Source: Caldilineaceae bacterium (GTDB taxonomy: Bacteria > Chloroflexota > Anaerolineae > Caldilineales > Caldilineaceae). Taken from it: 64,000 bases of DNA. The translations under genes were made by a program, and so were the position numbers. The notes below the pieces were generated by a model that worked only from the letters and a program-made list of their open reading frames with translations, did not search any database and was not told the DNA's origin. Location of the stretch: contig JAHBVH010000020.1 in NCBI GenBank assembly GCA_019637645.1, forward strand, positions 1 through 64,000. The letters are read 5' to 3'. Shown here one piece after another: positions 1-64,000 of this stretch. Position 1 is the first letter of the stretch. Each line of letters begins with the position of its first letter.

Positions 1-28
1 CAATGACCAATGACCAATGACCAATGAC
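1..28. repeat. Tandem heptamer repeat, 4 copies of CAATGAC
   Basis: Four perfect back-to-back copies of CAATGAC open the window, just downstream of the aminopeptidase stop codon. The array may extend leftwards beyond the window edge. No role can be assigned; it is a simple intergenic tandem repeat. Confidence 0.9.
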
Positions 29-41
29 TACTACCTAATAA

Positions 42-1547
42 CTACTCGAATGTTTCGGCCAGTTCCACAAGGAGCCGTACGCCATAACCTGTCGCTCCTT
101 TGGGGGTGGCGGGGTCTTTGTCACTACCGCTCCAGACCATGGAAGCGATATCCAAATGCGCCCAGGGATAGCCTTCGGTAAAATGCTCGATAAACTTGGC
201 GCTGGTGGTCACCCCACCAAAGCGACTGCCCGAATTTTTAACCTCGGCCATGTCACTCTTAATGTCATCCAAATAATCGTCGTACATGGGCATGGGCCAG
301 AGCCGCTCGCCGGAGCGCTCGGCGGCACCGAGCAAGGCACTTTGGAGGCTGTCGTTATTGCTAAAGAGCCCCGCCGCTTGCGTACCGAGGGCAATGCCAA
401 TCGCGCCCGTCAGGGTCGCGAGATCGACCACCGCCGCAGGATTATAGCGCGCCACATAACCCAATGCATCGGCCAATACCAAGCGCCCTTCGGCATCCGT
501 GCTGATAATTTCGGTTGTTTTCCCGGTGATGCCCGTCCAGATGTCGCCGGGGCGAAAGGCACGGCCATCGGGCATGTTTTCCACACAGACCCCCAGGCCA
601 ATGACACGCCGCGGCACATTGAGGCGGGCAATCGCGGCCATCGCGCCAATCACCGCGGCGGACCCGCCCATGTCGTCCTTCATCATCCACATATCGGCGG
701 AGGGCTTAATGCTAATGCCGCCGGTGTCGAAGGTGATGCCTTTGCCCACAAAGATGAGCGGTGCTTGGCTTTCGGTGCCAGCGGGGGCATGCTCCAAAAT
801 GATCAACTGGGCTTCCTGTTCGCTGCCTTGGCTGACTGCCAACAGGATGTTCATGCCCAGCTCGCGCATGGCTGCTTCGCCGAGCACCGAATAGGTGAGG
901 CCGACGGCTTGGGCCATGGCTTGGGCCCGCTTGGCATATTCAACGGGATAGAGCACATTGGGCGGTTCGCTCACATAGTCTCGCGCTTGGTAGACTCCCG
1001 CGGCGATGGCTTGGGCGCGCTGGATGCCCGCCGTGATCGCCGGAATTTTGCCGCCCTCCAATTCCACCACCGTACAGTGGGTTGGGCCACCCTCTGGCTT
1101 TTCCCGTTTGTAGTTGGGCGCTTGATACGCGGCCAGGATCGCCCCCTCGGCGGTGGCTTGGGCGGCGGCCTGGACCTCTACCCCGCCGATGCCTGCGCCG
1201 TGGACAATCGTGGCATAGGTTTTCACCCCTTTGAGCTTGCGCAACGCTTGTTGCGCGCTGGCCGCGGCCTTGCGTACGCCACGACGATCAAATTGCTCAC
1301 TTTTGCCCAGCCCCACCACGAGCACACGCGCCGCCGGGAGTTTCCCATTGGTGTAAAGGAGCGCCGTCGTCCCAGCCTTGCCCGTAAAATCACCCGACGC
1401 GATCAAACTCGTAATCGCGCCTTCTAAGGCTTTATCGATTGCCCCCGTTGCACCACCAGGCTGCGTCACCCCTTCAAACAAATTCACGACTACACAATCA
1501 GTCTGCTGCTGACCCAGACTACCCTGGATCACATCCACTTGTAACAT
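42..1547 (-). CDS. pepA: Leucyl aminopeptidase (M17 family)
   Basis: Cytosolic zinc/manganese aminopeptidase that removes N-terminal residues from peptides, mainly in peptide turnover. The 501-residue length is normal for the M17 family. The variable N-terminal domain covers about residues 1-160 and the catalytic domain follows. Visible active-site features are the GKGITFDTGG segment (K269, D274), K281, the MKDDMGGSA loop (about 289-297) and the signature STDAEGRL (349-356), where the family usually has NTDAEGRL; the N-to-S change is conservative. The ATG has a good upstream ribosome site, GAAAGGA. The gene lies 84 nt downstream of the aminotransferase on the same strand and may be co-transcribed with it. 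The family call is secure; peptide preference is not visible. Confidence 0.96.
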   Translation of the reverse strand: MLQVDVIQGSLGQQQTDCVVVNLFEGVTQPGGATGAIDKALEGAITSLIASGDFTGKAGTTALLYTNGKLPAARVLVVGLGKSEQFDRRGVRKAAASAQQALRKLKGVKTYATIVHGAGIGGVEVQAAAQATAEGAILAAYQAPNYKREKPEGGPTHCTVVELEGGKIPAITAGIQRAQAIAAGVYQARDYVSEPPNVLYPVEYAKRAQAMAQAVGLTYSVLGEAAMRELGMNILLAVSQGSEQEAQLIILEHAPAGTESQAPLIFVGKGITFDTGGISIKPSADMWMMKDDMGGSAAVIGAMAAIARLNVPRRVIGLGVCVENMPDGRAFRPGDIWTGITGKTTEIISTDAEGRLVLADALGYVARYNPAAVVDLATLTGAIGIALGTQAAGLFSNNDSLQSALLGAAERSGERLWPMPMYDDYLDDIKSDMAEVKNSGSRFGGVTTSAKFIEHFTEGYPWAHLDIASMVWSGSDKDPATPKGATGYGVRLLVELAETFE

Positions 1548-1631
1548 CGCTGATCCTTTCTGCTTTTGGGAGATTGGGGAACTGAGGGTTGGCGACTAGA
1601 GACTTGTCCTACTGTCCACTGTCCCACTTCC

Positions 1632-2900
1632 CTACCGTCCGCGTAACTTCGCCTGGAGTCGCCGCGCGGCTTCTTCCAACATCTCGTCGGTTTTGCAGAA
1701 GCAGAAGCGCGCCAGGTGATCGGTTAGATATTGGTGTTCGGGGCTATAGAAATGGCTGGGCGGAATCGCCGCGACCCCGACTTCGCGGGTAAACCAGCGA
1801 CAAAGATTAACATCGCGTCGCACCCCGGCGGCTTGAGGTACTTGTAGTTGGCTGGTATCGACCAGAATAAAGTACGAGCCATCGGGTACCAAGGGGGGGA
1901 GACCGACTTCTTGGAGTACTGTTAAGAGCCGATCGCGCTTGGCTTGGTACATCTGGCCGAGCCAAGCAAAGTAATCATGGTCGGGCGCGACTTCGAGGGC
2001 AATCGCCACCGCTTCTTGGAGGGGCGTGGCCACGGCAAAGGGAATCCATTGATGGGCCATAAAGATGGCGTGAGCCAGCTTCTCCGATGTGATGGCCCAG
2101 CCAATCTTCCAACCCGTGACAGAAAAAGTTTTGCCCGCGCTGCCCAAGGTCACGGTTCGCTCCCACATGCCGGGCAAGGTGGCAATCCGTACATGTTCGA
2201 CGGTGCGCGCCGTGGCCGGGTTGGGATCGCGATAGGTCATCCACTCGTAGACTTCATCGCTCAGGACCAGGACATCATGTTTCTGGACGAGGGTGGCAAT
2301 TTGTTGCAGCTCGGCTCGGCTAAAGACTTTGCCCAGCGGGTTTTGCGGGGTGTTGATGATCAGTAGCCGCGTGCGCTCGGTAAAAGCGGCTTCGAGTTCC
2401 GCCATGTCCAGCACCCAATCGGCGGAAGAGGCGGCCTGCGGTTGGGGGCGCAACGGCACATAGATGGGCGTGCCACCGGCCATAATCACCGAAGGTGCAT
2501 AGCTGTCGTAGAAGGGCTCAATCAGGATCACTTCGTCGCCCGCCTGGATCAGGGCCTGGACGGTGGCAAAGATCCCCTCGGTTGCGCCGACGGTGATCAC
2601 AATCTCGCTTTGGGGGTTCAGGTCGCGGCCAAAGAGGGGGCCATAGGTTTTGGCGAGGGCGTTGATCAGCCGGGGGTGGCCCGCGCTCCGGGCATATTGG
2701 TTGAGATCGCTGGCAATCGCCCGCTGGGCAGCTTCTTTGACAAAATCGGGGGCGGGGAAGTTCGGAAAGCCCTGGCCAAGATTCACGGCGTTGTGTTGAA
2801 TGGCGAGAGCCGTATATTCGGCAAAGACCGTGGTGCCAAAGCTTTGGACACGTTTGGCCGGTTGAAAGGATGAGCCTTGCTGGGCAGCTTGTATTGACAT
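1632..2900 (-). CDS. PLP-dependent class I/II aminotransferase (methionine/kynurenine aminotransferase-like)
   Basis: Fold-type I aminotransferase that moves an amino group between an amino acid and a 2-oxo acid in the cytosol. The N-terminal segments NLGQGFPNFPAP and QYARSAGHPRL are typical of the kynurenine/glutamine/methionine aminotransferase branch. Downstream lie NTPQNPLGK (about 183-191), SDEVYEWM and the PLP-lysine segment GSAGKTFSVTGWK, with the lysine at about residue 257. An upstream in-frame ATG at 2927 would add nine residues, but the ATG at 2900 is preferred because AAGGA lies 7 nt before it. The protein is then 422 residues, normal for the family. A TATAAT box about 110 nt upstream suggests its own promoter. 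The exact substrate cannot be told from sequence. Confidence 0.93.
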   Translation of the reverse strand: MSIQAAQQGSSFQPAKRVQSFGTTVFAEYTALAIQHNAVNLGQGFPNFPAPDFVKEAAQRAIASDLNQYARSAGHPRLINALAKTYGPLFGRDLNPQSEIVITVGATEGIFATVQALIQAGDEVILIEPFYDSYAPSVIMAGGTPIYVPLRPQPQAASSADWVLDMAELEAAFTERTRLLIINTPQNPLGKVFSRAELQQIATLVQKHDVLVLSDEVYEWMTYRDPNPATARTVEHVRIATLPGMWERTVTLGSAGKTFSVTGWKIGWAITSEKLAHAIFMAHQWIPFAVATPLQEAVAIALEVAPDHDYFAWLGQMYQAKRDRLLTVLQEVGLPPLVPDGSYFILVDTSQLQVPQAAGVRRDVNLCRWFTREVGVAAIPPSHFYSPEHQYLTDHLARFCFCKTDEMLEEAARRLQAKLRGR

Positions 2901-3008
2901 TCCTCGTTCCTTGTTGTAAGACGGCACGTTGCTCGCTTGGTCTCACCGCCAAACACCGGCGTGTGTCCCGCTGGGCCATGCCATCATTATTCATGGCTGA
3001 ATCAGTCT

Positions 3009-3014
3009 ATTATA
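3009..3014 (-). promoter_or_regulatory. Possible -10 box of the aminotransferase gene
   Basis: A perfect TATAAT is read on the minus strand about 110 nt upstream of the aminotransferase start. The -35 region is poor (CGCTTT at an acceptable distance), so this is a candidate only. Confidence 0.4.
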
Positions 3015-3120
3015 CCTGATGGCCGGTGGCAAAGCGAAGCGAAGTGAGAAGTGGTGCGCTAGCCTTTCGCGCGCTGCCAGGGATTGTTTGTTTGATAAAT
3101 TTGCAGAAGCTATGCAGAGG

Positions 3121-3154
3121 TTGTACACTGTTTCTAATAAGCAGCAGTGTATAA
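3121..3154 (+). promoter_or_regulatory. Inverted repeat upstream of ppgK, possible operator/promoter
   Basis: TTGTACACTG and CAGTGTATAA form a 10-bp inverted repeat with one mismatch and 14 nt between the arms. It ends 36 nt before the ppgK start. The right arm contains a TATAA-like -10. The placement suits a regulator site or promoter, but no regulator can be named. Confidence 0.35.
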
Positions 3155-3190
3155 GCCAGAGCCATGAGCAGGTGTTCAGGAGAAAAGATC

Positions 3191-4066
3191 GTGAACATTT
3201 TAGGGATTGATATCGGGGGCAGTGGTATCAAAGGTGCCATTGTCGATGTTTCGAGTGGGGAAATTCTGACGGATCGCCATCGGATTGATACGCCAGCACC
3301 TTCGACGCCAGCGGCGGTGGGTCAAGTTGTGGCCGAGCTAGCCCAACATTTTGAGTATCAAGGACCGATTGGCTGTACCTTTCCTGCCGTTGTCCAACAT
3401 GGCGTAATCCTCACTGCGGCCAATGTAGACCAGAGTTGGATTGGCACCAATGGGGAAGCCGTTTTTCAAGAGGCAACGGGACTGCCTGTCCATGTGCTGA
3501 ATGACGCCGATGCCGCGGGGGTCGCCGAGATGCGCTTTGGCGCCGGGCGGGGTCGCAAAGGCGTTGTGATTATGCTTACCTTTGGTACAGGCATTGGTAG
3601 TGCCATCTTTATTAACGGCCAACTGTTGCCCAACACGGAGTTTGGTCACATGAAGATCCGCGGTAAAGATGCCGAACATCGCGCCGCGGCCCGCATTCGC
3701 ACGGAAAAAGATCTCAATTGGAAACAGTGGGCCAAGCGTGTGGATGAATTTTTACGCGAAATGGAATTTCTCTTCTCGCCCGATCTCTTTATTATCGGGG
3801 GTGGTGTCAGCAAGAAGTTTGACAAATTTGTGCCACATTTAACCGTGCGCGCTGAACTGCAACCAGCTCAACTCCTCAATGAGGCTGGCATTGTTGGCGC
3901 GGCAATGGCGGCTTCGGAAATCTTTCCGACCGCCAAGGCTGAGACTCCCAAGGCTGAGACTCCCAAGGCTGAAGCATCCGAAACTGAAACTCCGGCGGCT
4001 GAGGCTCCCAAGGTTGAGACTCCGCGCAAACGGGGGCCTAAACGCAAAGTAACTCCTGCAAGTTAA
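3191..4066 (+). CDS. ppgK: Polyphosphate glucokinase (ROK family) with Lys/Glu/Pro-rich tail
   Basis: Phosphorylates glucose to glucose-6-phosphate using inorganic polyphosphate (and often ATP) as donor. The N-terminal phosphate-binding segment is [13 protein letters not shown], typical of PPGK-type ROK kinases. The catalytic Asp lies in NDADAAG, followed by [10 protein letters not shown] and the C-terminal [14 protein letters not shown] start at 3191 is chosen over the ATG at 3164 because AGGAG lies 8 nt upstream and the protein then begins right at the conserved domain (291 residues). After about residue 245 the family fold ends and a disordered tail follows with repeated KAETP units and a basic end (RKRGPKRK). 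Such a tail is not needed for the family fold. Confidence 0.93.
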
Positions 4067-4128
4067 CTATCGCCACCCTTCGGTTGTCCCATCTATCTTG
4101 CTTCGACTTTTTTACTTGCTGCTGCAAC

Positions 4129-4162
4129 GATTGCCTTGGTCATGTGCATGGCCAGGGCAATC
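4129..4162. terminator. Stem-loop between convergent genes, probable bidirectional terminator
   Basis: GATTGCCTTGGTCATG and CATGGCCAGGGCAATC pair over 16 positions, allowing two G-U pairs, around a two-base centre. It lies between the ppgK stop and the CAP-protein stop. No clear T-run follows on either strand, so termination is inferred from position and stem strength. Confidence 0.5.
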
Positions 4163-4185
4163 GCTTTCACGGCCCTCTGCTGTAA

Positions 4186-5181
4186 CTACTTTTGCACCCA
4201 AGGCAAATAATTGACAACGGGCGTGGCTGTCCCGAGCGGCGTTGGCTCTGCTGTGGGCTGACCAAGTCGCGTTGCTGTAGCCGTTGCAGTGGCCGCTGGT
4301 GTGACGGAGGCGGTGGCGGTTGGTGTGGCAGTTGCCGTAGCGGTTGGTGTGGCCGTGGGGGTTTGCGTGAGATTAGGCGAAACCAGTTCAATGGTATCGC
4401 TGCTCCGAACGACGGTCGCACCCCTACGCATTTCCACTTCTACAACTCGTAGACCTGCTCGATTGGCTAAAGTCCAGCTTATTTCATTTTCGAATGGCTG
4501 CCATGCTTGCCAAGCATCATCATCATTGCGTAAGCGTACTTCACTCCAACTGCCGTAGAGGTAGAGGGCAACCGTTGGGTTGGTCGTTTTCTGCATTTCA
4601 CGATTAATAATGACGGGATAGACAGAAGACTGTATACCAAAATCTTGCACCCAATAGGTACTATAATAACCGACCCCAGTTTCTCGATAATTGCCCAAGA
4701 TCAAGGCGCGATGAGGGGGGCTGGCCATCCATGATGCCAACATGGCCGTTGATGAATCGTTCTCCTTGCCCACATTTTCGCCCAAATCGATAAAGCTGGG
4801 GTAGTATTTCTCGACGCGTTCATCCCAACTACAGATCCGAACCAGTCGATCATTGCCATCACGATCATGGGTGTCATGCTCTAAATACCGATCGGCAGCC
4901 ATATCGGCCGCATGATAGCGCGCCGCATCGGCTAACGTGGTGACGTGCTTGTAGGGCGGTAACCCTTCTTTGGCGCGTTCTTGATTGACCAATTCTACCA
5001 GTTGCGCTTCGGCGGTGGCATGCGTTGCGGTCACCATTTCACCGCCACATCCTGTAAAAAGAGGCGTGGCATGTAGGGTTAGTAAGGGGAAGAAAACAAT
5101 TACGCAAACGAGGAAGAGAAAAACAAACCTGGGCCAGGGGGTCGCGTGGAATTGCCAGGGGATGGGAAAGCCATGCTTCAT
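4186..5181 (-). CDS. Secreted CAP/SCP-domain protein with Thr/Pro linker and YLPWVQK tail
   Basis: 331-residue exported protein. An N-terminal hydrophobic segment (about residues 18-40) acts as signal peptide or anchor. A CAP (cysteine-rich secretory protein/SCP) domain follows at about 55-185, with the typical pieces LVELVNQERAKEGL, HAADMAADRYLEHDTH, GENVGKEND and WMASPPHRALIL. A small beta-rich region comes next, then a low-complexity TPTAT-type linker, and the protein ends in NYLPWVQK. The linker and tail recur in style in other exported proteins of this window, suggesting a shared surface-attachment or export mode (inference). Bacterial CAP proteins have no single known function. A near-consensus promoter lies about 60 nt upstream, so the gene is probably monocistronic. 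Confidence 0.88.
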   Translation of the reverse strand: MKHGFPIPWQFHATPWPRFVFLFLVCVIVFFPLLTLHATPLFTGCGGEMVTATHATAEAQLVELVNQERAKEGLPPYKHVTTLADAARYHAADMAADRYLEHDTHDRDGNDRLVRICSWDERVEKYYPSFIDLGENVGKENDSSTAMLASWMASPPHRALILGNYRETGVGYYSTYWVQDFGIQSSVYPVIINREMQKTTNPTVALYLYGSWSEVRLRNDDDAWQAWQPFENEISWTLANRAGLRVVEVEMRRGATVVRSSDTIELVSPNLTQTPTATPTATATATPTATASVTPAATATATATRLGQPTAEPTPLGTATPVVNYLPWVQK

Positions 5182-5241
5182 CGCTATCTCTTTTCTATTA
5201 TCCTGCTCACTAGATAAGCCTTACTCTGGCTACCTTTCTAA

Positions 5242-5270
5242 ATTGTAAAGATAAGAAACAGTGTTGTCAA
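5242..5270 (-). promoter_or_regulatory. Near-consensus sigma-70 promoter of the CAP-protein gene
   Basis: On the minus strand TTGACA (5270-5265) and TACAAT (5247-5242) are separated by exactly 17 nt. Transcription would begin near 5235, giving a leader of about 55 nt before the start codon at 5181. This is the best promoter match seen in the window. Confidence 0.8.
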
Positions 5271-5434
5271 TTTTCTATAGCTACTATAAGGACGTTTCTG
5301 CCATAGGCAAGGGGTGCTATTAGAGAATCGGTGGACAAGATCGGTATCTTTGCGGAAAATCCGTCATTGGAGGAGCTACCTCAGTGCCTGCTCCAAGGAT
5401 ATCACTGCGACCTTTGAATTTTTCGAGGCCGATC

Positions 5435-5468
5435 AAAAAACAGGCACTCCACGGAGTGCCTGTTTTTT
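5435..5468. terminator. Strong bidirectional intrinsic terminator
   Basis: CAGGCACTCC and GGAGTGCCTG form a 10-bp stem around a short loop, flanked by AAAAAA on one side and TTTTTT on the other, so it can terminate transcripts from both strands. It sits about 75 nt beyond the alpha-2-macroglobulin stop codon. Confidence 0.9.
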
Positions 5469-5478
5469 GAAGCGATCA

Positions 5479-5529
5479 GCGCCGGGACGTATCCAACCCC
5501 GGCGCGGTCAGCTTTGCCAAAGCTGACCG
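5479..5529. repeat. Two adjoining inverted repeats downstream of the macroglobulin gene
   Basis: GCGCCGGG (from 5479) pairs with CCCGGCGC (to 5505). Immediately next, CGGTCAGCTTT (from 5505) pairs with AAAGCTGACCG (to 5529) around a 3-nt loop. With the terminator at 5435-5468 this makes three hairpins in a row after the macroglobulin stop, perhaps for mRNA 3'-end protection. Most of the 361-nt gap 5182-5542 is thus regulatory. Confidence 0.75.
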
Positions 5530-5542
5530 TTCACACGAGCGG

Positions 5543-8500
5543 TTACTCAACGATGACCCGATCGCTAGCGCTGCGGCCAAAGACTTCGGGCGAGTACATC
5601 TCTTCGGCCTTGGCAGGCGGCACCACAAACTCACCGGGGGTCGTGGCGCGGGCGACATAGCTATAGTTATAGACGCCATCCCACAGGAGCGTGGCAAAGG
5701 CTTCTACCCGTTCGTCTCGCAAATTCTGGTGATCGTACCAAGTGCTCCACCACCACCAGCCATATTGGCGATTGGCTGGATCACTCGGCACATTCTCGCT
5801 GACGGCCAATGCGGGGTTGATGGCTTCGAGCCCCGCGGGCAGCGGATCGACCAGCGCCACATGATAGCGCCGGTTATCGGCTACCATGCTCAGGCGCACG
5901 CGCACGCGCGCCCCCGCTTTGATGTGCCAAACGCCATTCTCGTCACGTCGGACATCATCCGCCTGATCCACCGCTTCGTAGGTGCGTTCGACCACAAAGC
6001 CCATATCAACCGGCGGCATGTCCAAGTCGGTTGGTGCATAGCGCAGGCCAAGGCGATAGTAGAGGCGACCCTCCCCTTCCTTGTTCAGGATGAGATCTTG
6101 TGTTGCGCCGCTATCAACCAGATATTGCATGGGGATCTGCGTTTCATGGCGTTCGGTCGTGCGCCCGGCATAGGTGTGTTCACCGGCATAGGTTTCACCT
6201 AGCCAGATCTGGGCAACAAAATCAGGCGTTTGGGCTTCAAAGGTATTGAAATAGCGATCCAGCGCCAAGAGCACAAAGGCATTCTCCTGTGTGTTGCCCC
6301 AACGGCCCGCGGTACGATGGCCTAAGAGACCGTTGACCACCTTCGGGATCAGGTCACTCTCCGGTTCGTCCTGGATCAAGGCATCCAAGATGACCGCATC
6401 CGCACGGCGGCTGGAGTGCAGTAACAGATAGGCATCTTCCCCATAGGAGGTGGTGAAGTTGGCGGCCCCCGCGGTTTCCACCACGCGATTGTTGATCTGG
6501 CGACGAATCGCTGCCACTTCCTGGGCCGATGCGCTATCACCCTGGAGCACCTGCCAGAGCCAAGCAACGGCTTCTAGCGACTGATCGTCAAGCGGCTCGG
6601 CGTTGAGCAAGCTCCGCGCCTTGGCCGTATCGACATCGCCCATCAACTGGCGAACGTACAGCGCATAGGCGCTGAGCGTATGGCGGATGCGCTCGCCATA
6701 CCAACTGGGGTAGTAATTTTCAATGTTGCGTAGATGATCCAGCGCCCGCGCCAACATCTCATCTGGTACAGCAAAATCCTTGGACCGCGCCATTTGTAGG
6801 GCATGGGCAACATGGATGCTGTAATAGGGTACCGATTCATCGCCCCGCGCCCAGATCGGCCAGCCGCCATCATCGTTTTGTAGCGCTTGGAGCCGTTCAA
6901 TGTCACGCTGGAGCGCCGTCGTCATCGCTTCGGGCGTGGGCAGACCTTCCGCCTCAAAGGCGCTTAACACATCGCGCAAGGCCGCAACCCCCAAAATGCG
7001 CGACGCCAACTGCTCTGTGCATTCAAAGGGATAGCTCGTCAGATAGAGTACGGCATCGGTCAACGCTTGGAGCGCTGTGGAAGAAGTGTTGATCTCCAGC
7101 CCCCCAAACTGCGGGAAGACCTCCTGCGGCGATGCAATGGGCTGCGCAATCGCCCCTTCATCCACCACCCCATAGACTGCAAAGGCTTCGGTCGTCGCGG
7201 GTGTGTAGACCGGGAGTTCAACGGTGGCGGCATCGGCGTAGTCGCCAGCCGTGGCCGCGATCTGCATGCGCACTGTGCCAGCCTGGGCCGTTGTGGCCGG
7301 GAAACGGAGTTCTACCCGGTTGTTGGCGGGAACGGTCACCACTTGGCCGCTCATGAGACTGGCGTCGTCCCCAACCGCGGTTCCTGTCACAGGGGTCAGA
7401 CTGGTGAGGTTACTGGCCCGGAGAACAACATTGACCGCCATGGGCTCATTGGTCTGGTTTTGCACGACGACCGGCAATTCAACCTTGTCCCCAAAGTTGA
7501 GGAAGCGCGGGGCCGATGGCCGAACCATGAGCGGCAAACGCGCGGTTAGATTGGCCTCGCCCATGCCAAAGTATTTTCCTTCGGCCACCGCCACCACCAT
7601 GACACGGTAGCGGGTTAGGTTATCGGGCAGTTTGAAGGCCAGCGTGGCTTGGCCGTTGGCATCAGTACGTACATCAGGCGCAAAGACCGCCAGCGGATTA
7701 AAGTTGGTGCGCAACGCAATCGCGCTTTGATCCGTGGCCGCACTGGTTGCAGTGGACTCTTCGGCAAAGGCCATATCCGCTTCCATCGTCGGTGCTGCCG
7801 CACCGGCAGCCATGGGCATGGCCGACCGCATCATGGTATCTTGCGCGGCCGTGGCGGCTTGATTCGCCAACTCGACCGGATTGGCCAGGACAAGACTGGC
7901 GCGGGCGTAGTAGCTGCTCATATCCCCATTGCGTTGGCTGTAGAAGGTGCTGATCGGGTCGGCCAACTGGTAGTTGGTAAGCGCTAAAACGGCTTCGTCC
8001 ACGACGACAATCGCCAATTCAGCATCGGCCACAGGTTCGCCAGCGGCATTGGTCAAGGTGACGCCAAGGGAGGTCTCGACGCCTGGTTCCAATTCGGTGG
8101 CCGCAGGAGCAACCCCCATGGTCAGCGCCCGGCTCACCGGCGGAATTGCCAAGGTGAGACTGCCCGTGGCATAGGCGGGGCGGGCGGGTACGTTGGCAAT
8201 GGCCTCGCCTTTTTCGTCGGTGCGCGGGGCCGCGCCGGTGAGATCAACCTGAATGTTCAGGTTGGGGATCTGCTCTTCCGTGATGGGAATCTGGAGCGTA
8301 TAGGTGCCATCCTCAATGGTAAAGCGCTCGGTGCTGACGATACCACTCCGGCTGATGGTCAAGAGCCCTTCCGCGGGGCTAAAGGGTGATTGGACCAGGA
8401 TCTCGGCGACATCACCAGGCTGATAGCTTTCCTTGTCGGGGATCAGGGTCACTTCTTCCTGTGCCACATTGCGGGCGGCGGGCCGTTTACCTCCACTGAC

Positions 8501-11500
8501 CCACCGGGTAAAGGTGCTCTGGTTCAGCCGTTCGCGATCATCGCGGACGGTGGCCGTAATGCGATAGGAGCCACCCAGTGCGGTGGTAAATTCACAGGTG
8601 ACAGGTGCTGTGGTGGATTCCACGGTACACGTCTGGACATCGGCTTCTTCTTCGCGCCACTGGCCCTGGCTATATTGCCATTCCAGCCGGGCCGCGCGCA
8701 GGGTGACGGGGTGACCAGCCATGGCATTGCCATCTAGATCGGTGACAATCGCTTCAATGACCAGCGGCTCGCCCTGTTCCACAAAGGTACGATCACTGCG
8801 CAGACCGACATAGCGATCAGCGGGGTGTACCAGCAGGCTGGTGGTGGCCGCCCAAGCTTGGCGGTTCACATCCATAACGACGCCTTCGGCCAACACACTG
8901 TAGGGCTGGGGCTTGGCGGGCTGTTCGGGGGTCGCGCCGGTGATCCCGTCGAAGTTCATGCGGAGATAATGGACGCCAGCGGCATCGGTGCGCCCAGCAT
9001 AGTTTTGGGCATTGCCGCCGCTGCTAGAGCCATAGTTGCTAAAAGACCACCAGGGTATCCATTCCCCAAAGACAAAGTCCGACCAACCAGGGGGCGTGTA
9101 GCTGCTGGGTGAACTGCTCACGGTCCAAGTCGCTTCGGCACCGGGCAGCGGGCCACCGGCATAATATTGGGCCGAGAGCGCTACCACCGCTTCATCGCCC
9201 ACAAAGAAGGGGCCTTTGCCCTCGTTGCGCGCGGTGACTTCAAATTCGGGGCGGCGGAATTCTTGAATCTGGAAACTATGGTAGTAATCGGTGTTATAGA
9301 CATTACTCACATTCCGCGCCGAGAAATAGAGATTGGCATACCCCAGGTTGGCATTCTCCGGCAAGGTAAAGGCCAAGTCAAAGCCACCCAACGCGTTGAG
9401 ATCGAGCACGCCGTCGGCGAGTTGGTTGCCTTGGGGATCGCTCACGGTATATTGGACAGAGACGCCGCTATCACCGAGCAGCGTGACATCGCCGGTTTGC
9501 TTGCCGCCGATCCGGCGCAGCCAGCCTTTGACATGCACTTCTTCGCCGGGCCGATACATTTGGCGGTCGTCAAAGACATACCAGCGCAATTCGTCTTGCA
9601 CTTGGTTGCGCACCCAGCCGCCATTCCCCCAGTAATAGCTACTTTGGGGCAAAAAGGCGACATCATTGCCCAGTTGACCGACTAAAATGGGGGAAGACTG
9701 ATCGGGCAGGGCAAAGCGGGCCACCCCTGCATCGTCGGTCTTGGCCGTAACACTGCTGTTGAGGAGCGAAACGTCCACACCAGCCAACGGCGCGCCATCT
9801 TTCAACGCCGTCGCCCAAACTACCATTTCACTATGATCAACAAAGGCATCTAACCCCACTTGCGTGACCTGCACCCAAGTGCGCAGGGTTGGGATCGGTT
9901 GGCGCTGACCAAAGGGCAAGCGTGAGAGGAGGCTAGATAGCAGATCGCTAGGGACATCTACCACCACGATCAGATGGCCGGTGCTGCCGGGCAGCGCCTC
10001 GCTCAGGTCGATGTTGGTTTCTACCAATTCATCGGTCACGGCTTCGATCGGCACCACTTCGTTGAGGACGCGGGTACCGGGCGGGTCGGGCGGATTTTCC
10101 TGATAGCTGTAATTGTTTAGGTATGTTTGATAGGCAGGCCACAGATCGGGCGTTACCACAAACGCACGGACGCGTACCTGATCATAGTTGACCGAGTAGA
10201 TGGTAAAGAGTGGCTTGCTGGATGACGGATCGAGGGTAATAAAGCTGTTGCTCGGGCCAGTCAATAAGGCGGTCGCCGGGCCAGTCGTAAAGGTCAGCGT
10301 GGCGGTTTCGCCCAGCGTCTGCCCAAAGACATCGGTCGTGTCACCAGGGATGGTCACGGCATAGGTGGTGCGCCCTTGGGTGGCCCCGCGCAATTCGATG
10401 GAATTGCCATACAACTCGGTCACCAAGCCCGGGATCGCTGGCTCGACACTAATCAGCGTCGGATCAAACTGGTTGGCATCCAACGCATTGTTAAAGCGAA
10501 TGTAGAAGGGGGTAAAGGGCGGACATTCCGAACCCCAGCCACAGCCATGTTCTTCAATGCGCAGCGGCGAATAGGTGGTAAAGCTAAAGGATTGGACGCT
10601 TTCCGTGACGAGTGGCCCTTCGGCAGAGGGCGTATTGGGGCCAACATTGACTGTGACCGTGGTCCCCGCGGGGAAGGGCGTTTCTGCTCGGAAGGCAAGC
10701 CAACGCTCTGCCAGTGTCCGCTTCGCCAAACTGCTGACGGTTGCGTCGGCGGCCACCTCTTCGTCTGTTGCCAGTCGGACGGCATATTCCTCACTCGCCG
10801 CGGTGACAGTCACCGTCTCTAGGACCGCGGCCGGATCGATGCGCTGATCAAAGCTCACAAAAAGGAGGGGATTCAACGGCTGCGGTCCATAGCTAGGATG
10901 GGTTGTGGCGAGCTTGGGCGGCGGTGTGCGGAAGCTCCAACTGACGGTTTCGGCCAGTTCATTCCCCGTAGCCGACTGGGTGCCCGCGGGGATGGTCACC
11001 GTAAACTCGGTGGCTTTGGGGAAGCGATCTATTTCTGTGGATTGGTATTCAAAGGTCAGGGTCTTGGTACCCAGCCATTTCCAGATCCCCGGTAGTTCCG
11101 GCGTAAGTTGTACGGGGACATCCGCCGCGCTGAGTTCGGCCAAGGTGGTCAAGGGTACCATGGGCTGATTAAAGGTCACGCTGAGGAAAGGCGCGAGCGG
11201 AATTTCCCCTTCCGGTGCAAAGCGCAGCACTGCTAGGGGACCGCTGGTTACTTCTGCGGTGACGACATCCGTGGCGGTCGCCGGGAACGATTCGGTGATC
11301 GTCGTGCCCGGGCGGGGCGGTGGTAGCACGGCGTCGGGTAGGCGAAAAGCCTGTTGGTCGGTTGCTTCTGGCGTGAAGGCTGGCAGCCGATCCAGAACGC
11401 TTTGGATCGCCGCCGCGCCGAGGGGTTCTGCCGGGGCCAGATCAATCGCCTCAACCGACGTGGGTTGTTCATTGCCTTCGCTGAGGGTGATCTGGAGTCC

Positions 11501-11716
11501 ACTGCTATTCCCGCCACTGCTGTTGGGGGTGGGGAAGTCATCGGTAATGATTTGTGCGGAGGCTCCCGTCAGGGAACCCCGCGCCATGGCGGTTCGCATG
11601 GAGCTGCCTCCTAATCCAGGCATGAGTAGTCCTAAAATGATCAGGAGCGTCATGGCACTCCTGGCGCGGTGGCTATACCGAAAGCGCTGGGTCAAATGGC
11701 CCAAAAATTGTTGCAT
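5543..11716 (-). CDS. Giant bacterial alpha-2-macroglobulin (thioester protein)
   Basis: 2057-residue exported protein of the bacterial alpha-2-macroglobulin family, large protease traps that act outside the cytoplasmic membrane. An N-terminal hydrophobic signal (about residues 20-45) has no lipobox Cys. Many beta-sandwich (MG/Big-like) domains follow, with a QMYRPGEEVHVKGWLRR-type segment and the central RYRVMVVAVAEGKYFG region. The thioester motif CTEQ is at Cys1566-Gln1569 in a YPFECTEQLASR context, so the reactive bond can form. A helical thioester domain (GGWPIWARGDESVPYYS) and a receptor-binding-like C-terminus follow. An ATG at 11752 is possible, but the start at 11716 is preferred: GGAGGAG lies 8 nt upstream. 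The pbpC (PBP1C) gene that often accompanies such proteins is absent nearby. Confidence 0.95.
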   Translation of the reverse strand: MQQFLGHLTQRFRYSHRARSAMTLLIILGLLMPGLGGSSMRTAMARGSLTGASAQIITDDFPTPNSSGGNSSGLQITLSEGNEQPTSVEAIDLAPAEPLGAAAIQSVLDRLPAFTPEATDQQAFRLPDAVLPPPRPGTTITESFPATATDVVTAEVTSGPLAVLRFAPEGEIPLAPFLSVTFNQPMVPLTTLAELSAADVPVQLTPELPGIWKWLGTKTLTFEYQSTEIDRFPKATEFTVTIPAGTQSATGNELAETVSWSFRTPPPKLATTHPSYGPQPLNPLLFVSFDQRIDPAAVLETVTVTAASEEYAVRLATDEEVAADATVSSLAKRTLAERWLAFRAETPFPAGTTVTVNVGPNTPSAEGPLVTESVQSFSFTTYSPLRIEEHGCGWGSECPPFTPFYIRFNNALDANQFDPTLISVEPAIPGLVTELYGNSIELRGATQGRTTYAVTIPGDTTDVFGQTLGETATLTFTTGPATALLTGPSNSFITLDPSSSKPLFTIYSVNYDQVRVRAFVVTPDLWPAYQTYLNNYSYQENPPDPPGTRVLNEVVPIEAVTDELVETNIDLSEALPGSTGHLIVVVDVPSDLLSSLLSRLPFGQRQPIPTLRTWVQVTQVGLDAFVDHSEMVVWATALKDGAPLAGVDVSLLNSSVTAKTDDAGVARFALPDQSSPILVGQLGNDVAFLPQSSYYWGNGGWVRNQVQDELRWYVFDDRQMYRPGEEVHVKGWLRRIGGKQTGDVTLLGDSGVSVQYTVSDPQGNQLADGVLDLNALGGFDLAFTLPENANLGYANLYFSARNVSNVYNTDYYHSFQIQEFRRPEFEVTARNEGKGPFFVGDEAVVALSAQYYAGGPLPGAEATWTVSSSPSSYTPPGWSDFVFGEWIPWWSFSNYGSSSGGNAQNYAGRTDAAGVHYLRMNFDGITGATPEQPAKPQPYSVLAEGVVMDVNRQAWAATTSLLVHPADRYVGLRSDRTFVEQGEPLVIEAIVTDLDGNAMAGHPVTLRAARLEWQYSQGQWREEEADVQTCTVESTTAPVTCEFTTALGGSYRITATVRDDRERLNQSTFTRWVSGGKRPAARNVAQEEVTLIPDKESYQPGDVAEILVQSPFSPAEGLLTISRSGIVSTERFTIEDGTYTLQIPITEEQIPNLNIQVDLTGAAPRTDEKGEAIANVPARPAYATGSLTLAIPPVSRALTMGVAPAATELEPGVETSLGVTLTNAAGEPVADAELAIVVVDEAVLALTNYQLADPISTFYSQRNGDMSSYYARASLVLANPVELANQAATAAQDTMMRSAMPMAAGAAAPTMEADMAFAEESTATSAATDQSAIALRTNFNPLAVFAPDVRTDANGQATLAFKLPDNLTRYRVMVVAVAEGKYFGMGEANLTARLPLMVRPSAPRFLNFGDKVELPVVVQNQTNEPMAVNVVLRASNLTSLTPVTGTAVGDDASLMSGQVVTVPANNRVELRFPATTAQAGTVRMQIAATAGDYADAATVELPVYTPATTEAFAVYGVVDEGAIAQPIASPQEVFPQFGGLEINTSSTALQALTDAVLYLTSYPFECTEQLASRILGVAALRDVLSAFEAEGLPTPEAMTTALQRDIERLQALQNDDGGWPIWARGDESVPYYSIHVAHALQMARSKDFAVPDEMLARALDHLRNIENYYPSWYGERIRHTLSAYALYVRQLMGDVDTAKARSLLNAEPLDDQSLEAVAWLWQVLQGDSASAQEVAAIRRQINNRVVETAGAANFTTSYGEDAYLLLHSSRRADAVILDALIQDEPESDLIPKVVNGLLGHRTAGRWGNTQENAFVLLALDRYFNTFEAQTPDFVAQIWLGETYAGEHTYAGRTTERHETQIPMQYLVDSGATQDLILNKEGEGRLYYRLGLRYAPTDLDMPPVDMGFVVERTYEAVDQADDVRRDENGVWHIKAGARVRVRLSMVADNRRYHVALVDPLPAGLEAINPALAVSENVPSDPANRQYGWWWWSTWYDHQNLRDERVEAFATLLWDGVYNYSYVARATTPGEFVVPPAKAEEMYSPEVFGRSASDRVIVE

Positions 11717-12086
11717 AGACGAGTCTCCTCCGGTGAATAGACGTATAAACAAGGCAATACGCCTACAATGGGGTGAAAGTTTGCTGGGCTCTTCGCTCTC
11801 TTCTGCCGTTCAAGCCAATGGCCGAAGGGTAGATAGATGGCCGCCCAGCCGCATCCAGCTGGTTTGGATAAAGGGTCGATCCGTACCTCCTGCTGCTACC
11901 CTTGGGTACAGTGAATGAATGGACAGACCATAAGTAGATTGGAGACGGGTAGGAGGGTAAGATTGTTCCAATATAGGCATCCAGCCTTGGTCGGTTCACC
12001 CCATCAATAGAGTGAGCGGGCGGATGCGGATCGATCCTAGCAGCCCTATGCCCTTGGCGTGTCTTCCTAGAGCAAGCGCTGCGGCC
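11717..12086. other. Intergenic region without a supported gene
   Basis: 370 nt upstream of the macroglobulin gene. It must hold that gene's promoter (a weak TTGTAG/TATACG pair with 15-nt spacing lies near 11740-11765). I see no convincing ORF, RNA gene or repeat; a 78-codon minus-strand frame has no ribosome site and no recognisable protein. Confidence 0.5.
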
Positions 12087-12704
12087 CTATAATAATTGTT
12101 GGAGCCATTGAATGGAACTGGCACCGAGCAGGATCAGGATAATATATTTAATGCTTTTGCCAATGGCAACCGCCACCAAAAACCGCACGACACGCATGCG
12201 CATGGCTCCAGCCACAATGCCGGCAAAGTCAAATAAAGGAAACGGAAGCGCAGCTAACGCGGCTAGAATAAAGGCCCCATAGCGCTGAGTTAATTGGCGG
12301 AGACGTTCAAACTGGGCTTGCCGTTCAATGGGGATTAAAGCACTACCACCGGCACCGGCGGCATAGCCGGTTAACTCGCCAAAGGCGCTCCCCACCCCCG
12401 CGACAATGCCCAGCACAACGGGATTGAGCGAGGGGCTCATGGCAATGATGATCGCTAGGCCAGGTGCGGGCAGGACAATCGTGGCGCTGGCGACCAGGCT
12501 AATGACAAAGGCCCCCAGGTAGCCCCAGTGGCCTAGCCGGAGGACCAATGCGGGGTTGAGCGCCACCCAAAAACTAAACACACAGATGAGCACCATCAGG
12601 ATCGCCCCTGCCCATCGTTGCTGTGTTTCGGTCAAATTCCCCAACCAAGTTGGGGTGGTAAGCGGTGCCGGGGGGGTAACTGTCATTGGATCTTCTGGTG
12701 TCAT
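12087..12704 (-). CDS. VTT-domain (DedA/YqaA-like) integral membrane protein
   Basis: Small polytopic membrane protein of about 205 residues. After a short Pro/Thr-rich N-terminus, four to six hydrophobic segments follow. The VTT (SNARE-associated) region has a GYLGAFVISLVASATIVLPAPGL-like entry, a Gly-rich GIVAGVGSAFGELTGYAAG segment and FPLFDFAGIVAGAMRM. This pattern fits YqaA-type members, thought to act in lipid scrambling or membrane homeostasis; the function here is not proven. The ATG at 12704 is preferred to the more upstream frame opening at 12794 because AGGA lies about 9 nt before it and the upstream 30 codons look non-protein-like; an ATG at 12689 is an alternative. It may be read through from the PPIase gene. 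Confidence 0.82.
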   Translation of the reverse strand: MTPEDPMTVTPPAPLTTPTWLGNLTETQQRWAGAILMVLICVFSFWVALNPALVLRLGHWGYLGAFVISLVASATIVLPAPGLAIIIAMSPSLNPVVLGIVAGVGSAFGELTGYAAGAGGSALIPIERQAQFERLRQLTQRYGAFILAALAALPFPLFDFAGIVAGAMRMRVVRFLVAVAIGKSIKYIILILLGASSIQWLQQLL

Positions 12705-13033
12705 CCCATCGATTCCTGGTCGACTAATCACTTCGTTGCATGGCCGGGAGATCTGCCTTGACGAAATTCTCTTGCGCATGCGTAGCTTGCACAAATCTGC
12801 TCATTTCTCTCCAATGGCGTAACACCGATTGCTGCGGAAAGTTGTGCATCTCTGCTTTGCGCTGGTCTGCAGCTAGTCGGTATGAAGCTCTTCTCTACCC
12901 TTTACGCTGGAACCAGGAATAAGTTTCTCTGTCGAGCGGTCCTGCCCATAACGGCCATGCCCCCCACCGCTAGCGCCGCCAGGTGTGGAGGGCATGGCTT
13001 TCAACGATCTTTTTGGCCCTGCCGCAGACCGCG
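12705..13033. other. Intergenic region with a long stem-loop
   Basis: 329 nt between the cyclophilin lipoprotein stop and the VTT protein. GCCATGCCC... at 12954 pairs with GGGCATGGC ending at 12998 (about 12 bp, one bulge, Gly/Ala-codon-like GC-rich loop). This is a plausible 3'-end structure for the cyclophilin mRNA, although it lacks a T-run. Nothing else was recognised. Confidence 0.45.
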
Positions 13034-14458
13034 TTACTGCTCTTCGATTGTGACGCTCTCGATGGTATCAAGATTTGTCAATTGGGCCAGAACCGCTTCG
13101 CCGCCGACGACCCGCCCAAAGAAGCTAAAGTCTGCATTGGCCTCTGCTGGCGGGGGCAAGAGGGCAATAAGGAGCTGACTGCTACTGTGATTGGGGGTGA
13201 TGCCACGGAAAGGGACATAGGCGACCGCGCCCACCTCTAGCGTACCCGTAATGCCTGTCTCGGCGGCAATTTTGTAGCCAGCATCGCTAGTTGGTTGGTT
13301 GTCGGGTGAACCGATCACCATTAATTCGCCCGGGCTGACTTGGTTGATCGGCACGCCGTCATAGAAGCCCAAGTTCGACAGCACCACAAAGTTATTGACG
13401 GCGACGGGGGCTAGATCATCATAAAGGGCGATGGTCAATGGCCCTTTGCTGGTGGTCATGGTGGCGGTATATTGTTTGGCTGTATCAATTACCATTTCCG
13501 GCGCGACGTTAAAATAATTCGCCCGTTCGGCTGGCACAACGGTGGCTAAGGGGCGCGCCGCGCTCTCCAAGCTCGTGGCGGCAAAGGGAGTTGGCGTAAC
13601 CGTGGGGGTTGGGGTCGGCGGGGGCGGCGGTAGGGTGCTTTCATCCGATTCTTCAATGAGCACGGTGTAAAGCGTATCGGCTGTCACACCCGAGGGTTGG
13701 CTTGGATCGACGCGCGTGATCTGATTCAGAATGTCTTGGCCTTCGATCACTTCGCCAAAGATGGTATGCATCCCATTGAGCCAATCGGTGGGGGCGAAGG
13801 TGATGAAGAATTGGCTGCCATTGGTGCCGGGGCCTGCATTGGCCATCGCCAGCAAGCCAGGTCGATCAAAGGTCAGGGTGGGGACAATTTCATCGGCAAA
13901 TTCATACCCAGGGCCGCCCATGCCCGTACCGGTTGGGTCGCCCGCTTGTGCCATAAACCCATCCAGCACGCGATGGAAGATCGTGTCGTTATAGAAACCC
14001 TCACGGGCCAAAAAGACAAAATTGTTGACGGTCAAAGGAGCGCGATCAGCAAAGAGCTGCACTTTAATATCACCGCGGGCCGTTTTCAAGGTGGCATAGT
14101 AGAACTTGCTGGGGTCAATCACCATTTCCGGCGCTGCCGTGTACATCTCATTGCGGGCTTGCGGATCGAGGGTACTGGCACCTCCTTCGGCAACAACCTC
14201 TGGGCGGGGCACTGCGATAGCCGGTTCTGCGGCGACCGGAGCCGCTGTCGGGGCTTCGGTTGCCGCTTCGGTTGCAGGGGCGGGGGTGGGGGCGGTCGCT
14301 GCCGCGGGGGGTGGCGTCGCGTTGCTACAGGCGGCCATACCCATCAGCAGAGCTGCGCCAACAAGCCATAGCGAGAAGCGTTGCTGGCGCTTGGTGGCTG
14401 GTAAAGATCCAGCTACCTGGGTCGCGGTGGTACGCGTCCCTTTTGTAAAAATGTTCAA
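13034..14458 (-). CDS. Lipoprotein with two cyclophilin-type PPIase domains, the second degenerate
   Basis: 474-residue exported peptidyl-prolyl isomerase. The N-terminal basic-hydrophobic signal ends in a lipobox (MGMAAC, then SN), so the mature protein is probably lipid-anchored outside the membrane. A long Ala/Pro/Thr linker leads to domain 1 (about 115-275) with all main cyclophilin pieces: FHRVLDGFMAQAGDPTGTG, ANAGPGTNGSQFFIT and LNGMHTIFGEV. A second similar domain (about 320-474) keeps the fold outline (NNFVVLSNLGFYDG) but has INQV where FHRV should be, so it is probably not catalytic. The start is TTG: AAAGGAG is placed 7 nt before it and no better ATG exists. The neighbours are cell-surface polysaccharide genes, consistent with an envelope folding role. 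Confidence 0.92.
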   Translation of the reverse strand: MNIFTKGTRTTATQVAGSLPATKRQQRFSLWLVGAALLMGMAACSNATPPPAAATAPTPAPATEAATEAPTAAPVAAEPAIAVPRPEVVAEGGASTLDPQARNEMYTAAPEMVIDPSKFYYATLKTARGDIKVQLFADRAPLTVNNFVFLAREGFYNDTIFHRVLDGFMAQAGDPTGTGMGGPGYEFADEIVPTLTFDRPGLLAMANAGPGTNGSQFFITFAPTDWLNGMHTIFGEVIEGQDILNQITRVDPSQPSGVTADTLYTVLIEESDESTLPPPPPTPTPTVTPTPFAATSLESAARPLATVVPAERANYFNVAPEMVIDTAKQYTATMTTSKGPLTIALYDDLAPVAVNNFVVLSNLGFYDGVPINQVSPGELMVIGSPDNQPTSDAGYKIAAETGITGTLEVGAVAYVPFRGITPNHSSSQLLIALLPPPAEANADFSFFGRVVGGEAVLAQLTNLDTIESVTIEEQ

Positions 14459-14556
14459 ACCTTGACTCCTTTAATGTCAAATCAAAATCAATTGCATAGA
14501 TGAGCGTTAGCGTTTTGTTTTCCTCTGCGCATGCGGAGCGTAGGGGCAGGCTAGCC

Positions 14557-15564
14557 TTAGCTAGGCCGAACGCCCCCGTTGTGAAATTCCAACCACCAGA
14601 TCCCATAGAGTGCGATCAAACCGATGGCGATACCAACAACCGTTGCTTCGACGACGGTAGCTTGGGTGATAAAGATCGAGACCAAGCCGACCGCGCCAGC
14701 TAGCAGATAACAGAGCAAGACGGCTTCGCGGCGGCTACCCGTCAGATGGGCCAAGCGGTGGCTAATATGATCCTTGCCGGGCGTTGTGAGGGGGTTCTTC
14801 CCACGGCGCAACCGGCTAAGAAAGACCAGTGTCGTATCAAAGACGGGAACGGCCATGACCAAGACGGGAATCAGCCAGGTAATTGTGTTGCTATTGCTGG
14901 GAAAGCGTAGTTTGATGCCTACGGCTGCGAGCAGAAAACCCAAAAAGAGACTGCCGGTATCACCCATAAAAATTCGCGCGGGATTCCAGTTGTAGACGAG
15001 AAAACCGGCGCATGCCCCAGCCAAGGCGGCGGCCAACGCCCCGACTAGATATTGGTGGCTGAGCGCGGCTAAGAGCGTAAAGAAGGTGGCGGCGATCATG
15101 GCAATTCCTCCCGAGAGACCATCCATATTATCGAGCAAATTCATGGCATTGGTAATGCCAACCACCCAACCCATTGTCACGACAAGATCCAGCCAATTTC
15201 CCCAGATACTGACGCGCACCCCACTGTAGATCAGGATACAAGCGGCGAGTAGCTGACCTGCTAGTTTGATATAGCTGCCGAGCCCCCACCGATCATCCAC
15301 CACCCCCATGAGGCTCATTAACGTCGCGCCCACGAAGATCCCCACGACTTCTGAAATGTAACGGCGGTCACCCAATAACAAAAGGACCAGAATAAACGCA
15401 ATGTAAATGGCCGCACCACCCAGCAGGGGGACGGGATTGGTATGAATTTTGCGAGCAGCGGGGCGATCAATGACGCCGAAGCGCAAGGCTACCACGCGCA
15501 TAACCGGTGTGCTGCCAATGGCTAACATTAAAGCACTCGCTGCCATTAAGAGATAGGGCGTCAT
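14557..15564 (-). CDS. Undecaprenyl-phosphate sugar-1-phosphate transferase (WecA/TagO/MraY family)
   Basis: 335-residue polytopic membrane enzyme that moves a HexNAc-1-phosphate from a UDP-sugar to undecaprenyl phosphate, the first step of lipid-linked polysaccharide assembly. Family motifs visible in order are GVVDDRWGL (Asp pair), [47 protein letters not shown] and the His motif [12 protein letters not shown]. About ten hydrophobic segments fill the chain, normal for the WecA/TagO branch. It starts at ATG with AAAGGA 8 nt upstream. With the adjacent ligase and the EPS operon it gives the likely initiating enzyme for that polymer (inference). WecA and TagO cannot be told apart here. Confidence 0.94.
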
Positions 15565-15643
15565 GGATTCATCCTTTAGATACGGAAAGTTTCAACGCTT
15601 ACGTCGCGCACATTTCGTCGCGCTCGTTTATTCTGTTACAGGT

Positions 15644-15680
15644 TAGAAGTTACGCACTTGGATAAAACCTGTCAGGTCTC
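15644..15680. repeat. Dispersed intergenic repeat (TTACGCA ... ACCTGTCAGGT)
   Basis: TAGAAGTTACGCACTTGGA followed by TAAAACCTGTCAGGTCT. The first 19 bases recur exactly at 45795-45813, and the whole pattern resembles one arm of the perfect inverted repeat at 62503-62555. It lies between the phosphosugar transferase and the O-antigen ligase. Confidence 0.75.
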
Positions 15681-15826
15681 TGGTCGTACCAATCAACTGC
15701 GTGAGTCCTAACAGGTTACAAAGACTCGTCCGCTGCCCAGTATATCACCAGCTTGCGCCGACTTCTGAATGCCCAATCACGAATCACGCAGGATTCTGTG
15801 TGCAGATCGAGTGGCTTGCGAACCAA

Positions 15827-18800
15827 TTACTGGCTGGTGCCCAACCCATCCAAAAATTGTTGAATGGCTGGCTTTTGTTCCGCGGGCGCGAGTTGCAGCG
15901 CCTGTTCACCAAATTGACGTGCATTGTCGGTTTGGCCCGCCCGTTGTAAGGCTTGGGCAATGTTCAGCGGATGTTGGTAATTCGTTGGTTCGAGTGCCAT
16001 CAGGGCTTGGGCAATCTCGACAACCATCCGATCATCCTGCTCGGTATTATAGAGATTACTGAGGGTGCGCAAGGTTTCCAAATCTTGGGGGGCGACTTGG
16101 CGAATCGCTTCATATTGGGCAATGGCCGCATCGATCTGGCCGGCGTCCTGATATAACTGGGCGGCCAAAGTACGCAACTGGCGAATATCATCCACTTGTT
16201 CGGGTTGGAGCAACGCAATGGCCTTTTCTAGCCATTCCAATGCGGAGGCCGTCTCGCCTTGATCGCGATAGAGCAGGGCGAGGTTACGCATGGCCCCTAC
16301 ATTGTTGGGCTGCCGCTTCAACACTTCCAGATTGGCATCAATTGCACAGGCTAAATCGTTGACGCGGGCACAGGCAACCCCCAGGAAGCTGTACATTTGG
16401 GCGGTTGGATTGAACCGCTGGCTGGCGAGCCAGGTGGCGATCCCTTCTTTGAGCAGATCTACCCCTTCTTGATACCGTTGGCGGCGATCATAGAAATCAG
16501 CTAAGAGCAGATAGGTCTGTTCAAAATAGGGATCCAAGGTCAAACTGTGTCGGTACGCGGCTTCAGCATCGGCATCTTCCCCGCGCGCCAAGTGGGCATT
16601 CCCTTTTTCATTCCAGAGATGGGCGGCATTGGGGCTCAGTGTTACCGCCATGTTGTATTCGCCGATACTTTCGTCCAACTTCTGCTGACGTACGGCGGTG
16701 TCGCTGGTAAGATCGGACCAAGTGCGATAGAGACGGGCTAGGTTGGCGGTGTGATCGGTATTCAGCGGGTTGATCCGTTGGGCCTCGCGCAGCACCACTT
16801 CGGCGGCGCGTAACAATTCGCTCCGGCCCATTTGGGCAACTCGCTCGGGGATTAAGGCGAGCACATCGTCGATGGTGGGATTTTCCCCAAGCGCATAGGT
16901 GCCTGGATCGCTCACGTCTTTGGCCTGTTCTAAGAGCGCACGGCCCAAGAAGAGCATATAATGATCTTCCGTTTTCCGGGCCGCCAGGGCACGGCGATAG
17001 AGTTCGATACTGCTGACCCAGTTGGCCTGGTTATCGAATTGTTGACCCTGCTTGTAGATAATGTCGGCGCGGACTAAGGCCACGTTTACGGTGCTGATCA
17101 CAAAAAAGCCGAAGATCGCCATGGCTACACCAGCTACCAAACTCAGGGCTGGGCGTCTGACCGCGGCCAGCCGTTCACTGAGCCGGGGCCAAGCATAGAC
17201 CGTCCCGGCGAGCAGCAGCCAAAAGACAACCAACCCAGTGTAGAAGGCAAAGTGACCAGCGACATGACTGAGCTGTTCGTCTAAATTGGTGCCTGCCGCA
17301 CCTGGGATCAACCGCGCCCCTTGGATTAAGCCATAGAGGAGCCAACTGCCCCAAACAACGGCAGCATGGAGGCCATAGCCACGCAGCCACCATTGGAGCG
17401 GCGGCGCTTTGCGTTGGGCCAGCGCTTCAACGGTTAGACCAACGGTGGCGCTGAGGAGCCACGTAAAGAACATCAAAAAGAAGATATAGGGGCTAGAGAC
17501 AAGCGCGCCGCCAATGGGGCGTTGCGTGACACTGCTAAACAAGACATCAAAGGCGCTGCGTTGCTGGGTGCTGTTGGTTGTGTAGATAAAAACAAAGGTG
17601 AGAAAGATCAGCGCATCCGTCATCACGGTTGCTGGCAGGGCCGCCGCGGTCGTTAAGGGGGTACGCTCGCGGCGCGGCGCGCTGACTTTCATCGTGGTGA
17701 CTTTGCGCCCTTTGCGTCCGCTGCGGCTTTCTTTGAGGTCAACGGGCTTTTCTTCCTCTTCGTTCTTCTCTTCTAACTCCGCGGCGAGTGTCTGGGCCGC
17801 CGAGAAGGCCACTGGTTGTGCCCACCGCATGCCCAGTACCAGGAGGGTGGCTGTCTGCACCCAGAAATAGGTGCGGGTTGCGGCAATGGCAATCCCAAAA
17901 TGGATCTCAACAAAGTGCGCGGCAACAGTCGCCATGATCGTAATGATCAATAACTGACGGGGAATGTCGCGCAGATCTAATTTGAGATCATGATGCAAAA
18001 AGGCTGCCGCGGTAACATAGAAGAAGAGCCCCGCAATGATCCCCGCTGGTAGCGCAACGCCAAAGAAGCGCCAGGAGCCATCGGTGATCAGAAAATAGAG
18101 AATCGCCGCCAGGGAAAAGCCGCCCAATAATAAGCCAAAGAGCCAGTTGTCCCGCCGATTGACCAAGAGCCCCAACCACCGTAATGACCAGTAGAAGATG
18201 GCAATAAAGAGTGACATATAGGCCACAAAGCCAAGAATGCCGGTAATGACCAAACTATCCCAAGTTTCATTGTGGGAGCGATCGGGGCTGGCATTGCGCG
18301 CTTCCACTTGGGCCAAGGCGGGCGGATAGAATGGGTTATAGGCTACCCACATCGCTTCTGGACCATAACCAACCAAGGGACGTAAAAAGTTGACCGCGTC
18401 CTTGCTGCCATCTGGAAAGGTGATCGGCTCGTGTGGGCGCACCATATTGGACGCCCCTTCCCAAATGAGAATACGAACTTGGGCGGTGTTACTCTCCTGG
18501 TTCAACAATTGGGTAAAACGACCGACATAGGGGATGGGCCGTAGAAAGTCAAACATGGCTGTGGTATTCATCAAAGCCAAGAGCAGGATCCCCAATACGC
18601 CAACGCCTACCCAAGCTAGCGTTAACTGGCGATAGTAGCGTGGGCGGACTGCTGTCAGCACCAACAGAACAAAAAGATAGGAGCCCAAGAAGAGACCTAA
18701 CCACGGCCCCCGGCTTTGGGTCCAGAAGATGGCTAACAACTGTACCATGGTGATAAAGAGATAGGCCCCACCCGAGAACGCGACGGACATTTCTTGGTCT

Positions 18801-19489
18801 TCTTGCGCTTCACGCGGGTAGGCCCCTAGCAAAAGGGCAAAGCTGTTGTAGACGCGTTCAATGGTAAAGAAGAAGGCCATGATCAAATAGGCCGCTAGGA
18901 AAATCGCATTGCCCGCGTTGGCTGCGACACGCGTCGTAACATCGCCACCCCAAGGCAGCGGATCGTTGTTATAATGTTGAATGACACCGTAGATGGCAAT
19001 CGGCAAACTGGTGATGATGATCGCGTGTTGCAGGCGGCGTAACTGTTCGGGCCGCCGGAGATGAGCCGCGGCGAGGATGGCGATGGTGACATAACTGAGG
19101 AAGGAATAGGTGCCTTGTAACCGTTGGTAGGAGCCAAACCAACTGACAAAGCGGGCCAGGCTAAAACTGGTGCTCAGTAGATAAGCGAGAATCAGCAGCA
19201 AGATCGGAATCACAAAAGGGTTGCGCCATGCTCCGCGTAACTGGGTGACCACGGAATTATCGGTCGAGGTATCCTGATAGGCCGGTTGCCAAAAGTAGCC
19301 CCCATTGGCGATCTTAATCACCCAGGCCACGACCATCACCAGCGCAATGGAACGGATAAGACTGATCTTATCGGGCTCAAACACCCGGCTGGAAAAGACA
19401 TTGAAAAACATGGGCGCAACAACCAGCGCGGCCAGCCAGCCAGCTTCAATCACTGCTTCACACCAGGAATCAAGTTTTGTTTTCATCAT
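15827..19489 (-). CDS. O-antigen ligase/polymerase family membrane protein with C-terminal TPR domain
   Basis: 1220-residue membrane protein. The N-terminal two-thirds has many transmembrane segments and the Wzy_C/O-antigen ligase core: FWTQSRGPWLGLFLGS, then TAQVRILIWEGASNMVRP and GYGPEAMWV at about 230-380. A charged cytosolic-looking loop rich in Glu and Lys/Arg (around 560-610) splits the membrane part; further membrane helices follow to about 830. The C-terminal third is a TPR array (about 880-1215; for example WNEKGNAHLARGEDADAEAAYRHSL). Such proteins polymerise or attach lipid-linked glycans outside the membrane; the TPRs probably bind partner proteins. It is encoded between the initiating transferase and the glycosyltransferase operon, so it probably handles that polymer. 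MMKT allows a start at 19489 or 19486. Confidence 0.88.
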   Translation of the reverse strand: MMKTKLDSWCEAVIEAGWLAALVVAPMFFNVFSSRVFEPDKISLIRSIALVMVVAWVIKIANGGYFWQPAYQDTSTDNSVVTQLRGAWRNPFVIPILLLILAYLLSTSFSLARFVSWFGSYQRLQGTYSFLSYVTIAILAAAHLRRPEQLRRLQHAIIITSLPIAIYGVIQHYNNDPLPWGGDVTTRVAANAGNAIFLAAYLIMAFFFTIERVYNSFALLLGAYPREAQEDQEMSVAFSGGAYLFITMVQLLAIFWTQSRGPWLGLFLGSYLFVLLVLTAVRPRYYRQLTLAWVGVGVLGILLLALMNTTAMFDFLRPIPYVGRFTQLLNQESNTAQVRILIWEGASNMVRPHEPITFPDGSKDAVNFLRPLVGYGPEAMWVAYNPFYPPALAQVEARNASPDRSHNETWDSLVITGILGFVAYMSLFIAIFYWSLRWLGLLVNRRDNWLFGLLLGGFSLAAILYFLITDGSWRFFGVALPAGIIAGLFFYVTAAAFLHHDLKLDLRDIPRQLLIITIMATVAAHFVEIHFGIAIAATRTYFWVQTATLLVLGMRWAQPVAFSAAQTLAAELEEKNEEEEKPVDLKESRSGRKGRKVTTMKVSAPRRERTPLTTAAALPATVMTDALIFLTFVFIYTTNSTQQRSAFDVLFSSVTQRPIGGALVSSPYIFFLMFFTWLLSATVGLTVEALAQRKAPPLQWWLRGYGLHAAVVWGSWLLYGLIQGARLIPGAAGTNLDEQLSHVAGHFAFYTGLVVFWLLLAGTVYAWPRLSERLAAVRRPALSLVAGVAMAIFGFFVISTVNVALVRADIIYKQGQQFDNQANWVSSIELYRRALAARKTEDHYMLFLGRALLEQAKDVSDPGTYALGENPTIDDVLALIPERVAQMGRSELLRAAEVVLREAQRINPLNTDHTANLARLYRTWSDLTSDTAVRQQKLDESIGEYNMAVTLSPNAAHLWNEKGNAHLARGEDADAEAAYRHSLTLDPYFEQTYLLLADFYDRRQRYQEGVDLLKEGIATWLASQRFNPTAQMYSFLGVACARVNDLACAIDANLEVLKRQPNNVGAMRNLALLYRDQGETASALEWLEKAIALLQPEQVDDIRQLRTLAAQLYQDAGQIDAAIAQYEAIRQVAPQDLETLRTLSNLYNTEQDDRMVVEIAQALMALEPTNYQHPLNIAQALQRAGQTDNARQFGEQALQLAPAEQKPAIQQFLDGLGTSQ

Positions 19490-19736
19490 GCTCTGTTTTC
19501 TGCAAAACTATTCGGTTGCTCGTAGTGCAACGGCTAGACGCCAACGGCGACCCTGTTACGCTCCTGCTCGATGCTCTGGCGAATGTACCCAGAGAACTTA
19601 CGCACAAAGATTGGCTTCGCAGCCGATAAGTCCTACGCTGCTCAAGGGATATCGAACAGGCCAAGTCGTTGCCTTATTGTTGTACGCATCTCCAGCAGAG
19701 ATCCTAACGCACTTTCTCGTAAGGACAAAATTTAGG

Positions 19737-20909
19737 TTAGGTGGCAGTGCTGGTTTGTTGGGTGGCTAGCAAGGTATGGTAAAGCGCTGCAATGGCCTGC
19801 ACCATGCCTTGATCGCTAAATTCCGTGGCCCGGGTACGGTTGGCGGCCCCCATCTGTTGGGCCAAGGTCGGGTTGGCCAACAGTTGGCAGAGCCGCTCGG
19901 CCAATACCGCTGGTTCGCCGGGCGGCACCAAAAAGCCATTGATCCCTTCGGCAATGGCCTCTGCGCTGCCGTCACAGGCTGTTGCCACAATGGGCAAACC
20001 CGTTGCCATCGCCTGGGGAAGCACACGCGGTAGCCCTTCCCACAGCGAAGAAAGGGCAAAGAGATCAAACGCAGCCAATAGCTCTGGCACATCGCGGCGC
20101 AACCCCGTGAGCACCAGCCGCTCCGCAATGCCTAGCGCCACGGCCAAGGCTTCTACCTCCTGCCGCAGCGGGCCATCGCCCACCAGCATAAAATAGGTTT
20201 CCGGAAAGCGTTGCGCGATGACCGCGGCCGCGCGCACAAAATCCAGCGGGGCCTTTTGCGGGGATAACCGCGTGACCGAGCCCACCACCACCGCATTGGC
20301 CGGAATCCCCCACGCCGCGCGCGTGGCTTCCCGTGGCACTTGGGGATGGCCGAAACGATCCAGCTCAATGCCACTGCGAATGACCACATAGTGGCTGGCT
20401 TTGCCAATGCCGTCGCGCAGCCCTTTCTCAATATCTTTGCTGGTGACGGCGATCAGCTTGTCAGTAATCGGCAGGGTGAGCTTTTCCAGCAAGATATAGT
20501 AGGCGCGCACCAGAGGATGTTGGCGCTCATGATGGCCCCAGCCGTGGACCGTATGCACAATAATGGGCACCCCGGCCAGTTTGGCGGCCCAGCGGCCCAC
20601 AATGCCCGCTTTGGAGCTATGGGTGTGGACAATGGTATAGTGGCCGCGCCGCATGAGCTGCGTCAACCGCAGTACGGCCAGAAAGTCCTTGACCGGATTG
20701 ACCTCGCGTACTAAGGTCGGTTCCAGGATCAAGGGAATCCCCCGTTCCTGAACGGCTTCGATCAAGCTGCCCTCACTGCCCGTTTGGGGGCCGGAAACGA
20801 CGGTAACATCCCAGGTTGCTTTGTCGAGCAATTGGGCGGTGAGCATCGTATTTTCTTGCGCCCCGCCAATGATGAGGCGGGTGATGGGGTGGAGCACTTT
20901 AATGGTCAT
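19737..20909 (-). CDS. Glycosyltransferase family 4
   Basis: About 390-residue GT-B glycosyltransferase that adds a sugar to a lipid-linked glycan at the inner membrane face. The N-terminal acceptor domain begins MTIKVLHPITRLIIGGAQ; the C-terminal nucleotide-sugar domain has VGSVTRLSPQKAP and SSLWEGLPRVLPQAMATGLP. In the usual E-x7-E pair the second Glu is Gln. The frame is open upstream to 21065, but the ATG at 20909 is chosen because the protein then begins exactly at the family start and overlaps the upstream epimerase stop by 11 nt, a translational-coupling arrangement. It is the last gene of the EPS operon. Sugar specificity is unknown. Confidence 0.9.
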   Translation of the reverse strand: MTIKVLHPITRLIIGGAQENTMLTAQLLDKATWDVTVVSGPQTGSEGSLIEAVQERGIPLILEPTLVREVNPVKDFLAVLRLTQLMRRGHYTIVHTHSSKAGIVGRWAAKLAGVPIIVHTVHGWGHHERQHPLVRAYYILLEKLTLPITDKLIAVTSKDIEKGLRDGIGKASHYVVIRSGIELDRFGHPQVPREATRAAWGIPANAVVVGSVTRLSPQKAPLDFVRAAAVIAQRFPETYFMLVGDGPLRQEVEALAVALGIAERLVLTGLRRDVPELLAAFDLFALSSLWEGLPRVLPQAMATGLPIVATACDGSAEAIAEGINGFLVPPGEPAVLAERLCQLLANPTLAQQMGAANRTRATEFSDQGMVQAIAALYHTLLATQQTSTAT

Positions 20910-21837
20910 GAGTTTGGTACCAAGCAACCGTGCGGCGCAAGCCCTCGTAAAAATCGACTTGTACCTGATAGTGTAGTTGGGCTTGCGCTTTTTGAATGTC
21001 GGCCAATGAGTGTTTGACATCACCACTGCGTGAGCGATCAAAGTTTGGCTCGACTGATGTGCCAAGGATCTGGTTGAGTGTAGTCATCAGATCGAGCAAC
21101 GAATAGCGCTGCCCACAAGCAATGTTAAAGATCTGCCCGCCGACATCCGGTTGGGTAGCGGCCAACAGATTGGCATGAACATTGTTGCGGACATAGGTGA
21201 AATCGCGCGATTGCGTGCCATCGCCATAAATGGTGGGTGCTTTACCCGCCGCCATCGCGCGAATAAAGAGCGGAATCACGGCTGAATAATGGGAGGTCGG
21301 ATCTTGATAAGGGCCAAAGACATTAAAATAGCGTAGGCAAACCGTCTCCAGCCCATACAATTCCCAGAAGATACGACAGTAGTGCTCCCCGGCTAGTTTG
21401 GCAACGGCATAGGGCGATTTGGGGCGCGGGGTCATCTCCTCCTGTTTGGGCATCGTGGGCGAATCGCCATAGACCGAAGAGGAGGAGGCATAGACAAAGC
21501 GCTGCACGCCAGCATCGCGTGCGGCGACCAGGAGATTGATCGTCGCGGTCGCATTGGTGTCGTGGCTGGTAAAAGGATCGGTCACGCTGCGCTGCACCGA
21601 GGGAAGCGCGCCCTGGTGGAGAACAACGTCCATCCCCTGGACGGCATGCCGACAGGTTTCTGAACTGCGTAGATCGCCTTCGACCAATTCGATATCCCGC
21701 TCGACATCGAGCAGGTTTTGGCGGCGGCCTGTACTAAAGTTGTCCAGCACGCGGACGCGCTCGCCCCGTTCTACTAATTCGTGGACGAGATTGGAACCAA
21801 TAAAACCGGCCCCGCCGGTGATAAGATAGTTTGTCAT
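20899..21837 (-). CDS. NAD-dependent nucleotide-sugar epimerase/dehydratase (extended SDR)
   Basis: 312-residue extended short-chain dehydrogenase. The N-terminal Rossmann motif is GGAGFIGS; the catalytic triad region shows SSSSVYGDS and YAVAK (Tyr/Lys), and substrate-domain pieces LRYFNVFGPYQDP and SRDFTYVRNNVHANL match UDP-hexose 4-epimerases of the WbpP/GalE type. It probably makes UDP-GalNAc/Gal or a related sugar for the polymer built by the surrounding transferases. It lies between two GT4 genes and overlaps the downstream one by 11 nt. The exact substrate is not visible. Confidence 0.93.
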   Translation of the reverse strand: MTNYLITGGAGFIGSNLVHELVERGERVRVLDNFSTGRRQNLLDVERDIELVEGDLRSSETCRHAVQGMDVVLHQGALPSVQRSVTDPFTSHDTNATATINLLVAARDAGVQRFVYASSSSVYGDSPTMPKQEEMTPRPKSPYAVAKLAGEHYCRIFWELYGLETVCLRYFNVFGPYQDPTSHYSAVIPLFIRAMAAGKAPTIYGDGTQSRDFTYVRNNVHANLLAATQPDVGGQIFNIACGQRYSLLDLMTTLNQILGTSVEPNFDRSRSGDVKHSLADIQKAQAQLHYQVQVDFYEGLRRTVAWYQTHDH

Positions 21838-21851
21838 GATCGCGATCGTTT

Positions 21852-22958
21852 CTATTCTTCAACGCGCTTCAGCCTAAGCAGCTTCTCATAGAGGGCAACC
21901 GTTTGGGCCACATTTTGTTCAATCGAAAAGTGTTGCTCCACCCGCTGTCGCCCCGCCGCGCCCAAACGCTGACAGAGCGCCGGATCGTGGCAGAAACGGA
22001 GCAGCGCCTGCGCCAACGCCGGCGGATCGGCGGGGGGCACTAAGTAACCCGTTTCACCCGGCACTACCACCTCGGGCGTGCCACCAACGGCGGTGGCAAC
22101 GACGGGCAAGCCAACGGCCATGGCCTCGAGGAGGACCATGGGCATCCCTTCCCAATGCGAGGGCAGCACAAAGAGATCCATCTGTTGGAGCAACGCGGCC
22201 ACATCTTGGCGCGCACCCCAAAAGGTGACGTGTTTGGTGAGCCCTAGCGCGTCTCTTTGTTGCGCAAGCCTTTGGCGTTCGCTCCCCTCGCCAATGAGCC
22301 AAAGTTGCTGCTCGGGGCATTGGGCAACAACCTGGGCAAAGGCTTCCAGGAGAAAAGGCAACCCTTTGACAGGATGCAGACGCCCGACAAAGCCAAAGAT
22401 ACGCGGCTGCCTATCCGTGGTGGGTGGCGTTGGCGGCGGGGCAAAGCTTTGGGTATCCACGCCGTTGGGAATGACCACCAACTTGGCGCGGGGAATCCCG
22501 ATCGCGCTGTGGGCAAAGTCTGCGACCTTTTGGGCAATGCAAATGATCTGGTCGGCCAGCGGTGCGGTCAACCGATTCAGCCGCTGCCGTAACTTCCCTT
22601 CCTGCCCCATGGTGTGCTCCGAGCCAATGATAATGGGTACACCGGCTAGGCGACCAAGGAGGCGTCCGGGGATATTGGCATGAAAAAGCCAGGTGTGCAA
22701 AATCGCCGGGCGTCGTTGACGGAGCAACCAATAGAGGCGTACAAAGGCATCCAGCCGCCATTTGCGCGTCATCCCGAGATCGATCACCTCTAGGCCAAGG
22801 GCGCGCAATTGCTGGGCGACGGCTTTGTCACCATTATAGAGACAGACAATCGTTACTTGATAGTGCGCCCGATCCATGCGTTCGACGAGCCGCAACAGCA
22901 CGCTCTGCGCGCCACCACTGGACAATTCGGTGATCAGATGTAAGAGACGAACGGCCAT
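21852..22958 (-). CDS. Glycosyltransferase family 4
   Basis: 368-residue GT-B transferase. It begins MAVRLLHLITELSSGGAQS, the usual acceptor-domain start; the donor domain shows FVGRLHPVKGLPFLLEAF and SHWEGMPMVLLEAMAVGLPVVAT with an intact E-x7-E motif. The ATG at 22958 is preferred over an in-frame start at 23012 because GGAAGG lies just upstream and the family start matches. Fourteen nt separate it from the epimerase. Similar Chloroflexota genes are named exopolysaccharide glycosyltransferases; the sugar is unknown. Confidence 0.92.
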   Translation of the reverse strand: MAVRLLHLITELSSGGAQSVLLRLVERMDRAHYQVTIVCLYNGDKAVAQQLRALGLEVIDLGMTRKWRLDAFVRLYWLLRQRRPAILHTWLFHANIPGRLLGRLAGVPIIIGSEHTMGQEGKLRQRLNRLTAPLADQIICIAQKVADFAHSAIGIPRAKLVVIPNGVDTQSFAPPPTPPTTDRQPRIFGFVGRLHPVKGLPFLLEAFAQVVAQCPEQQLWLIGEGSERQRLAQQRDALGLTKHVTFWGARQDVAALLQQMDLFVLPSHWEGMPMVLLEAMAVGLPVVATAVGGTPEVVVPGETGYLVPPADPPALAQALLRFCHDPALCQRLGAAGRQRVEQHFSIEQNVAQTVALYEKLLRLKRVEE

Positions 22959-23039
22959 AAACCTTCCAAAGATCTGGTATCCCGTTGGCTCGGTGGTGCC
23001 TACCACGGCCAACCTAGGAGCTTGCCGCTTAACTATGCG

Positions 23040-24146
23040 CTAACGCGCTAACGTTTGCATGGCTGTGATCTCCTGTTGAAGGAGTGCACCCTGTTCGTAG
23101 GTATCGACCACATAGGCGCGGGCTGCTTGCCCTAGGCGGCTCGCCATCCCCGGCGTGTCGATGAGCTGCCTAAGCTGGTCGGCCAAATCCTGGGCGGTAA
23201 ATTGGCAGAGCAGACCAGTCACGCCAGGTTGAATGATATTCCGAATACCTGGTGCATCGGTGCCGACACAAGCCAGCCCACAGGCCATCGCTTCGATGAG
23301 CACTTTGGGATGGCCTTCGCTAAAAGAGGGCAAGACAAAAAAATCGGCGCTGTTGAGCAGGGCGGGCAGGGCTTGGTTGGCAACAACCCCCTTGAACTCC
23401 ACTTGCACTCCCGCTTTGGCCGCATAGGCGGCGAGTTCGGCTTCCTGCTCGCCACTGCCCACCAACACCAACCGGATGGAGGCGGGTGGCATCAGGGCTA
23501 AAGCATCGATCAGCATCAAAAGATTTTTTTCTTTGGAGAGCCGACCAATATAAATCACCACCTGCTCTTGGGTCGCAGCCTTGGTTGGCGCGGGCGCAAA
23601 GACGGTCGTATCCACCCCATTCGGCACTTTGAGGATGCGATCCGCCGCGACAAAGGCGCGGACATGGGCCGCCATTTCATCGGTGGTCACAATGACCTTG
23701 TCGGCAAAGCGCGCTCCGAGCCGCGCCCGTTGTTCAAGGCCATGGGCCCGCATCAGTGGTTCGTTTGAACGTACTGTCTCGAAATAACGGTAGCCATAGG
23801 TGGTAACATAGGGCTTGTGATACCAGAAGCGCGTGAGCAACGCTGGCGTGGAGCCATAGGCTTGCATCACACGGAAAACATTGCATTCCTGGAGATAGCG
23901 ACGCTGCACCCAGGGCAATAAAAACGCATAGGCCCAACGGTGGTAGCCCGGATTCGGAATCACCTGGCAATTGGGGGGGAGCGGGGCATTAAACGGTGGC
24001 TTCTCATTGACATACGAAAAGTAGTAGACGCGCTCAAAAGCCTGGGCATAGCGGGTCAGATACGAAGTAATAAAGCGGGTATCTTGCCCCACCCGTGCCA
24101 AGTTCCGAATACTGCCACCCTGTTCGGGAAAGATGCCTAAAATCAT
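23040..24146 (-). CDS. Glycosyltransferase family 4
   Basis: About 368-residue GT-B transferase beginning MILGIFPEQGGSIRNLARVG. The donor domain has IYIGRLSKEKNLLMLIDAL and SFSEGHPKVLIEAMACGLACVGTDAPG with the E-x7-E motif kept. An upstream in-frame ATG at 24359 would read through the neighbouring methyltransferase gene, so the start at 24146 is used; it lies 34 nt after that gene's stop. Part of the EPS operon; substrate not visible. Confidence 0.9.
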   Translation of the reverse strand: MILGIFPEQGGSIRNLARVGQDTRFITSYLTRYAQAFERVYYFSYVNEKPPFNAPLPPNCQVIPNPGYHRWAYAFLLPWVQRRYLQECNVFRVMQAYGSTPALLTRFWYHKPYVTTYGYRYFETVRSNEPLMRAHGLEQRARLGARFADKVIVTTDEMAAHVRAFVAADRILKVPNGVDTTVFAPAPTKAATQEQVVIYIGRLSKEKNLLMLIDALALMPPASIRLVLVGSGEQEAELAAYAAKAGVQVEFKGVVANQALPALLNSADFFVLPSFSEGHPKVLIEAMACGLACVGTDAPGIRNIIQPGVTGLLCQFTAQDLADQLRQLIDTPGMASRLGQAARAYVVDTYEQGALLQQEITAMQTLAR

Positions 24147-24180
24147 GATGCTCTGTTGGTCCTCAAAACGATAGAGATGG

Positions 24181-24969
24181 TTAAAGCTGCTTCTGCGCCA
24201 CAATGCGGAAACCGGTCGCTTCCGCGGGATGACGCAAGGCGGCGTCCCGTTTCCACTGGGCCAGCCGCCGGTAGGCGCCGAGCGATAGACCACCGGCCAA
24301 GTCGATCCAGCCAGCGAAGGGTGTGTCATAGACGGTGGGCATGATCTCCTGTAGGACAAAGCCCGTGCGGGCTAACATGGCTTCCACATCCTGGCGCGTA
24401 TATTCAAATTTGTGATCAGGATCGGCCAAGGTGGGCAATCCCACACTGCCGCGCCACTGTTTCCATTGGGTATCGCGCTGGGGGATCGAGAGCAGCAGCA
24501 ACCCGCCTGGTTTGAGCACCCGCCCGACTTCGGCCATCACCTGTTCCCGTTCGTAGAGATGTTCTAGGACATCCAAGAAGAGCACCGTATCGAAACTTGC
24601 ATCGGCAAAGTCCCAGCGCGTTTCCACATTGCCCTCGGCAAAGTGCACATTGGTCAACCCTGCTTCTGCCGCCTTGGCGTGGGCAATTGCTAGTTGCTTT
24701 GGGTTGTAATCGAAGCCATAGATGGTCTGGCAATGCGCGGCACAAGCAAGGGTATGCATCCCATTGGCGCACCCAAGGTCGAGCACAACGGCATTCCGGT
24801 TTATATAGGGCAAATACCACTGCTGCCAATCGGTCTGCAGAAAATGTTTAGGGTGGATCGCATGTGTGCTCTTGCCGGTCCATTTCACCAGGCGTGATGA
24901 TAAAATCGTCCCCCAAGTGTCGGCTTGCCAAAGCAACCAAACACTGCCTTTTTTGATCTGATTCACCAT
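24181..24969 (-). CDS. Class I SAM-dependent methyltransferase
   Basis: 262-residue methyltransferase. The SAM-binding motif is VVLDLGCANGMHTLA, followed by GFDYNP and a DTVLFLDVLEHLYER segment typical of the Methyltransf_11 group; RVLKPGGLLLLSIPQ closes the core. The start at 24969 (MVNQIKKG) is chosen because it forms a TAATG overlap with the stop of the upstream GT2 gene, while the longer reading would run inside that gene. It probably methylates a sugar or glycan end in the EPS pathway (inference). Confidence 0.88.
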   Translation of the reverse strand: MVNQIKKGSVWLLWQADTWGTILSSRLVKWTGKSTHAIHPKHFLQTDWQQWYLPYINRNAVVLDLGCANGMHTLACAAHCQTIYGFDYNPKQLAIAHAKAAEAGLTNVHFAEGNVETRWDFADASFDTVLFLDVLEHLYEREQVMAEVGRVLKPGGLLLLSIPQRDTQWKQWRGSVGLPTLADPDHKFEYTRQDVEAMLARTGFVLQEIMPTVYDTPFAGWIDLAGGLSLGAYRRLAQWKRDAALRHPAEATGFRIVAQKQL

Positions 24970-25898
24970 TACCGAAAATCCTTTCCTGTGAAGATGGCAG
25001 CCAACCCAACGAAATTCCCATAGAGCTGCATAAGCGTCGCGCGTCGCGCCGACTTCGTTAGCAAGAGCAGTCCATTTTTTAAGACAATCCCGGTTAACGC
25101 CCAACAAAGCGCTCTCCAATTACGCGGTCGTTTCGGCATATTCTTGGCAAAAAAGCGCCAAAAATAATTGGTTTCAATAAATCCCATCTTATAGGTATTG
25201 ATCCGGCCCGAGGGTTCTTTGCGATGGACGAGGCGCGCGGCTGGGGTTGCGATCAATTGCCAGCGTTTGCTGACCCGATACGAAAAATCCAGATCATCGG
25301 CCCAAGCGTAGCCCACTTCGCTCAGACGACCGTCAAAGCGCATATCCGCAAAGACGGCGCGCCGATAACTCATATCACAGCCAGAGAGCCACTCAACTGA
25401 GATTGGCTGGTCAAAATCACCCTGGCGTGTTAGAACGCCACTCCCACTGGGTAAAACCTCTCCTGGTTTTTTGCTATCTAACCCAAAGAAGCGCAGGAAT
25501 GGCAGCACCCCAGGCGCGTACTCTTGGGATAAGGCTCCCTCAACACCCCCGATGGCACCGTTTGGATCGGCTTCGTAAACCGCCATCAACGCGGCTAAAT
25601 AATCAGGTTCGAGTAGTACATCATCATCGAGAAAAAGGATAATGTCACCCTTGGCCTGCTCGACACCGAGATTGCGCGAGGCGACCAACCCTGGCGTTTC
25701 TTTCTTGTAGTAATGGCACGGAATCCCCTTTGCTTCGACGAGACTCACTAGCTCGTCCACTGGTAGGTTGCCATCATCGATCAGCAGGAGCTCTTCGGGC
25801 AAGCGGGTTTGGTCAAAGAGCGTCGCCAATGTATCGCGCAGCACGGCTTCTCGGTCTTTTGTACAGATGATAATCGATAAAGTTAACTTGGTTGCCAT
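24969..25898 (-). CDS. Glycosyltransferase family 2
   Basis: 309-residue GT-A transferase. It begins LTLSIIICTKDRE, has the donor Asp in LLIDDGN, the metal-binding DDD in ILFLDDDVLLEPDY and the acceptor-side WADDLDFSYRV segment. The C-terminus has one weak hydrophobic segment for membrane association. It overlaps the next gene upstream by 16 nt and the downstream methyltransferase by one base, so the three are translationally coupled. A rhamnosyl- or other hexosyl-transferase is possible; specificity is unknown. Confidence 0.92.
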   Translation of the reverse strand: MATKLTLSIIICTKDREAVLRDTLATLFDQTRLPEELLLIDDGNLPVDELVSLVEAKGIPCHYYKKETPGLVASRNLGVEQAKGDIILFLDDDVLLEPDYLAALMAVYEADPNGAIGGVEGALSQEYAPGVLPFLRFFGLDSKKPGEVLPSGSGVLTRQGDFDQPISVEWLSGCDMSYRRAVFADMRFDGRLSEVGYAWADDLDFSYRVSKRWQLIATPAARLVHRKEPSGRINTYKMGFIETNYFWRFFAKNMPKRPRNWRALCWALTGIVLKNGLLLLTKSARRATLMQLYGNFVGLAAIFTGKDFR

Positions 25899-27019
25899 GG
25901 CTTATTTCTGTCTGCATATTGGGCAATGTGCTGCTCATAGGCGGCATAGGTGGTTGCAGCCGCTTGTGACCAGGAAAAGTGCCGACGGACATGGGCTTTT
26001 CCCTGCGCGCCGAGTGTCTGTCGCAATGGCAGATCCTGGGCTAACTGTACAATGTGGGCCACAAACTGAGCCTGATCGGTTGGCGCTGCCAAGAGCCCAG
26101 CGTTCCCCACCACCTCGGGCAAACTGGCCGCATGGGAAGAAAGCACTGGCGTACCACAAGCCATTGCCTCGGCAACGGCCATGCCAAAGCCTTCTAGCAA
26201 GGATGGAAAGACAAAGAGATCGGCTAGGTTATAATAGCGCACCTTGTCGGTCTCGCTCAGGTAGCCGGTAAAGGTCACCTGTTCCTCAATCCCAAGCACC
26301 TGGGTATAGCGACGTAGTTCTCTTTCTTGCGGGCCACTGCCAGCGATTAAGAGATGGGCTTGCGGCACCGATTGGCATACCTGTTGCAATACGTCGAGCA
26401 GGAACTTTAGATTTTTGCGTGGTGTTAGCGCCCCCAAATAGAGCAACAAAAAGCGATCAGTCAACCCTAATTGCTGGCGTAAGTCTGCTCCACGGTCTGG
26501 CAGTGGCTGATATTTTGCATCGACACCTGGATAGACAATCAACAGCCTGTGGCGGGGGACACCAAAGGTGCGCATGAGCTGTTGCACACAGAACTCACTA
26601 TCGGTGGTGATCAAGGCATAGCGATGAATGGCGATCCGTGTTAACCAACGCTGAATCTGTTGTTCGGTCTCCAGATGATGTAAGTGGGCTACCACGGGGC
26701 AATGCAGCCTCATTTGCGCGATCCGGCCCAATAAAGATAAGGATGGCGAATGAATTCGTAGCAGGTCGAATGGGTGCGGCTGCCATAGCTTGAAGACGCG
26801 GGGGAGGAAAAGCCAGTTATATTCATAGGTGTAGCGCCAACAAGGCGGCGTTCGGTGGATCTGCCAGCCACCTATGGCGGCGACTTCTTCCCCTTGGGGC
26901 AAGGGAATCTCAACCGTCACCCCCAGCTGGGCCAATCCTTTCAGCACCTCGCGATCATACACTGCGCCACCCAGATTGGACCCCGGTGCAATACTTAGTT
27001 GGGGCGCACAGATTCTCAT
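25883..27019 (-). CDS. Glycosyltransferase family 4
   Basis: 378-residue GT-B transferase. Acceptor domain start MRICAPQLSIAPGSNLGGAVYD; donor domain YLGALTPRKNLKFLLDVLQ, TGYLSETDKVRYYNLADLFVFPSLLEGFGMAVAEAMACG with the E-x7-E motif, the pattern of mannosyl-type GT4 enzymes. It starts at an ATG that overlaps the stop of the upstream gene as ATGA. Substrate is not visible from sequence. Confidence 0.93.
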   Translation of the reverse strand: MRICAPQLSIAPGSNLGGAVYDREVLKGLAQLGVTVEIPLPQGEEVAAIGGWQIHRTPPCWRYTYEYNWLFLPRVFKLWQPHPFDLLRIHSPSLSLLGRIAQMRLHCPVVAHLHHLETEQQIQRWLTRIAIHRYALITTDSEFCVQQLMRTFGVPRHRLLIVYPGVDAKYQPLPDRGADLRQQLGLTDRFLLLYLGALTPRKNLKFLLDVLQQVCQSVPQAHLLIAGSGPQERELRRYTQVLGIEEQVTFTGYLSETDKVRYYNLADLFVFPSLLEGFGMAVAEAMACGTPVLSSHAASLPEVVGNAGLLAAPTDQAQFVAHIVQLAQDLPLRQTLGAQGKAHVRRHFSWSQAAATTYAAYEQHIAQYADRNKPWQPS

Positions 27020-28044
27020 CGATTCATTGCTCCAGTTTCTGTCAGGCCGAGAACGGCCAAGTATTGCGCTGCTACGATAGACATCTCTGGGGCACGAATG
27101 CGCTGCTGGTATAGGGTGTAGTTGTCTATTATCTGTTCCAAGAGGGCGGGGATCTCCTCCGTGGCGGCAAAGCCGAGCCCGCCTGTGCCGACCAATTCAG
27201 GGTGGCCGCCACTCTGTAAATAGAGAGCTGGCAGACCACATGTTAGGGCTTCAATCAAGGCATTAGAACAGGGGTCATTTTGGCTGGCCGTAATAAAAAT
27301 GTCGTGGCGACGCATCTCGTCGGCCAGTTGGGTAGACGGCAGTGGTGCTACCCGTCGGATATGTTTGAACGGCACAGGTGTGCGCCCAATAAAGGTGTAC
27401 TCATAGCGCGACCAATCTAGATGCTCATCCAACCACTGATAAACTGCTGCACCCTTGTTGGGGTTATCGGACCAACTGCTCGAGAGCAAGCGAATTTTGC
27501 GGTCAGGGGCAAAGGCCATGCGCCCCTGGTTGTGGAAGATCGTAGGGTCAGGTGCGTTGACAATAACTACCGGATTGCGAAAGAGCAACCCGACTTCTGC
27601 ATGCTTGGCCAGACTAAAGTGCGATTGAAAAATCGTTGCATCGGCTAATTCCTCATTGATCTGCCAAATCCGGCGGTCTTCGCCACTGTCACGCCCGCGA
27701 TAGAGATCGATAGGCCCATCCACGCGATGAACCATCCGGCAGTTGGTGCGCCGGAAGCGGCGCAGACGATTGGTGTCAAAATTGAACGAATTAAAAAGGC
27801 AGGCGCGGGTTGTCGGTGAAATCGTATTGTTTTCCACCCGCAAGCCGCGCTGGTCAAACTCATGCCAGAGCGCCCGCAGGAATTGATGGCCACCCCCGGC
27901 TGGTGGTGGCGCAAATTCATGGAAGATGGCGATGTCGGCTCGCTGCCTTTTTGCCTGCTGCACTTGATAGTCGGTTGCTAGGTTGCGCCAGAGGCGTTTC
28001 AACGGGCTGGCAAGTCGACGCACCGGTTGCTTAATCAAGTTCAT
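27016..28044 (-). CDS. Glycosyltransferase, GT-B type (divergent)
   Basis: 342-residue putative glycosyltransferase. The N-terminal half contains FHEFAPPPAGGGHQFLRAL and NSFNFDTNRLRR; the C-terminal half has LLSSSWSDNPNKGAAVYQWLD, a conserved segment of a GT4-like EPS transferase group, and ASQNDPCSNALIEALTCGLPALYL, in which the first Glu of the usual E-x7-E pair is missing. It is coupled to its neighbours: a 4-nt overlap downstream and 2 nt from the methyltransferase upstream. Family placement is by overall pattern; activity and sugar are not proven. Confidence 0.82.
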   Translation of the reverse strand: MNLIKQPVRRLASPLKRLWRNLATDYQVQQAKRQRADIAIFHEFAPPPAGGGHQFLRALWHEFDQRGLRVENNTISPTTRACLFNSFNFDTNRLRRFRRTNCRMVHRVDGPIDLYRGRDSGEDRRIWQINEELADATIFQSHFSLAKHAEVGLLFRNPVVIVNAPDPTIFHNQGRMAFAPDRKIRLLSSSWSDNPNKGAAVYQWLDEHLDWSRYEYTFIGRTPVPFKHIRRVAPLPSTQLADEMRRHDIFITASQNDPCSNALIEALTCGLPALYLQSGGHPELVGTGGLGFAATEEIPALLEQIIDNYTLYQQRIRAPEMSIVAAQYLAVLGLTETGAMNR

Positions 28045-28046
28045 GG

Positions 28047-28775
28047 TTATTCCTGTGGGGCGCTTGGCCTAGGTTTTGTCGCTACTATGCCAAAGCCAGT
28101 TGTGAAACTTTGCAAGAATGAATCTTGCCGGGTTGTCGGATGCTGATCGACCGCCACCGCCAACCGATGAAGGGGAGCGAGAACAAGCTGGGCAAGCAGA
28201 TAAAAAGGCTGTCGCCAGCGTGCATCACAATATTGTTTGGCAATATCCACCAAGACTGAGTAGAGCGCCCCCTGTGGCTCGTTTGTGATCAAGTGGAACC
28301 CACCGCGCGTTAAGATGTGTTGCCAAAAATGTCCTGTGTAGCGTCCAAAATCATAGGGATCGCCATGGACACGATAGAGAAAAGGTACAGTAATTAGGAG
28401 CTTTCCGCCAGGCTTTAGAACGCGATAAACCTCGGCCAACACAGGGCGCGGATCAGGAACATGTTCGAGCAATTCCGCGCAGACCACCGCATCGAAACAG
28501 TGTCCATCGATTGGTAACTGGCTTGCATCGGCTTGGATATCGGTGCCTTTATCGGTAACTAAGTTGGCATAGGTCACGTTGACTGGATAGCGGGCAATGT
28601 CAAACTGCCCACGCTTGCGCCCTTTGTGCCCACCCAGATCGAGGATCTGAGCCCCCGCCGGGAATTGTGGGGCTTGGCGCATAAAAAATTCATCGACATA
28701 GCCGCGGCGTACGGAATAGGCCAGCCGGCCCGTAGCCGCTTGTGGGCGCAGTAAAAGGGAAATCTTCATCGTCAT
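28047..28775 (-). CDS. Class I SAM-dependent methyltransferase
   Basis: 242-residue methyltransferase-fold protein. The SAM motif is atypical (ILDLGGHKGRKRG), but the later pieces DAVVCAELLEHVPDPRPVLAEVYRVLKPGGKLLITVPFLYRVHGDP are well conserved. The C-terminal part (QYCDARWRQPFYLLAQLVLAPLH) is partly hydrophobic. It shares an ATGA overlap with the methyltransferase upstream. It probably acts on a glycan in the EPS pathway (inference). Confidence 0.86.
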   Translation of the reverse strand: MTMKISLLLRPQAATGRLAYSVRRGYVDEFFMRQAPQFPAGAQILDLGGHKGRKRGQFDIARYPVNVTYANLVTDKGTDIQADASQLPIDGHCFDAVVCAELLEHVPDPRPVLAEVYRVLKPGGKLLITVPFLYRVHGDPYDFGRYTGHFWQHILTRGGFHLITNEPQGALYSVLVDIAKQYCDARWRQPFYLLAQLVLAPLHRLAVAVDQHPTTRQDSFLQSFTTGFGIVATKPRPSAPQE

Positions 28776-29584
28776 TTCTGTAAGCGTAAAACGAGTAGGA
28801 TCGAATGGGCCGCCAACGGTAGCGAAAACTGCTCTACTAGATAGCGACTCCCACGAAGCAATGGTGAACGACCTCTGTAATCGTATAGTTGACGTAGAGA
28901 TGCTTTGAAGCGCGTCGCCTCATTTTTAATGCCCAATAGCCCCCCCTGGGGTATGACTTGAACACAGGCAAAGCCTAACGTTGCAAACCGCTCTAACACC
29001 CGGCGGTGATCTAAGGCAAATTGATAGAAACCAGGTGGTGCTGCCGTGTCGGTGTAGATTGGGTAGGCCCCATGACGCGCCTTGTACTGGCGTAAGCGTG
29101 ACATATAGGGAAAGGTAATAAAGAGGTAGCCTTCTGGCTTTAACACTCGCTGTATCTCTTGGGCAATGCGCGTATAGCCTTCCCAGAAATGTTCGATAAC
29201 CCCCAGCGACCAATAGCCCATAAACGTATTATCCGCAAAGGGCAGCGCATGGACATCGCCCAAACGGATATCGAGCTGGGGAACTGTTTTATGGAGAAAG
29301 TCGACGGTCTGCTCCGCAAAATCGATCCCAATACATTCATAACCATGATTGGTTAGGGCTGCCACATGATGTCCTTTGCCGCAGCCCCCTTCGAGAATGA
29401 CACCTTCTTCTGGTTTTAGATAGCGTCGCGTGACTCTGGTAACCAGCGTCTCTTTGATGGTCGAGAGCGTCTGGCGCGTGGGCATTTGTGCCTGCCACTG
29501 CGTATCCCAGAAGGCTGGTGTGGCTTCTTCTCCCACATAGATCAGACGATTCTGCATAGGGTCGTAATATTGAAGCGTTTCCAT
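28772..29584 (-). CDS. Class I SAM-dependent methyltransferase
   Basis: 270-residue methyltransferase. Core motifs: VILEGGCGKGHHVAAL, IGIDFAEQTV, LGDVHALPFADNTFMGYWSLGVIEHFWEG and RVLKPEGYLFITFPYMSRLRQ. The last part holds the FYQFALDHRRVLERFATLGF segment seen in many EPS-locus methyltransferases. Coupled by a 4-nt overlap to the second methyltransferase downstream; 24 nt separate it from the glycosyltransferase-like gene upstream. Confidence 0.88.
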   Translation of the reverse strand: METLQYYDPMQNRLIYVGEEATPAFWDTQWQAQMPTRQTLSTIKETLVTRVTRRYLKPEEGVILEGGCGKGHHVAALTNHGYECIGIDFAEQTVDFLHKTVPQLDIRLGDVHALPFADNTFMGYWSLGVIEHFWEGYTRIAQEIQRVLKPEGYLFITFPYMSRLRQYKARHGAYPIYTDTAAPPGFYQFALDHRRVLERFATLGFACVQVIPQGGLLGIKNEATRFKASLRQLYDYRGRSPLLRGSRYLVEQFSLPLAAHSILLVLRLQK

Positions 29585-29608
29585 AGAAAGTGATTCACAT
29601 CGGATAGT

Positions 29609-30457
29609 CTATAAGGCAGACTGATGGTTTCCAGAAAAAAATCGAACAAGCCTCTTAAGAAGCAGAAGCGAGAATGGTTTGGTGCCAGTACGCTGCCATT
29701 GCCAATACGCGGTCGTATACATACCACAAACGCGCGTGGCTAGCCGTAGCAGAACGGTTGACATCGATAGACGAGCTGACTTGGCCGCTGGCATCGTATT
29801 GCCACGCACATGTTCTTCTAAATATTGACTATGACAGTATTCCTCGGAAAGAAAACCAAAACAGTTCTCTCCATAACGATGCTCCCACTTCGCACAACTG
29901 GCTTTGGTGCTCCAGTTGCCAAAACCGCTGGTCAGGCGCAGCGGATCCCAAAAGACCTCGAAACATTGGAGGAGTTCTAGCCCTTGCCTTGTGGTTGCAA
30001 AAAAGGAACCGCGTACGACATCGTGCTGGGCATCGCGCGCCGGTTTCCAAGAGGCATGGGCATAGCATTGGGGTGCTTCATCTGCCCACTTGCGTTTTGG
30101 TGCCACCCGCCCGTTCCCGATGACCAGATGGTCGGTATGCAATAGCGCGATACTCCGTTCAATAAAGCCAAGGTCTTTGATGGTTACATCATCATGGATG
30201 AAGAAGACATAGTCATAATTATGCCAGGCAACTTTATTGAGAAATTGTTGATAACAGCCCCAATCATAGCCAAGGTTGGCTTCGACAAGGATGCGCGCGG
30301 TTTGGACATATTGCTGTAAATAGGCTGGAATCTGGAGCGCTGGCTTGTGCGCAATAATAAAAATGTCGGCATGTTCAACCTGGGCAAGCTGCCTGTAAAA
30401 CGGCTCTTCAAAATGCCAGCCGGTGACGCAAATGGCGATGGTATTGGCTCTTTCCAT
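29609..30457 (-). CDS. Glycosyltransferase-like protein (GT-A fold, rhamnan-synthesis-like)
   Basis: 282-residue protein with a GT-A outline: an N-terminal strand-rich start (IAICVTGWHFEEPFYRQL), the segment EANLGYDWGCYQQFL, which recalls the NxGYDxG motif of RgpF/rhamnan-synthesis proteins, and a metal-site candidate FFIHDDVTIKD. A GSFFATTRQGLELLQ part and several Cys residues follow. The C-terminus is basic and amphipathic. Position between a methyltransferase and another in the EPS operon supports a glycan-assembly role. The family call is a motif-level guess. Confidence 0.65.
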   Translation of the reverse strand: MERANTIAICVTGWHFEEPFYRQLAQVEHADIFIIAHKPALQIPAYLQQYVQTARILVEANLGYDWGCYQQFLNKVAWHNYDYVFFIHDDVTIKDLGFIERSIALLHTDHLVIGNGRVAPKRKWADEAPQCYAHASWKPARDAQHDVVRGSFFATTRQGLELLQCFEVFWDPLRLTSGFGNWSTKASCAKWEHRYGENCFGFLSEEYCHSQYLEEHVRGNTMPAAKSARLSMSTVLLRLATRVCGMYTTAYWQWQRTGTKPFSLLLLKRLVRFFSGNHQSAL

Positions 30458-30465
30458 ATCTGTCT

Positions 30466-31284
30466 CTAGGCTAGGTCAGCCGACTGCTCTTTGATTTTTG
30501 TCAAGGCACGCTGCGAGGTCAATATGGCTAGGCCATGGGGCGTACCAAAGATCCGCAGATGGTGATCGGGTAAGGCTAGATCATCCAGCTGGCTATTGGG
30601 CGCACCTAACACCTCTGCGAGCACATGTCGTTCCCACACACCCGTTTCCGAGGTAACAGCCGCATAATCGTTGCGGTCTATCAACATGCGTGGGTTAAAC
30701 AAGCTTGGTGAGCAATCATGGATCAGTAAGGCTGCGGACCGCGTGCGCGACCACTGGATAAATTCGCTGACGACCGTGTGCAACAACGGATAGGGACGTG
30801 CATCAAGATAAATGATCGTAGGGGCCAGTTGATCGAGTACGACTTGAGAAAAATCGGGCGTCACATCATGAATATGTAATGCCACCTCGTGATGGCTGAC
30901 AAATTTCAGTTCATCAACCACATCAAAGCAAGTAACGTGACTCTCAACTTCTAACCGATGCAAAATGTCAACGATCCGCCGGGTTGATCGTCCATACTGC
31001 ACCCCGATCTCGACGACCTGACTTGGTCGTAGATAATAGGCTAACAGATAAAAGAGAAAAGCTTCTTCAAAACAGAAGGTCTTCCGTTCGCCTAAGGTCT
31101 CGGCATAGTTTCGTTCTTCATGCATTTTGCGATAGGTGGCAAAATGCTTAGCGATGGTAGTGGATGGTAACCCAAAATAAGCACTTGCTTGTGCAAGCAG
31201 AATATCCTCATGAACTGATTCAAGTCCACGATGGTGATATCCTGTATACCAACTACGTATGCGTCTTCGTAGCTTATTGATCAT
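30466..31284 (-). CDS. Class I SAM-dependent methyltransferase (cephalosporin-hydroxylase/Methyltransf_24-like)
   Basis: 272-residue methyltransferase. The nucleotide motif is QVVEIGVQYGRSTRRIVDIL, followed by VTCFDVV, TIIYLDARPYPLLHTVVSEFIQWSR and LLIHDCSPSLFNPRM, the order found in the Methyltransf_24 group. The start at 31284 (MINKLRRR) is chosen because it makes an ATGA overlap with the flippase stop; a longer in-frame reading from 31389 would run inside the flippase gene. Substrate unknown; a glycan or lipid-linked intermediate is likely from context. Confidence 0.84.
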   Translation of the reverse strand: MINKLRRRIRSWYTGYHHRGLESVHEDILLAQASAYFGLPSTTIAKHFATYRKMHEERNYAETLGERKTFCFEEAFLFYLLAYYLRPSQVVEIGVQYGRSTRRIVDILHRLEVESHVTCFDVVDELKFVSHHEVALHIHDVTPDFSQVVLDQLAPTIIYLDARPYPLLHTVVSEFIQWSRTRSAALLIHDCSPSLFNPRMLIDRNDYAAVTSETGVWERHVLAEVLGAPNSQLDDLALPDHHLRIFGTPHGLAILTSQRALTKIKEQSADLA

Positions 31285-32573
31285 CTGCTCGACTCCGTGA
31301 CACCTTTTCTGAAAAACTGCCAGATTCCAAAGAGGGAGAAAAGTAAGTTGCCTAGCAGGCGACCTCCCATGACGCCATTCAATCCCCAATTTGGCAATAA
31401 CAAGAGCGGGAGAAGAATACTGGCCACTGCACCTACCGCACGCATCTGATACTGGGGCTGGTGCATTTGTTCAATCCGAAAATACCACTCTACAATACCA
31501 CCTGGTGTACCAACGATAGTAATGATGAGTAGCCATCCAATCACCGCTAAACTAGTAGCATAGGTTGGTGGTAACAAAAGGGGGATTGCCCACCAAGCAC
31601 CGATATAAAGCGCTCCCGCAAAAAAACTTAATAGTAAACAGATCGCGGCGCCTTCCCATACTAAGCGATGGCGTCGTTGCTCGGTTGACATACGCGCCAA
31701 GGGGGGATAGCGAATGGATGAATAGACCGACCAGATGGTGCGCAACTGATTACTGACAATCATCCCAATGGCGTAATCGGCCATCACGGTGAGCGATAAA
31801 AAGCTGCCGATGAGAACCGCATCAATCCGTGATTGGGTAACGCTCATGATGCTAAGGGCTGTCTGATGGCGGCCATAGGTGAGCATCCCTGCTTGTGCAT
31901 CGGCTTCTGGCTTAGTCGGTGGGTTATTTAATCGTCGATATAACCAAAGGCTGACCCCGATCATCATCGCAGCAGTTGCCATTTGATTGCCAGCATAAAA
32001 CGTAATAACCGGACTGAGCCACCAAATGGTTAATAGCAGCGGAATAAAGCCCACAAAATCAGTGAGGCTTTCCCCCAACCGATACCAAAAAAGCGCGACA
32101 AAATTTTCCGTTGCGCCTAATGCACCCCCAGCCGCGGTAAGACCGACGGTGACCGGATAGGTGAGCCCTGCAATAAGAAACATCCAAAATAGCGCAGAAT
32201 TCCCTTGTCGCCACCAATAAATTCCGATTAACAAAAATGCGACAGCACTCAGTAGAGAATAGCGTATACGGTAGTTGATATTCGTGGCAAAAGCCCACCG
32301 TTGCCCTTTGGCCAGATAATGATAGGTGGCCGCGTCCAGCCCTGGCAGAGAAAGCAGCTGTACAAAGGGCAACCACGCTCCGACTACAGCGAGCATGCCG
32401 ACATCTTCTTTCGGCAACAGCCAGGTCATAGCTGGCGTGCGAATCAATGCCAGACCCGTTACAATCACGTTGGCCAGCATAAGGAGGGCGCTATTGCGCA
32501 AAAATTGATGGTTGGTCAGCCGCTTAGCCAGATTGGACCAGCTTTGTTTGAGCAACGATTGCGTAAATCCCAT
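31281..32573 (-). CDS. Polysaccharide flippase (Wzx/MOP superfamily)
   Basis: 430-residue membrane protein with about twelve hydrophobic segments and no other domain, starting with the typical NSALLMLANVIVTGLALIRTPAMTWLLP entry that includes a re-entrant-like first helix. Such proteins carry undecaprenyl-linked repeat units across the membrane. It lies second in the EPS operon, after the regulator (19 nt gap) and before the transferases, which strengthens the Wzx reading. The length is normal for the family. The substrate is whatever the transferases in this operon build. Confidence 0.9.
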   Translation of the reverse strand: MGFTQSLLKQSWSNLAKRLTNHQFLRNSALLMLANVIVTGLALIRTPAMTWLLPKEDVGMLAVVGAWLPFVQLLSLPGLDAATYHYLAKGQRWAFATNINYRIRYSLLSAVAFLLIGIYWWRQGNSALFWMFLIAGLTYPVTVGLTAAGGALGATENFVALFWYRLGESLTDFVGFIPLLLTIWWLSPVITFYAGNQMATAAMMIGVSLWLYRRLNNPPTKPEADAQAGMLTYGRHQTALSIMSVTQSRIDAVLIGSFLSLTVMADYAIGMIVSNQLRTIWSVYSSIRYPPLARMSTEQRRHRLVWEGAAICLLLSFFAGALYIGAWWAIPLLLPPTYATSLAVIGWLLIITIVGTPGGIVEWYFRIEQMHQPQYQMRAVGAVASILLPLLLLPNWGLNGVMGGRLLGNLLFSLFGIWQFFRKGVTESSR

Positions 32574-32592
32574 CGCGTAAAGTCAACCTGTC

Positions 32593-33111
32593 TTATTCGG
32601 TGTACGGCTCTTCTGACTTGGCACTTTCCGTTTGCTCGGGCCAAGTCAGGGTCAGTTGGACGCCCTCAATTTTCAGGACAGGCGCGGTTGGTGCCGCTGT
32701 GACAAGATTGATCCCCATCTCCAAACAAGTGAGGCGACAGATGTCGGCAATTTCCCCTTCGCCCATCAAAATCAGTTGCTCGCTGCCTTGGGCATGAACC
32801 TCTTGTAGCAGTTGCCGCGCCTGTTGGCGTGTCCGCCGATAGAGGCGGAGCGACGCTTCGACATATTCTCCAGCTAGTCGCGTCTTGCGGGCAATGCCCT
32901 CGGGCGTGAGCAGATAGCTCCATTGCCAACGGCTGATCCGCCGAATTTTGACATAGCCTTTTTTAGACCAACGCTTGAGATACCAATTCACCGTCCCCAC
33001 GGCGACCCCAACTTGGGCCGCAAGGTCGGCTTGGGTGGTTTCTGGCTCGGAAGCAATTGCTTCTAATAACTGAAGCTCATGCTCAACATTATTGCTGATT
33101 TGATCCGCCAT
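32593..33111 (-). CDS. EPS-associated MarR-family transcriptional regulator
   Basis: 172-residue regulator. A winged helix-turn-helix occupies about residues 8-75: HELQLLEAIASEPETTQADLAAQVGVAVGTVNWYLKRWSKKGYVKI, then the wing RRISRWQWSYLLTPEGIARK. This matches the EPS-associated MarR group, which leads exopolysaccharide loci. A coiled-coil-like helix follows (about 78-110), then MGEGEIADICRLTCLEMGINLV, like a fragment of a nucleotide-binding fold often attached to such regulators. The ATG at 33111 is used; a TTG at 33123 is an alternative. It is the first gene of the operon, and a dyad lies 45 nt upstream, so it probably controls the whole EPS set. Confidence 0.85.
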   Translation of the reverse strand: MADQISNNVEHELQLLEAIASEPETTQADLAAQVGVAVGTVNWYLKRWSKKGYVKIRRISRWQWSYLLTPEGIARKTRLAGEYVEASLRLYRRTRQQARQLLQEVHAQGSEQLILMGEGEIADICRLTCLEMGINLVTAAPTAPVLKIEGVQLTLTWPEQTESAKSEEPYTE

Positions 33112-33155
33112 GGCACTCAACAAAAATTTATGATCGACTGATCCGGTAAGGTATT

Positions 33156-33174
33156 ATTCAATCTTTGAATTCAA
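33156..33174 (-). promoter_or_regulatory. Overlapping dyads upstream of the EPS regulator, possible operator
   Basis: ATTCAATCTTTGAAT (33156-33170) is a 6-bp inverted repeat with a 3-nt centre, and it runs into the perfect palindrome TTGAATTCAA (33165-33174). It lies about 45 nt upstream of the MarR-type regulator start, a usual autoregulation site. Regulator binding is inferred from position only. Confidence 0.4.
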
Positions 33175-33278
33175 CTGCCGAATCTTACTATAGCTTTGGG
33201 TAGCAAGTCAATCGGGGAAAAGGCGGAGATCGTGAGGTAGCCTACATGGAGCCAGAAGGAGCGCATAGCCTTTCCTAT

Positions 33279-33322
33279 GAAAAAAGAGAGGGTGGATCGA
33301 CCAAGGATAACCCACCCTCTCT
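33279..33322 (-). terminator. Intrinsic terminator of the secreted beta-helix gene
   Basis: AGAGAGGGTGG (33285-33295) pairs perfectly over 11 bp with CCACCCTCTCT (33312-33322). Read on the minus strand it is followed by a run of six T. It lies about 45 nt after the stop codon at 33367, so it ends that transcript before the EPS regulator promoter. Confidence 0.88.
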
Positions 33323-33366
33323 GACTACGCTGCTATCGTTACTTCGCTAGTTTGAACAGCACGCGT

Positions 33367-36300
33367 CTAGCGCTGAATGCTGGGCAAGAAGAGATAGAAC
33401 AGAGGTTCGCTTTGGACGACAAGCGACTCGCCAAATTCCGATGAATTGCCTTGGGTATCGGTGGCAATCGCGGTCAGATTCGCAGGGGCGTAGAAGCTCC
33501 CCTCGACCACCAAAGCGAAATTCCCGGCGGCATCTGCTGTGGTGCTGCCCAAGAAAACGCGCCCCTGGGTCGCCGCATCGCTATAGAGTTCGATGGTTGC
33601 GTTTGGTGAATTGACGCGACCAACCACCGTGCGGCCCTTGATCTCCGTGATCTTAGGCTTAGGCACATTGCTGTTTGCCCCCGCGGAGAGCATGATCCCG
33701 CCTTGTTGATTGCCATAAATGGCATTGGCCGCCCAGTGGTTTTGGTAGGAGAGCGCGGTATTGACACGGATCCCATTCAACGCGTTGCCCTGAATAATAT
33801 TTTCGTTGATCGCGGTGCCCACCGCACCATCGGTGAGATAAACCCCATGCCCACCATTGCTCTCGATCCGATTGTGACTGACCTGTGTATTGGTCGCCGC
33901 GCGAATGTCGATCCCGCTGCCGCTATTGCTGAAAATGGTATTGCTCAACACTTCATTATTTTGGAGGGGAATCGCATTTTCGGGCTTGATCTGGATCCCA
34001 ACATCGGTGCTGCCCGTAACTTGGTTGCCAACGAGTTGGTTGCCATCCGACCGGAGATAGAAGCCATAGCTGCTATTGGCGGTCGCTAGATTATTGGCAA
34101 GGCGATTCTGGTTAGAGCCGAGCCGTGTTTGCAGCCCATAGCTGGCATTTTCGCGGAAGGTGTTGTCGTGAATGTTGTTGTTAGTGCTGCCGTCCTCTAC
34201 TGTCAGGCCCGTCTGATTGTTGTGGAGGTTGTTGTTGCGAACCTCATTGTTATTGGAGCCTTCGATGTTAATGCCATAGCCGCGATTGTCATACGCTTCG
34301 TTGCCCTCTAACAGGTTTTCCACCGAAGCCGCGGTCGGGGCCGAGCCTTGGGAGATCACAATGCCGTGGGCGAAGCTAGCACCGTTCGTGTAAGCCTTGT
34401 TGTTGCGTAGCGTAAAGTTTGTACAGCCGCGTGCCAAAAGGATGCCGTGGGCGGCGTTGTTATAGGCCAGATTCCCTTCCAAGAGGGTATCGCGGCTGTG
34501 GTCGCGGGCATAAAAGCCATAGCTCAGGTTGGCATAGAACTCATTATTCGTAAGGCGCAGATCCCCGGCCTGCATGAGATGCACCCCCACATAGTTGTGA
34601 TGGAATTTGCTATGACTAACTTCGCCTGTAACCGCGGTGCGCAGAATGCCCGCGGCACTCGCCGCGCTGATTTCGCTTTGGGCGTCATCCCGCCAGGTGA
34701 CGCCATAGCTTTCGCTGTGGGCTGGCGAGCCAAGGTAGCTGATTTCCGAGTTTGTGATATTGAGCGTCGCTCCATATTTAGCTACGATAAAGGCGCGGCC
34801 ATCGCTGATCGTGTCGTCAAACTTTGCCAAGATGGGATCCCAACCATAGATCTTTGCGCCGTTGATATTAATGGTGCCGTTGTGGGTGCGGATATAGACA
34901 AAGCCTGCATAATCGACGGTGCTGCTAACCGGATTAGCCGCACTACGTAACTGTAATTCGGTCACGCCTTCATCCACGCCGATATTGAGCGTGACTTCGG
35001 TCTCTACCTTGAGATTGGCATTCAGCCGCCAAACGCCATTCCCCAAGTTTTGCAATAAGTCTGCATTGGCTACGCCCAAGAGGGTCTGAATTTTATCCAA
35101 GGTAGCCACGGCACCGGCACCGGTGAGCTGAATGAGTGGCTGATTTTGCTCATCGACGGCGACACTGGTAAAGAGATCAACGCTGGAGCCAGAGGCAGTA
35201 CTAAAGGCCGAGCTGTTGCCACTGCTGTCGATGGCTAAGGCCGTGACACGCTTTGGGTCTTGGCCGACAGGGAGCTGGAAGGCCCACGCACCACTACCGT
35301 CGGCAGTGGCGGTGCCCAAGAAGCTTTCGCCTTCGCTGCCAGGATCGCTATAGAGCTCTATGGTCGCATTGGCTGTGGCCGTACCAATCGCCTGCCCATC
35401 GGCGCGAATTTCGCTGATGACTGGCGGCAGAATCCCCTGTTGCGCTCCACCGTCGAGCTTGATCCCAGAACCGGCATTGTTGGTAATGCGATTCTGGCTC
35501 AGCCGATTGCGCAGGCTGACATTGCCCGCTACGACAATCCCGCTGCTTCCATTGGTGCGAATTGTATTGTTGACGATCCAGTTGTCGGTGGAGCCATCGC
35601 CAGCGGTCGTGCTCTTGAGAAAGATCCCATTACCCAGATTGCTTTCAATCAGGTTGCCGACCAACGGCGCGCCCGTGGTGGGATCGGCGCCAATCCCATT
35701 GCCCACGCCCCCTTCGACGCGAATGCCGATGTCGGTGTTGTTGCTAATGGTGGAGCTGATCACCACGTTGGCACTGCCAGCCAAGGCCAAGAGGGGAATC
35801 TGCCCCATGCTTTCGGCCTCGCCCACGAGGGCAATACCCGTCTTGCCCTCGCGGATGACATTGCCTTCAAGCCGATTCGCGCCGCTTTTGATGTAAATGC
35901 CATAGGTGGCGCTGCGCAAAATAGTGTTGTTGCGCAGGAGATTGTTATCGGCGTGCGCGTAGAGGTAGATGCCATAGGCATTGCCCAGATCCGAGGCGCT
36001 ATCTTCAATCAAGTTGCCAATGAGCTGATTGTTGGCCGCGGGATTATTGAGCGCCCCACTGACGCGGATCCCGTTGCGGTTGTTGCGCGCATGGTTATTC
36101 TGGATGAGATTATTGTCGCTATCGCTCACGGCAAGGCCATCGCTCTGTTGATAGATGGTGTTGCCGATCACTATATTGTTATTAGCCTCATTATCCAGCA
36201 GAATGCCATGGCGCGCGTTGGCATAGATGGTATTACTCTGGATCGTGTTCTGGACAGCGTTGTTATAGAGCACAATCCCATCCCCACTATTCGTGCCCTT

Positions 36301-37152
36301 GTTGCCGTTGTCATGAACGGCGACCCCACTGATCGTCACCCCTTGCGCACCATCGCGAACAAAAATACCGTGGTTGAGATTGTTGGCGACTTCGGTAGTC
36401 TGCCCACTTTGGGCCGCGTCGGTGAGGATGGTGATATTGGTCCCATCGGCAATAAAGAGCCCGTGATAGTTATGGTGAAACTTGCTGTTGACCACGCTGC
36501 CCGTGGCGCCGGTGGTTGGATCGGCGGGGTTTTGGCGTTTGACCCAAGCAACGCCGCTGGTGCTGCTGTTGGTGGCGTCGCCCAAATAGCCTAGATCACT
36601 GTCGCGAATATCCAAGCGCGATCCATTTTGGGCAACGATGTAGGCGCGGCCATTGCTGATCTCTTCATCAACTTGATTGTTGACGCTATCCCAAGCAACC
36701 ACCTTGATGCCCTCGATCAACAACTGGCCACCACCGTTGACCTGGATATAGGTCGGGCTGCCGACGGCCAGAATACTTTCCAGCCGGAGTTCGGTCATGC
36801 CTGCCGCGCGCGTTGCTTCGAGGCGACCGGTGGCGGCCACGACGATCCGCGCCTTGGTGAGCCAAACCCCGCCCCCTTGGTCAACGAGTACGTCTGGCGC
36901 ACCCGCCCCTGCCAAAGTCGCGGCCACGGCGGGCAAGGTGATGCTTTGGCTGCCAGGTATCGCCCCATTTAGGCTGCCAATGGTAATGATGTTGTTGCCA
37001 GGGTTATAGGTCACTTGGGGCGCGCCCTGGGCATAGACTTGGCTGCTCAACAAAAATGAGCAGAAGAACAGATAACTCGCCACAACGAGGCGGAGGCCCA
37101 ATGTTCGTTGTGCGCGAAAGGGATGGGGAGAGCGGTGTTGGGTTAAAGACAT
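33367..37152 (-). CDS. Secreted protein with two AlgG-like parallel beta-helix domains
   Basis: 1261-residue exported protein: signal peptide (about 18-42), then two similar halves. Each half begins with a GNGVW/GGGVWLTKA-type segment, then ISNGRAYIV or ISDGRAFIV, SDLGYLG or SEISYLG, then a long right-handed beta-helix of N-rich rungs (GNxxxxN, YGIxL). A small Ig-like AxxxLYSD segment follows each helix. The C-terminus is FYLFLPSIQR. The helices resemble the C-terminal part of the GT2 fusion gene at 46372, whose DPHD motif is here YARD (about 881-884) in the second half and FVRD (R266) in the first, so the catalytic His is replaced by Arg in both. It is probably a polysaccharide-binding or structurally altered paralogue rather than an active epimerase (inference). 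Confidence 0.85.
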   Translation of the reverse strand: MSLTQHRSPHPFRAQRTLGLRLVVASYLFFCSFLLSSQVYAQGAPQVTYNPGNNIITIGSLNGAIPGSQSITLPAVAATLAGAGAPDVLVDQGGGVWLTKARIVVAATGRLEATRAAGMTELRLESILAVGSPTYIQVNGGGQLLIEGIKVVAWDSVNNQVDEEISNGRAYIVAQNGSRLDIRDSDLGYLGDATNSSTSGVAWVKRQNPADPTTGATGSVVNSKFHHNYHGLFIADGTNITILTDAAQSGQTTEVANNLNHGIFVRDGAQGVTISGVAVHDNGNKGTNSGDGIVLYNNAVQNTIQSNTIYANARHGILLDNEANNNIVIGNTIYQQSDGLAVSDSDNNLIQNNHARNNRNGIRVSGALNNPAANNQLIGNLIEDSASDLGNAYGIYLYAHADNNLLRNNTILRSATYGIYIKSGANRLEGNVIREGKTGIALVGEAESMGQIPLLALAGSANVVISSTISNNTDIGIRVEGGVGNGIGADPTTGAPLVGNLIESNLGNGIFLKSTTAGDGSTDNWIVNNTIRTNGSSGIVVAGNVSLRNRLSQNRITNNAGSGIKLDGGAQQGILPPVISEIRADGQAIGTATANATIELYSDPGSEGESFLGTATADGSGAWAFQLPVGQDPKRVTALAIDSSGNSSAFSTASGSSVDLFTSVAVDEQNQPLIQLTGAGAVATLDKIQTLLGVANADLLQNLGNGVWRLNANLKVETEVTLNIGVDEGVTELQLRSAANPVSSTVDYAGFVYIRTHNGTININGAKIYGWDPILAKFDDTISDGRAFIVAKYGATLNITNSEISYLGSPAHSESYGVTWRDDAQSEISAASAAGILRTAVTGEVSHSKFHHNYVGVHLMQAGDLRLTNNEFYANLSYGFYARDHSRDTLLEGNLAYNNAAHGILLARGCTNFTLRNNKAYTNGASFAHGIVISQGSAPTAASVENLLEGNEAYDNRGYGINIEGSNNNEVRNNNLHNNQTGLTVEDGSTNNNIHDNTFRENASYGLQTRLGSNQNRLANNLATANSSYGFYLRSDGNQLVGNQVTGSTDVGIQIKPENAIPLQNNEVLSNTIFSNSGSGIDIRAATNTQVSHNRIESNGGHGVYLTDGAVGTAINENIIQGNALNGIRVNTALSYQNHWAANAIYGNQQGGIMLSAGANSNVPKPKITEIKGRTVVGRVNSPNATIELYSDAATQGRVFLGSTTADAAGNFALVVEGSFYAPANLTAIATDTQGNSSEFGESLVVQSEPLFYLFLPSIQR

Positions 37153-37515
37153 GCAATTTTCCTCTCAAAAATAGGGAACGCCTAAAGCAATGAAATTTTC
37201 GCTGCATCAGGCCCATGCGTAAGTTCTCCGTCGGGGAACGGTATTGGCACAAATTGTTCTTTCACGCGCAACTTCTGTACCATAACTGGAAGTTATTGTG
37301 TGAAACTATCGGCAAAACGGATGGGTTGAACCATCTTTTGTCGTATATGGTAGGTACGATAGGTGGGCTCTGTTAACAGTTAGTTAACTGAAGTTGACAA
37401 ATTCATTGCAAAAGGCAAGGGGTGCGCAGCGCGCGGCGTTTTAGACTGGGTTGTGAGCTATCGTGCTTTGGTCAGGGGGCGCCGTAGCTGGGGCTTCTGC
37501 GTAGCGTAGGGTAAA
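37153..37515. other. Intergenic region with dyads, upstream of the secreted beta-helix gene
   Basis: 363 nt. It must hold the promoter of the minus-strand beta-helix gene, but no convincing -35/-10 pair was found. A copy of the AGAACTTACGCA repeat lies on the minus strand at 37215-37226. TGTTAACA (37371-37378) is a palindrome overlapped by the perfect dyad CAGTTA-GT-TAACTG (37377-37390), a possible protein-binding site. No gene seen. Confidence 0.5.
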
Positions 37516-39915
37516 TTAGGAACGGTGGACAAAGCGGTGGAGGGCCTGAAAGGCGAGGGCGGGTTGATTGGGATCGCGCTCGGGGTTGCGCCCCGTGTTA
37601 TAGGTGATGATCAATTCCTGGCGCGCTCGTGTAATGCCAACATAGAGAAGGCGTAGCCGCTCTCCCGCCAGATCGAGACGGGCTTGTGCCGTCGCCTGGC
37701 TAGGCACATAGTCGTCGAGCGTACCCATGTGCAGCTGGCGCAGTTGGGCATCGGTTTCGGCAATGAGGTTGAGGCTATCGCGCGTATACCACCGTTCGCT
37801 ACGATATTTGTCATTGGCATTGCCACTGGGAAAGCCAAAATTATTGACAGCGGTGAGATAGACCCGATCCCACTCCAGCCCTTTGGCCGCGTGCATGGTA
37901 GCCACCGTCACTTGTCCAGGCTTGGGCTCAAAGCCTAACCCTTCTTCGGTAAAGCCAAGGATGCGGCGGCGATTTTGGGCGATATTTTCGAGCTCCCCGG
38001 CCAGATCCGGTAGCCGCCAGTTGGGGTTTTCTTGGCCCAATTTTGCTAATAGGACAGCCAAGCGGTGGGTCAACGCTAGATCGGCGGGCGTGGTAAAGAG
38101 ATCGTTACCCAGGGTGATCAATAGCTCGTCAATGGGCAACACCGTTGCGGCAGTCCAGCGGCGGAGATGGCTACGGAACTCTTCTGCCATCGTGTTCATG
38201 CCTTCGGCTTCGGCGAGCCACCCCAATGAATCGACCCAATCACGCTGGGCGGGAAAGAGAAAGGTCTCTGGTTCGCGCAGCTTGCGCAGTGCGGCTCCAA
38301 AGGTCGCCACTGGCTCAGGCACTTTGCTCTTCAACTCCGGCAGCGCCGCGGTGTTGTCCGCTGGCTCGTCCGCCGTTGCCTGTGCTTGTATGGCTGCAAC
38401 TTGACGGGGCCACCAGACATCCAACCAGACGCGCTCAAGGTGGGTGGCGACATGGGGTTGGGTAATATAGCTCAGGACCACCGACAGGGCTTGGGCCGCG
38501 GCCCGCGTCGCGCTGTTGGAGCGCAACAGGCTATCATCATAGGGCAGCCCCGCACGTTGGAGCGCTTCGGTTAGGTGAAAGCCGCGACTGTTTTCCGGCA
38601 CTAAGACCGCGATTGTCTTGTCCGTATGTTGGGGCAGCCAGCGTTTGAGGCTGGCAATGACAATTTCGCTCTCCTGTTCCGGTGTCAGGGCGCGGTCAAA
38701 GAGATAGACTGCGGGCTCACCCGGCGCGGGATTGGGTTGCGGGTCATCGGGGGCTGTTGGCTCAATATAGGGCGGGGCCAACGCTAGCCGTTGCGATAGG
38801 TGGGGATGTTGCTCGCGCGACCATTCGATTAAATAGTTGGCGAGTTCGATCACGGGTAGCGCACTCCGCCCCGAATTGGGTAGATCACGGGCCTGTGCTG
38901 GGTAGCGCGCAATAAATTCTTGCAAAAAGCGGGTATTGGCGCTGGTAAAGGTGGTGTTAATGGCTTGATTGGGGTCGCCGACGCGCACCCAATTGCCATG
39001 CCGAGCGGTCAGCCGCCGCAGCATCTCTTCTTGGAGCGCACTCGAATCTTGGGCTTCGTCTTCCAAGATATAAGGCCACCGATCTTGCAGCCGGAAAAGG
39101 TAGTCTTCATCGGCCTCCAATGCACGCAGGGCCAGCACAATCAAGTCATCAAAATCGACCGCACCGCGCACAAAGAGGCTGCGTTGGTAGTCGGCATACA
39201 GATGGAGCCCAAACTCTAGCAGCGGCCAGGTACCCGCTTGATGACGGAGCCGGGCCTGTAGTTCAAAGGGTTCGACGCGCAGCTCTTTGCCAACGCGAAT
39301 CACCAAGTTGGCAATATCAAGCGCATCTTCGATCAGATAGCGCTCGATCCGTCGAAAATTTTGGAGAAAGTCCGGGTGAAGATAGGGGCTGAAGAGATCG
39401 GGGTGGGTACGCAGATAGGCCAAGACGGCATCCCGCTTAATTTCATTGGCGGTACGCTCATCCACAATGTCAAAGCGCTCACTGAGCCCGACCAAGCCGG
39501 GGCGTTCCCGCACAATATCGTGGGCCAGCCCATGGAGGGTGCGTACACGATAGCCGACGCCGGGTAGTAGCCCCTGTCGCTGACGGAGGAAATGACTGAT
39601 CCGGCTGCGAAAATTTTCAACGGCGCTGTTGGTAAAGGTCACGACCAGCACTTCATGCTCATCCTGCACCGCGGCAGGCCGGTCGGTATTGGCCAGGCGT
39701 TCGACCAACTGGGCGGCCAGCAGACTTAAGGTGAAGGTTTTGCCACTGCCCGGGACCGCGCTGACCCCCATGGGACCTTCTTGATAGGCCAGAATGCGGG
39801 CTTGGGCTGGGCGTGGCGTAAAGGCGGGTGGGGTGGGGGTGGCAGCCGGTGTCGAGCCTTGGGCCGAAGATATGGTGGCTGGCGGCGCGCTCCGGGGCTG
39901 CTGTTGTGTGCTCAT
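37516..39915 (-). CDS. UvrD/PcrA-like superfamily 1 DNA helicase
   Basis: 799-residue 3'-5' DNA helicase. After a disordered Ser/Pro/Ala-rich N-terminus (about 1-35), motifs appear in order: Q-motif region PAQARILAYQ, Walker A SAVPGSGKTFTL, TFTNSAVENFRSR (Ia), TLHGLA, EDEAQDSS (II), VGDPNQAIN (III), VTVATMHAAKGLEWDRVYL (V) and RLLYVGITRARQEL (VI). All are present, so it should be active. The YADYQ...AVDFDDLIVLAL region fits the UvrD/Rep group. It is the last gene of a small operon with an SH3-domain protein and a 93-residue protein. Role in DNA repair is presumed; the pairing with an SH3 membrane protein is unusual. Confidence 0.94.
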   Translation of the reverse strand: MSTQQQPRSAPPATISSAQGSTPAATPTPPAFTPRPAQARILAYQEGPMGVSAVPGSGKTFTLSLLAAQLVERLANTDRPAAVQDEHEVLVVTFTNSAVENFRSRISHFLRQRQGLLPGVGYRVRTLHGLAHDIVRERPGLVGLSERFDIVDERTANEIKRDAVLAYLRTHPDLFSPYLHPDFLQNFRRIERYLIEDALDIANLVIRVGKELRVEPFELQARLRHQAGTWPLLEFGLHLYADYQRSLFVRGAVDFDDLIVLALRALEADEDYLFRLQDRWPYILEDEAQDSSALQEEMLRRLTARHGNWVRVGDPNQAINTTFTSANTRFLQEFIARYPAQARDLPNSGRSALPVIELANYLIEWSREQHPHLSQRLALAPPYIEPTAPDDPQPNPAPGEPAVYLFDRALTPEQESEIVIASLKRWLPQHTDKTIAVLVPENSRGFHLTEALQRAGLPYDDSLLRSNSATRAAAQALSVVLSYITQPHVATHLERVWLDVWWPRQVAAIQAQATADEPADNTAALPELKSKVPEPVATFGAALRKLREPETFLFPAQRDWVDSLGWLAEAEGMNTMAEEFRSHLRRWTAATVLPIDELLITLGNDLFTTPADLALTHRLAVLLAKLGQENPNWRLPDLAGELENIAQNRRRILGFTEEGLGFEPKPGQVTVATMHAAKGLEWDRVYLTAVNNFGFPSGNANDKYRSERWYTRDSLNLIAETDAQLRQLHMGTLDDYVPSQATAQARLDLAGERLRLLYVGITRARQELIITYNTGRNPERDPNQPALAFQALHRFVHRS

Positions 39916-40010
39916 GCTGGTCTGCTGCTTCGCTACTATGGTCTATTGCTACCCTGAATCCTTGCGTTAGCGCCTGATCCGGGCAATGGACGCACGCTTG
40001 TGAACGCAGC

Positions 40011-40634
40011 CTATTGGCCCAGAATCTGTACCCCGCTGCCGGTTGCCTCGGCTGTCCAACCTTCGATCGTCCGTCCGCCGCTGCCGGTATAGCGAATATG
40101 CCACCAGACCAGATTATCGGCAGAAAGGGGGCCATCTAAGATCGTGACCGTCTCACCAGGTTGCATTTGGGCCAGAATATCGCTATCGGATTTGCCGAGG
40201 TGGCCGGGCGTTTGCCGAATATTGACACGGCTGTTGGTCATATTGCGCACGGGTTGCCCAATGGCAAAGAGCCCGCTACTGCTCTGGCTGGCTGTGGCCC
40301 CGCTCACGGTGGCATCTGGCGTCGCGGTGGGCGTCACCTGCGGTGGCCGCCAAGCTGGCTCGCCCCCTTGTAGGCTAGCGAGATCGATCCGGTTCAGCCC
40401 CGTGCTCAGGACAAGGCCACCACAACTGACCAGGCTTAATAATAAGAAACTGGTCAAAAAGCCGATCCAAAAGAGCCGACGACCAGCCGAAGCCCTAGTG
40501 ACTGGGCGTCGTTCGGGCGCCGGTGGTGGCACGGTTGCCGGTACATACTCAGCCGTCTGTGGACGCGCCAACTGATTGGGCTGGGCGGGTGGCCGGGGAC
40601 GCTGCGGGGGCGGTGTGGATGGCAATTGGGTCAT
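40011..40634 (-). CDS. Membrane-anchored bacterial SH3-domain protein
   Basis: 207-residue protein. The N-terminus is a Pro/Gln/Arg-rich cytosolic segment (about 1-50), then one transmembrane helix (RLFWIGFLTSFLLLSLVSCGGLVL, about 52-75), a Ser/Thr/Ala linker, and a C-terminal SH3-like beta barrel (about 130-207: SRVNIRQTPG, MQPGETVTILDGP, WWHIRYTG, EGWTAEATGSG). The topology places the SH3 domain outside the cell, where such domains often bind cell-wall peptides. It lies 95 nt upstream of the helicase and 10 nt downstream of a small gene. Function unknown. Confidence 0.82.
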   Translation of the reverse strand: MTQLPSTPPPQRPRPPAQPNQLARPQTAEYVPATVPPPAPERRPVTRASAGRRLFWIGFLTSFLLLSLVSCGGLVLSTGLNRIDLASLQGGEPAWRPPQVTPTATPDATVSGATASQSSSGLFAIGQPVRNMTNSRVNIRQTPGHLGKSDSDILAQMQPGETVTILDGPLSADNLVWWHIRYTGSGGRTIEGWTAEATGSGVQILGQ

Positions 40635-40644
40635 GCGGTGCCTG

Positions 40645-40926
40645 TTATAGTGAACCTAGTACACGCAAGACGCCAACCGCGTTCCCTTTGCTGTCGATAC
40701 TTGTATGTTGAAGGAGAACTTCGGTTTTTCGACCATCCTCAAGCTGCATTGTCAGCTTTTCATCGCGGTGCAGTTCGAGCATGGTGCGCCCCGCATTCAG
40801 CTTGGGGGTGGAAAAAGCGACACGATAGGGGCTTTTGCTGTGATTGTCGTTCATTTGAACGATTTTGACATCTTCTAAAACGGCAACCGGAGCTTTTTGA
40901 TTCTTAAGATAGAGCGTTGCTTTCAT
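40645..40926 (-). CDS. Small conserved-looking protein, function unknown
   Basis: 93-residue protein that I do not recognise. It starts at ATG with AGGAG 13 nt upstream and predicts as mostly beta strand, with a charged middle (ELHRDEKLTMQLEDGRKTEVLLQ). The pattern of short strands and DGR/GN turns suggests a small beta barrel or PilZ-like fold, but no family signature is visible. It lies 10 nt before the SH3-protein gene on the same strand, so they are probably co-transcribed. Codon use looks coding (no internal stops in an otherwise low-ORF stretch). Confidence 0.6.
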   Translation of the reverse strand: MKATLYLKNQKAPVAVLEDVKIVQMNDNHSKSPYRVAFSTPKLNAGRTMLELHRDEKLTMQLEDGRKTEVLLQHTSIDSKGNAVGVLRVLGSL

Positions 40927-41150
40927 AATCGATGCTACTCTCCTGCTGACCAGCGGCCAACATCTATCCCACTGGTAAAAATAAAATAGGATAAGCTTGT
41001 AAGCGTTGTTCCTTACACATAGCGCAAGCCGGTGGCCGATACATGCGACCGCGGCGGCCGATGCCGTCCCCTACTTGGGTTGCCAAAAAAGCAACAACGT
41101 TGTTTTTTATTGTAGCAAAGATGATCCTATTCAGCCAAACTTTATAGGAC

Positions 41151-41201
41151 TAGGCGTTACGCATGACCAGACCTGTCAGGTTTTCCAAAGCTGACAGGTC
41201 T
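41151..41201. repeat. Dispersed palindromic repeat (TTACGCA plus ACCTGTCAG hairpin)
   Basis: TAGGCGTTACGCA is followed by AGACCTGTCAG (41169-41179), an 11-nt loop and its perfect reverse complement CTGACAGGTCT (41191-41201). It shares both cores with the elements at 15644 and 62503. Confidence 0.75.
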
Positions 41202-41296
41202 CTGTCTAATGCCTCGTGATGATGACGTAGGCAGGGCCGCGTTTTCTGTGGCTAGACGCGCGGCATAGCCACTATACGCAGGCCTGGCGAATCGTG

Positions 41297-41302
41297 TATA
41301 AT
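41297..41302 (+). promoter_or_regulatory. Candidate -10 box of the flavin reductase gene
   Basis: TATAAT 41 nt upstream of the GTG start codon. There is no recognisable TTGACA at 17 nt, so an activator or a weak promoter is likely. Confidence 0.4.
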
Positions 41303-41343
41303 AGGCCAGAACAATTTACTCTCAAAGCATAAGGAAGATAGCC

Positions 41344-41844
41344 GTGATCGATCTACAAATTTTCAAGAATACGTTGTCGCACTGGGCTAGTGGTGTGACG
41401 GTGGTGACAACGAAAACCGGGGATGAGTTGGTCGGCATGACCGCCAGCTCTTTTTCGAGCGTGAGTGTGAGCCCACCGCAGATTTTGGTCTGTATTGCGC
41501 AGAAGCTCCACACCTATCAGGCGATCTCCGCCAGTGGCTTCTTTGCCGTGAATATTTTAGCTGTAACGCAAGTTGAGTGGGGTATGCGTTTTGCTGGCAT
41601 GATCCCAGGGGTGACCGATCGTTTTCAGGGGATACCGCTCCAAACGGCAGTGACCGGCGCACCCATCCTGCCCGATGTGCAGGGGTGGCTCGACTGTCGC
41701 GTGGCGCATGCCTATGCTGGCGGCGATCATACGATTTTCGTGGGTGAGGTCGTGGCGGGGGCTGTCAATGAGGCGGCCATGCCACTGCTCTACTATCATC
41801 GCAATTGGCGGCAATTGGCCGAGCAAATCCCCACCCAAGGCTAG
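41344..41844 (+). CDS. Flavin reductase-like (FMN-binding) protein
   Basis: 166-residue protein of the flavin reductase/FMN-binding split-barrel family, which supplies reduced FMN to monooxygenases or acts as an NAD(P)H:flavin oxidoreductase. Family pieces are SHWASGVTVVTTK, GMTASSFSSVSVSPPQILVCI, SGFFAVNIL and the GGDHTIFVGEVVAG end. Normal length. The GTG start is supported by AAGGA 8 nt upstream. It is a single gene, convergent with the propeller protein; its partner monooxygenase is not in the window. Confidence 0.93.
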   Translation: MIDLQIFKNTLSHWASGVTVVTTKTGDELVGMTASSFSSVSVSPPQILVCIAQKLHTYQAISASGFFAVNILAVTQVEWGMRFAGMIPGVTDRFQGIPLQTAVTGAPILPDVQGWLDCRVAHAYAGGDHTIFVGEVVAGAVNEAAMPLLYYHRNWRQLAEQIPTQG

Positions 41845-41855
41845 TGACCCGTTTG

Positions 41856-41886
41856 CACCGGACTGGTTTGCAGAACTGGTCCGGTG
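41856..41886. terminator. Stem-loop between convergent genes
   Basis: CACCGGAC and GTCCGGTG form a perfect 8-bp stem around 15 nt. It is between the flavin reductase stop and the propeller-protein stop. T-runs are absent, so termination is a guess from location. Confidence 0.45.
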
Positions 41887-41918
41887 TGGCCGCCTCAACG
41901 CCTCTGGCAAACCGTTTC

Positions 41919-43514
41919 TTAGCGAACGCCAACGGTTAACCAGCGCTGGAGCAAGAATTTGGTGACGACATAGACACTCACCACGGTTAGCAGGATCAGG
42001 AGTGCCCGCAGATCCGAGCCGTGTTGTGACAAGGGCTGGAGCAGCGTCGTCAAGGTCGGCACGGCTTGCCACAGATTGGTAGGCCAAGCAAGATAGCTCA
42101 TGAGAAAAATAGACATCGGTTGTCCTTCACCTGCCAATGGCGTGGGTTTGAACACAGTTGGGCGCACCAACTGGGCAAAGCGGATGGGGTGGGTTGTCGG
42201 TTGGGCTTCCAGCCACACCACGTCGATTTGATTCGGGCTCTGGGTGAGGTCGCGGCGGAGGCTAGGATAGAGCTGATTCGCTCCGGGGGCAGAACGGACA
42301 GGGTCACTCCAGCCAGCCGCGCTTTTGACGATATAGGCCAGCGAGCCTGTCGTGGGTGCATCTTGGGGGAACCCATAGGGGTCGGTGGTCTCTTGCCAAG
42401 TGATCCAGACCGCGTGGGTTTGGTCAATGGCAATGCTGGGATAGGTTTGGGCTACGCCGAGTTGGGGGGCGATGCGCACGGGGCTTTGCCAAGGGGCTGC
42501 GGCCAATGTCGTGTAATAGATCTGGGCGTTGGTGTCTTGCGGCGTTGTCGCCCACATGGGCAATTGCCGCCACACGATATGGACTGTGCCATCCGCGTCA
42601 ATGGCCGCGGCGACATGGCGCTGATCCTGAGGTGAAGCCGCGAGGGAACGCCAGCGAGCCCAATACTTGCCGCCAGTGGTTGACGACGTATAGAGAATTT
42701 GTTGGCGTCCTTGCACACTTCCATAGGCTAAAAGATAGAGTGTATCCCCGGTTGTGACCAAGGTTGGGCGGCTATGGCTATGGTTGGCTGGCGCGACGTT
42801 GATCCAGTCGCTCCAGGTTTGACCATTGTCGTTGGAGCGACTGAATTTGATCTGGGCTGTTTTGGTGTACCACCCATCCTTCCCTTCCCAAACCACATAG
42901 AGCTGATCAGTGCGATCAATAAAAAGGGTGGGATGTTCCTGCCAAAGGTCTTGATTTTGGTAGCCGGGCACAACACTGAGGTTGCGCCAAGCCGACCAAC
43001 TGTTGCCACCATCGGTAGAACGCACATATTTGATCTGATTTTCCTCTTCAGCCAGCGTTGATGCATCGGCGCCATACCAAACTACATGGAGCCGATCCTG
43101 GCTATCAATCCCAATCGCCGCGACCCGCTGATTAAAATCGCCGACGCTTTCAATGGGGCGGCCCGCATTGACAACGGTCCAATGCGCACCATTATCGGCT
43201 GATTTCGCGACAAAAATATGATAGGCCGTCACTCGATGTAGCTTATATTTTTTGCGATAGGCGACATAAAGCTGTCCTTGGGAGTCCCGCACAATTTTAC
43301 GGCTATCCGTATATCCCATTGCCTTGATGTTTTGGGTGTAGTCGATGATGGGTAGTTCAGCTTGGGCGCGTACGATGGGGGCACCGTGGCAAGCGCCCAA
43401 GCTGAACAAGAGCGCACCACAAAGGCCAAGCAGCCACCGCCACGCGGGGAAGTGAATAGTGTTTACTGGAAAAACATGTAAGAATTGAGACAACCGTCCC
43501 TGTTTTTGAGACAT
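41919..43514 (-). CDS. Secreted BNR/sialidase-like beta-propeller protein with C-terminal membrane helix
   Basis: About 531-residue exported protein. The N-terminal hydrophobic segment (WLLGLCGALLFSLGACHG, about 27-46) looks like a signal with a Cys in a lipobox-like place. The rest repeats Asp-box (BNR) units: SADNGAHW, STDGGNSW, SNDNGQTW and a broken STTGGKYW, each on a four-stranded blade of a six-bladed propeller. A C-terminal helix (ALLILLTVVSVYVVTKFLL) may anchor it, so it would be a membrane-bound, outward-facing propeller. Asp boxes occur in sialidases but also in many non-enzymes; the Arg triad of sialidases was not identified, so enzymatic activity is not claimed. The start at 43514 (MSQKQGRL) is preferred to one 16 codons upstream. 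Confidence 0.78.
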   Translation of the reverse strand: MSQKQGRLSQFLHVFPVNTIHFPAWRWLLGLCGALLFSLGACHGAPIVRAQAELPIIDYTQNIKAMGYTDSRKIVRDSQGQLYVAYRKKYKLHRVTAYHIFVAKSADNGAHWTVVNAGRPIESVGDFNQRVAAIGIDSQDRLHVVWYGADASTLAEEENQIKYVRSTDGGNSWSAWRNLSVVPGYQNQDLWQEHPTLFIDRTDQLYVVWEGKDGWYTKTAQIKFSRSNDNGQTWSDWINVAPANHSHSRPTLVTTGDTLYLLAYGSVQGRQQILYTSSTTGGKYWARWRSLAASPQDQRHVAAAIDADGTVHIVWRQLPMWATTPQDTNAQIYYTTLAAAPWQSPVRIAPQLGVAQTYPSIAIDQTHAVWITWQETTDPYGFPQDAPTTGSLAYIVKSAAGWSDPVRSAPGANQLYPSLRRDLTQSPNQIDVVWLEAQPTTHPIRFAQLVRPTVFKPTPLAGEGQPMSIFLMSYLAWPTNLWQAVPTLTTLLQPLSQHGSDLRALLILLTVVSVYVVTKFLLQRWLTVGVR

Positions 43515-44032
43515 CGTGTTTCGCGGCCCTATGCTATGCTGGTGGCATTCAACTGAGTGCAATGGCCGCGCCGGGGGCGCGCCGGTGGGTAGTGCGAGGC
43601 AAACGACAGCCGTGTCCTCTGTCTACGACAAAAGACTTATGTTGGTGGGCAAGAGGATGGGATGAAGGGTGATCATCAGTATCGAAGTTACACAGTTGAC
43701 TGGCGTGACCAGAGACCTGACTGCGTCTAGCGTTGGCGGTTGTGGGAACCACAGAGCCAACCAATGACAGGTTTTGCGTTGGCGGTTGTGGGAACCACAG
43801 AGCCAACCAATGACAAGCTCTGGCCCAAGTACGTAACACCTAAAGTAGTAATCCCAATTCCCTGTGCGTGCATCAGACTGCTTACATTTTACTGAATACT
43901 GCCTGTTTAGCAATCGGTCATTTGGCTTAATCATGACCAGCAATTGAATAGGGGGTGGGGCATGAAAAATGTAAGCTGGCGGCGCGTGGCTAAGGGCGTA
44001 TGCGCTGGGTTGGCTAGCTCACTGCGCAGTGC
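43515..44032. other. Intergenic region with a direct repeat
   Basis: 518 nt between two secreted-protein genes. The main feature is the 39-bp direct repeat at 43731 and 43777 (separate entry). No ORF with a ribosome site or recognisable product is present, and no promoter could be assigned with confidence. Confidence 0.5.
43731..43815. repeat. Two perfect 39-bp direct repeats, each a potential hairpin
   Basis: The 39-nt unit starting CGTTGGCGGTTGTGGGAACC is present at 43731-43769 and again at 43777-43815, separated by 7 nt (period 46). Inside each, GTTGGC pairs with GCCAAC and TGTGG with CCACA, so each copy can fold into a hairpin. A 7-nt gap is too short to be a CRISPR spacer. Confidence 0.92.
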
Positions 44033-45544
44033 TTAGGGCGCGCAATCCAAAGTCGCGGCTTGTGTTTGTTGTACGAGGGGTAGATAGATGTGTGCGGTGT
44101 AGTCCACCACCGCTGGTTGGGGCAAGACCGCCAACGCGCCAAGGGTACTATTGCCTTCACCGGCGTAGCGGGCTGGGCTGATCGGCAGCAGGCGGAAATC
44201 GGCCTGGGCAGCAGCGGCAAACTGCGGGTCCACCGTTAGGGTATTGGCGCAGCCATTCACCGCAAAGCCATCGCCCGTGGTATGAAAGAGGAGGTTGTAA
44301 GCACAGGTGTAGGAAGATTCTAGCCGCGTATTATCTTCAATGTTTGTCTTGTAAAAAATGTTATTCTTGATCAGGGTATCGTTGGGCAGCTTGGTCTGCT
44401 CGGCATTCCCCAGCTTGAAGCGCCCACAGATCATTGTGTTATTGAAGAAATGCAGATTCTGGGCTTGTACAATCGGCATGTCACCGTCGCTGGCGCTGGT
44501 CTGAAAAAACAAGTTATAGCGAACAAGACCGCTACTGATCAGTCCCTCTCCATTCCCGGAAGCGAAACGGATCGATGTGCCTTGGCATTGCTGAAAATAG
44601 TTGTATTCAATGATGTGTTGATCTGCCACTTGATCATTTTCGTGAATCACCATGCAGCCGTCGGAGCGATCCTCGCCGGCCCCTAGTTGATGTAAGGTTG
44701 TCCCATCAAACAGATTATGGGCGATTAGCAGTGGAACTGTGGTGGTTTTGATATCCACACATTGTTCCATGTTTAAGCCATGGGCACAGGTATTATAGGT
44801 AAACGCCACATAGCCCACATCGCGTACCTGAAACATATCTTCCGCTGGCGTAGTAAACCACAGCTTAGTGAGTTTGTTGTTGGTAATGAGGATCTGATCC
44901 GGCCGTTGTTGTTTTTTTTCGGCAGTCACAAAAATATTGTGGCCGGTTGCACCGCCATCAATCTCGTTACCCGTAATGGTCACATAGCTGACATCGTCGC
45001 TCAGGCGAATGGCGTCATTTTGGCCGCCGCGAATGCGATTATGGCGGAGAATGACTTGGGTGATCGGCCCCCAATAGCGCCCGCGATATTCACTATCGAC
45101 GCGAATCACATAATCGGTGTCGGCTGTTCCGGCGGCCTCTATGGTGAGCCCCGCAATGATCGTGTAGGAGAGGGGGCGTAATGTCCCATAGAGGGTGACG
45201 GATTCACAGTCATAGGGCTGGATGGTGATGAATTGATCGGGCGCACCGGCTGGTAGCCAGAGTTTATCGCGCGCTTGGTAGGTCCCGCCGCGCAAGAGGA
45301 TGGTTGTGCCCGGGGTGGCATTGGTGAGCGTCTGTTCCCAATCGTCGGTTGGCCCCACCACTACACTATTGGCAACGGCTGCCGGGGTAGCACAGGGTTC
45401 CAGGATGGGCCCCAAGCTCGCGGCAGCGCCATAGCGTGGTGTTGCGTTGGGCGCGGTTTGGGCCGAGAGTACCCATGGCGTACTGCCGAGCCACAGCAGC
45501 AAGCTAAGCGTACCAAAGAGGCCGCCCAGGAAATGGTGTTTCAT
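44033..45544 (-). CDS. Secreted right-handed parallel beta-helix protein (pectate-lyase/chondroitinase-B-like fold)
   Basis: 503-residue exported protein. Signal peptide about 1-29 (LFGTLSLLLWLGSTPWVLSAQ). The start of the helix, TNATPGTTILLRGGTYQARDKLWLPAG, resembles PL6/chondroitinase-B-like and pectate-lyase-fold proteins, followed by rungs such as VILRHNRIRGGQNDAIRLSDDVSYVTITGNEIDGG. Several Cys residues (for example AHGLNMEQC, DGCMV, ICGRF, TCAYN) suggest disulfides. The tail is HIYLPLVQQ plus about 12 residues, the YLPxxQ motif seen in other exported proteins here, but not at the very end. Catalytic residues of a named lyase family could not be aligned, so activity is open. Confidence 0.8.
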   Translation of the reverse strand: MKHHFLGGLFGTLSLLLWLGSTPWVLSAQTAPNATPRYGAAASLGPILEPCATPAAVANSVVVGPTDDWEQTLTNATPGTTILLRGGTYQARDKLWLPAGAPDQFITIQPYDCESVTLYGTLRPLSYTIIAGLTIEAAGTADTDYVIRVDSEYRGRYWGPITQVILRHNRIRGGQNDAIRLSDDVSYVTITGNEIDGGATGHNIFVTAEKKQQRPDQILITNNKLTKLWFTTPAEDMFQVRDVGYVAFTYNTCAHGLNMEQCVDIKTTTVPLLIAHNLFDGTTLHQLGAGEDRSDGCMVIHENDQVADQHIIEYNYFQQCQGTSIRFASGNGEGLISSGLVRYNLFFQTSASDGDMPIVQAQNLHFFNNTMICGRFKLGNAEQTKLPNDTLIKNNIFYKTNIEDNTRLESSYTCAYNLLFHTTGDGFAVNGCANTLTVDPQFAAAAQADFRLLPISPARYAGEGNSTLGALAVLPQPAVVDYTAHIYLPLVQQTQAATLDCAP

Positions 45545-45590
45545 CGTGGGGCAACCGCCCTAAATCCAGTGGCCCAATTCCTGTGTCTTC

Positions 45591-45626
45591 GATGGGTGCA
45601 ATGATGGGTGCAATGATGGGTGCAAT
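45591..45626. repeat. Tandem 12-mer repeat, 3 copies of GATGGGTGCAAT
   Basis: Three perfect back-to-back 12-nt copies about 50 nt upstream of the secreted beta-helix gene (44033-45544). They lie in the probable 5' leader or promoter of that gene. Copy number may vary between strains. Confidence 0.92.
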
Positions 45627-45794
45627 GAATAGGAAATAAAGAAGCTCTACACACAGGCGCTCTCTGATCACGACAAAATGAGAGAATTGCTCGTCTACGA
45701 CCACGGAGTATTATAGCAGAACGTCTCCGGATAAAATGGACGTTTGTCTGACAATCTGCTTACGATGCATGGGCTATTTGACCGTATTTGACCG

Positions 45795-45813
45795 TAGAAG
45801 TTACGCACTTGGA
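45795..45813. repeat. Dispersed repeat, TTACGCA type
   Basis: TAGAAGTTACGCACTTGGA, identical over 19 nt to 15644-15662. A diverged copy follows at 46276-46294 (16 of 19 identical). Others lie at about 19592, 37215 (minus strand), 41151 and 62503. Confidence 0.75.
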
Positions 45814-46371
45814 CAAGCGTTGTATATCTTCTAAACCGATTATTTTGGCAGAGCTAGTAGAGATAGTGGTAGAGGAATTTGCTGCGACGGCGAAAGCGTA
45901 ATGTAGAACCCCATAGCATATAGGTTCCGTATGGGTTTCGTACAATAAGTGTCAAAAATCCGTCTGCTTTATTAATATAGGATTAATTAGAAAATCTAAT
46001 GCGACCGAGGATCTGTCAGTAAAATGTCACACTATCCTTGCGTCAAACTACGTAAAATTATGATATTTTTTATGGGCTCGACGGCCTGACACTTTAGTCA
46101 TCGCTGGCTTCATCGGCGCACTTGCCTAAACCCAACCCTTGACTTACCCAGCCCAAAAGATGTAGCGAAAGATTGTGTAGCAGAAAACGGCGGCATGAAG
46201 AGGACAAACTTTACGATCCGTATCCATTACGTGGGCCTACCGTCTACATCATTTGTGGTAATCATTTTATAGTAATAGAAATTACGCAGTTAGAAGCATG
46301 CCATCTTTTCTAGGTGGCCTTGCCAGGTATTCTATCATTGCTCTTCTTACATCGTCATGGAGTAAATCCCT

Positions 46372-49300
46372 ATGCCTGAGAATTTGTTACAGGAATTTCA
46401 GCGCCTGTTTCAGCTAGTCTTTGAACTTTTCACTCAGCTCCAAAGCCTTGGAAACCTGCTGCTGCTGTTGATTCCTGTGGGGATCATTGGGTTTTGGCGG
46501 TGGGGCGTTTGGCTGGTGCGCAAGCTGGTTGGCGCGCGCTATCGCCCTTTGGTGCCCAGTGGTTATACCACGACCACGAGCATTGTCACGCCGGTTTATA
46601 ATGAAGACCCGCAAGTCTTTCGCAACGCCCTGGAATCGTGGCTGGTCAATGGTCCCAACGAAATCATTGCGGTCATTGACTATAGTGATGAGACTTGTAT
46701 TCAAGAGTTTCGCCAATTTGAGGAAGCTTGCTCCGTTACAGGGGCGGTCACGACCAAGCTGATTATTACCCGCAAACCGGGCAAACGTGCGGCATTGGTG
46801 GATGGGGCTCAGGTTGCCAGTGGGGAAATTGTCTTTCTGGTGGATAGTGACACCCTTTGGGAAAAAGATGTGTTGGTCAAAGCCATTGCCCCCTTTGAAG
46901 ATCCCGAAGTGGGCGGCGTGACCACCCGGCAAAATGTGCTGGAGCCCAAGACTGTGGCCCAACGGCTCTTTGATCTCTACCTCGATATTCGCTACCTCGA
47001 AGAGATTCGCTTTCTGGCGGCGGCCGGTGATGCCGTCACTTGTATCTCGGGGCGGACGGCTGTCTATCGGCGCACCGCAATTCTCCCCTTGCTTGATGAG
47101 CTGTTACACGAGACCTTCTGGGGCCAAGCGGTGATCGCGGGTGATGACAAGCGGCTGACCAACTTGGTGCAAGCTCAAGGGTGGAAGGTGCGCTATCAGG
47201 AAAGTGCCCGAGTCTATACCCCTGGCTTTCCCCGCATTGCCCAATTTCTCCGCCAACGGATTCGTTGGGCGCGCAACAGTTGGCGTGCGGATCTGCGCGC
47301 CATCTTCAGCCGCTGGCTTTGGCGTCGCCCCGTTTTGGCCTTCCATTCGATTGATCGCCTCTTTCAGCCCTTGACCACTCTGGTCGCGCCCACCTACCTT
47401 GTCTTGTCGGTGATCCATGGCGATTGGTTTACGACGATTATCATCTTGCTCTGGTGGATGATCTCGCGGACGATCAAAATTTGGATGCATCTTCGCCGCC
47501 GCCGCTCTAGCATTATGATCTTGCCCATCTATATTCTCTTCACCTATGTCTTTGCCCTAGTGCGCATCTATGCCTTCTTTACCATGAATCACCAAAGTTG
47601 GGTAACCCGGTGGGATAAGACGCGGGTGCGCCAACTGAGCTGGGTGCGCTCGGCCCTGAGCTACGCGGCGACGGGCATCATGGTGATCTTTGTCGTCGTC
47701 GTCATCAATGTGCTCTACAACCAGCGCCGCCTGCTGGCTAATATCACCGATCCCAATGTCGTGACCACCGAAGAACAATTACCGGCCTATAATTTACAGC
47801 GGGCCATGGATACGATCACCGTGCTCGAGCCGACGCTTGCCAGTGTAGGTGCTAGCCAAGTGGCGCAAGGCCAAACGGGCTATGAAATCGGGGTAAGCGA
47901 TACCCTGCCCTTAATTGCCCAAAAATATGGCGTGGCAGAAGACGCCATCACCTTGCAGTCGGGTACATGGAAAATTGGGGATCGGATTTCGATCCAAATG
48001 CCCTTTAAGTCCTATACCGACTACCGCCGCGCCCTCCCGCCCATTGCCACCCCCTCGACCGGCGTAAAAATCGAGTACCGACCAGAAATTAATGCCATTA
48101 CCGTGGTCGGAACCTTAGCCGTTGTGGATATTCCTACCATCCACCGGATCATCAATGATCCGGCCCTTTTGGAACATGAAGGCAATGGCGTTTATGTGCT
48201 TAAAACTAATTTAGAGCTAAAGCGCCACACTGTCCTGCTGGTGGAAGGCCCCCAAGTCACTTGGCTCAAGCTCAAAAGTGATGAAAAGGGCAGCGTGCGC
48301 ATCTTTGGCGATTCGGCCAACATTGGCATTAGCGAGACCAAGATCACCTCGTGGGATCCCAAATTGAATGATGTTGATCACAATGTCGAAGATGGACGCG
48401 CCCATATCCGGGTGAACAATAGCCGCATGGATATTGTGAAAAGCGAGATCGCGTTCCTGGGCCAGCCCAAGTTACGCAATAGCGGGGGCGGTGTCTATGG
48501 TCTCTCGTGGCGCATTGAAAATAGCGCTCGTTTCCAGCGGGAGCTAACCACGGGCACCTTTGAGGAAAATGATATCCATGATAACTACATGGGCTTCTAC
48601 TCCTTTGGGGCCACGGCCATGACCTTGCGCAATAACAAGGTCTATAACAACTTGGAATATGGGCTCGATCCTCATGACGACTCCAACAACTTTATTGTCG
48701 AATTCAATGAGGTCTTTAATAACGGCAACCACGGCATTATCTTCTCGCGCCGCTGTGTCAACAATATTATCCGCAACAACCGTTCCTATAACAACGCCCT
48801 CCATGGCATTATGCTCGACCGCGAAAGCAACTATAACTCGATCTATGACAACTACGTCGCGGGCAATACGGATGGCATTGCGCTCTGGCGTTCGGATCTA
48901 AACACCATCTACAACAACGAGATCGTCGGCAATAAACGGGGCATCCGCCTCAACCGGCGCAGTGCGGATAATGTGTTATATGCGAACCAGATCAACGATT
49001 CCAGCCAATATGGGGTCTATCTCTATGAGGAATCGCGCGCCAACTGGTTTATCAACAACCAGATGAGCAGCAACCGGGTTGGGATCTATATCCGCGCCCT
49101 GAACAACTATATCTTTAATAACGAGGTCGCCTTTGCCGATTCGATCAATAAGAGCAAACACGCCATCTATCTAACCGAAGAAGCCAGCGCCAACCAAATT
49201 GCCTACAACCGCCTATCCGGGTATCAGACGGGCCTCTACCTCAAGACCAATCCCGATGAATTTATTGTGAATAATGTCTTCCAGGGGGACCAGGAGAATA

Positions 49301-49443
49301 TTCGTTTTACCGAGGTGTGGCATTCGCCCGATAGTAGTAGCCCATCGGTTGGCACTCAGTTCAATCCGTGGCGCGGCTACCGCACCTTCTTCCGTTGGAT
49401 TTGGGCAGGCGTACAGGGCAACAGCCAAGCTCATTCACAATGA
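46372..49443 (+). CDS. Processive GT2 glycan synthase fused to LysM-like and AlgG-like C5-epimerase domains
   Basis: 1023-residue membrane protein. One N-terminal transmembrane helix (about 27-47); a family-2 synthase domain (about 60-320) with TSIVTPVYNEDP, VDSD (157-160), GDDKRLTN (257-264) and the processivity motif QRIRW (295-299), resembling hyaluronan/NodC-type and Alg8 synthases; several transmembrane segments to about 460; a LysM-like stretch (VSDTLPLIAQKYGV...IGDRISIQMP, about 510-555); then a parallel beta-helix (about 575-990). The helix matches AlgG mannuronan C5-epimerase in its DPHD motif (766-769), with HGIIFSRR 19-26 residues later. Topology puts the helix outside. It could polymerise a uronan and epimerise it as it emerges. 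GGAG lies 9 nt before the ATG. Sugar identity is inferred, not shown. Confidence 0.88.
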   Translation: MPENLLQEFQRLFQLVFELFTQLQSLGNLLLLLIPVGIIGFWRWGVWLVRKLVGARYRPLVPSGYTTTTSIVTPVYNEDPQVFRNALESWLVNGPNEIIAVIDYSDETCIQEFRQFEEACSVTGAVTTKLIITRKPGKRAALVDGAQVASGEIVFLVDSDTLWEKDVLVKAIAPFEDPEVGGVTTRQNVLEPKTVAQRLFDLYLDIRYLEEIRFLAAAGDAVTCISGRTAVYRRTAILPLLDELLHETFWGQAVIAGDDKRLTNLVQAQGWKVRYQESARVYTPGFPRIAQFLRQRIRWARNSWRADLRAIFSRWLWRRPVLAFHSIDRLFQPLTTLVAPTYLVLSVIHGDWFTTIIILLWWMISRTIKIWMHLRRRRSSIMILPIYILFTYVFALVRIYAFFTMNHQSWVTRWDKTRVRQLSWVRSALSYAATGIMVIFVVVVINVLYNQRRLLANITDPNVVTTEEQLPAYNLQRAMDTITVLEPTLASVGASQVAQGQTGYEIGVSDTLPLIAQKYGVAEDAITLQSGTWKIGDRISIQMPFKSYTDYRRALPPIATPSTGVKIEYRPEINAITVVGTLAVVDIPTIHRIINDPALLEHEGNGVYVLKTNLELKRHTVLLVEGPQVTWLKLKSDEKGSVRIFGDSANIGISETKITSWDPKLNDVDHNVEDGRAHIRVNNSRMDIVKSEIAFLGQPKLRNSGGGVYGLSWRIENSARFQRELTTGTFEENDIHDNYMGFYSFGATAMTLRNNKVYNNLEYGLDPHDDSNNFIVEFNEVFNNGNHGIIFSRRCVNNIIRNNRSYNNALHGIMLDRESNYNSIYDNYVAGNTDGIALWRSDLNTIYNNEIVGNKRGIRLNRRSADNVLYANQINDSSQYGVYLYEESRANWFINNQMSSNRVGIYIRALNNYIFNNEVAFADSINKSKHAIYLTEEASANQIAYNRLSGYQTGLYLKTNPDEFIVNNVFQGDQENIRFTEVWHSPDSSSPSVGTQFNPWRGYRTFFRWIWAGVQGNSQAHSQ

Positions 49444-49490
49444 TCACCAGATACTCTCTATTGTTGATGAGCTACTGAGGAGACTACTTT

Positions 49491-52400
49491 ATGCGGAATT
49501 TATTGTCGAAATCATCGCGCACCGCGGTTCAGCTCGGTTTGGTGCTTGCGCTGCTCCTGCCCCAAGTGGCGACGCCCCCCATGGTCGTCGCTGCACCTGC
49601 TGGGCAAATTACGGTCCAAAACCCAACCGATGCTATCTTTAGCGAAGGCATCCAGCTCTACAATGCCGGTCAATGGCAAGCGGCCCTTGAAAAGTTTACC
49701 GACGTACAGCAGACCTATCAATATTACAACAACATCAAACGCAACGGCCAAGCCTGGGAATATATTGGCCTAGCTAAAGCCAAGCTCGGCGACTTCGCGG
49801 GTGCCATCCAAGCCTATCAAAATGCCCTCCCCTTGGCTAAAGCCAAAAACGACGGCGAACAACAGGCCAAGCTCAATCTCTATCTGGCGCGCGCCTTGGC
49901 CGATAGCAACGATGTCGCCGGCGCGCTGGCCGCCCAACAGGCGTCGCTACAATTGGCCCAAACACTCAACTTGCCCGAATGGGTTGGCAAAGCCCAAATC
50001 ATGGCCGGTCGGCTCTACCTAGCCCAAGCACAATCCAAAGAAGCATTGGCGGCCTATCAAGCCGCGCTCGAAAGCGCGCGCACGGTCAGCGACCAGGAGC
50101 TGATGGGCGAGGCACTCAGTGGTATGGGGCGGGTCTACGAAGCGCTCAACCAATATGAGTTGGCCGTCACCCCCTACCAACAGGCATTGTCACTGGCCCA
50201 AACGTTTCGCAACCCGGCGCTAGAAAGCCAAGCCTTGGCGGATCTGGCCAATATGTACCAAAAATTAGGCCAACCCCAGCAAGGGCTCTATGTCTATCAG
50301 AATGCCCTGCGCGCGGCCTATAGCATGGGAAATCTCACCTCAGCGGCCAAAACCCTGCTGAATATTGGCGACGCCTACGAGGATTTGAACCAACCGGAAA
50401 AGGCCCTGGAAGCCTACCAAGAAGCGTTAGAGCTACTGCCCACCCTGAACAGCCCGGATCTAGAAAGCAAAGCCCTCGCGGCCATCGGTCGGCTCTATCG
50501 CGATCTAGGGCGCTATGCCGAGGCCGAAGAAGCGATCCAAAAGGCGCTGACCCTGGCCCAACTCTATAATCAGCCTGGGTTGACCGGCTCCATCCGCGCC
50601 GATCTGGGAAGCAACTATCGCCAGACCGGTAACTATGATGAATCGCTCGCCGCCTACCAAGAAGCGCTGTTGCAAGCCGAGACAAGTGGGGATCAGGCGC
50701 TCGCGGCCAAAGCTTTGACTGGGATCGCCAGCACCTATCGCGCCATGAAACAATTCAATGAGGCGCTCACCCACTATACCGAAGCATTAACGCTGATCCA
50801 AGCCCAGAACAATCGCCAACTAGAAAAGAGCACTTTGGCCGATCTCGCCAAGACCTATCGCGATGTCGGCCAAACCGAGGAGGCGCTGGCAACCTATCAA
50901 CGGGCGCTCCAACTGAGCAAGGATCTAGGCGATGGGCCAGCGCAGGCCCAGATCCTGGTGGAGATCGGGAGCCTCGCCGTGGCCGCTGGCGATAATCTCG
51001 GCGCGCTCGATCAGTATCAGCAAGCCATGCGCCTGCTCGAAACCCAAGGCGATCCAGCCCAGCTGGTCAAGCTGCAAGGGCAGATCGCCAGCCTCTACCG
51101 TACCGCGGGCCAAACGGACGCGGCCCTGGCTTCCTACCAACAGGCGCTGCGTATTGTCGAAGCGCGGGGTGATCAGCTAACCCAAGGCGCGTTGCTCGGC
51201 GATCTCGGCGAAGTCTATTGGGAGATCGGCCAATGTACCGACGCCCTAGCGGCCTATACCCAAGCGTTGGGCCTGGCCCGCTTGGCGCGCAACCATACCT
51301 ATGTGATCAAACTGCTCCTGGCTAGTGCCCGTGTGCATGACACCGAAGGCCGTTTTGCCGACGCCCTCGATCTCTACGAAGAAGCTCTGCTGTTGGCCCG
51401 TCAACTCAACAATATTACCCTGGAAGCCGAAGTGCTGACCAACCAAGGCGATGCTTTCCGCGGGGCTGGGCAATTTGAAAATGCCCTCAGCGCCTATCAA
51501 GCCGCGCTACAGATCGCCCAACGGTTCTATATGCTGGGTCTACAAGTTGAAATCTATGCCGGTATGGCGGGGGCCTATCGCGAGTCCGGGCAATACGAAA
51601 AAGCGTTGCCTCCCTATCGCCAAGCCCTATCCCTGGCGCAACGGTTGGGGCAAACGCGCACCCAGGGTGAAATCCTGCTGGGCATCGGGCGTACCTACCG
51701 CGATCTGGGCCAATATCCCGATGCTACCAAGCAATATACGGCGGCGCTCGTCCTCGCCAAGGAACTGCGCGATCTCGACCTAGAAAGCCAAATCCTCAGT
51801 GCCCAGGGGGAAGTACAGCGCGTTGAAAAGCAGTACGAAACCGCCGTGGATAGTTATCGTCAAGCGCTGACCGTGGCAGAACGCCATCTGCGCACCTTGA
51901 ACCTTGCCGGACCCACCTGCCGTACCTTGGACGATTACCAACTGCCGGGGCGCATCAAAGCCGACACAGCACGCGTCTACCGGGATCAAGGGCTCTATGA
52001 ACGAGCCGTTGACGACTACCAAGCCGCGCTGGCGGACTCCAAGGAGATCACCGATCTAGAGTTGCGTGGCCGGGTCTATGTTGATCTCGGCAAGCTCTAC
52101 CGCGATCAGCGCAACTTCAACCAAGCCATTGCCGCCTACCAAGAAGCGGTGATCATTGCCAAAGAGAATGAGAATCTAGAGGTGCTGGGCAACACCTACC
52201 TGGACACGGGGCAGGTCTACCGCGATCTGGGTGAGCAACAAAAAGCACTGGAATTCTATCGCCAAGCGCTCGCCACTGGGCAAGAGTTGAAGGACAAAGA
52301 GCTGGTCGGCACTGCCCAACTAGAGATCGGCCACGCCTACCGTGAACTCGCCCAATATGAGCAAGCGATCAGCACCTACCAAGAAGCGCTCATCACTGCC

Positions 52401-55400
52401 GAAGCCGTGGGGCAACCCATTCTCAAAACCCGCGCCTACAGTGGCCTCGCCGCGGTCTATCGCGCCAGTGGGGATAACCAAAAAGCGCTGGAACAGTACA
52501 ACGAAGCCCTGGAACTGGCACGCGCCCAAGAAAATCGCGAACTCGAAACCGAGCTACTCGGCCAAATCGCCAAAGTCTATCGCGACCTACAACAGTTTGA
52601 TCAGGCCCTCGCCATTGCCGACCAGATCCAAGACCTGTCGGCCAAAGATGATATTCTGACCGATATTGCCAAGATCTACCGCAGTGCGGGGCAATATGAT
52701 CAGGCCATCGCACTCTATCAACAGGCGTTGACGGTGGCCGAAACCCTCAAGGACCCAGCTCTCCAAGGTGAGACGCTCACCGAACTGGGCAAAGTCTATC
52801 GTGCGATGCAGCAGCTCGAACAAGCGCTGGCCTCTTATGACAAAGCGCTCCAGATCGAAACTAAGCTAGCTGATCCCCGCCGCCGCGCCCTCGTCTTGCT
52901 TGAACTAGGCAAGACCTACCGCGATCTGAACCAACGGCAGCAGGCCCTGACCCGCTTCCAAGAAGCACGCCAAGCGGCCCAGCCCCTGGCCGACGCGACC
53001 TTGGATAGCGAAATTCTCGTCGAAACGGCGGCCATCTACCGCGATCAACAACAATATGAGCAGGCGCTTGTCCTCTACCAGGAAAGCCTGAATCGCCTCC
53101 AGCAAGTGGGTGACGCCGCGCGTGCGCGCGATGTCTTGGCCGAGATCGGGGGGGTGTATCTCGACTTGGGCAACACCGAACAGGCCCTGCGCACCCACCA
53201 AGAGGTACTCCAACTGGCGCGCCTCTCGGGGGATCAGGTGCTCGAAGGCAAAACCCTCCTCAAGCTCGCACGCGTCTACCGCGATAGTGGCAATCATGAC
53301 CAGGCACTGACCTTCTATGAAAATGCCCTCGCCTTGGGCCAAGTGCTCGATAACGCCGATCTGCGCAAAGATGCCTTGAACGATGCTGCCAAACTCTATG
53401 CGCTGCTCAACCGGCCTGAACAGGCCCTGCGCGCCTATGAGCAAGCTTATACCTTGGCTCAGGCCGGTGCCGACTATCCCATTGCTGGCGAAGCGCTCAT
53501 CGGGCAAGGACGGGCACAATTAGCCCTAGGCCGCTGTGAAGAGGCGGTACAGCGCTATCAAGCGGCCATGACCCTGGCCCAACAAGCGGCCTTGCCCCAC
53601 CTGGCGAACAGCGCCCAAATGGAACTTGGTAAATACTACCGCGACCAGGGGGATGCCGAGCGCGCCTTGGCCGCTCTAACGGCAGTGTTGACAGCCGCCC
53701 AAAAGAACCAGGACCAACCCGCGCAGATCTGGGCGCTGGCCGAAATTGGGCGTGCCCAGCGGGAACTGGGGCGCTACCCCGAAGCCCAACAGCACTACGA
53801 AAAAGCCGTGGCGCTAGCCCAGCCCTTGGGTGAACCCCAGTTGCTCAGCCAACTCCAATTGGATCTGAGCAAAATTCTGCGCCGTAGTGGTCAACCGGCC
53901 CAAGCGCTCACCATCCTGCAATCGCTTCAGGCCAGCCAGCCCACCACCGGCCCCGCAGCCAACAGCGTGCTGCTGGTAGAATTGGCGCGGGCCTATGTCG
54001 ATCTACAAGAATACGACCAAGCGCTCCAACTCTACGCGCAGGCCCTCACCGCGGTGCGCAGCCAAGCCACCGTGCCAACGACGCTGGAAGGGGAAATCCT
54101 TCTTGGGCGCGGCCAAGTCCAGGTGCTTCTCCAACAATATGACCAAGGCGCGCAAAGCTATGAAGCCGTGCTGACCTTGGCGCTGACCAATGGCAATTTG
54201 GCCCTCCAGGCCGAAGCCCTCGAAGGATTGGGCGCGCTCTACCGGGCTGCGCAACAATACAGCCAAGCCTTGGCTAGCTACCAAAAAGCACTGCCTTTGG
54301 TCCAACAACTAAGCCAACCAGGGCGGAGTTGTGGCGGCAAGGTCAAGCTGACCTGGGAAGCCCAGATCCAGAAAAATATTGGCAAAGTCTACCAAGCGCT
54401 TGGGCAGCTAGACGAAGCGCTGCTTGCCTATCAACAGGCGCAAACAGGAGCCGAGCGCCATGCCAATACGGCCCTCGCCAATGAAATGCGCTCAGCTATT
54501 GGGAATCTCTATCGGCTCCAGGGCAAGTTTGATCAAGCCTTGGCGCTGGCGCAACAGGTGGGCGATTTTGCCCTAGAGGACAAGATCCTCGACCAGATCG
54601 GTCAGGAGCTGCGCCAAACTGGTCAGCTTGACAAAGCGCTCGAGCCCTATACCCAAGCGTTGGCACGCGCCAAAGAAGTGGGCGATCCTGTCGCCGAGGG
54701 GCGGGCTTTTGCCAACCTCGGGCGGATCTACCGCGCCCTGGCCGACTATCCCGCCGCCGAAGAAGCCTATACCACCGCGCTGGCGCTGGTCCGCAAGCAG
54801 GGGGATCCTGTAGCAGAAAGCCGAACGCTGCTCGAATTGGGCAAACTCTATCGCACCATGGCGCGAGACGAGCAAGCCCTGACGGCTTTCCAAGCGGCGC
54901 TAACCTTGGTCCAAGCACAGAATGCGGCCTGTACCGCCGCACAAGCGCAAACGGCCTGTGATCCAGCCACGGAGCGGGCCTTGCAGGAAAGCATCGGCGC
55001 GATCCACCTGGCCGCGGCCCACTATGACGAAGCACTGACCGCCTATACTGTAGCGCTTCAATTGGCCGAAGCCGCGGACAATGTGGAAGAGACGGCCAAA
55101 ATTCTGGCGACCATGAGCCGCATCTATACGGGCCAAGGCCAACAGGAAAAAGCCCTGGACTTGCTAACCCAAGTGCAAGCCATGGCGGTGGATGAAGATG
55201 TCTTGACCGAACTCGCCAAAGTTTACCGCGATCTGGGGCAATATGCCGAGGCGCTAGAGCCCTATGAACAAGCGTTGGTGGCGGCGCGCCAAACGGGCGA
55301 TAGCACGACAGAAAGTAAGCTCCTCATCGAGATTGCCAAGCTCTATCGGGCCATGGCCAAGCCAGCCGACGCCATGCGTTCCTATCAACAGGCCCTCACT

Positions 55401-58400
55401 GTGGCAACGACCCTGGGTGATGCTGCCTTACAAGGCGAGGCTCTCGCTGGCGTTGGCAAGTCATTGCAGGAGCAAGGGCAATATCAAGCTGCACTGGAAC
55501 CCTACCAACAAGCGCTGGACCTGGCCCAGACCCATCACCTCGCAACTTTGGAACTGGCGACGTTGAGCCAACTGGGCAAAGTCCATCGCGATCTACAACA
55601 ACCGACTGAAGCATTGGCGCTCTATCAAACCGCGTTGACCAAAGCCGAAACCATCTCCAACACGCTCTTGATTGGCAGCATTCAAGCGGATATGGGCGCA
55701 CTCTATAGCGCTCAGCAACAGTGGGACCAAGCCGCGGCGGCCTATCAGAACGCCTTGACCCTGGCCCGTGAACGGGGCGATGCGCGACTCGTGGGCTCGA
55801 TCCTCCAAGGGTTGGGCACCGTGCAACAGGCGCGCCAGGACTATGAAGGTGCCTTGGCCTCCTATACGGAACTCTTAACGTCCGCCCGTGCCGTCACCGA
55901 CTCGATGTTAGAAGGGGATACACTGGTCAAGTTGGGCCGGCTCTACAGCGAACAAGGCAATCAGACCGAGGCCGTCGCCTACTATGAACAAGCGCGCGAC
56001 TTGGCGCAATCGTTCAACGACCAGACTCGCCAAGCCGCAGCCTTGGATAACTTGGCCCGTTCGCAGCGAGAAGCGGGCGATACCGAACAGTCGTTGCAAA
56101 CCTACCAAGCGGTGCTGACATTGGCCCAGGAAAGTGGCAATGCCCCGCTGGAGCGGCGGGCGCTCGAGAACATTGGCCGCTTCTATCGCGATGCCGGGCA
56201 ACTGACCCAGGCGCTTGACTTCTATCAGCAGTTATTGGGCAAAGCCCAAACCGCCACCGATCAGCCAGCTACGGTGAGCGCCTTGGAGAATATTGCGCGT
56301 CTCCAACGGGATGGCAATCAGCTACCAGAAGCCCTCGCAACCTATCAACAGCTCGCTGAACTCGCCAAAGAAGTAGCCGACCCGGCCTTACAGCTGGCAA
56401 CCCAGACGAACCTCGCCAAAACCTATAGCCGATTGGGCCGCTACGATGAGGCGGCTTCCACCTACGCGGCGCTCCTAACCGAGGCGCAACGCAATGGCAA
56501 TCAACTGCTGGCGGCGAACACGCTGCGCGATTTAGGCGATCTACAGCGGATCAGTGGCGATTATGTCGGGGTGTTTCAGCGCTACCAAGAAGCGTTGACC
56601 ACCTGGCAAGCGCTGGATGATCAGGCCGCGGTGACCCAGCTCCAGATGCATATCGGCGATGCCTATCGCGAGGTGGGGCAGTTCCCCCAAGCGCTGACCA
56701 ACTACCAAGCCGCGCTGACTTTTTACCAGCAGACCAAGCTGGCTGATGGTCAGATCGCGGCCTACAACGCGCTGGGGACCACCCTCCACGATATGGGAAC
56801 CTACGAACGGGCGTTGGCGGCCTTCCAAGCGGCACTGGGATTGGTGGATCCAACGACAAACCCAACCTATACCACCACGACCTATGCCAATCTAGGCAAG
56901 GTCTACCGCGCACTGCGTGACTATGATCTATCCTTGGAAAACTACGAGAAAGCGTTGGAACAGGTGCGTCTGCTTGGCGATCAGACCGGCGAAGTTCGCC
57001 AGTTGATCAACCTGGGGGTGGTCCATTCGGATCTAGGGCAGTATGAAGATGCCCAGCAGGAATATGAGCAAGCCGCCGCCCTTGCCAAAGCCCTGCAAAA
57101 TGAAGATCTCCAGGGGCGCGTCCTGGTGAGCTTGGGGAAAGTCTATCGCGATACGGCCCAATATGAGCTGGCGCTAGAAGTTTTACAAGAGGCCCTGGCC
57201 TTGCAACAGCGCCTGGGCGATCAGGCCGCGGAAGCTGGTATTCTCAATAACCTTGGTTCCATCTACCTGAACCTACTGCAACATGATCGCGCAATCGAAC
57301 CCTTTGAGCGCGCTGTCGCCGCGGCACAAGCGGTGCGGGACGACCGCACCGTAGGAGAAGCGCTGGCTGGTATGGGTATGGCGTATGAAAGCTTGGGCAA
57401 CCTCGACCGGGCGATCGATAGCTATCAACAGGCGGTTGCTGTCGCCGCCACCCAGCCTTCCAGCCTGGATACCTACCAACGCTTGATCAAGCTCCTCTGG
57501 GACGCTGGGCGCTTGGACGAAGTTTTTGGCTATATGGAGCAGGCCCTAACCCAGACTTTCCTCGATAGTGCCGGGAACCCTTGGCTCACCGTGCCTTCAA
57601 AGCTCGCCCCAGAGCTAGCCACCCAAGAGCAAAGCCTACGCCAGGAGTTGGTCGGCTTGCGCCGTGCCATTGTCACAGAGCAAGCGAAACCGTTGGCGCA
57701 GCGCAATCAAGCGCTGCTCACGACGCTCTTCAATCGGCTTGATGCCAAGCGCACTGCCTATACGGAGATCGTCACGCGGCTACGCACGCAAGACCCCGAA
57801 TATAGCGCTTTCTTGGGCTTACAGCCAAGCAGTTTGGACGAAGTCCGCACCCAAGTGCTGGATGAACAGACGACCTTGATCGAATATTTCATTCTGCGCA
57901 AGCAAGCGGTCGCGTGGGTGATCGACCGCGAGCGCGCGGTGCTCGTGCCACTAGATATTACGGCCCATGAATTAGTCAATCTCGTGACGGGCTTCTATGA
58001 CAAGATGGACGAACGCGCCACCGAAATTCCCGAAGCGGCGAGCCTCTATGCCCGGTTGGTAACACCGCTCCGTCCCTTTATTCGGCAGTCCAACCTGCTG
58101 ATCGTGGCCCATGGCGTGCTCAACTATGCCCCCTTTGCCGCCTTCTTTGACGCCCAAAACGAACAATTCTTGCTTCAGACCTACACCGTGAGCTATGCCC
58201 CGAGCGCCACCCTCTATCGCTCCTTGCTGAATAAGCGGAACCCCGATGGTGGGCAGGCCCTGGTCATGGGCAATGGCGACGATCGTTTGCCCTTTGCTCG
58301 TCAGGAAACGCGCACGGTGGCCGATGCCTTGGGGGTAACCCCCTTGATCGGCGAAGCGGCCACGGAAGAACAATTCTATGCCCAAGCCGCGCAAGCGGAT

Positions 58401-59216
58401 ACCCTCCACTTGACGGTAGCAGGCCGCTATGAGCCGCTAGAACCGCTCTTTAGCCAGCTTGCCCTCGCCGCGACCGCGACCCAAGATGGTCGGGTCGAGA
58501 CGCACGAGATCTTTAGCAAGCTTGATCTCAGCAATGCCAACTTGGTTGTCCTCTCCGGCAATCAGCAAGGCGATTTGCAGCGCTTTCATAGTGGGGCGGA
58601 AGTGCCCGAGTTTACTTGGGCCTTTACCTATGCCGGTGCCCCTGCTGTCTTGACCAGCCATTGGCGGGTAGACGATGCCAGTGTGGCCACCTTCTTTGCG
58701 GCCTTTTACCGCCACCTGCGCGACAAGGTGGTAACCGCCGAGGCATTGCGGCTTGCCCAGTTGGAAATGCTTGAACAAGACAAGTGGTCCGCCCCCTATT
58801 ACTGGGCGGCGTTTACCTTGGTGGGTGACTATCGGGGCAATGGCGAAATTCAGCCCGCCGAGAATCGCTCGGCCCAAGCCACGCCAGCAGCGGTCACTGC
58901 TGGGGATAGCTTCTCGGCCACCAACGGGAGTGCCAACGTGGCGGTGAGCACAGCCACGCCTGCGCTCACCGCCGCCGCAACGGTCAGCACCGTCTTTGCC
59001 GTGCGCGAAGGCGCTGAGATCGCTGGGGTTGCCAAAGATGAACCAGCCGCCACCGACCCAAATTCGGCAGCGGCCCCCGCGTCCTCGCCGATTGGCGACC
59101 TGACCAACGGCTTCTGTAATGGTATTACCTTGCCGCTGGGGCTGGTGCTCCTGGCCGATATCTTCCGCCGTGGCGTGTTGCGCCGCCGCCGTGACGAAGA
59201 GGACGGGTTGGGATAG
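49491..59216 (+). CDS. Giant secreted TPR-CHAT protein with inactivated CHAT domain
   Basis: 3241 residues. Signal peptide about 1-35 (VQLGLVLALLLPQVATPP), then roughly 65 tetratricopeptide repeats of about 40 residues (44-2690), each like YRDLGQYxxALxxYQQAL, forming a very long superhelix. A CHAT (caspase-like, HetF-associated with TPR) domain follows (about 2700-3120): IVAHGVLNYAPFAAFFD, LVVLSGNQQGD, FTYAGAPAVLTSHWRVDDASVATFFAAFY. The protease His normally in an ATHG segment is Ala (TVAG, A2977) and the Cys of SACETG is Asn (SGNQQG, N3024), so it is probably not a protease. A Thr/Ala linker, then a C-terminal hydrophobic helix and RRRR cluster (about 3205-3233) could anchor or sort it. GAGGAG lies 8 nt before the start; 47 nt follow the synthase gene, so they form an operon. 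Role: scaffold for the synthase (inference). Confidence 0.92.
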   Translation: MRNLLSKSSRTAVQLGLVLALLLPQVATPPMVVAAPAGQITVQNPTDAIFSEGIQLYNAGQWQAALEKFTDVQQTYQYYNNIKRNGQAWEYIGLAKAKLGDFAGAIQAYQNALPLAKAKNDGEQQAKLNLYLARALADSNDVAGALAAQQASLQLAQTLNLPEWVGKAQIMAGRLYLAQAQSKEALAAYQAALESARTVSDQELMGEALSGMGRVYEALNQYELAVTPYQQALSLAQTFRNPALESQALADLANMYQKLGQPQQGLYVYQNALRAAYSMGNLTSAAKTLLNIGDAYEDLNQPEKALEAYQEALELLPTLNSPDLESKALAAIGRLYRDLGRYAEAEEAIQKALTLAQLYNQPGLTGSIRADLGSNYRQTGNYDESLAAYQEALLQAETSGDQALAAKALTGIASTYRAMKQFNEALTHYTEALTLIQAQNNRQLEKSTLADLAKTYRDVGQTEEALATYQRALQLSKDLGDGPAQAQILVEIGSLAVAAGDNLGALDQYQQAMRLLETQGDPAQLVKLQGQIASLYRTAGQTDAALASYQQALRIVEARGDQLTQGALLGDLGEVYWEIGQCTDALAAYTQALGLARLARNHTYVIKLLLASARVHDTEGRFADALDLYEEALLLARQLNNITLEAEVLTNQGDAFRGAGQFENALSAYQAALQIAQRFYMLGLQVEIYAGMAGAYRESGQYEKALPPYRQALSLAQRLGQTRTQGEILLGIGRTYRDLGQYPDATKQYTAALVLAKELRDLDLESQILSAQGEVQRVEKQYETAVDSYRQALTVAERHLRTLNLAGPTCRTLDDYQLPGRIKADTARVYRDQGLYERAVDDYQAALADSKEITDLELRGRVYVDLGKLYRDQRNFNQAIAAYQEAVIIAKENENLEVLGNTYLDTGQVYRDLGEQQKALEFYRQALATGQELKDKELVGTAQLEIGHAYRELAQYEQAISTYQEALITAEAVGQPILKTRAYSGLAAVYRASGDNQKALEQYNEALELARAQENRELETELLGQIAKVYRDLQQFDQALAIADQIQDLSAKDDILTDIAKIYRSAGQYDQAIALYQQALTVAETLKDPALQGETLTELGKVYRAMQQLEQALASYDKALQIETKLADPRRRALVLLELGKTYRDLNQRQQALTRFQEARQAAQPLADATLDSEILVETAAIYRDQQQYEQALVLYQESLNRLQQVGDAARARDVLAEIGGVYLDLGNTEQALRTHQEVLQLARLSGDQVLEGKTLLKLARVYRDSGNHDQALTFYENALALGQVLDNADLRKDALNDAAKLYALLNRPEQALRAYEQAYTLAQAGADYPIAGEALIGQGRAQLALGRCEEAVQRYQAAMTLAQQAALPHLANSAQMELGKYYRDQGDAERALAALTAVLTAAQKNQDQPAQIWALAEIGRAQRELGRYPEAQQHYEKAVALAQPLGEPQLLSQLQLDLSKILRRSGQPAQALTILQSLQASQPTTGPAANSVLLVELARAYVDLQEYDQALQLYAQALTAVRSQATVPTTLEGEILLGRGQVQVLLQQYDQGAQSYEAVLTLALTNGNLALQAEALEGLGALYRAAQQYSQALASYQKALPLVQQLSQPGRSCGGKVKLTWEAQIQKNIGKVYQALGQLDEALLAYQQAQTGAERHANTALANEMRSAIGNLYRLQGKFDQALALAQQVGDFALEDKILDQIGQELRQTGQLDKALEPYTQALARAKEVGDPVAEGRAFANLGRIYRALADYPAAEEAYTTALALVRKQGDPVAESRTLLELGKLYRTMARDEQALTAFQAALTLVQAQNAACTAAQAQTACDPATERALQESIGAIHLAAAHYDEALTAYTVALQLAEAADNVEETAKILATMSRIYTGQGQQEKALDLLTQVQAMAVDEDVLTELAKVYRDLGQYAEALEPYEQALVAARQTGDSTTESKLLIEIAKLYRAMAKPADAMRSYQQALTVATTLGDAALQGEALAGVGKSLQEQGQYQAALEPYQQALDLAQTHHLATLELATLSQLGKVHRDLQQPTEALALYQTALTKAETISNTLLIGSIQADMGALYSAQQQWDQAAAAYQNALTLARERGDARLVGSILQGLGTVQQARQDYEGALASYTELLTSARAVTDSMLEGDTLVKLGRLYSEQGNQTEAVAYYEQARDLAQSFNDQTRQAAALDNLARSQREAGDTEQSLQTYQAVLTLAQESGNAPLERRALENIGRFYRDAGQLTQALDFYQQLLGKAQTATDQPATVSALENIARLQRDGNQLPEALATYQQLAELAKEVADPALQLATQTNLAKTYSRLGRYDEAASTYAALLTEAQRNGNQLLAANTLRDLGDLQRISGDYVGVFQRYQEALTTWQALDDQAAVTQLQMHIGDAYREVGQFPQALTNYQAALTFYQQTKLADGQIAAYNALGTTLHDMGTYERALAAFQAALGLVDPTTNPTYTTTTYANLGKVYRALRDYDLSLENYEKALEQVRLLGDQTGEVRQLINLGVVHSDLGQYEDAQQEYEQAAALAKALQNEDLQGRVLVSLGKVYRDTAQYELALEVLQEALALQQRLGDQAAEAGILNNLGSIYLNLLQHDRAIEPFERAVAAAQAVRDDRTVGEALAGMGMAYESLGNLDRAIDSYQQAVAVAATQPSSLDTYQRLIKLLWDAGRLDEVFGYMEQALTQTFLDSAGNPWLTVPSKLAPELATQEQSLRQELVGLRRAIVTEQAKPLAQRNQALLTTLFNRLDAKRTAYTEIVTRLRTQDPEYSAFLGLQPSSLDEVRTQVLDEQTTLIEYFILRKQAVAWVIDRERAVLVPLDITAHELVNLVTGFYDKMDERATEIPEAASLYARLVTPLRPFIRQSNLLIVAHGVLNYAPFAAFFDAQNEQFLLQTYTVSYAPSATLYRSLLNKRNPDGGQALVMGNGDDRLPFARQETRTVADALGVTPLIGEAATEEQFYAQAAQADTLHLTVAGRYEPLEPLFSQLALAATATQDGRVETHEIFSKLDLSNANLVVLSGNQQGDLQRFHSGAEVPEFTWAFTYAGAPAVLTSHWRVDDASVATFFAAFYRHLRDKVVTAEALRLAQLEMLEQDKWSAPYYWAAFTLVGDYRGNGEIQPAENRSAQATPAAVTAGDSFSATNGSANVAVSTATPALTAAATVSTVFAVREGAEIAGVAKDEPAATDPNSAAAPASSPIGDLTNGFCNGITLPLGLVLLADIFRRGVLRRRRDEEDGLG

Positions 59217-59225
59217 ACCTGTCAG
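59211..59225. repeat. Partial copy of the ACCTGTCAG repeat
   Basis: GGATAGACCTGTCAG overlaps the TPR-CHAT stop codon and is identical over 15 nt to 62518-62532 within the perfect inverted repeat. It looks like a remnant of the dispersed element. Confidence 0.6.
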
Positions 59226-59270
59226 CTCTTTGATGACCAACCAATGTGGTTGTGGAATTGCTATACCGAC

Positions 59271-59302
59271 AAAAAGGGCGGGTGGTCTACCTCGCCCTTT
59301 TT
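59271..59302 (+). terminator. Intrinsic terminator of the synthase/TPR-CHAT operon
   Basis: AAAAAGGGCG pairs perfectly with CGCCCTTTTT (10 bp, 12-nt loop), ending in a T-run, 55 nt after the TPR-CHAT stop. The flanking A-run would also let it act on minus-strand transcripts. Confidence 0.88.
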
Positions 59303-59364
59303 GATTTCGCCGAAAGCGTGTATGATTGGGAGAGGAGAGAGAGGACAGAGGACAGGAGGAAGTG

Positions 59365-59715
59365 ATGGCAGAGAAACGTCGCGTGGCTTATTCGACCGAT
59401 CCGACACCGGAGCCGCCGCCGCAGGTGGAGGCCGCGCCGCGGAATCTGGCGGCGCCTTTCCCCACCCGCCAACGGAATCAGCCGGTGCGGGTCTATGTGG
59501 AACGCAAAGGCCGCGGTGGCAAGACGGTTTCGGTGATCAAAGGGGTGATGAGTCCACCCCATGGCAAAGACGCACTGGTCAAATTGCTCAAGACCAAGTT
59601 GGGGACTGGCGGTGCCGTGAAAGATGAGGATCTCGAGATCCAAGGCGATCATCGCGATGCGATTGTGACCGTCTTGACCGAGCTGGGCTATAGTGCCAAG
59701 CGCGCCGGTGGATGA
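59365..59715 (+). CDS. SUI1/eIF1-family translation factor (YciH-like)
   Basis: 116-residue protein of the SUI1 family. The N-terminus (about 1-45) is a Pro/Glu-rich tail; the SUI1 fold follows: [70 protein letters not shown], a near-complete match to bacterial YciH proteins, which affect start-codon selection and translation under stress. The start at 59365 (MAEKRR) is chosen over one 13 codons upstream because AGGAGG lies 5 nt before it. Not obviously linked in function to the TPR-CHAT gene, from which a strong terminator separates it. Convergent with DUF4126. Confidence 0.92.
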
Positions 59716-59756
59716 TCACCATGCCTCGGCGTGACCAAGCTGCTGCGGACCCCGGT

Positions 59757-60323
59757 TTAGGCTGCTGCCACGCGCTGGCGCGTTTGGCGTTGGCGGCGGA
59801 ATAGGTAGACCAGCAAGATGACAACCAGTAGCACCATGAGCAATGGGAACAAGACGGCGAGGGTGGCCGTGGTAAACGCGCCCATCCATTCGCCCGTTGC
59901 GACCACAAAATTACCTAGCCCCCCCGTGGAAAGTGAGGAGACCCCGCGTAGCCAAGTCGTGCCTAGTTGAATAATCCCGGCGGTGCCACCCCCTGCAATG
60001 GCTGCCAGGGTCCACTGCATGAGCGGCGATGTATCGGTCAAGACGGCGGCGGTTGCCAACGCCCCGGCAATGATCGCGGCTGGGGTAGCAATGGTATCCA
60101 ACAGATTATCCACCCAGGGAATGTAATACGAGAGGATTTCGAGCAAGGTGGCAATGCCAAAGGCAACCAGCGCTTCGTAGCTGCCGATCCAAGCAAAGCC
60201 TGGGGTGAGCGTCAGTTGACCAGCCAGGGCCGCCACACTCATGACGGTAAAGGGGGCAAAGACCCGCAAGCCACAAGCGGCGCTCAGGCCAATGCCCAAG
60301 CCTACACTGAAAAGTAATTCCAT
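59757..60323 (-). CDS. DUF4126 integral membrane protein
   Basis: 188-residue membrane protein. It starts MELLFSVGLGIGLSAACGLRVFAPF and continues with FAWIGSYEALVAFGIATLLEILSYYIPWVDNLLDTIATPAAIIAGAL, the family pattern of DUF4126, with about five or six transmembrane segments and a basic C-terminal end (RRQRQTRQR). The function of the family is unknown. The ATG at 60323 is preferred over one 7 codons upstream because it has AAGGA about 10 nt before it and gives the family start. It is divergent from the enolase-family operon. Confidence 0.9.
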   Translation of the reverse strand: MELLFSVGLGIGLSAACGLRVFAPFTVMSVAALAGQLTLTPGFAWIGSYEALVAFGIATLLEILSYYIPWVDNLLDTIATPAAIIAGALATAAVLTDTSPLMQWTLAAIAGGGTAGIIQLGTTWLRGVSSLSTGGLGNFVVATGEWMGAFTTATLAVLFPLLMVLLVVILLVYLFRRQRQTRQRVAAA

Positions 60324-60383
60324 TTGTATTGATTCCTTCGCCAAAACTTTCTAAAGCATCATCCAATTCCAGGATAGCGTACC

Positions 60384-61682
60384 ATGAAAATTGTTCAGGC
60401 CGAATTTTTCTATCTTGATGTCCCCTTTACCCCGCATACCAATCAACAGATGCAATATTGGTTACCCCACTGGCGCATTACCCAGCTCTGTAAAATCACG
60501 CTCGACAATGGTGTGGTGGGCTGGGGCGAAACCATCCCCAACTATACGTGGGCCAAAGTGCCAGAGGATATTGGCAAACGGCTGGTAGGACAAGCCGCCG
60601 CGGCCTTGCTCTGGCGCGATGAATTGGGAGCTGGAGTGCAGATGGCGCTCTTTGACGCCGTTGCCAAAACCTTGCAAGTCCCTGTCTACCAATTACTCGG
60701 CACCAAAACGCGCGATTGGTGTCCGATCTCTTGGTGGGCCATGGACATGCCTCCCAGCGATTGGGCCCAACAATGTGCGGATGCCGTGGCCCAGGGCTAT
60801 ATGTCGGCCAAGCTCAAAGCGCGCACCTGGCATGATCTCCACGCGGCCCTGCAAGCAGTCTTTGCCGCTACGCCCCCCCAATTTATTTTGGACTTGGATT
60901 TCAATGGGACTTTGGACAACGCGGCCAACGCAGTAAAATTTCTGAGCACGTTAGAGCCCTACGAACAAGTTACCATGATCGAGAGCCCCATTCCCCAACA
61001 GGATGTGGCTGGCAATAAACAGATCCGCCAGCGGATCAACCGTCCGGTTGCCATGCACTATGGCGTGCCGCCGATCATGACGACACTACGAGAAGATGTG
61101 GCGGATGGTTTCGTTCTCTGTGCCGGGGCGTCGGCTTTGCTCAAGCAGGCCCACGTCTGTGAAGAGCACAACAAACCCTTCTGGCTCCAATTGGTCGGCA
61201 CCGGTATTACCACGGCTTGGGCGGCCCACTTGGGTGCCGTGCTCAAACAGGCCCGGTGGCCAGCCATTACCTGCATGAACATCTGGGAGTCCCAGTTGAT
61301 TGCGTCACCCCATGTTATCAAAGGGGGCTTTCTACGCGTGCCGGAAGGGAACGGGTTGGGGATCGCGATCGACCAAAGCGCGTTGGAAAAATATCAAGTA
61401 GACTATACCTTTGTCGATCCGCCGCGCCATCTCTACCAGTATACGCGCGCCAATGGCGAAACGCGTTACTATGCCTGTAGCAAAGAGCAACTCCAATGGG
61501 CCTACCCGGGGGATGCGCAACCGGTTTGCGAGCCTGGATCCGGCACGACTGTCGTGCCGGATGATGGGAGCCAAGCCTTTGCTGATCTGTATGCCGCGGT
61601 CGAAGCGGGGCAAACGTACAGCGATGGCAACATCAGCACCTTTACTAAATTTCATAATGTCTTGACGCAGAAAAAGAATTAG
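60384..61682 (+). CDS. Enolase-superfamily enzyme (mandelate racemase/muconate lactonizing-like)
   Basis: 432-residue protein. N-terminal capping domain with the GVVGWGETIPNYTW loop, then the TIM-barrel: SAKLKART gives the K-x-K catalytic pair (K143, K145), LDLDFNGT supplies the first metal acid (D170 or D172), IESPIP the second (E200). The third metal acid, usually in a PIAxDE-type strand, is missing: VAMHYG occurs there. The C-terminal part carries GFLRVPEGNGLGIAID, common in this superfamily. The length is somewhat above average. AGGA lies 9 nt before the ATG. It leads the four-gene operon; substrate and reaction are not identifiable and the altered metal site makes activity uncertain. Confidence 0.88.
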   Translation: MKIVQAEFFYLDVPFTPHTNQQMQYWLPHWRITQLCKITLDNGVVGWGETIPNYTWAKVPEDIGKRLVGQAAAALLWRDELGAGVQMALFDAVAKTLQVPVYQLLGTKTRDWCPISWWAMDMPPSDWAQQCADAVAQGYMSAKLKARTWHDLHAALQAVFAATPPQFILDLDFNGTLDNAANAVKFLSTLEPYEQVTMIESPIPQQDVAGNKQIRQRINRPVAMHYGVPPIMTTLREDVADGFVLCAGASALLKQAHVCEEHNKPFWLQLVGTGITTAWAAHLGAVLKQARWPAITCMNIWESQLIASPHVIKGGFLRVPEGNGLGIAIDQSALEKYQVDYTFVDPPRHLYQYTRANGETRYYACSKEQLQWAYPGDAQPVCEPGSGTTVVPDDGSQAFADLYAAVEAGQTYSDGNISTFTKFHNVLTQKKN

Positions 61683-61693
61683 GAGAAATTCCA

Positions 61694-62470
61694 ATGACTG
61701 TCCTACTTGCCGAAATGACCCGCGAACAGATTCGCAAAGCGGCACCGAATGCGATTGCTGTCCTCCCTACGGCATCGATTGAGCAACATGGCCCCCATGC
61801 ACCAGTCATTACCGATACGTTGCTCTGTGGTACGGTGGCACAACGCGCCGCCGAACGGGCCAGCAGCACGACCCAGGTGATCGTGGCACCGGTCCTTTGC
61901 TATGGCAACTCCCACCACCATCGCCCATTTGCAGGGGTGCTTTCCCTCTCGAGCGCCACCTATATGGCCGCGGTGACCGAGGTGTTGGAAGGCTTGGTGC
62001 TGAGCGGCTTTCGCAAATTGGTCGTCCTCAATGGTCATGGGGGTAACACCGATTCCAACGCCGTGGTCGGGCTGGATTTTGTCAACTTGCGCGGTCATGA
62101 TGTGACCATTGCCACCGGCGCGTATTGGGACATTGCGCGCCCCGCCATCGTGGAAAAGGGCTTGATGCCCAGCAGCCGCGTGCCCGGCCATGCCGGTCGT
62201 TTTGAAACCTCCATGGTCATGGCCCTGCGTCCCGACCTGATCGACCCAGAAGGCATGGCCCAAGTGGTCGATGTGTCGCAGGTTAAGAAGGGGCTCTTTG
62301 GCGATCTGACGGGTGCAACCATGCAAGTGCATGGGGCGTGGGGTAGTGGCAGTGGCTACACCGACAATCCCGCCGAAGCGAACGCTGCGGAAGGCCAGGC
62401 GTTGTTAGAGGTCATTGTCCAGCGCGTCAGCGAATTCTTTGTCGCCTTTGAGCAAGCCGCCGCGGCCTAA
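61694..62470 (+). CDS. Creatininase-family amidohydrolase
   Basis: 258-residue enzyme of the creatininase/MftE-like family, which hydrolyses cyclic amides or similar bonds using a di-metal centre. Metal-site motifs: SIEQHGPHAPVITD (E30, H32, D40-range), GNSHHHRPFAG, VLNGHGGNTDSN and GHAGRFETS. All main residues are present, so it should be active. AGGAG is placed well before the ATG. It is 11 nt downstream of the enolase-family gene. The substrate is unknown; related proteins act on creatinine, formamidopyrimidines or mycofactocin precursors. Confidence 0.9.
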   Translation: MTVLLAEMTREQIRKAAPNAIAVLPTASIEQHGPHAPVITDTLLCGTVAQRAAERASSTTQVIVAPVLCYGNSHHHRPFAGVLSLSSATYMAAVTEVLEGLVLSGFRKLVVLNGHGGNTDSNAVVGLDFVNLRGHDVTIATGAYWDIARPAIVEKGLMPSSRVPGHAGRFETSMVMALRPDLIDPEGMAQVVDVSQVKKGLFGDLTGATMQVHGAWGSGSGYTDNPAEANAAEGQALLEVIVQRVSEFFVAFEQAAAA

Positions 62471-62502
62471 GCCGCGCCAGGCGCCGCGCTAACGATGCGA
62501 CA

Positions 62503-62555
62503 AGGTGTTACGCCGTTGGATAGACCTGTCAGGTCTATCCAACGGCGTAACACCT
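62503..62555. repeat. Perfect 25-bp inverted repeat (dispersed palindromic element)
   Basis: AGGTGTTACGCCGTTGGATAGACCT at 62503-62527 is followed by 3 nt and then its perfect reverse complement at 62531-62555. It lies inside the operon between the creatininase-family gene and the ThDP-binding gene, close to the latter's ribosome site. It carries both cores (TTACGC, ACCTGTCAGGT) of repeats at 15644, 41151 and 59211. Confidence 0.93.
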
Positions 62556-62579
62556 ACCAGGGCGAAAGGAGCGACCACA

Positions 62580-63094
62580 TGACGGTTTCGCGCGAGCATT
62601 CCAAACTGGTCTACCAGGGCATTAAAGACGCGGGGATTCGCTTCCTGACGGCGCTGCCCGAGACTTGGCTGATCTATCTCCTGCAAATGGCCGAAGATGA
62701 TCCCGAGATGTGTCTAGTTGAAGTGGCCAAGGAGGAAGAGGCGATTGGCATTGCCGCGGGCGCGTACTTTGCTGGCACGCCGAATCTGGTGTTGATTCAA
62801 AACCATGGTTTTTTGGGAGCCATGAATGGGATTGTCTCCTTATCTATGCTCTATAACCTGCCGCTCTGTATGTTGGTGGCCCATCGTGGGCACATGGGGG
62901 AGCCCTATCCGTGGCACACCAAAGGGGGCATGGTAACCGAGCCGGTGCTACGTGGTTTGGGCATTCCCTTTGACTATGCGCGCGACCCGGCCAAGATCGG
63001 GCGGCAAATTCGTGAGGCGCACACGCTCGCGCTCAGTTCACTTTCCCCGGTTGCGTTGCTCCTGACGCGTGACTTGATGGAAGGCGAGGTTTAA
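62580..63094 (+). CDS. Thiamine-diphosphate-binding decarboxylase, N-terminal (alpha) subunit, sulfopyruvate/phosphonopyruvate decarboxylase-like
   Basis: 171-residue PYR-domain protein of the ThDP family. The catalytic Glu region VEVAKEEEAIGIAAGAYFAGTPNLVLIQNHGFLGAMNGIVSL is well conserved and matches the alpha subunit (ComD-like) of sulfopyruvate or phosphonopyruvate decarboxylases, which need a separate beta subunit with the cofactor-binding PP domain; it is expected just downstream but lies outside the window or is missing. The ATG at 62580 is chosen because AAAGGAG lies 7 nt before it. The hairpin repeat in the leader may affect expression. Confidence 0.86.
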
Positions 63095-63097
63095 GCG

Positions 63098-63931
63098 ATG
63101 CGGATTGCCCTCCTTTCTGATATTCACGGCAACCGCATTGCTCTGGATGCGGTCTTGGCTGATATTGAGGCGCAAGGGGGCGTCGATGCCTATTGGGTAT
63201 TGGGTGATCTGGTCGCGGTTGGTCCGCAGCCGGTGCTGGTGTTGGAACGCTTGCAAACCTTGCCCAATGCCCATATCATCCGTGGCAATACCGATGTCTA
63301 TATTGCCACGGGCGAGCGGCCACCGCCCCTGAGCGCCCAGATTGTCGCTAACCCGACCCTGTTGCCCATCTTTGAAGAGGTGGCGCAGACCATGGCCTGG
63401 ACCCAAGGCGCGTTAGCCGCGACGGGGTGGCTGCCTTTTCTCGATGCCTTGCCCTTGGATCTCCGCCTGACTTTGCCCGATGGCACCCGCCTCTTAGGCG
63501 TACATGCTTCACCAGGGCAAGATAGTGGGCGTGGGATGCGGCCCGACTATCCCCACACCGAATTGGTGGAACGGATCGCCGGTTGTGAAGCGGATCTACT
63601 CTGTGTCGGTCATACCCATTGGCCGATGAACATCCGCCTCGGAGCAACCCATGTGGTGAATTTAGGCAGTGTCAGCAATCCCCAGACGCCCGATCTCTGT
63701 GCGTGGTATGCCTTGTTGGTGGCCGATACCCACGGGTACACCCTTCGCCACCGGCAAGTACCCTATGATCGCGCCGCCGTGATCCAAGTGCTGCAGACGA
63801 TGCGCCATCCTGCCCCGGGCTTTATTACACGCCATATGCAAGGCGCTTTCGTCCGCGATTGGGCGCTGCCGGAAAATGATGCACCTAACGAAGCCATAAA
63901 CGGCAAGAAAAAGGAGAGCCCAGTTGGATAA
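63098..63931 (+). CDS. Calcineurin-like metallophosphoesterase (YfcE/MJ0936-like)
   Basis: 277-residue phosphoesterase. Di-metal motifs: LLSDIHGN (D8, H10), VLGDLVAVGP, RGNTDVYIATG and LCVGHTHWPM, then NLGSVSNPQ. It is the fourth member of the operon, starting 3 nt after the ThDP gene stop. Substrate is not visible; the family includes enzymes that act on small phosphodiesters. The C-terminal 30 residues are not conserved in the usual fold and are rich in charged residues (INGKKKESPVG). Confidence 0.92.
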   Translation: MRIALLSDIHGNRIALDAVLADIEAQGGVDAYWVLGDLVAVGPQPVLVLERLQTLPNAHIIRGNTDVYIATGERPPPLSAQIVANPTLLPIFEEVAQTMAWTQGALAATGWLPFLDALPLDLRLTLPDGTRLLGVHASPGQDSGRGMRPDYPHTELVERIAGCEADLLCVGHTHWPMNIRLGATHVVNLGSVSNPQTPDLCAWYALLVADTHGYTLRHRQVPYDRAAVIQVLQTMRHPAPGFITRHMQGAFVRDWALPENDAPNEAINGKKKESPVG

Positions 63932-64000
63932 CGCGTTGTTGCAGCCCGTGACCACAGGCCCGCTCGCTCCCTATATCCAGCAGACGCGCCGTGTCGAAGC
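63924..64000 (+). CDS. Start of a further operon gene, truncated by the window edge
   Basis: A TTG at 63924 with a perfect AAGGAG 7 nt upstream opens a frame that stays open to the end of the window (25 codons: MDNALLQPVTTGPLAPYIQ...). It overlaps the stop of the phosphoesterase gene, an arrangement usual for coupled genes. The visible residues are too few for a family call. It is too short for standard ORF cut-offs. Confidence 0.6.
   Translation, partial: MDNALLQPVTTGPLAPYIQQTRRVE

Follow-up and report, generated by a model that had tools for sequence, protein, structure and literature searches.

A single uninterrupted reading frame of 1023 amino acids, running from ATG to stop in the window (the whole 64,000-nucleotide stretch of Caldilineaceae DNA analysed here), joins a processive family 2 glycosyltransferase (GT2), membrane helices and a right-handed beta-helix of the AlgG type (Table 1). 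We consider it likely that the product unites an alginate-type mannuronan synthase with a C5-epimerase in a single chain. The fusion, both folds, the conservation of catalytic residues, the spread of the family and the pathway genes of relatives were all computed. The two best NCBIfam models fall on different halves of the protein, AlgG mannuronan 5-epimerase on residues 600–883 (6.1e-33) and NodC on residues 64–413 (6.9e-33), and the best sequence matches among solved structures are AlgG (4nk6; 6e-28 over residues 600–884), followed by Chlorella virus hyaluronan synthase (2.3e-18). The observed features of the frame are confirmed as far above chance. A chance or shadow reading frame is ruled out by the conserved family of homologues, and a phage origin by a PHROGs search that gave no match at E 0.001. 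The sequence-only reading that preceded this work, a single gene for a synthase and an AlgG-like epimerase, is supported, with the amendments that the protein is a family member, that its glycosyltransferase is not Alg8-like and that some members lack the epimerase residues. Both halves belong to known kinds; the novelty lies in their combination in a single chain, in a synthase that is not Alg8-like and in the shortening of the AlgD-like gene.

Table 1. Features of the fusion gene and its neighbours (window positions; residues are those of the 1023-aa protein)
Feature	Position	Strand	Basis
Fused gene, GT2 synthase and AlgG-type C5-epimerase (putative)	46372..49443	+	ORF call; Pfam, NCBIfam and PDB matches; homologues
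N-terminal membrane helix, residues about 25–47	46444..46512	+	hydropathy, model
Processive GT2 catalytic domain, residues about 68–311	46573..47304	+	Pfam, model, fold match
DSD motif (D158, S159, D160)	46843..46851	+	invariant in 59/59
GDD motif (residues 257–259)	47140..47148	+	homologue alignment
QRIRW motif (residues 295–299)	47254..47268	+	homologue alignment; read in DNA
Two membrane helices, residues about 320–369	47329..47478	+	hydropathy, model
Helix 378–403 and loop with invariant W410, T412, R413, W414	47503..47640	+	alignment, model
Last membrane helix, residues 424–458	47641..47745	+	hydropathy, model
LysM-like segment, residues about 499–543	47866..48000	+	secondary structure of model; PF01476 in homologues
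Right-handed beta-helix, AlgG-type epimerase domain, residues about 565–980	48064..49311	+	NCBIfam, PDB, model, fold match
Y763-G-L-D766-P-H768-D catalytic motif	48658..48678	+	AlgG alignment, homologue counts
R793	48748..48750	+	aligned with Arg of AlgG
TPR protein with C-terminal CHAT domain, 3241 aa	49491..59216	+	47 bases past fusion stop
Divergent 503-aa beta-helix gene, signal peptide by eye	44033..45544	-	weak PL6 similarity

The synthase half matches Pfam PF13641 (9.5e-29, residues 70–302) and carries the VDSD, GDD and QRIRW motifs that had been read from the sequence alone, with D158, S159, D160, G257, D259, Q295, R298 and W299 identical in all 59 aligned homologues and position 258 occupied by Asp in 54 and Glu in five. 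These are the processive GT2 motifs that an Alg8-type synthase would have. Alg8 is not the closest sequence relative: identity to two Pseudomonas Alg8 proteins, assigned by operon position, is 22–24%, and NodC and hyaluronan synthase score higher. The NodC equivalog model is matched at 114 bits, below its cut-off of 550, and the fold of the glycosyltransferase with its membrane helices matches class I hyaluronan synthase/NodC. The glycosyltransferase is thus of the hyaluronan synthase/NodC type, and its distance from Alg8 counts against the alginate-type reading. Relative to hyaluronan synthase, the fusion presumably lacks a membrane helix on the N-terminal side and another on the C-terminal side, and by the same analogy we take helix 378–403 and the loop with W410, T412, R413 and W414 to be the interface helix and gating loop. 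Because a positive stretch follows the N-terminal helix, the glycosyltransferase side is taken as cytoplasmic, and the last membrane helix would carry the chain to the outside. A LysM-like segment, also proposed from the sequence alone, is borne out in part: among the 120 homologues listed, 34 carry PF01476, and in the fusion protein itself the domain is below detection (Pfam, E 0.1).

The C-terminal half contains Pfam PF05048 (NosD) and PF13229 (Beta_helix) matches, and assignment to the NosD/CASH clan only was therefore examined as an alternative. It is ruled out by NCBIfam and by fold comparison, in both of which AlgG is nearest; NosD is not the best match. The fold matches AlgG at 2.4 Å, and the DPHD columns pair with those of AlgG in the sequence alignment, an indirect indication that the DPHD residues point into the groove. 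The NCBIfam score of 114 bits (model positions 137–419 of 519) lies well under the 700-bit cut-off for full-length AlgG, so that the fusion protein is not filed as AlgG itself, and this counts against the alginate-type reading. A further departure is that AlgG is a separate periplasmic protein, here replaced by a domain that shares its reading frame with a GT2 synthase. The predicted DPHD is found at residues 766–769 of the translation, and the arginine expected about 26 residues on is R793, 27 residues past D766, paired with an AlgG arginine that we take to be the catalytic one. The AlgG-type set is complete: a tyrosine three residues ahead of DPHD (Y763), the motif with its catalytic histidine (D766–D769) and the arginine. 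Of the 59 aligned members, 55 retain D766, 50 retain P767 and 53 retain each of H768, D769 and Y763; three members have DTHD, DLHD or DGHD. At position 793, Lys (35 members) is commoner than Arg (23), and a single member has His.

The fusion is no singleton and belongs to a family with hundreds of members. A protein search in which 7994 candidates were scored gave 392 homologues at E 1e-3 or better, and both GT2 and helix domains are present in 118 of the 120 listed, the remaining two (P0036, P0058) being shorter proteins on contigs of 2,695 and 2,194 bases. Among the matches listed, the closest named homologues are from Caldilineaceae (76–77% identity), and the named sources include Caldilineaceae, Ardenticatenaceae, other Chloroflexota and the Patescibacteria Daviesbacteria, Levybacteria and Andersenbacteria. 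Per genome the family is rare. With at most two candidates scored per genome, which makes the counts lower bounds, matches at E 1e-60 occur in at least four of 400 Chloroflexota genomes (all with separate glycosyltransferase genes), at least two of 396 genomes from a single Chloroflexota class (in G1047 as a fusion) and at least two of 286 Patescibacteria genomes (both fused, one of them, G001, the centre of the draw). G1047 was the only close relative of the window with DNA among 46 genomes of its family, and likewise among 46 of its order.

Six of the 59 aligned members (P0051, P0052, P0053, P0055, P0056, P0057) lack both the histidine and the tyrosine, with the eight glycosyltransferase motif residues checked intact in these as in all 59. 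Within the six, mean identity is 84% in the glycosyltransferase and 64% in the helix; against 17 other members, hand-picked as near the window and five of them with chloroflexotal names, it is 61% and 44%, and among the 17 themselves 66% and 58%. With kinship judged by these mean identities, the six apparently form a related group that has naturally lost its epimerase function, and they offer ready-made controls.

The gene neighbourhoods of relatives provide genomic support for a mannuronate polymer. The genome scan yielded at least 48 loci, and DNA was read around eight fused copies, of which G003 contributes three, G001 two and G002, G654 and G1047 one each; the end of the G1047 copy is cut by the contig. 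A dehydrogenase directly adjoins each of the eight, about 300–320 amino acids long where its frame is whole; in G003 a single dehydrogenase sits between two tandem fused copies, and in a ninth case (G756) the glycosyltransferase is cut by the contig end and the same dehydrogenase gene lies upstream. The copy next to the G1047 fusion has an in-frame stop, and in the 64-kb window itself no dehydrogenase was found (best tblastn E 1.2); both results count against the alginate-type reading. The short proteins match the nucleotide-sugar dehydrogenase model TIGR03026. Pfam finds only the NAD-binding and central domains in the one scanned, and all 11 aligned with AlgD stop ahead of the C-terminal domain, which renders their substrate putative and again weighs against the reading. 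Such AlgD-like proteins without the C-terminal nucleotide-binding domain (L057:4328-5275, L002:12042-12953, L003:8990-9949 and relatives) extend from Patescibacteria to Streptomyces and archaea.

That these dehydrogenases are AlgD-like is indicated by several sequence comparisons. Against nine reference sequences, all 13 tested, from fused and split loci, score best with two Pseudomonas AlgD proteins (assigned by operon position). A PDB search with a single short dehydrogenase places AlgD at 169 bits, ahead of 145 and then 81, and a profile built without AlgD still returns AlgD first (247, then 220 and 171). In NCBIfam no AlgD model was shown for the short dehydrogenases, and the best equivalog is AglM, a UDP-glucose dehydrogenase, below cut-off and above TuaD in seven of seven scanned. 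This was dropped as an argument against AlgD-likeness, since both Pseudomonas AlgD proteins rank the models identically, and the order therefore fits AlgD too; two other Pseudomonas and two actinobacterial dehydrogenases place TuaD above AglM.

Other pathway genes accompany some of these dehydrogenases. In Levybacteria (L002) the fusion, the dehydrogenase and a PL7 alginate lyase follow one another on one strand. PL7 exceeds its cut-off in three of 15 genomes searched (G002, G003, G1047), with RSEL, QIH and YFKxGxY, which we take to be the PL7 motifs, in each protein. No PL7 was found in G001, G654 or G756, which counts against the alginate-type reading. Across 286 sampled Patescibacteria none exceeded the cut-off, and a single weak match fell short of it. 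A split form in the Chloroflexota sample (L068 in G164) carries, on one strand, a dehydrogenase, a glycosyltransferase, a 1404-aa frame with two DPHD modules, a mannose-1-phosphate guanylyltransferase (PDB 2cu2 2.2e-65; TIGR01479 1.3e-97, under a cut-off set for the enzyme with two domains), a TPR protein and a further AlgG-like helix, which lacks DPHD. This gene set corresponds to a predicted route from mannose-1-phosphate through GDP-mannuronate and polymer to epimerised polymer. It is the only locus in which a guanylyltransferase was seen in the cluster, and is split, a further point against the reading; TIGR01479 is matched at 1e-10 in seven of 11 genomes tested, in none above cut-off. Split loci are also seen in Chloroflexaceae (L004: dehydrogenase, glycosyltransferase, TPR gene and a trio of AlgG-like helices, of which one has DPHD), Streptomyces (L005: short dehydrogenase, glycosyltransferase and DPHD epimerase), Woesearchaeota (L014: dehydrogenase, epimerase, glycosyltransferase and an epimerase with DFHD) and Bathyarchaeota (L012: dehydrogenase and glycosyltransferase). 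G1047 also has two adjoining proteins of about 1300 amino acids (L066:11102-19194), next to a short dehydrogenase and a second glycosyltransferase copy; both contain AlgG-type modules and, by eye, have N-termini resembling signal sequences, so that secreted epimerases of several modules seem likely, a DPHD module being seen in one and none in the other.

Some loci do not fit. Among eight actinobacterial loci checked, the helix lacks DPHD in six (L006, L008, L009, L010, L011, L017) and has it in two (L005, L015). A full-length dehydrogenase lies nearby on the same strand in L006, L009, L013, L016, L017, L018 and L020 and on the other strand in L011, and all eight of these enzymes are nearer to other Pseudomonas dehydrogenases, on the UDP-glucose dehydrogenase side, than to AlgD. 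The seven same-strand loci perhaps make a different polymer; the helix was checked in three (L006, L009, L017), all without DPHD. The many actinobacterial loci in which the same kind of glycosyltransferase goes with a full-length dehydrogenase and, in the six loci named, with a DPHD-less helix count against the alginate-type reading, as do the glycosyltransferase loci of G041 and G410, where the stretch read contains neither dehydrogenase nor helix. Given these misfits, the glycosyltransferase family may serve more than one polymer.

Around the fusion gene in the window, the TPR-CHAT protein directly downstream is a possible partner. It has a C-terminal membrane helix by eye, and its CHAT domain is caspase-like; TPR genes also adjoin the split glycosyltransferases of L004 and L068, and CHAT is seen in the window alone. 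The divergent 503-aa gene was considered as a PL6 lyase and rejected: Pfam chondroitinase B (4.9e-4) is below cut-off, PDB AlyGC is matched at E 0.22–0.27, and no PL6 catalytic residues were seen, the stretch weakly aligned to the AlyGC catalytic region lacking the Glu-x-Glu and Lys at what are presumably the catalytic positions. Farther away, 33367-37152 encodes a protein of 1261 amino acids that combines two Ig-like domains with six stretches each of Beta_helix and NosD, and the minus strand of 15827-32573 holds a glycan cluster that comprises a Wzy_C-TPR protein, a polysaccharide flippase and several glycosyltransferases of the GT1 and GT2 types.

The nearest competitor of the alginate-type reading would be a hyaluronan- or heparosan-like synthase that polymerises UDP-GlcA, with or without UDP-GlcNAc, and whose helix epimerises glucuronate to iduronate. 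The resemblance of the glycosyltransferase to hyaluronan synthase and NodC in fold and sequence, the name hyaluronan synthase given by JGI to several homologues and the actinobacterial kin with their full-length dehydrogenases nearer UDP-glucose dehydrogenase all argue for it. We nevertheless find it unlikely in view of the AlgD-like dehydrogenases next to the fusions, the PL7 lyase and guanylyltransferase in relatives' clusters and the AlgG-type helix with DPHD. The same counterpoints apply to a synthase of some other uronic homopolymer, e.g., polyglucuronate, with a matching C5-epimerase; the donor specificity of the glycosyltransferase and the truncated dehydrogenase leave room for it, but no positive sign of another sugar was found beside fused copies and we assign it a very slight chance.

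It is also conceivable, though improbable, that the protein is an active uronic-polymer synthase whose helix binds or guides and epimerises no more. The six members without histidine and tyrosine indicate that a helix can persist without them, and position 793 is often Lys. In the window protein, however, Y763, DPHD and R793 are intact, and the histidine and both aspartates are kept in 53 of the 59 homologues; moreover, the lower identity of helix than of glycosyltransferase among the six is expected if catalysis holds active copies.

On the alginate-type reading, the cytoplasmic GT2 would polymerise GDP-mannuronic acid, the presumed donor, and the chain would pass out via the protein's own membrane helices, the last of which would cross to the outside. 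There the beta-helix would be held near the channel exit, perhaps with the LysM-like segment on the cell wall, and would turn some of the D-mannuronate of the product into L-guluronate via His768, Tyr763 and Arg793 by the AlgG mechanism. We infer a coupling of the two steps from the fusion, from the correlated divergence of its two halves (r 0.84, a value that common ancestry could produce by itself) and from the neighbour genes of split relatives. To our knowledge, most Chloroflexota and Patescibacteria have no outer membrane; an epimerase tethered to its synthase would thus stand in for the periplasmic complex of Gram-negative producers and do the job of the AlgG complex.

The alginate system of Pseudomonas and Azotobacter (Alg8, Alg44, AlgG, AlgD, AlgA, AlgL) shares with the fusion an AlgG-type epimerase with Tyr, DPHD and Arg, and with the relatives' clusters an AlgD-like dehydrogenase, a guanylyltransferase, a lyase and, beside some, TPR proteins. 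It differs in that synthase and epimerase are here one chain, the glycosyltransferase is not Alg8-like, the dehydrogenase lacks the C-terminal domain and the relatives' lyase is PL7, whereas AlgL is a PL5 lyase. Among the neighbouring genes that were annotated, no homologue of Alg44, AlgE or AlgX appeared. Unlike class I hyaluronan synthase/NodC, the fusion adds a C-terminal LysM-like segment and an epimerase, and its partners are AlgD-like and not UDP-glucose dehydrogenases. In Pseudomonas, AlgG belongs to a periplasmic complex with AlgK and AlgX, according to the part of the article available (PMC4444821). Relatives with two AlgG-type modules (L068, 1404 aa; L066, 1313 aa) recall the multi-module secreted AlgE epimerases of Azotobacter as described in the accessible text of PMC8824271; the fusion differs from AlgE in being membrane-bound and joined to a polymerase. 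GT-PgaB and BcsAB, in the sections seen of PMC7112194, likewise join a polymerase domain to an export or modification partner, but for another polymer and with no epimerase. That survey of 1733 genomes, with models from known operons, places most alginate operons in Pseudomonas and reports atypical forms from environmental bacteria; the alginate sections seen name no synthase-epimerase fusion. Our literature search, with most subscription journals outside its range, found no AlgG-synthase fusion, in agreement with the earlier impression that no system of this form had been described, and no alginate genes in Chloroflexota or Patescibacteria.

In conclusion, the chances appear even that the family represents a second, separate route to alginate, in which a lineage of hyaluronan-synthase-type glycosyltransferases, supplied by a minimal AlgD-like dehydrogenase, would polymerise mannuronate and, within one and the same protein chain, epimerise it outside the membrane. 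This would apply to Chloroflexota and to Patescibacteria with genomes near 1 Mb, with split relatives in Actinomycetota, Chloroflexota and archaea. According to the part of PMC11468063 consulted, no functional validation has identified a brown-algal mannuronan synthase, and the nearest bacterial relatives of the algal epimerases are actinobacterial, at about 30%; the glycosyltransferase lineage would therefore be a lead to the algal synthase, if the second route holds. Alginate would then extend past Pseudomonas, Azotobacter and brown algae, as far as these are covered in the text available (PMC4444821, PMC11468063), to largely uncultured phyla. Polymerisation and editing would be physically coupled, such that the M/G pattern could follow the speed of chain exit, which is testable with one gene, and one gene would suffice to produce alginate of set composition.
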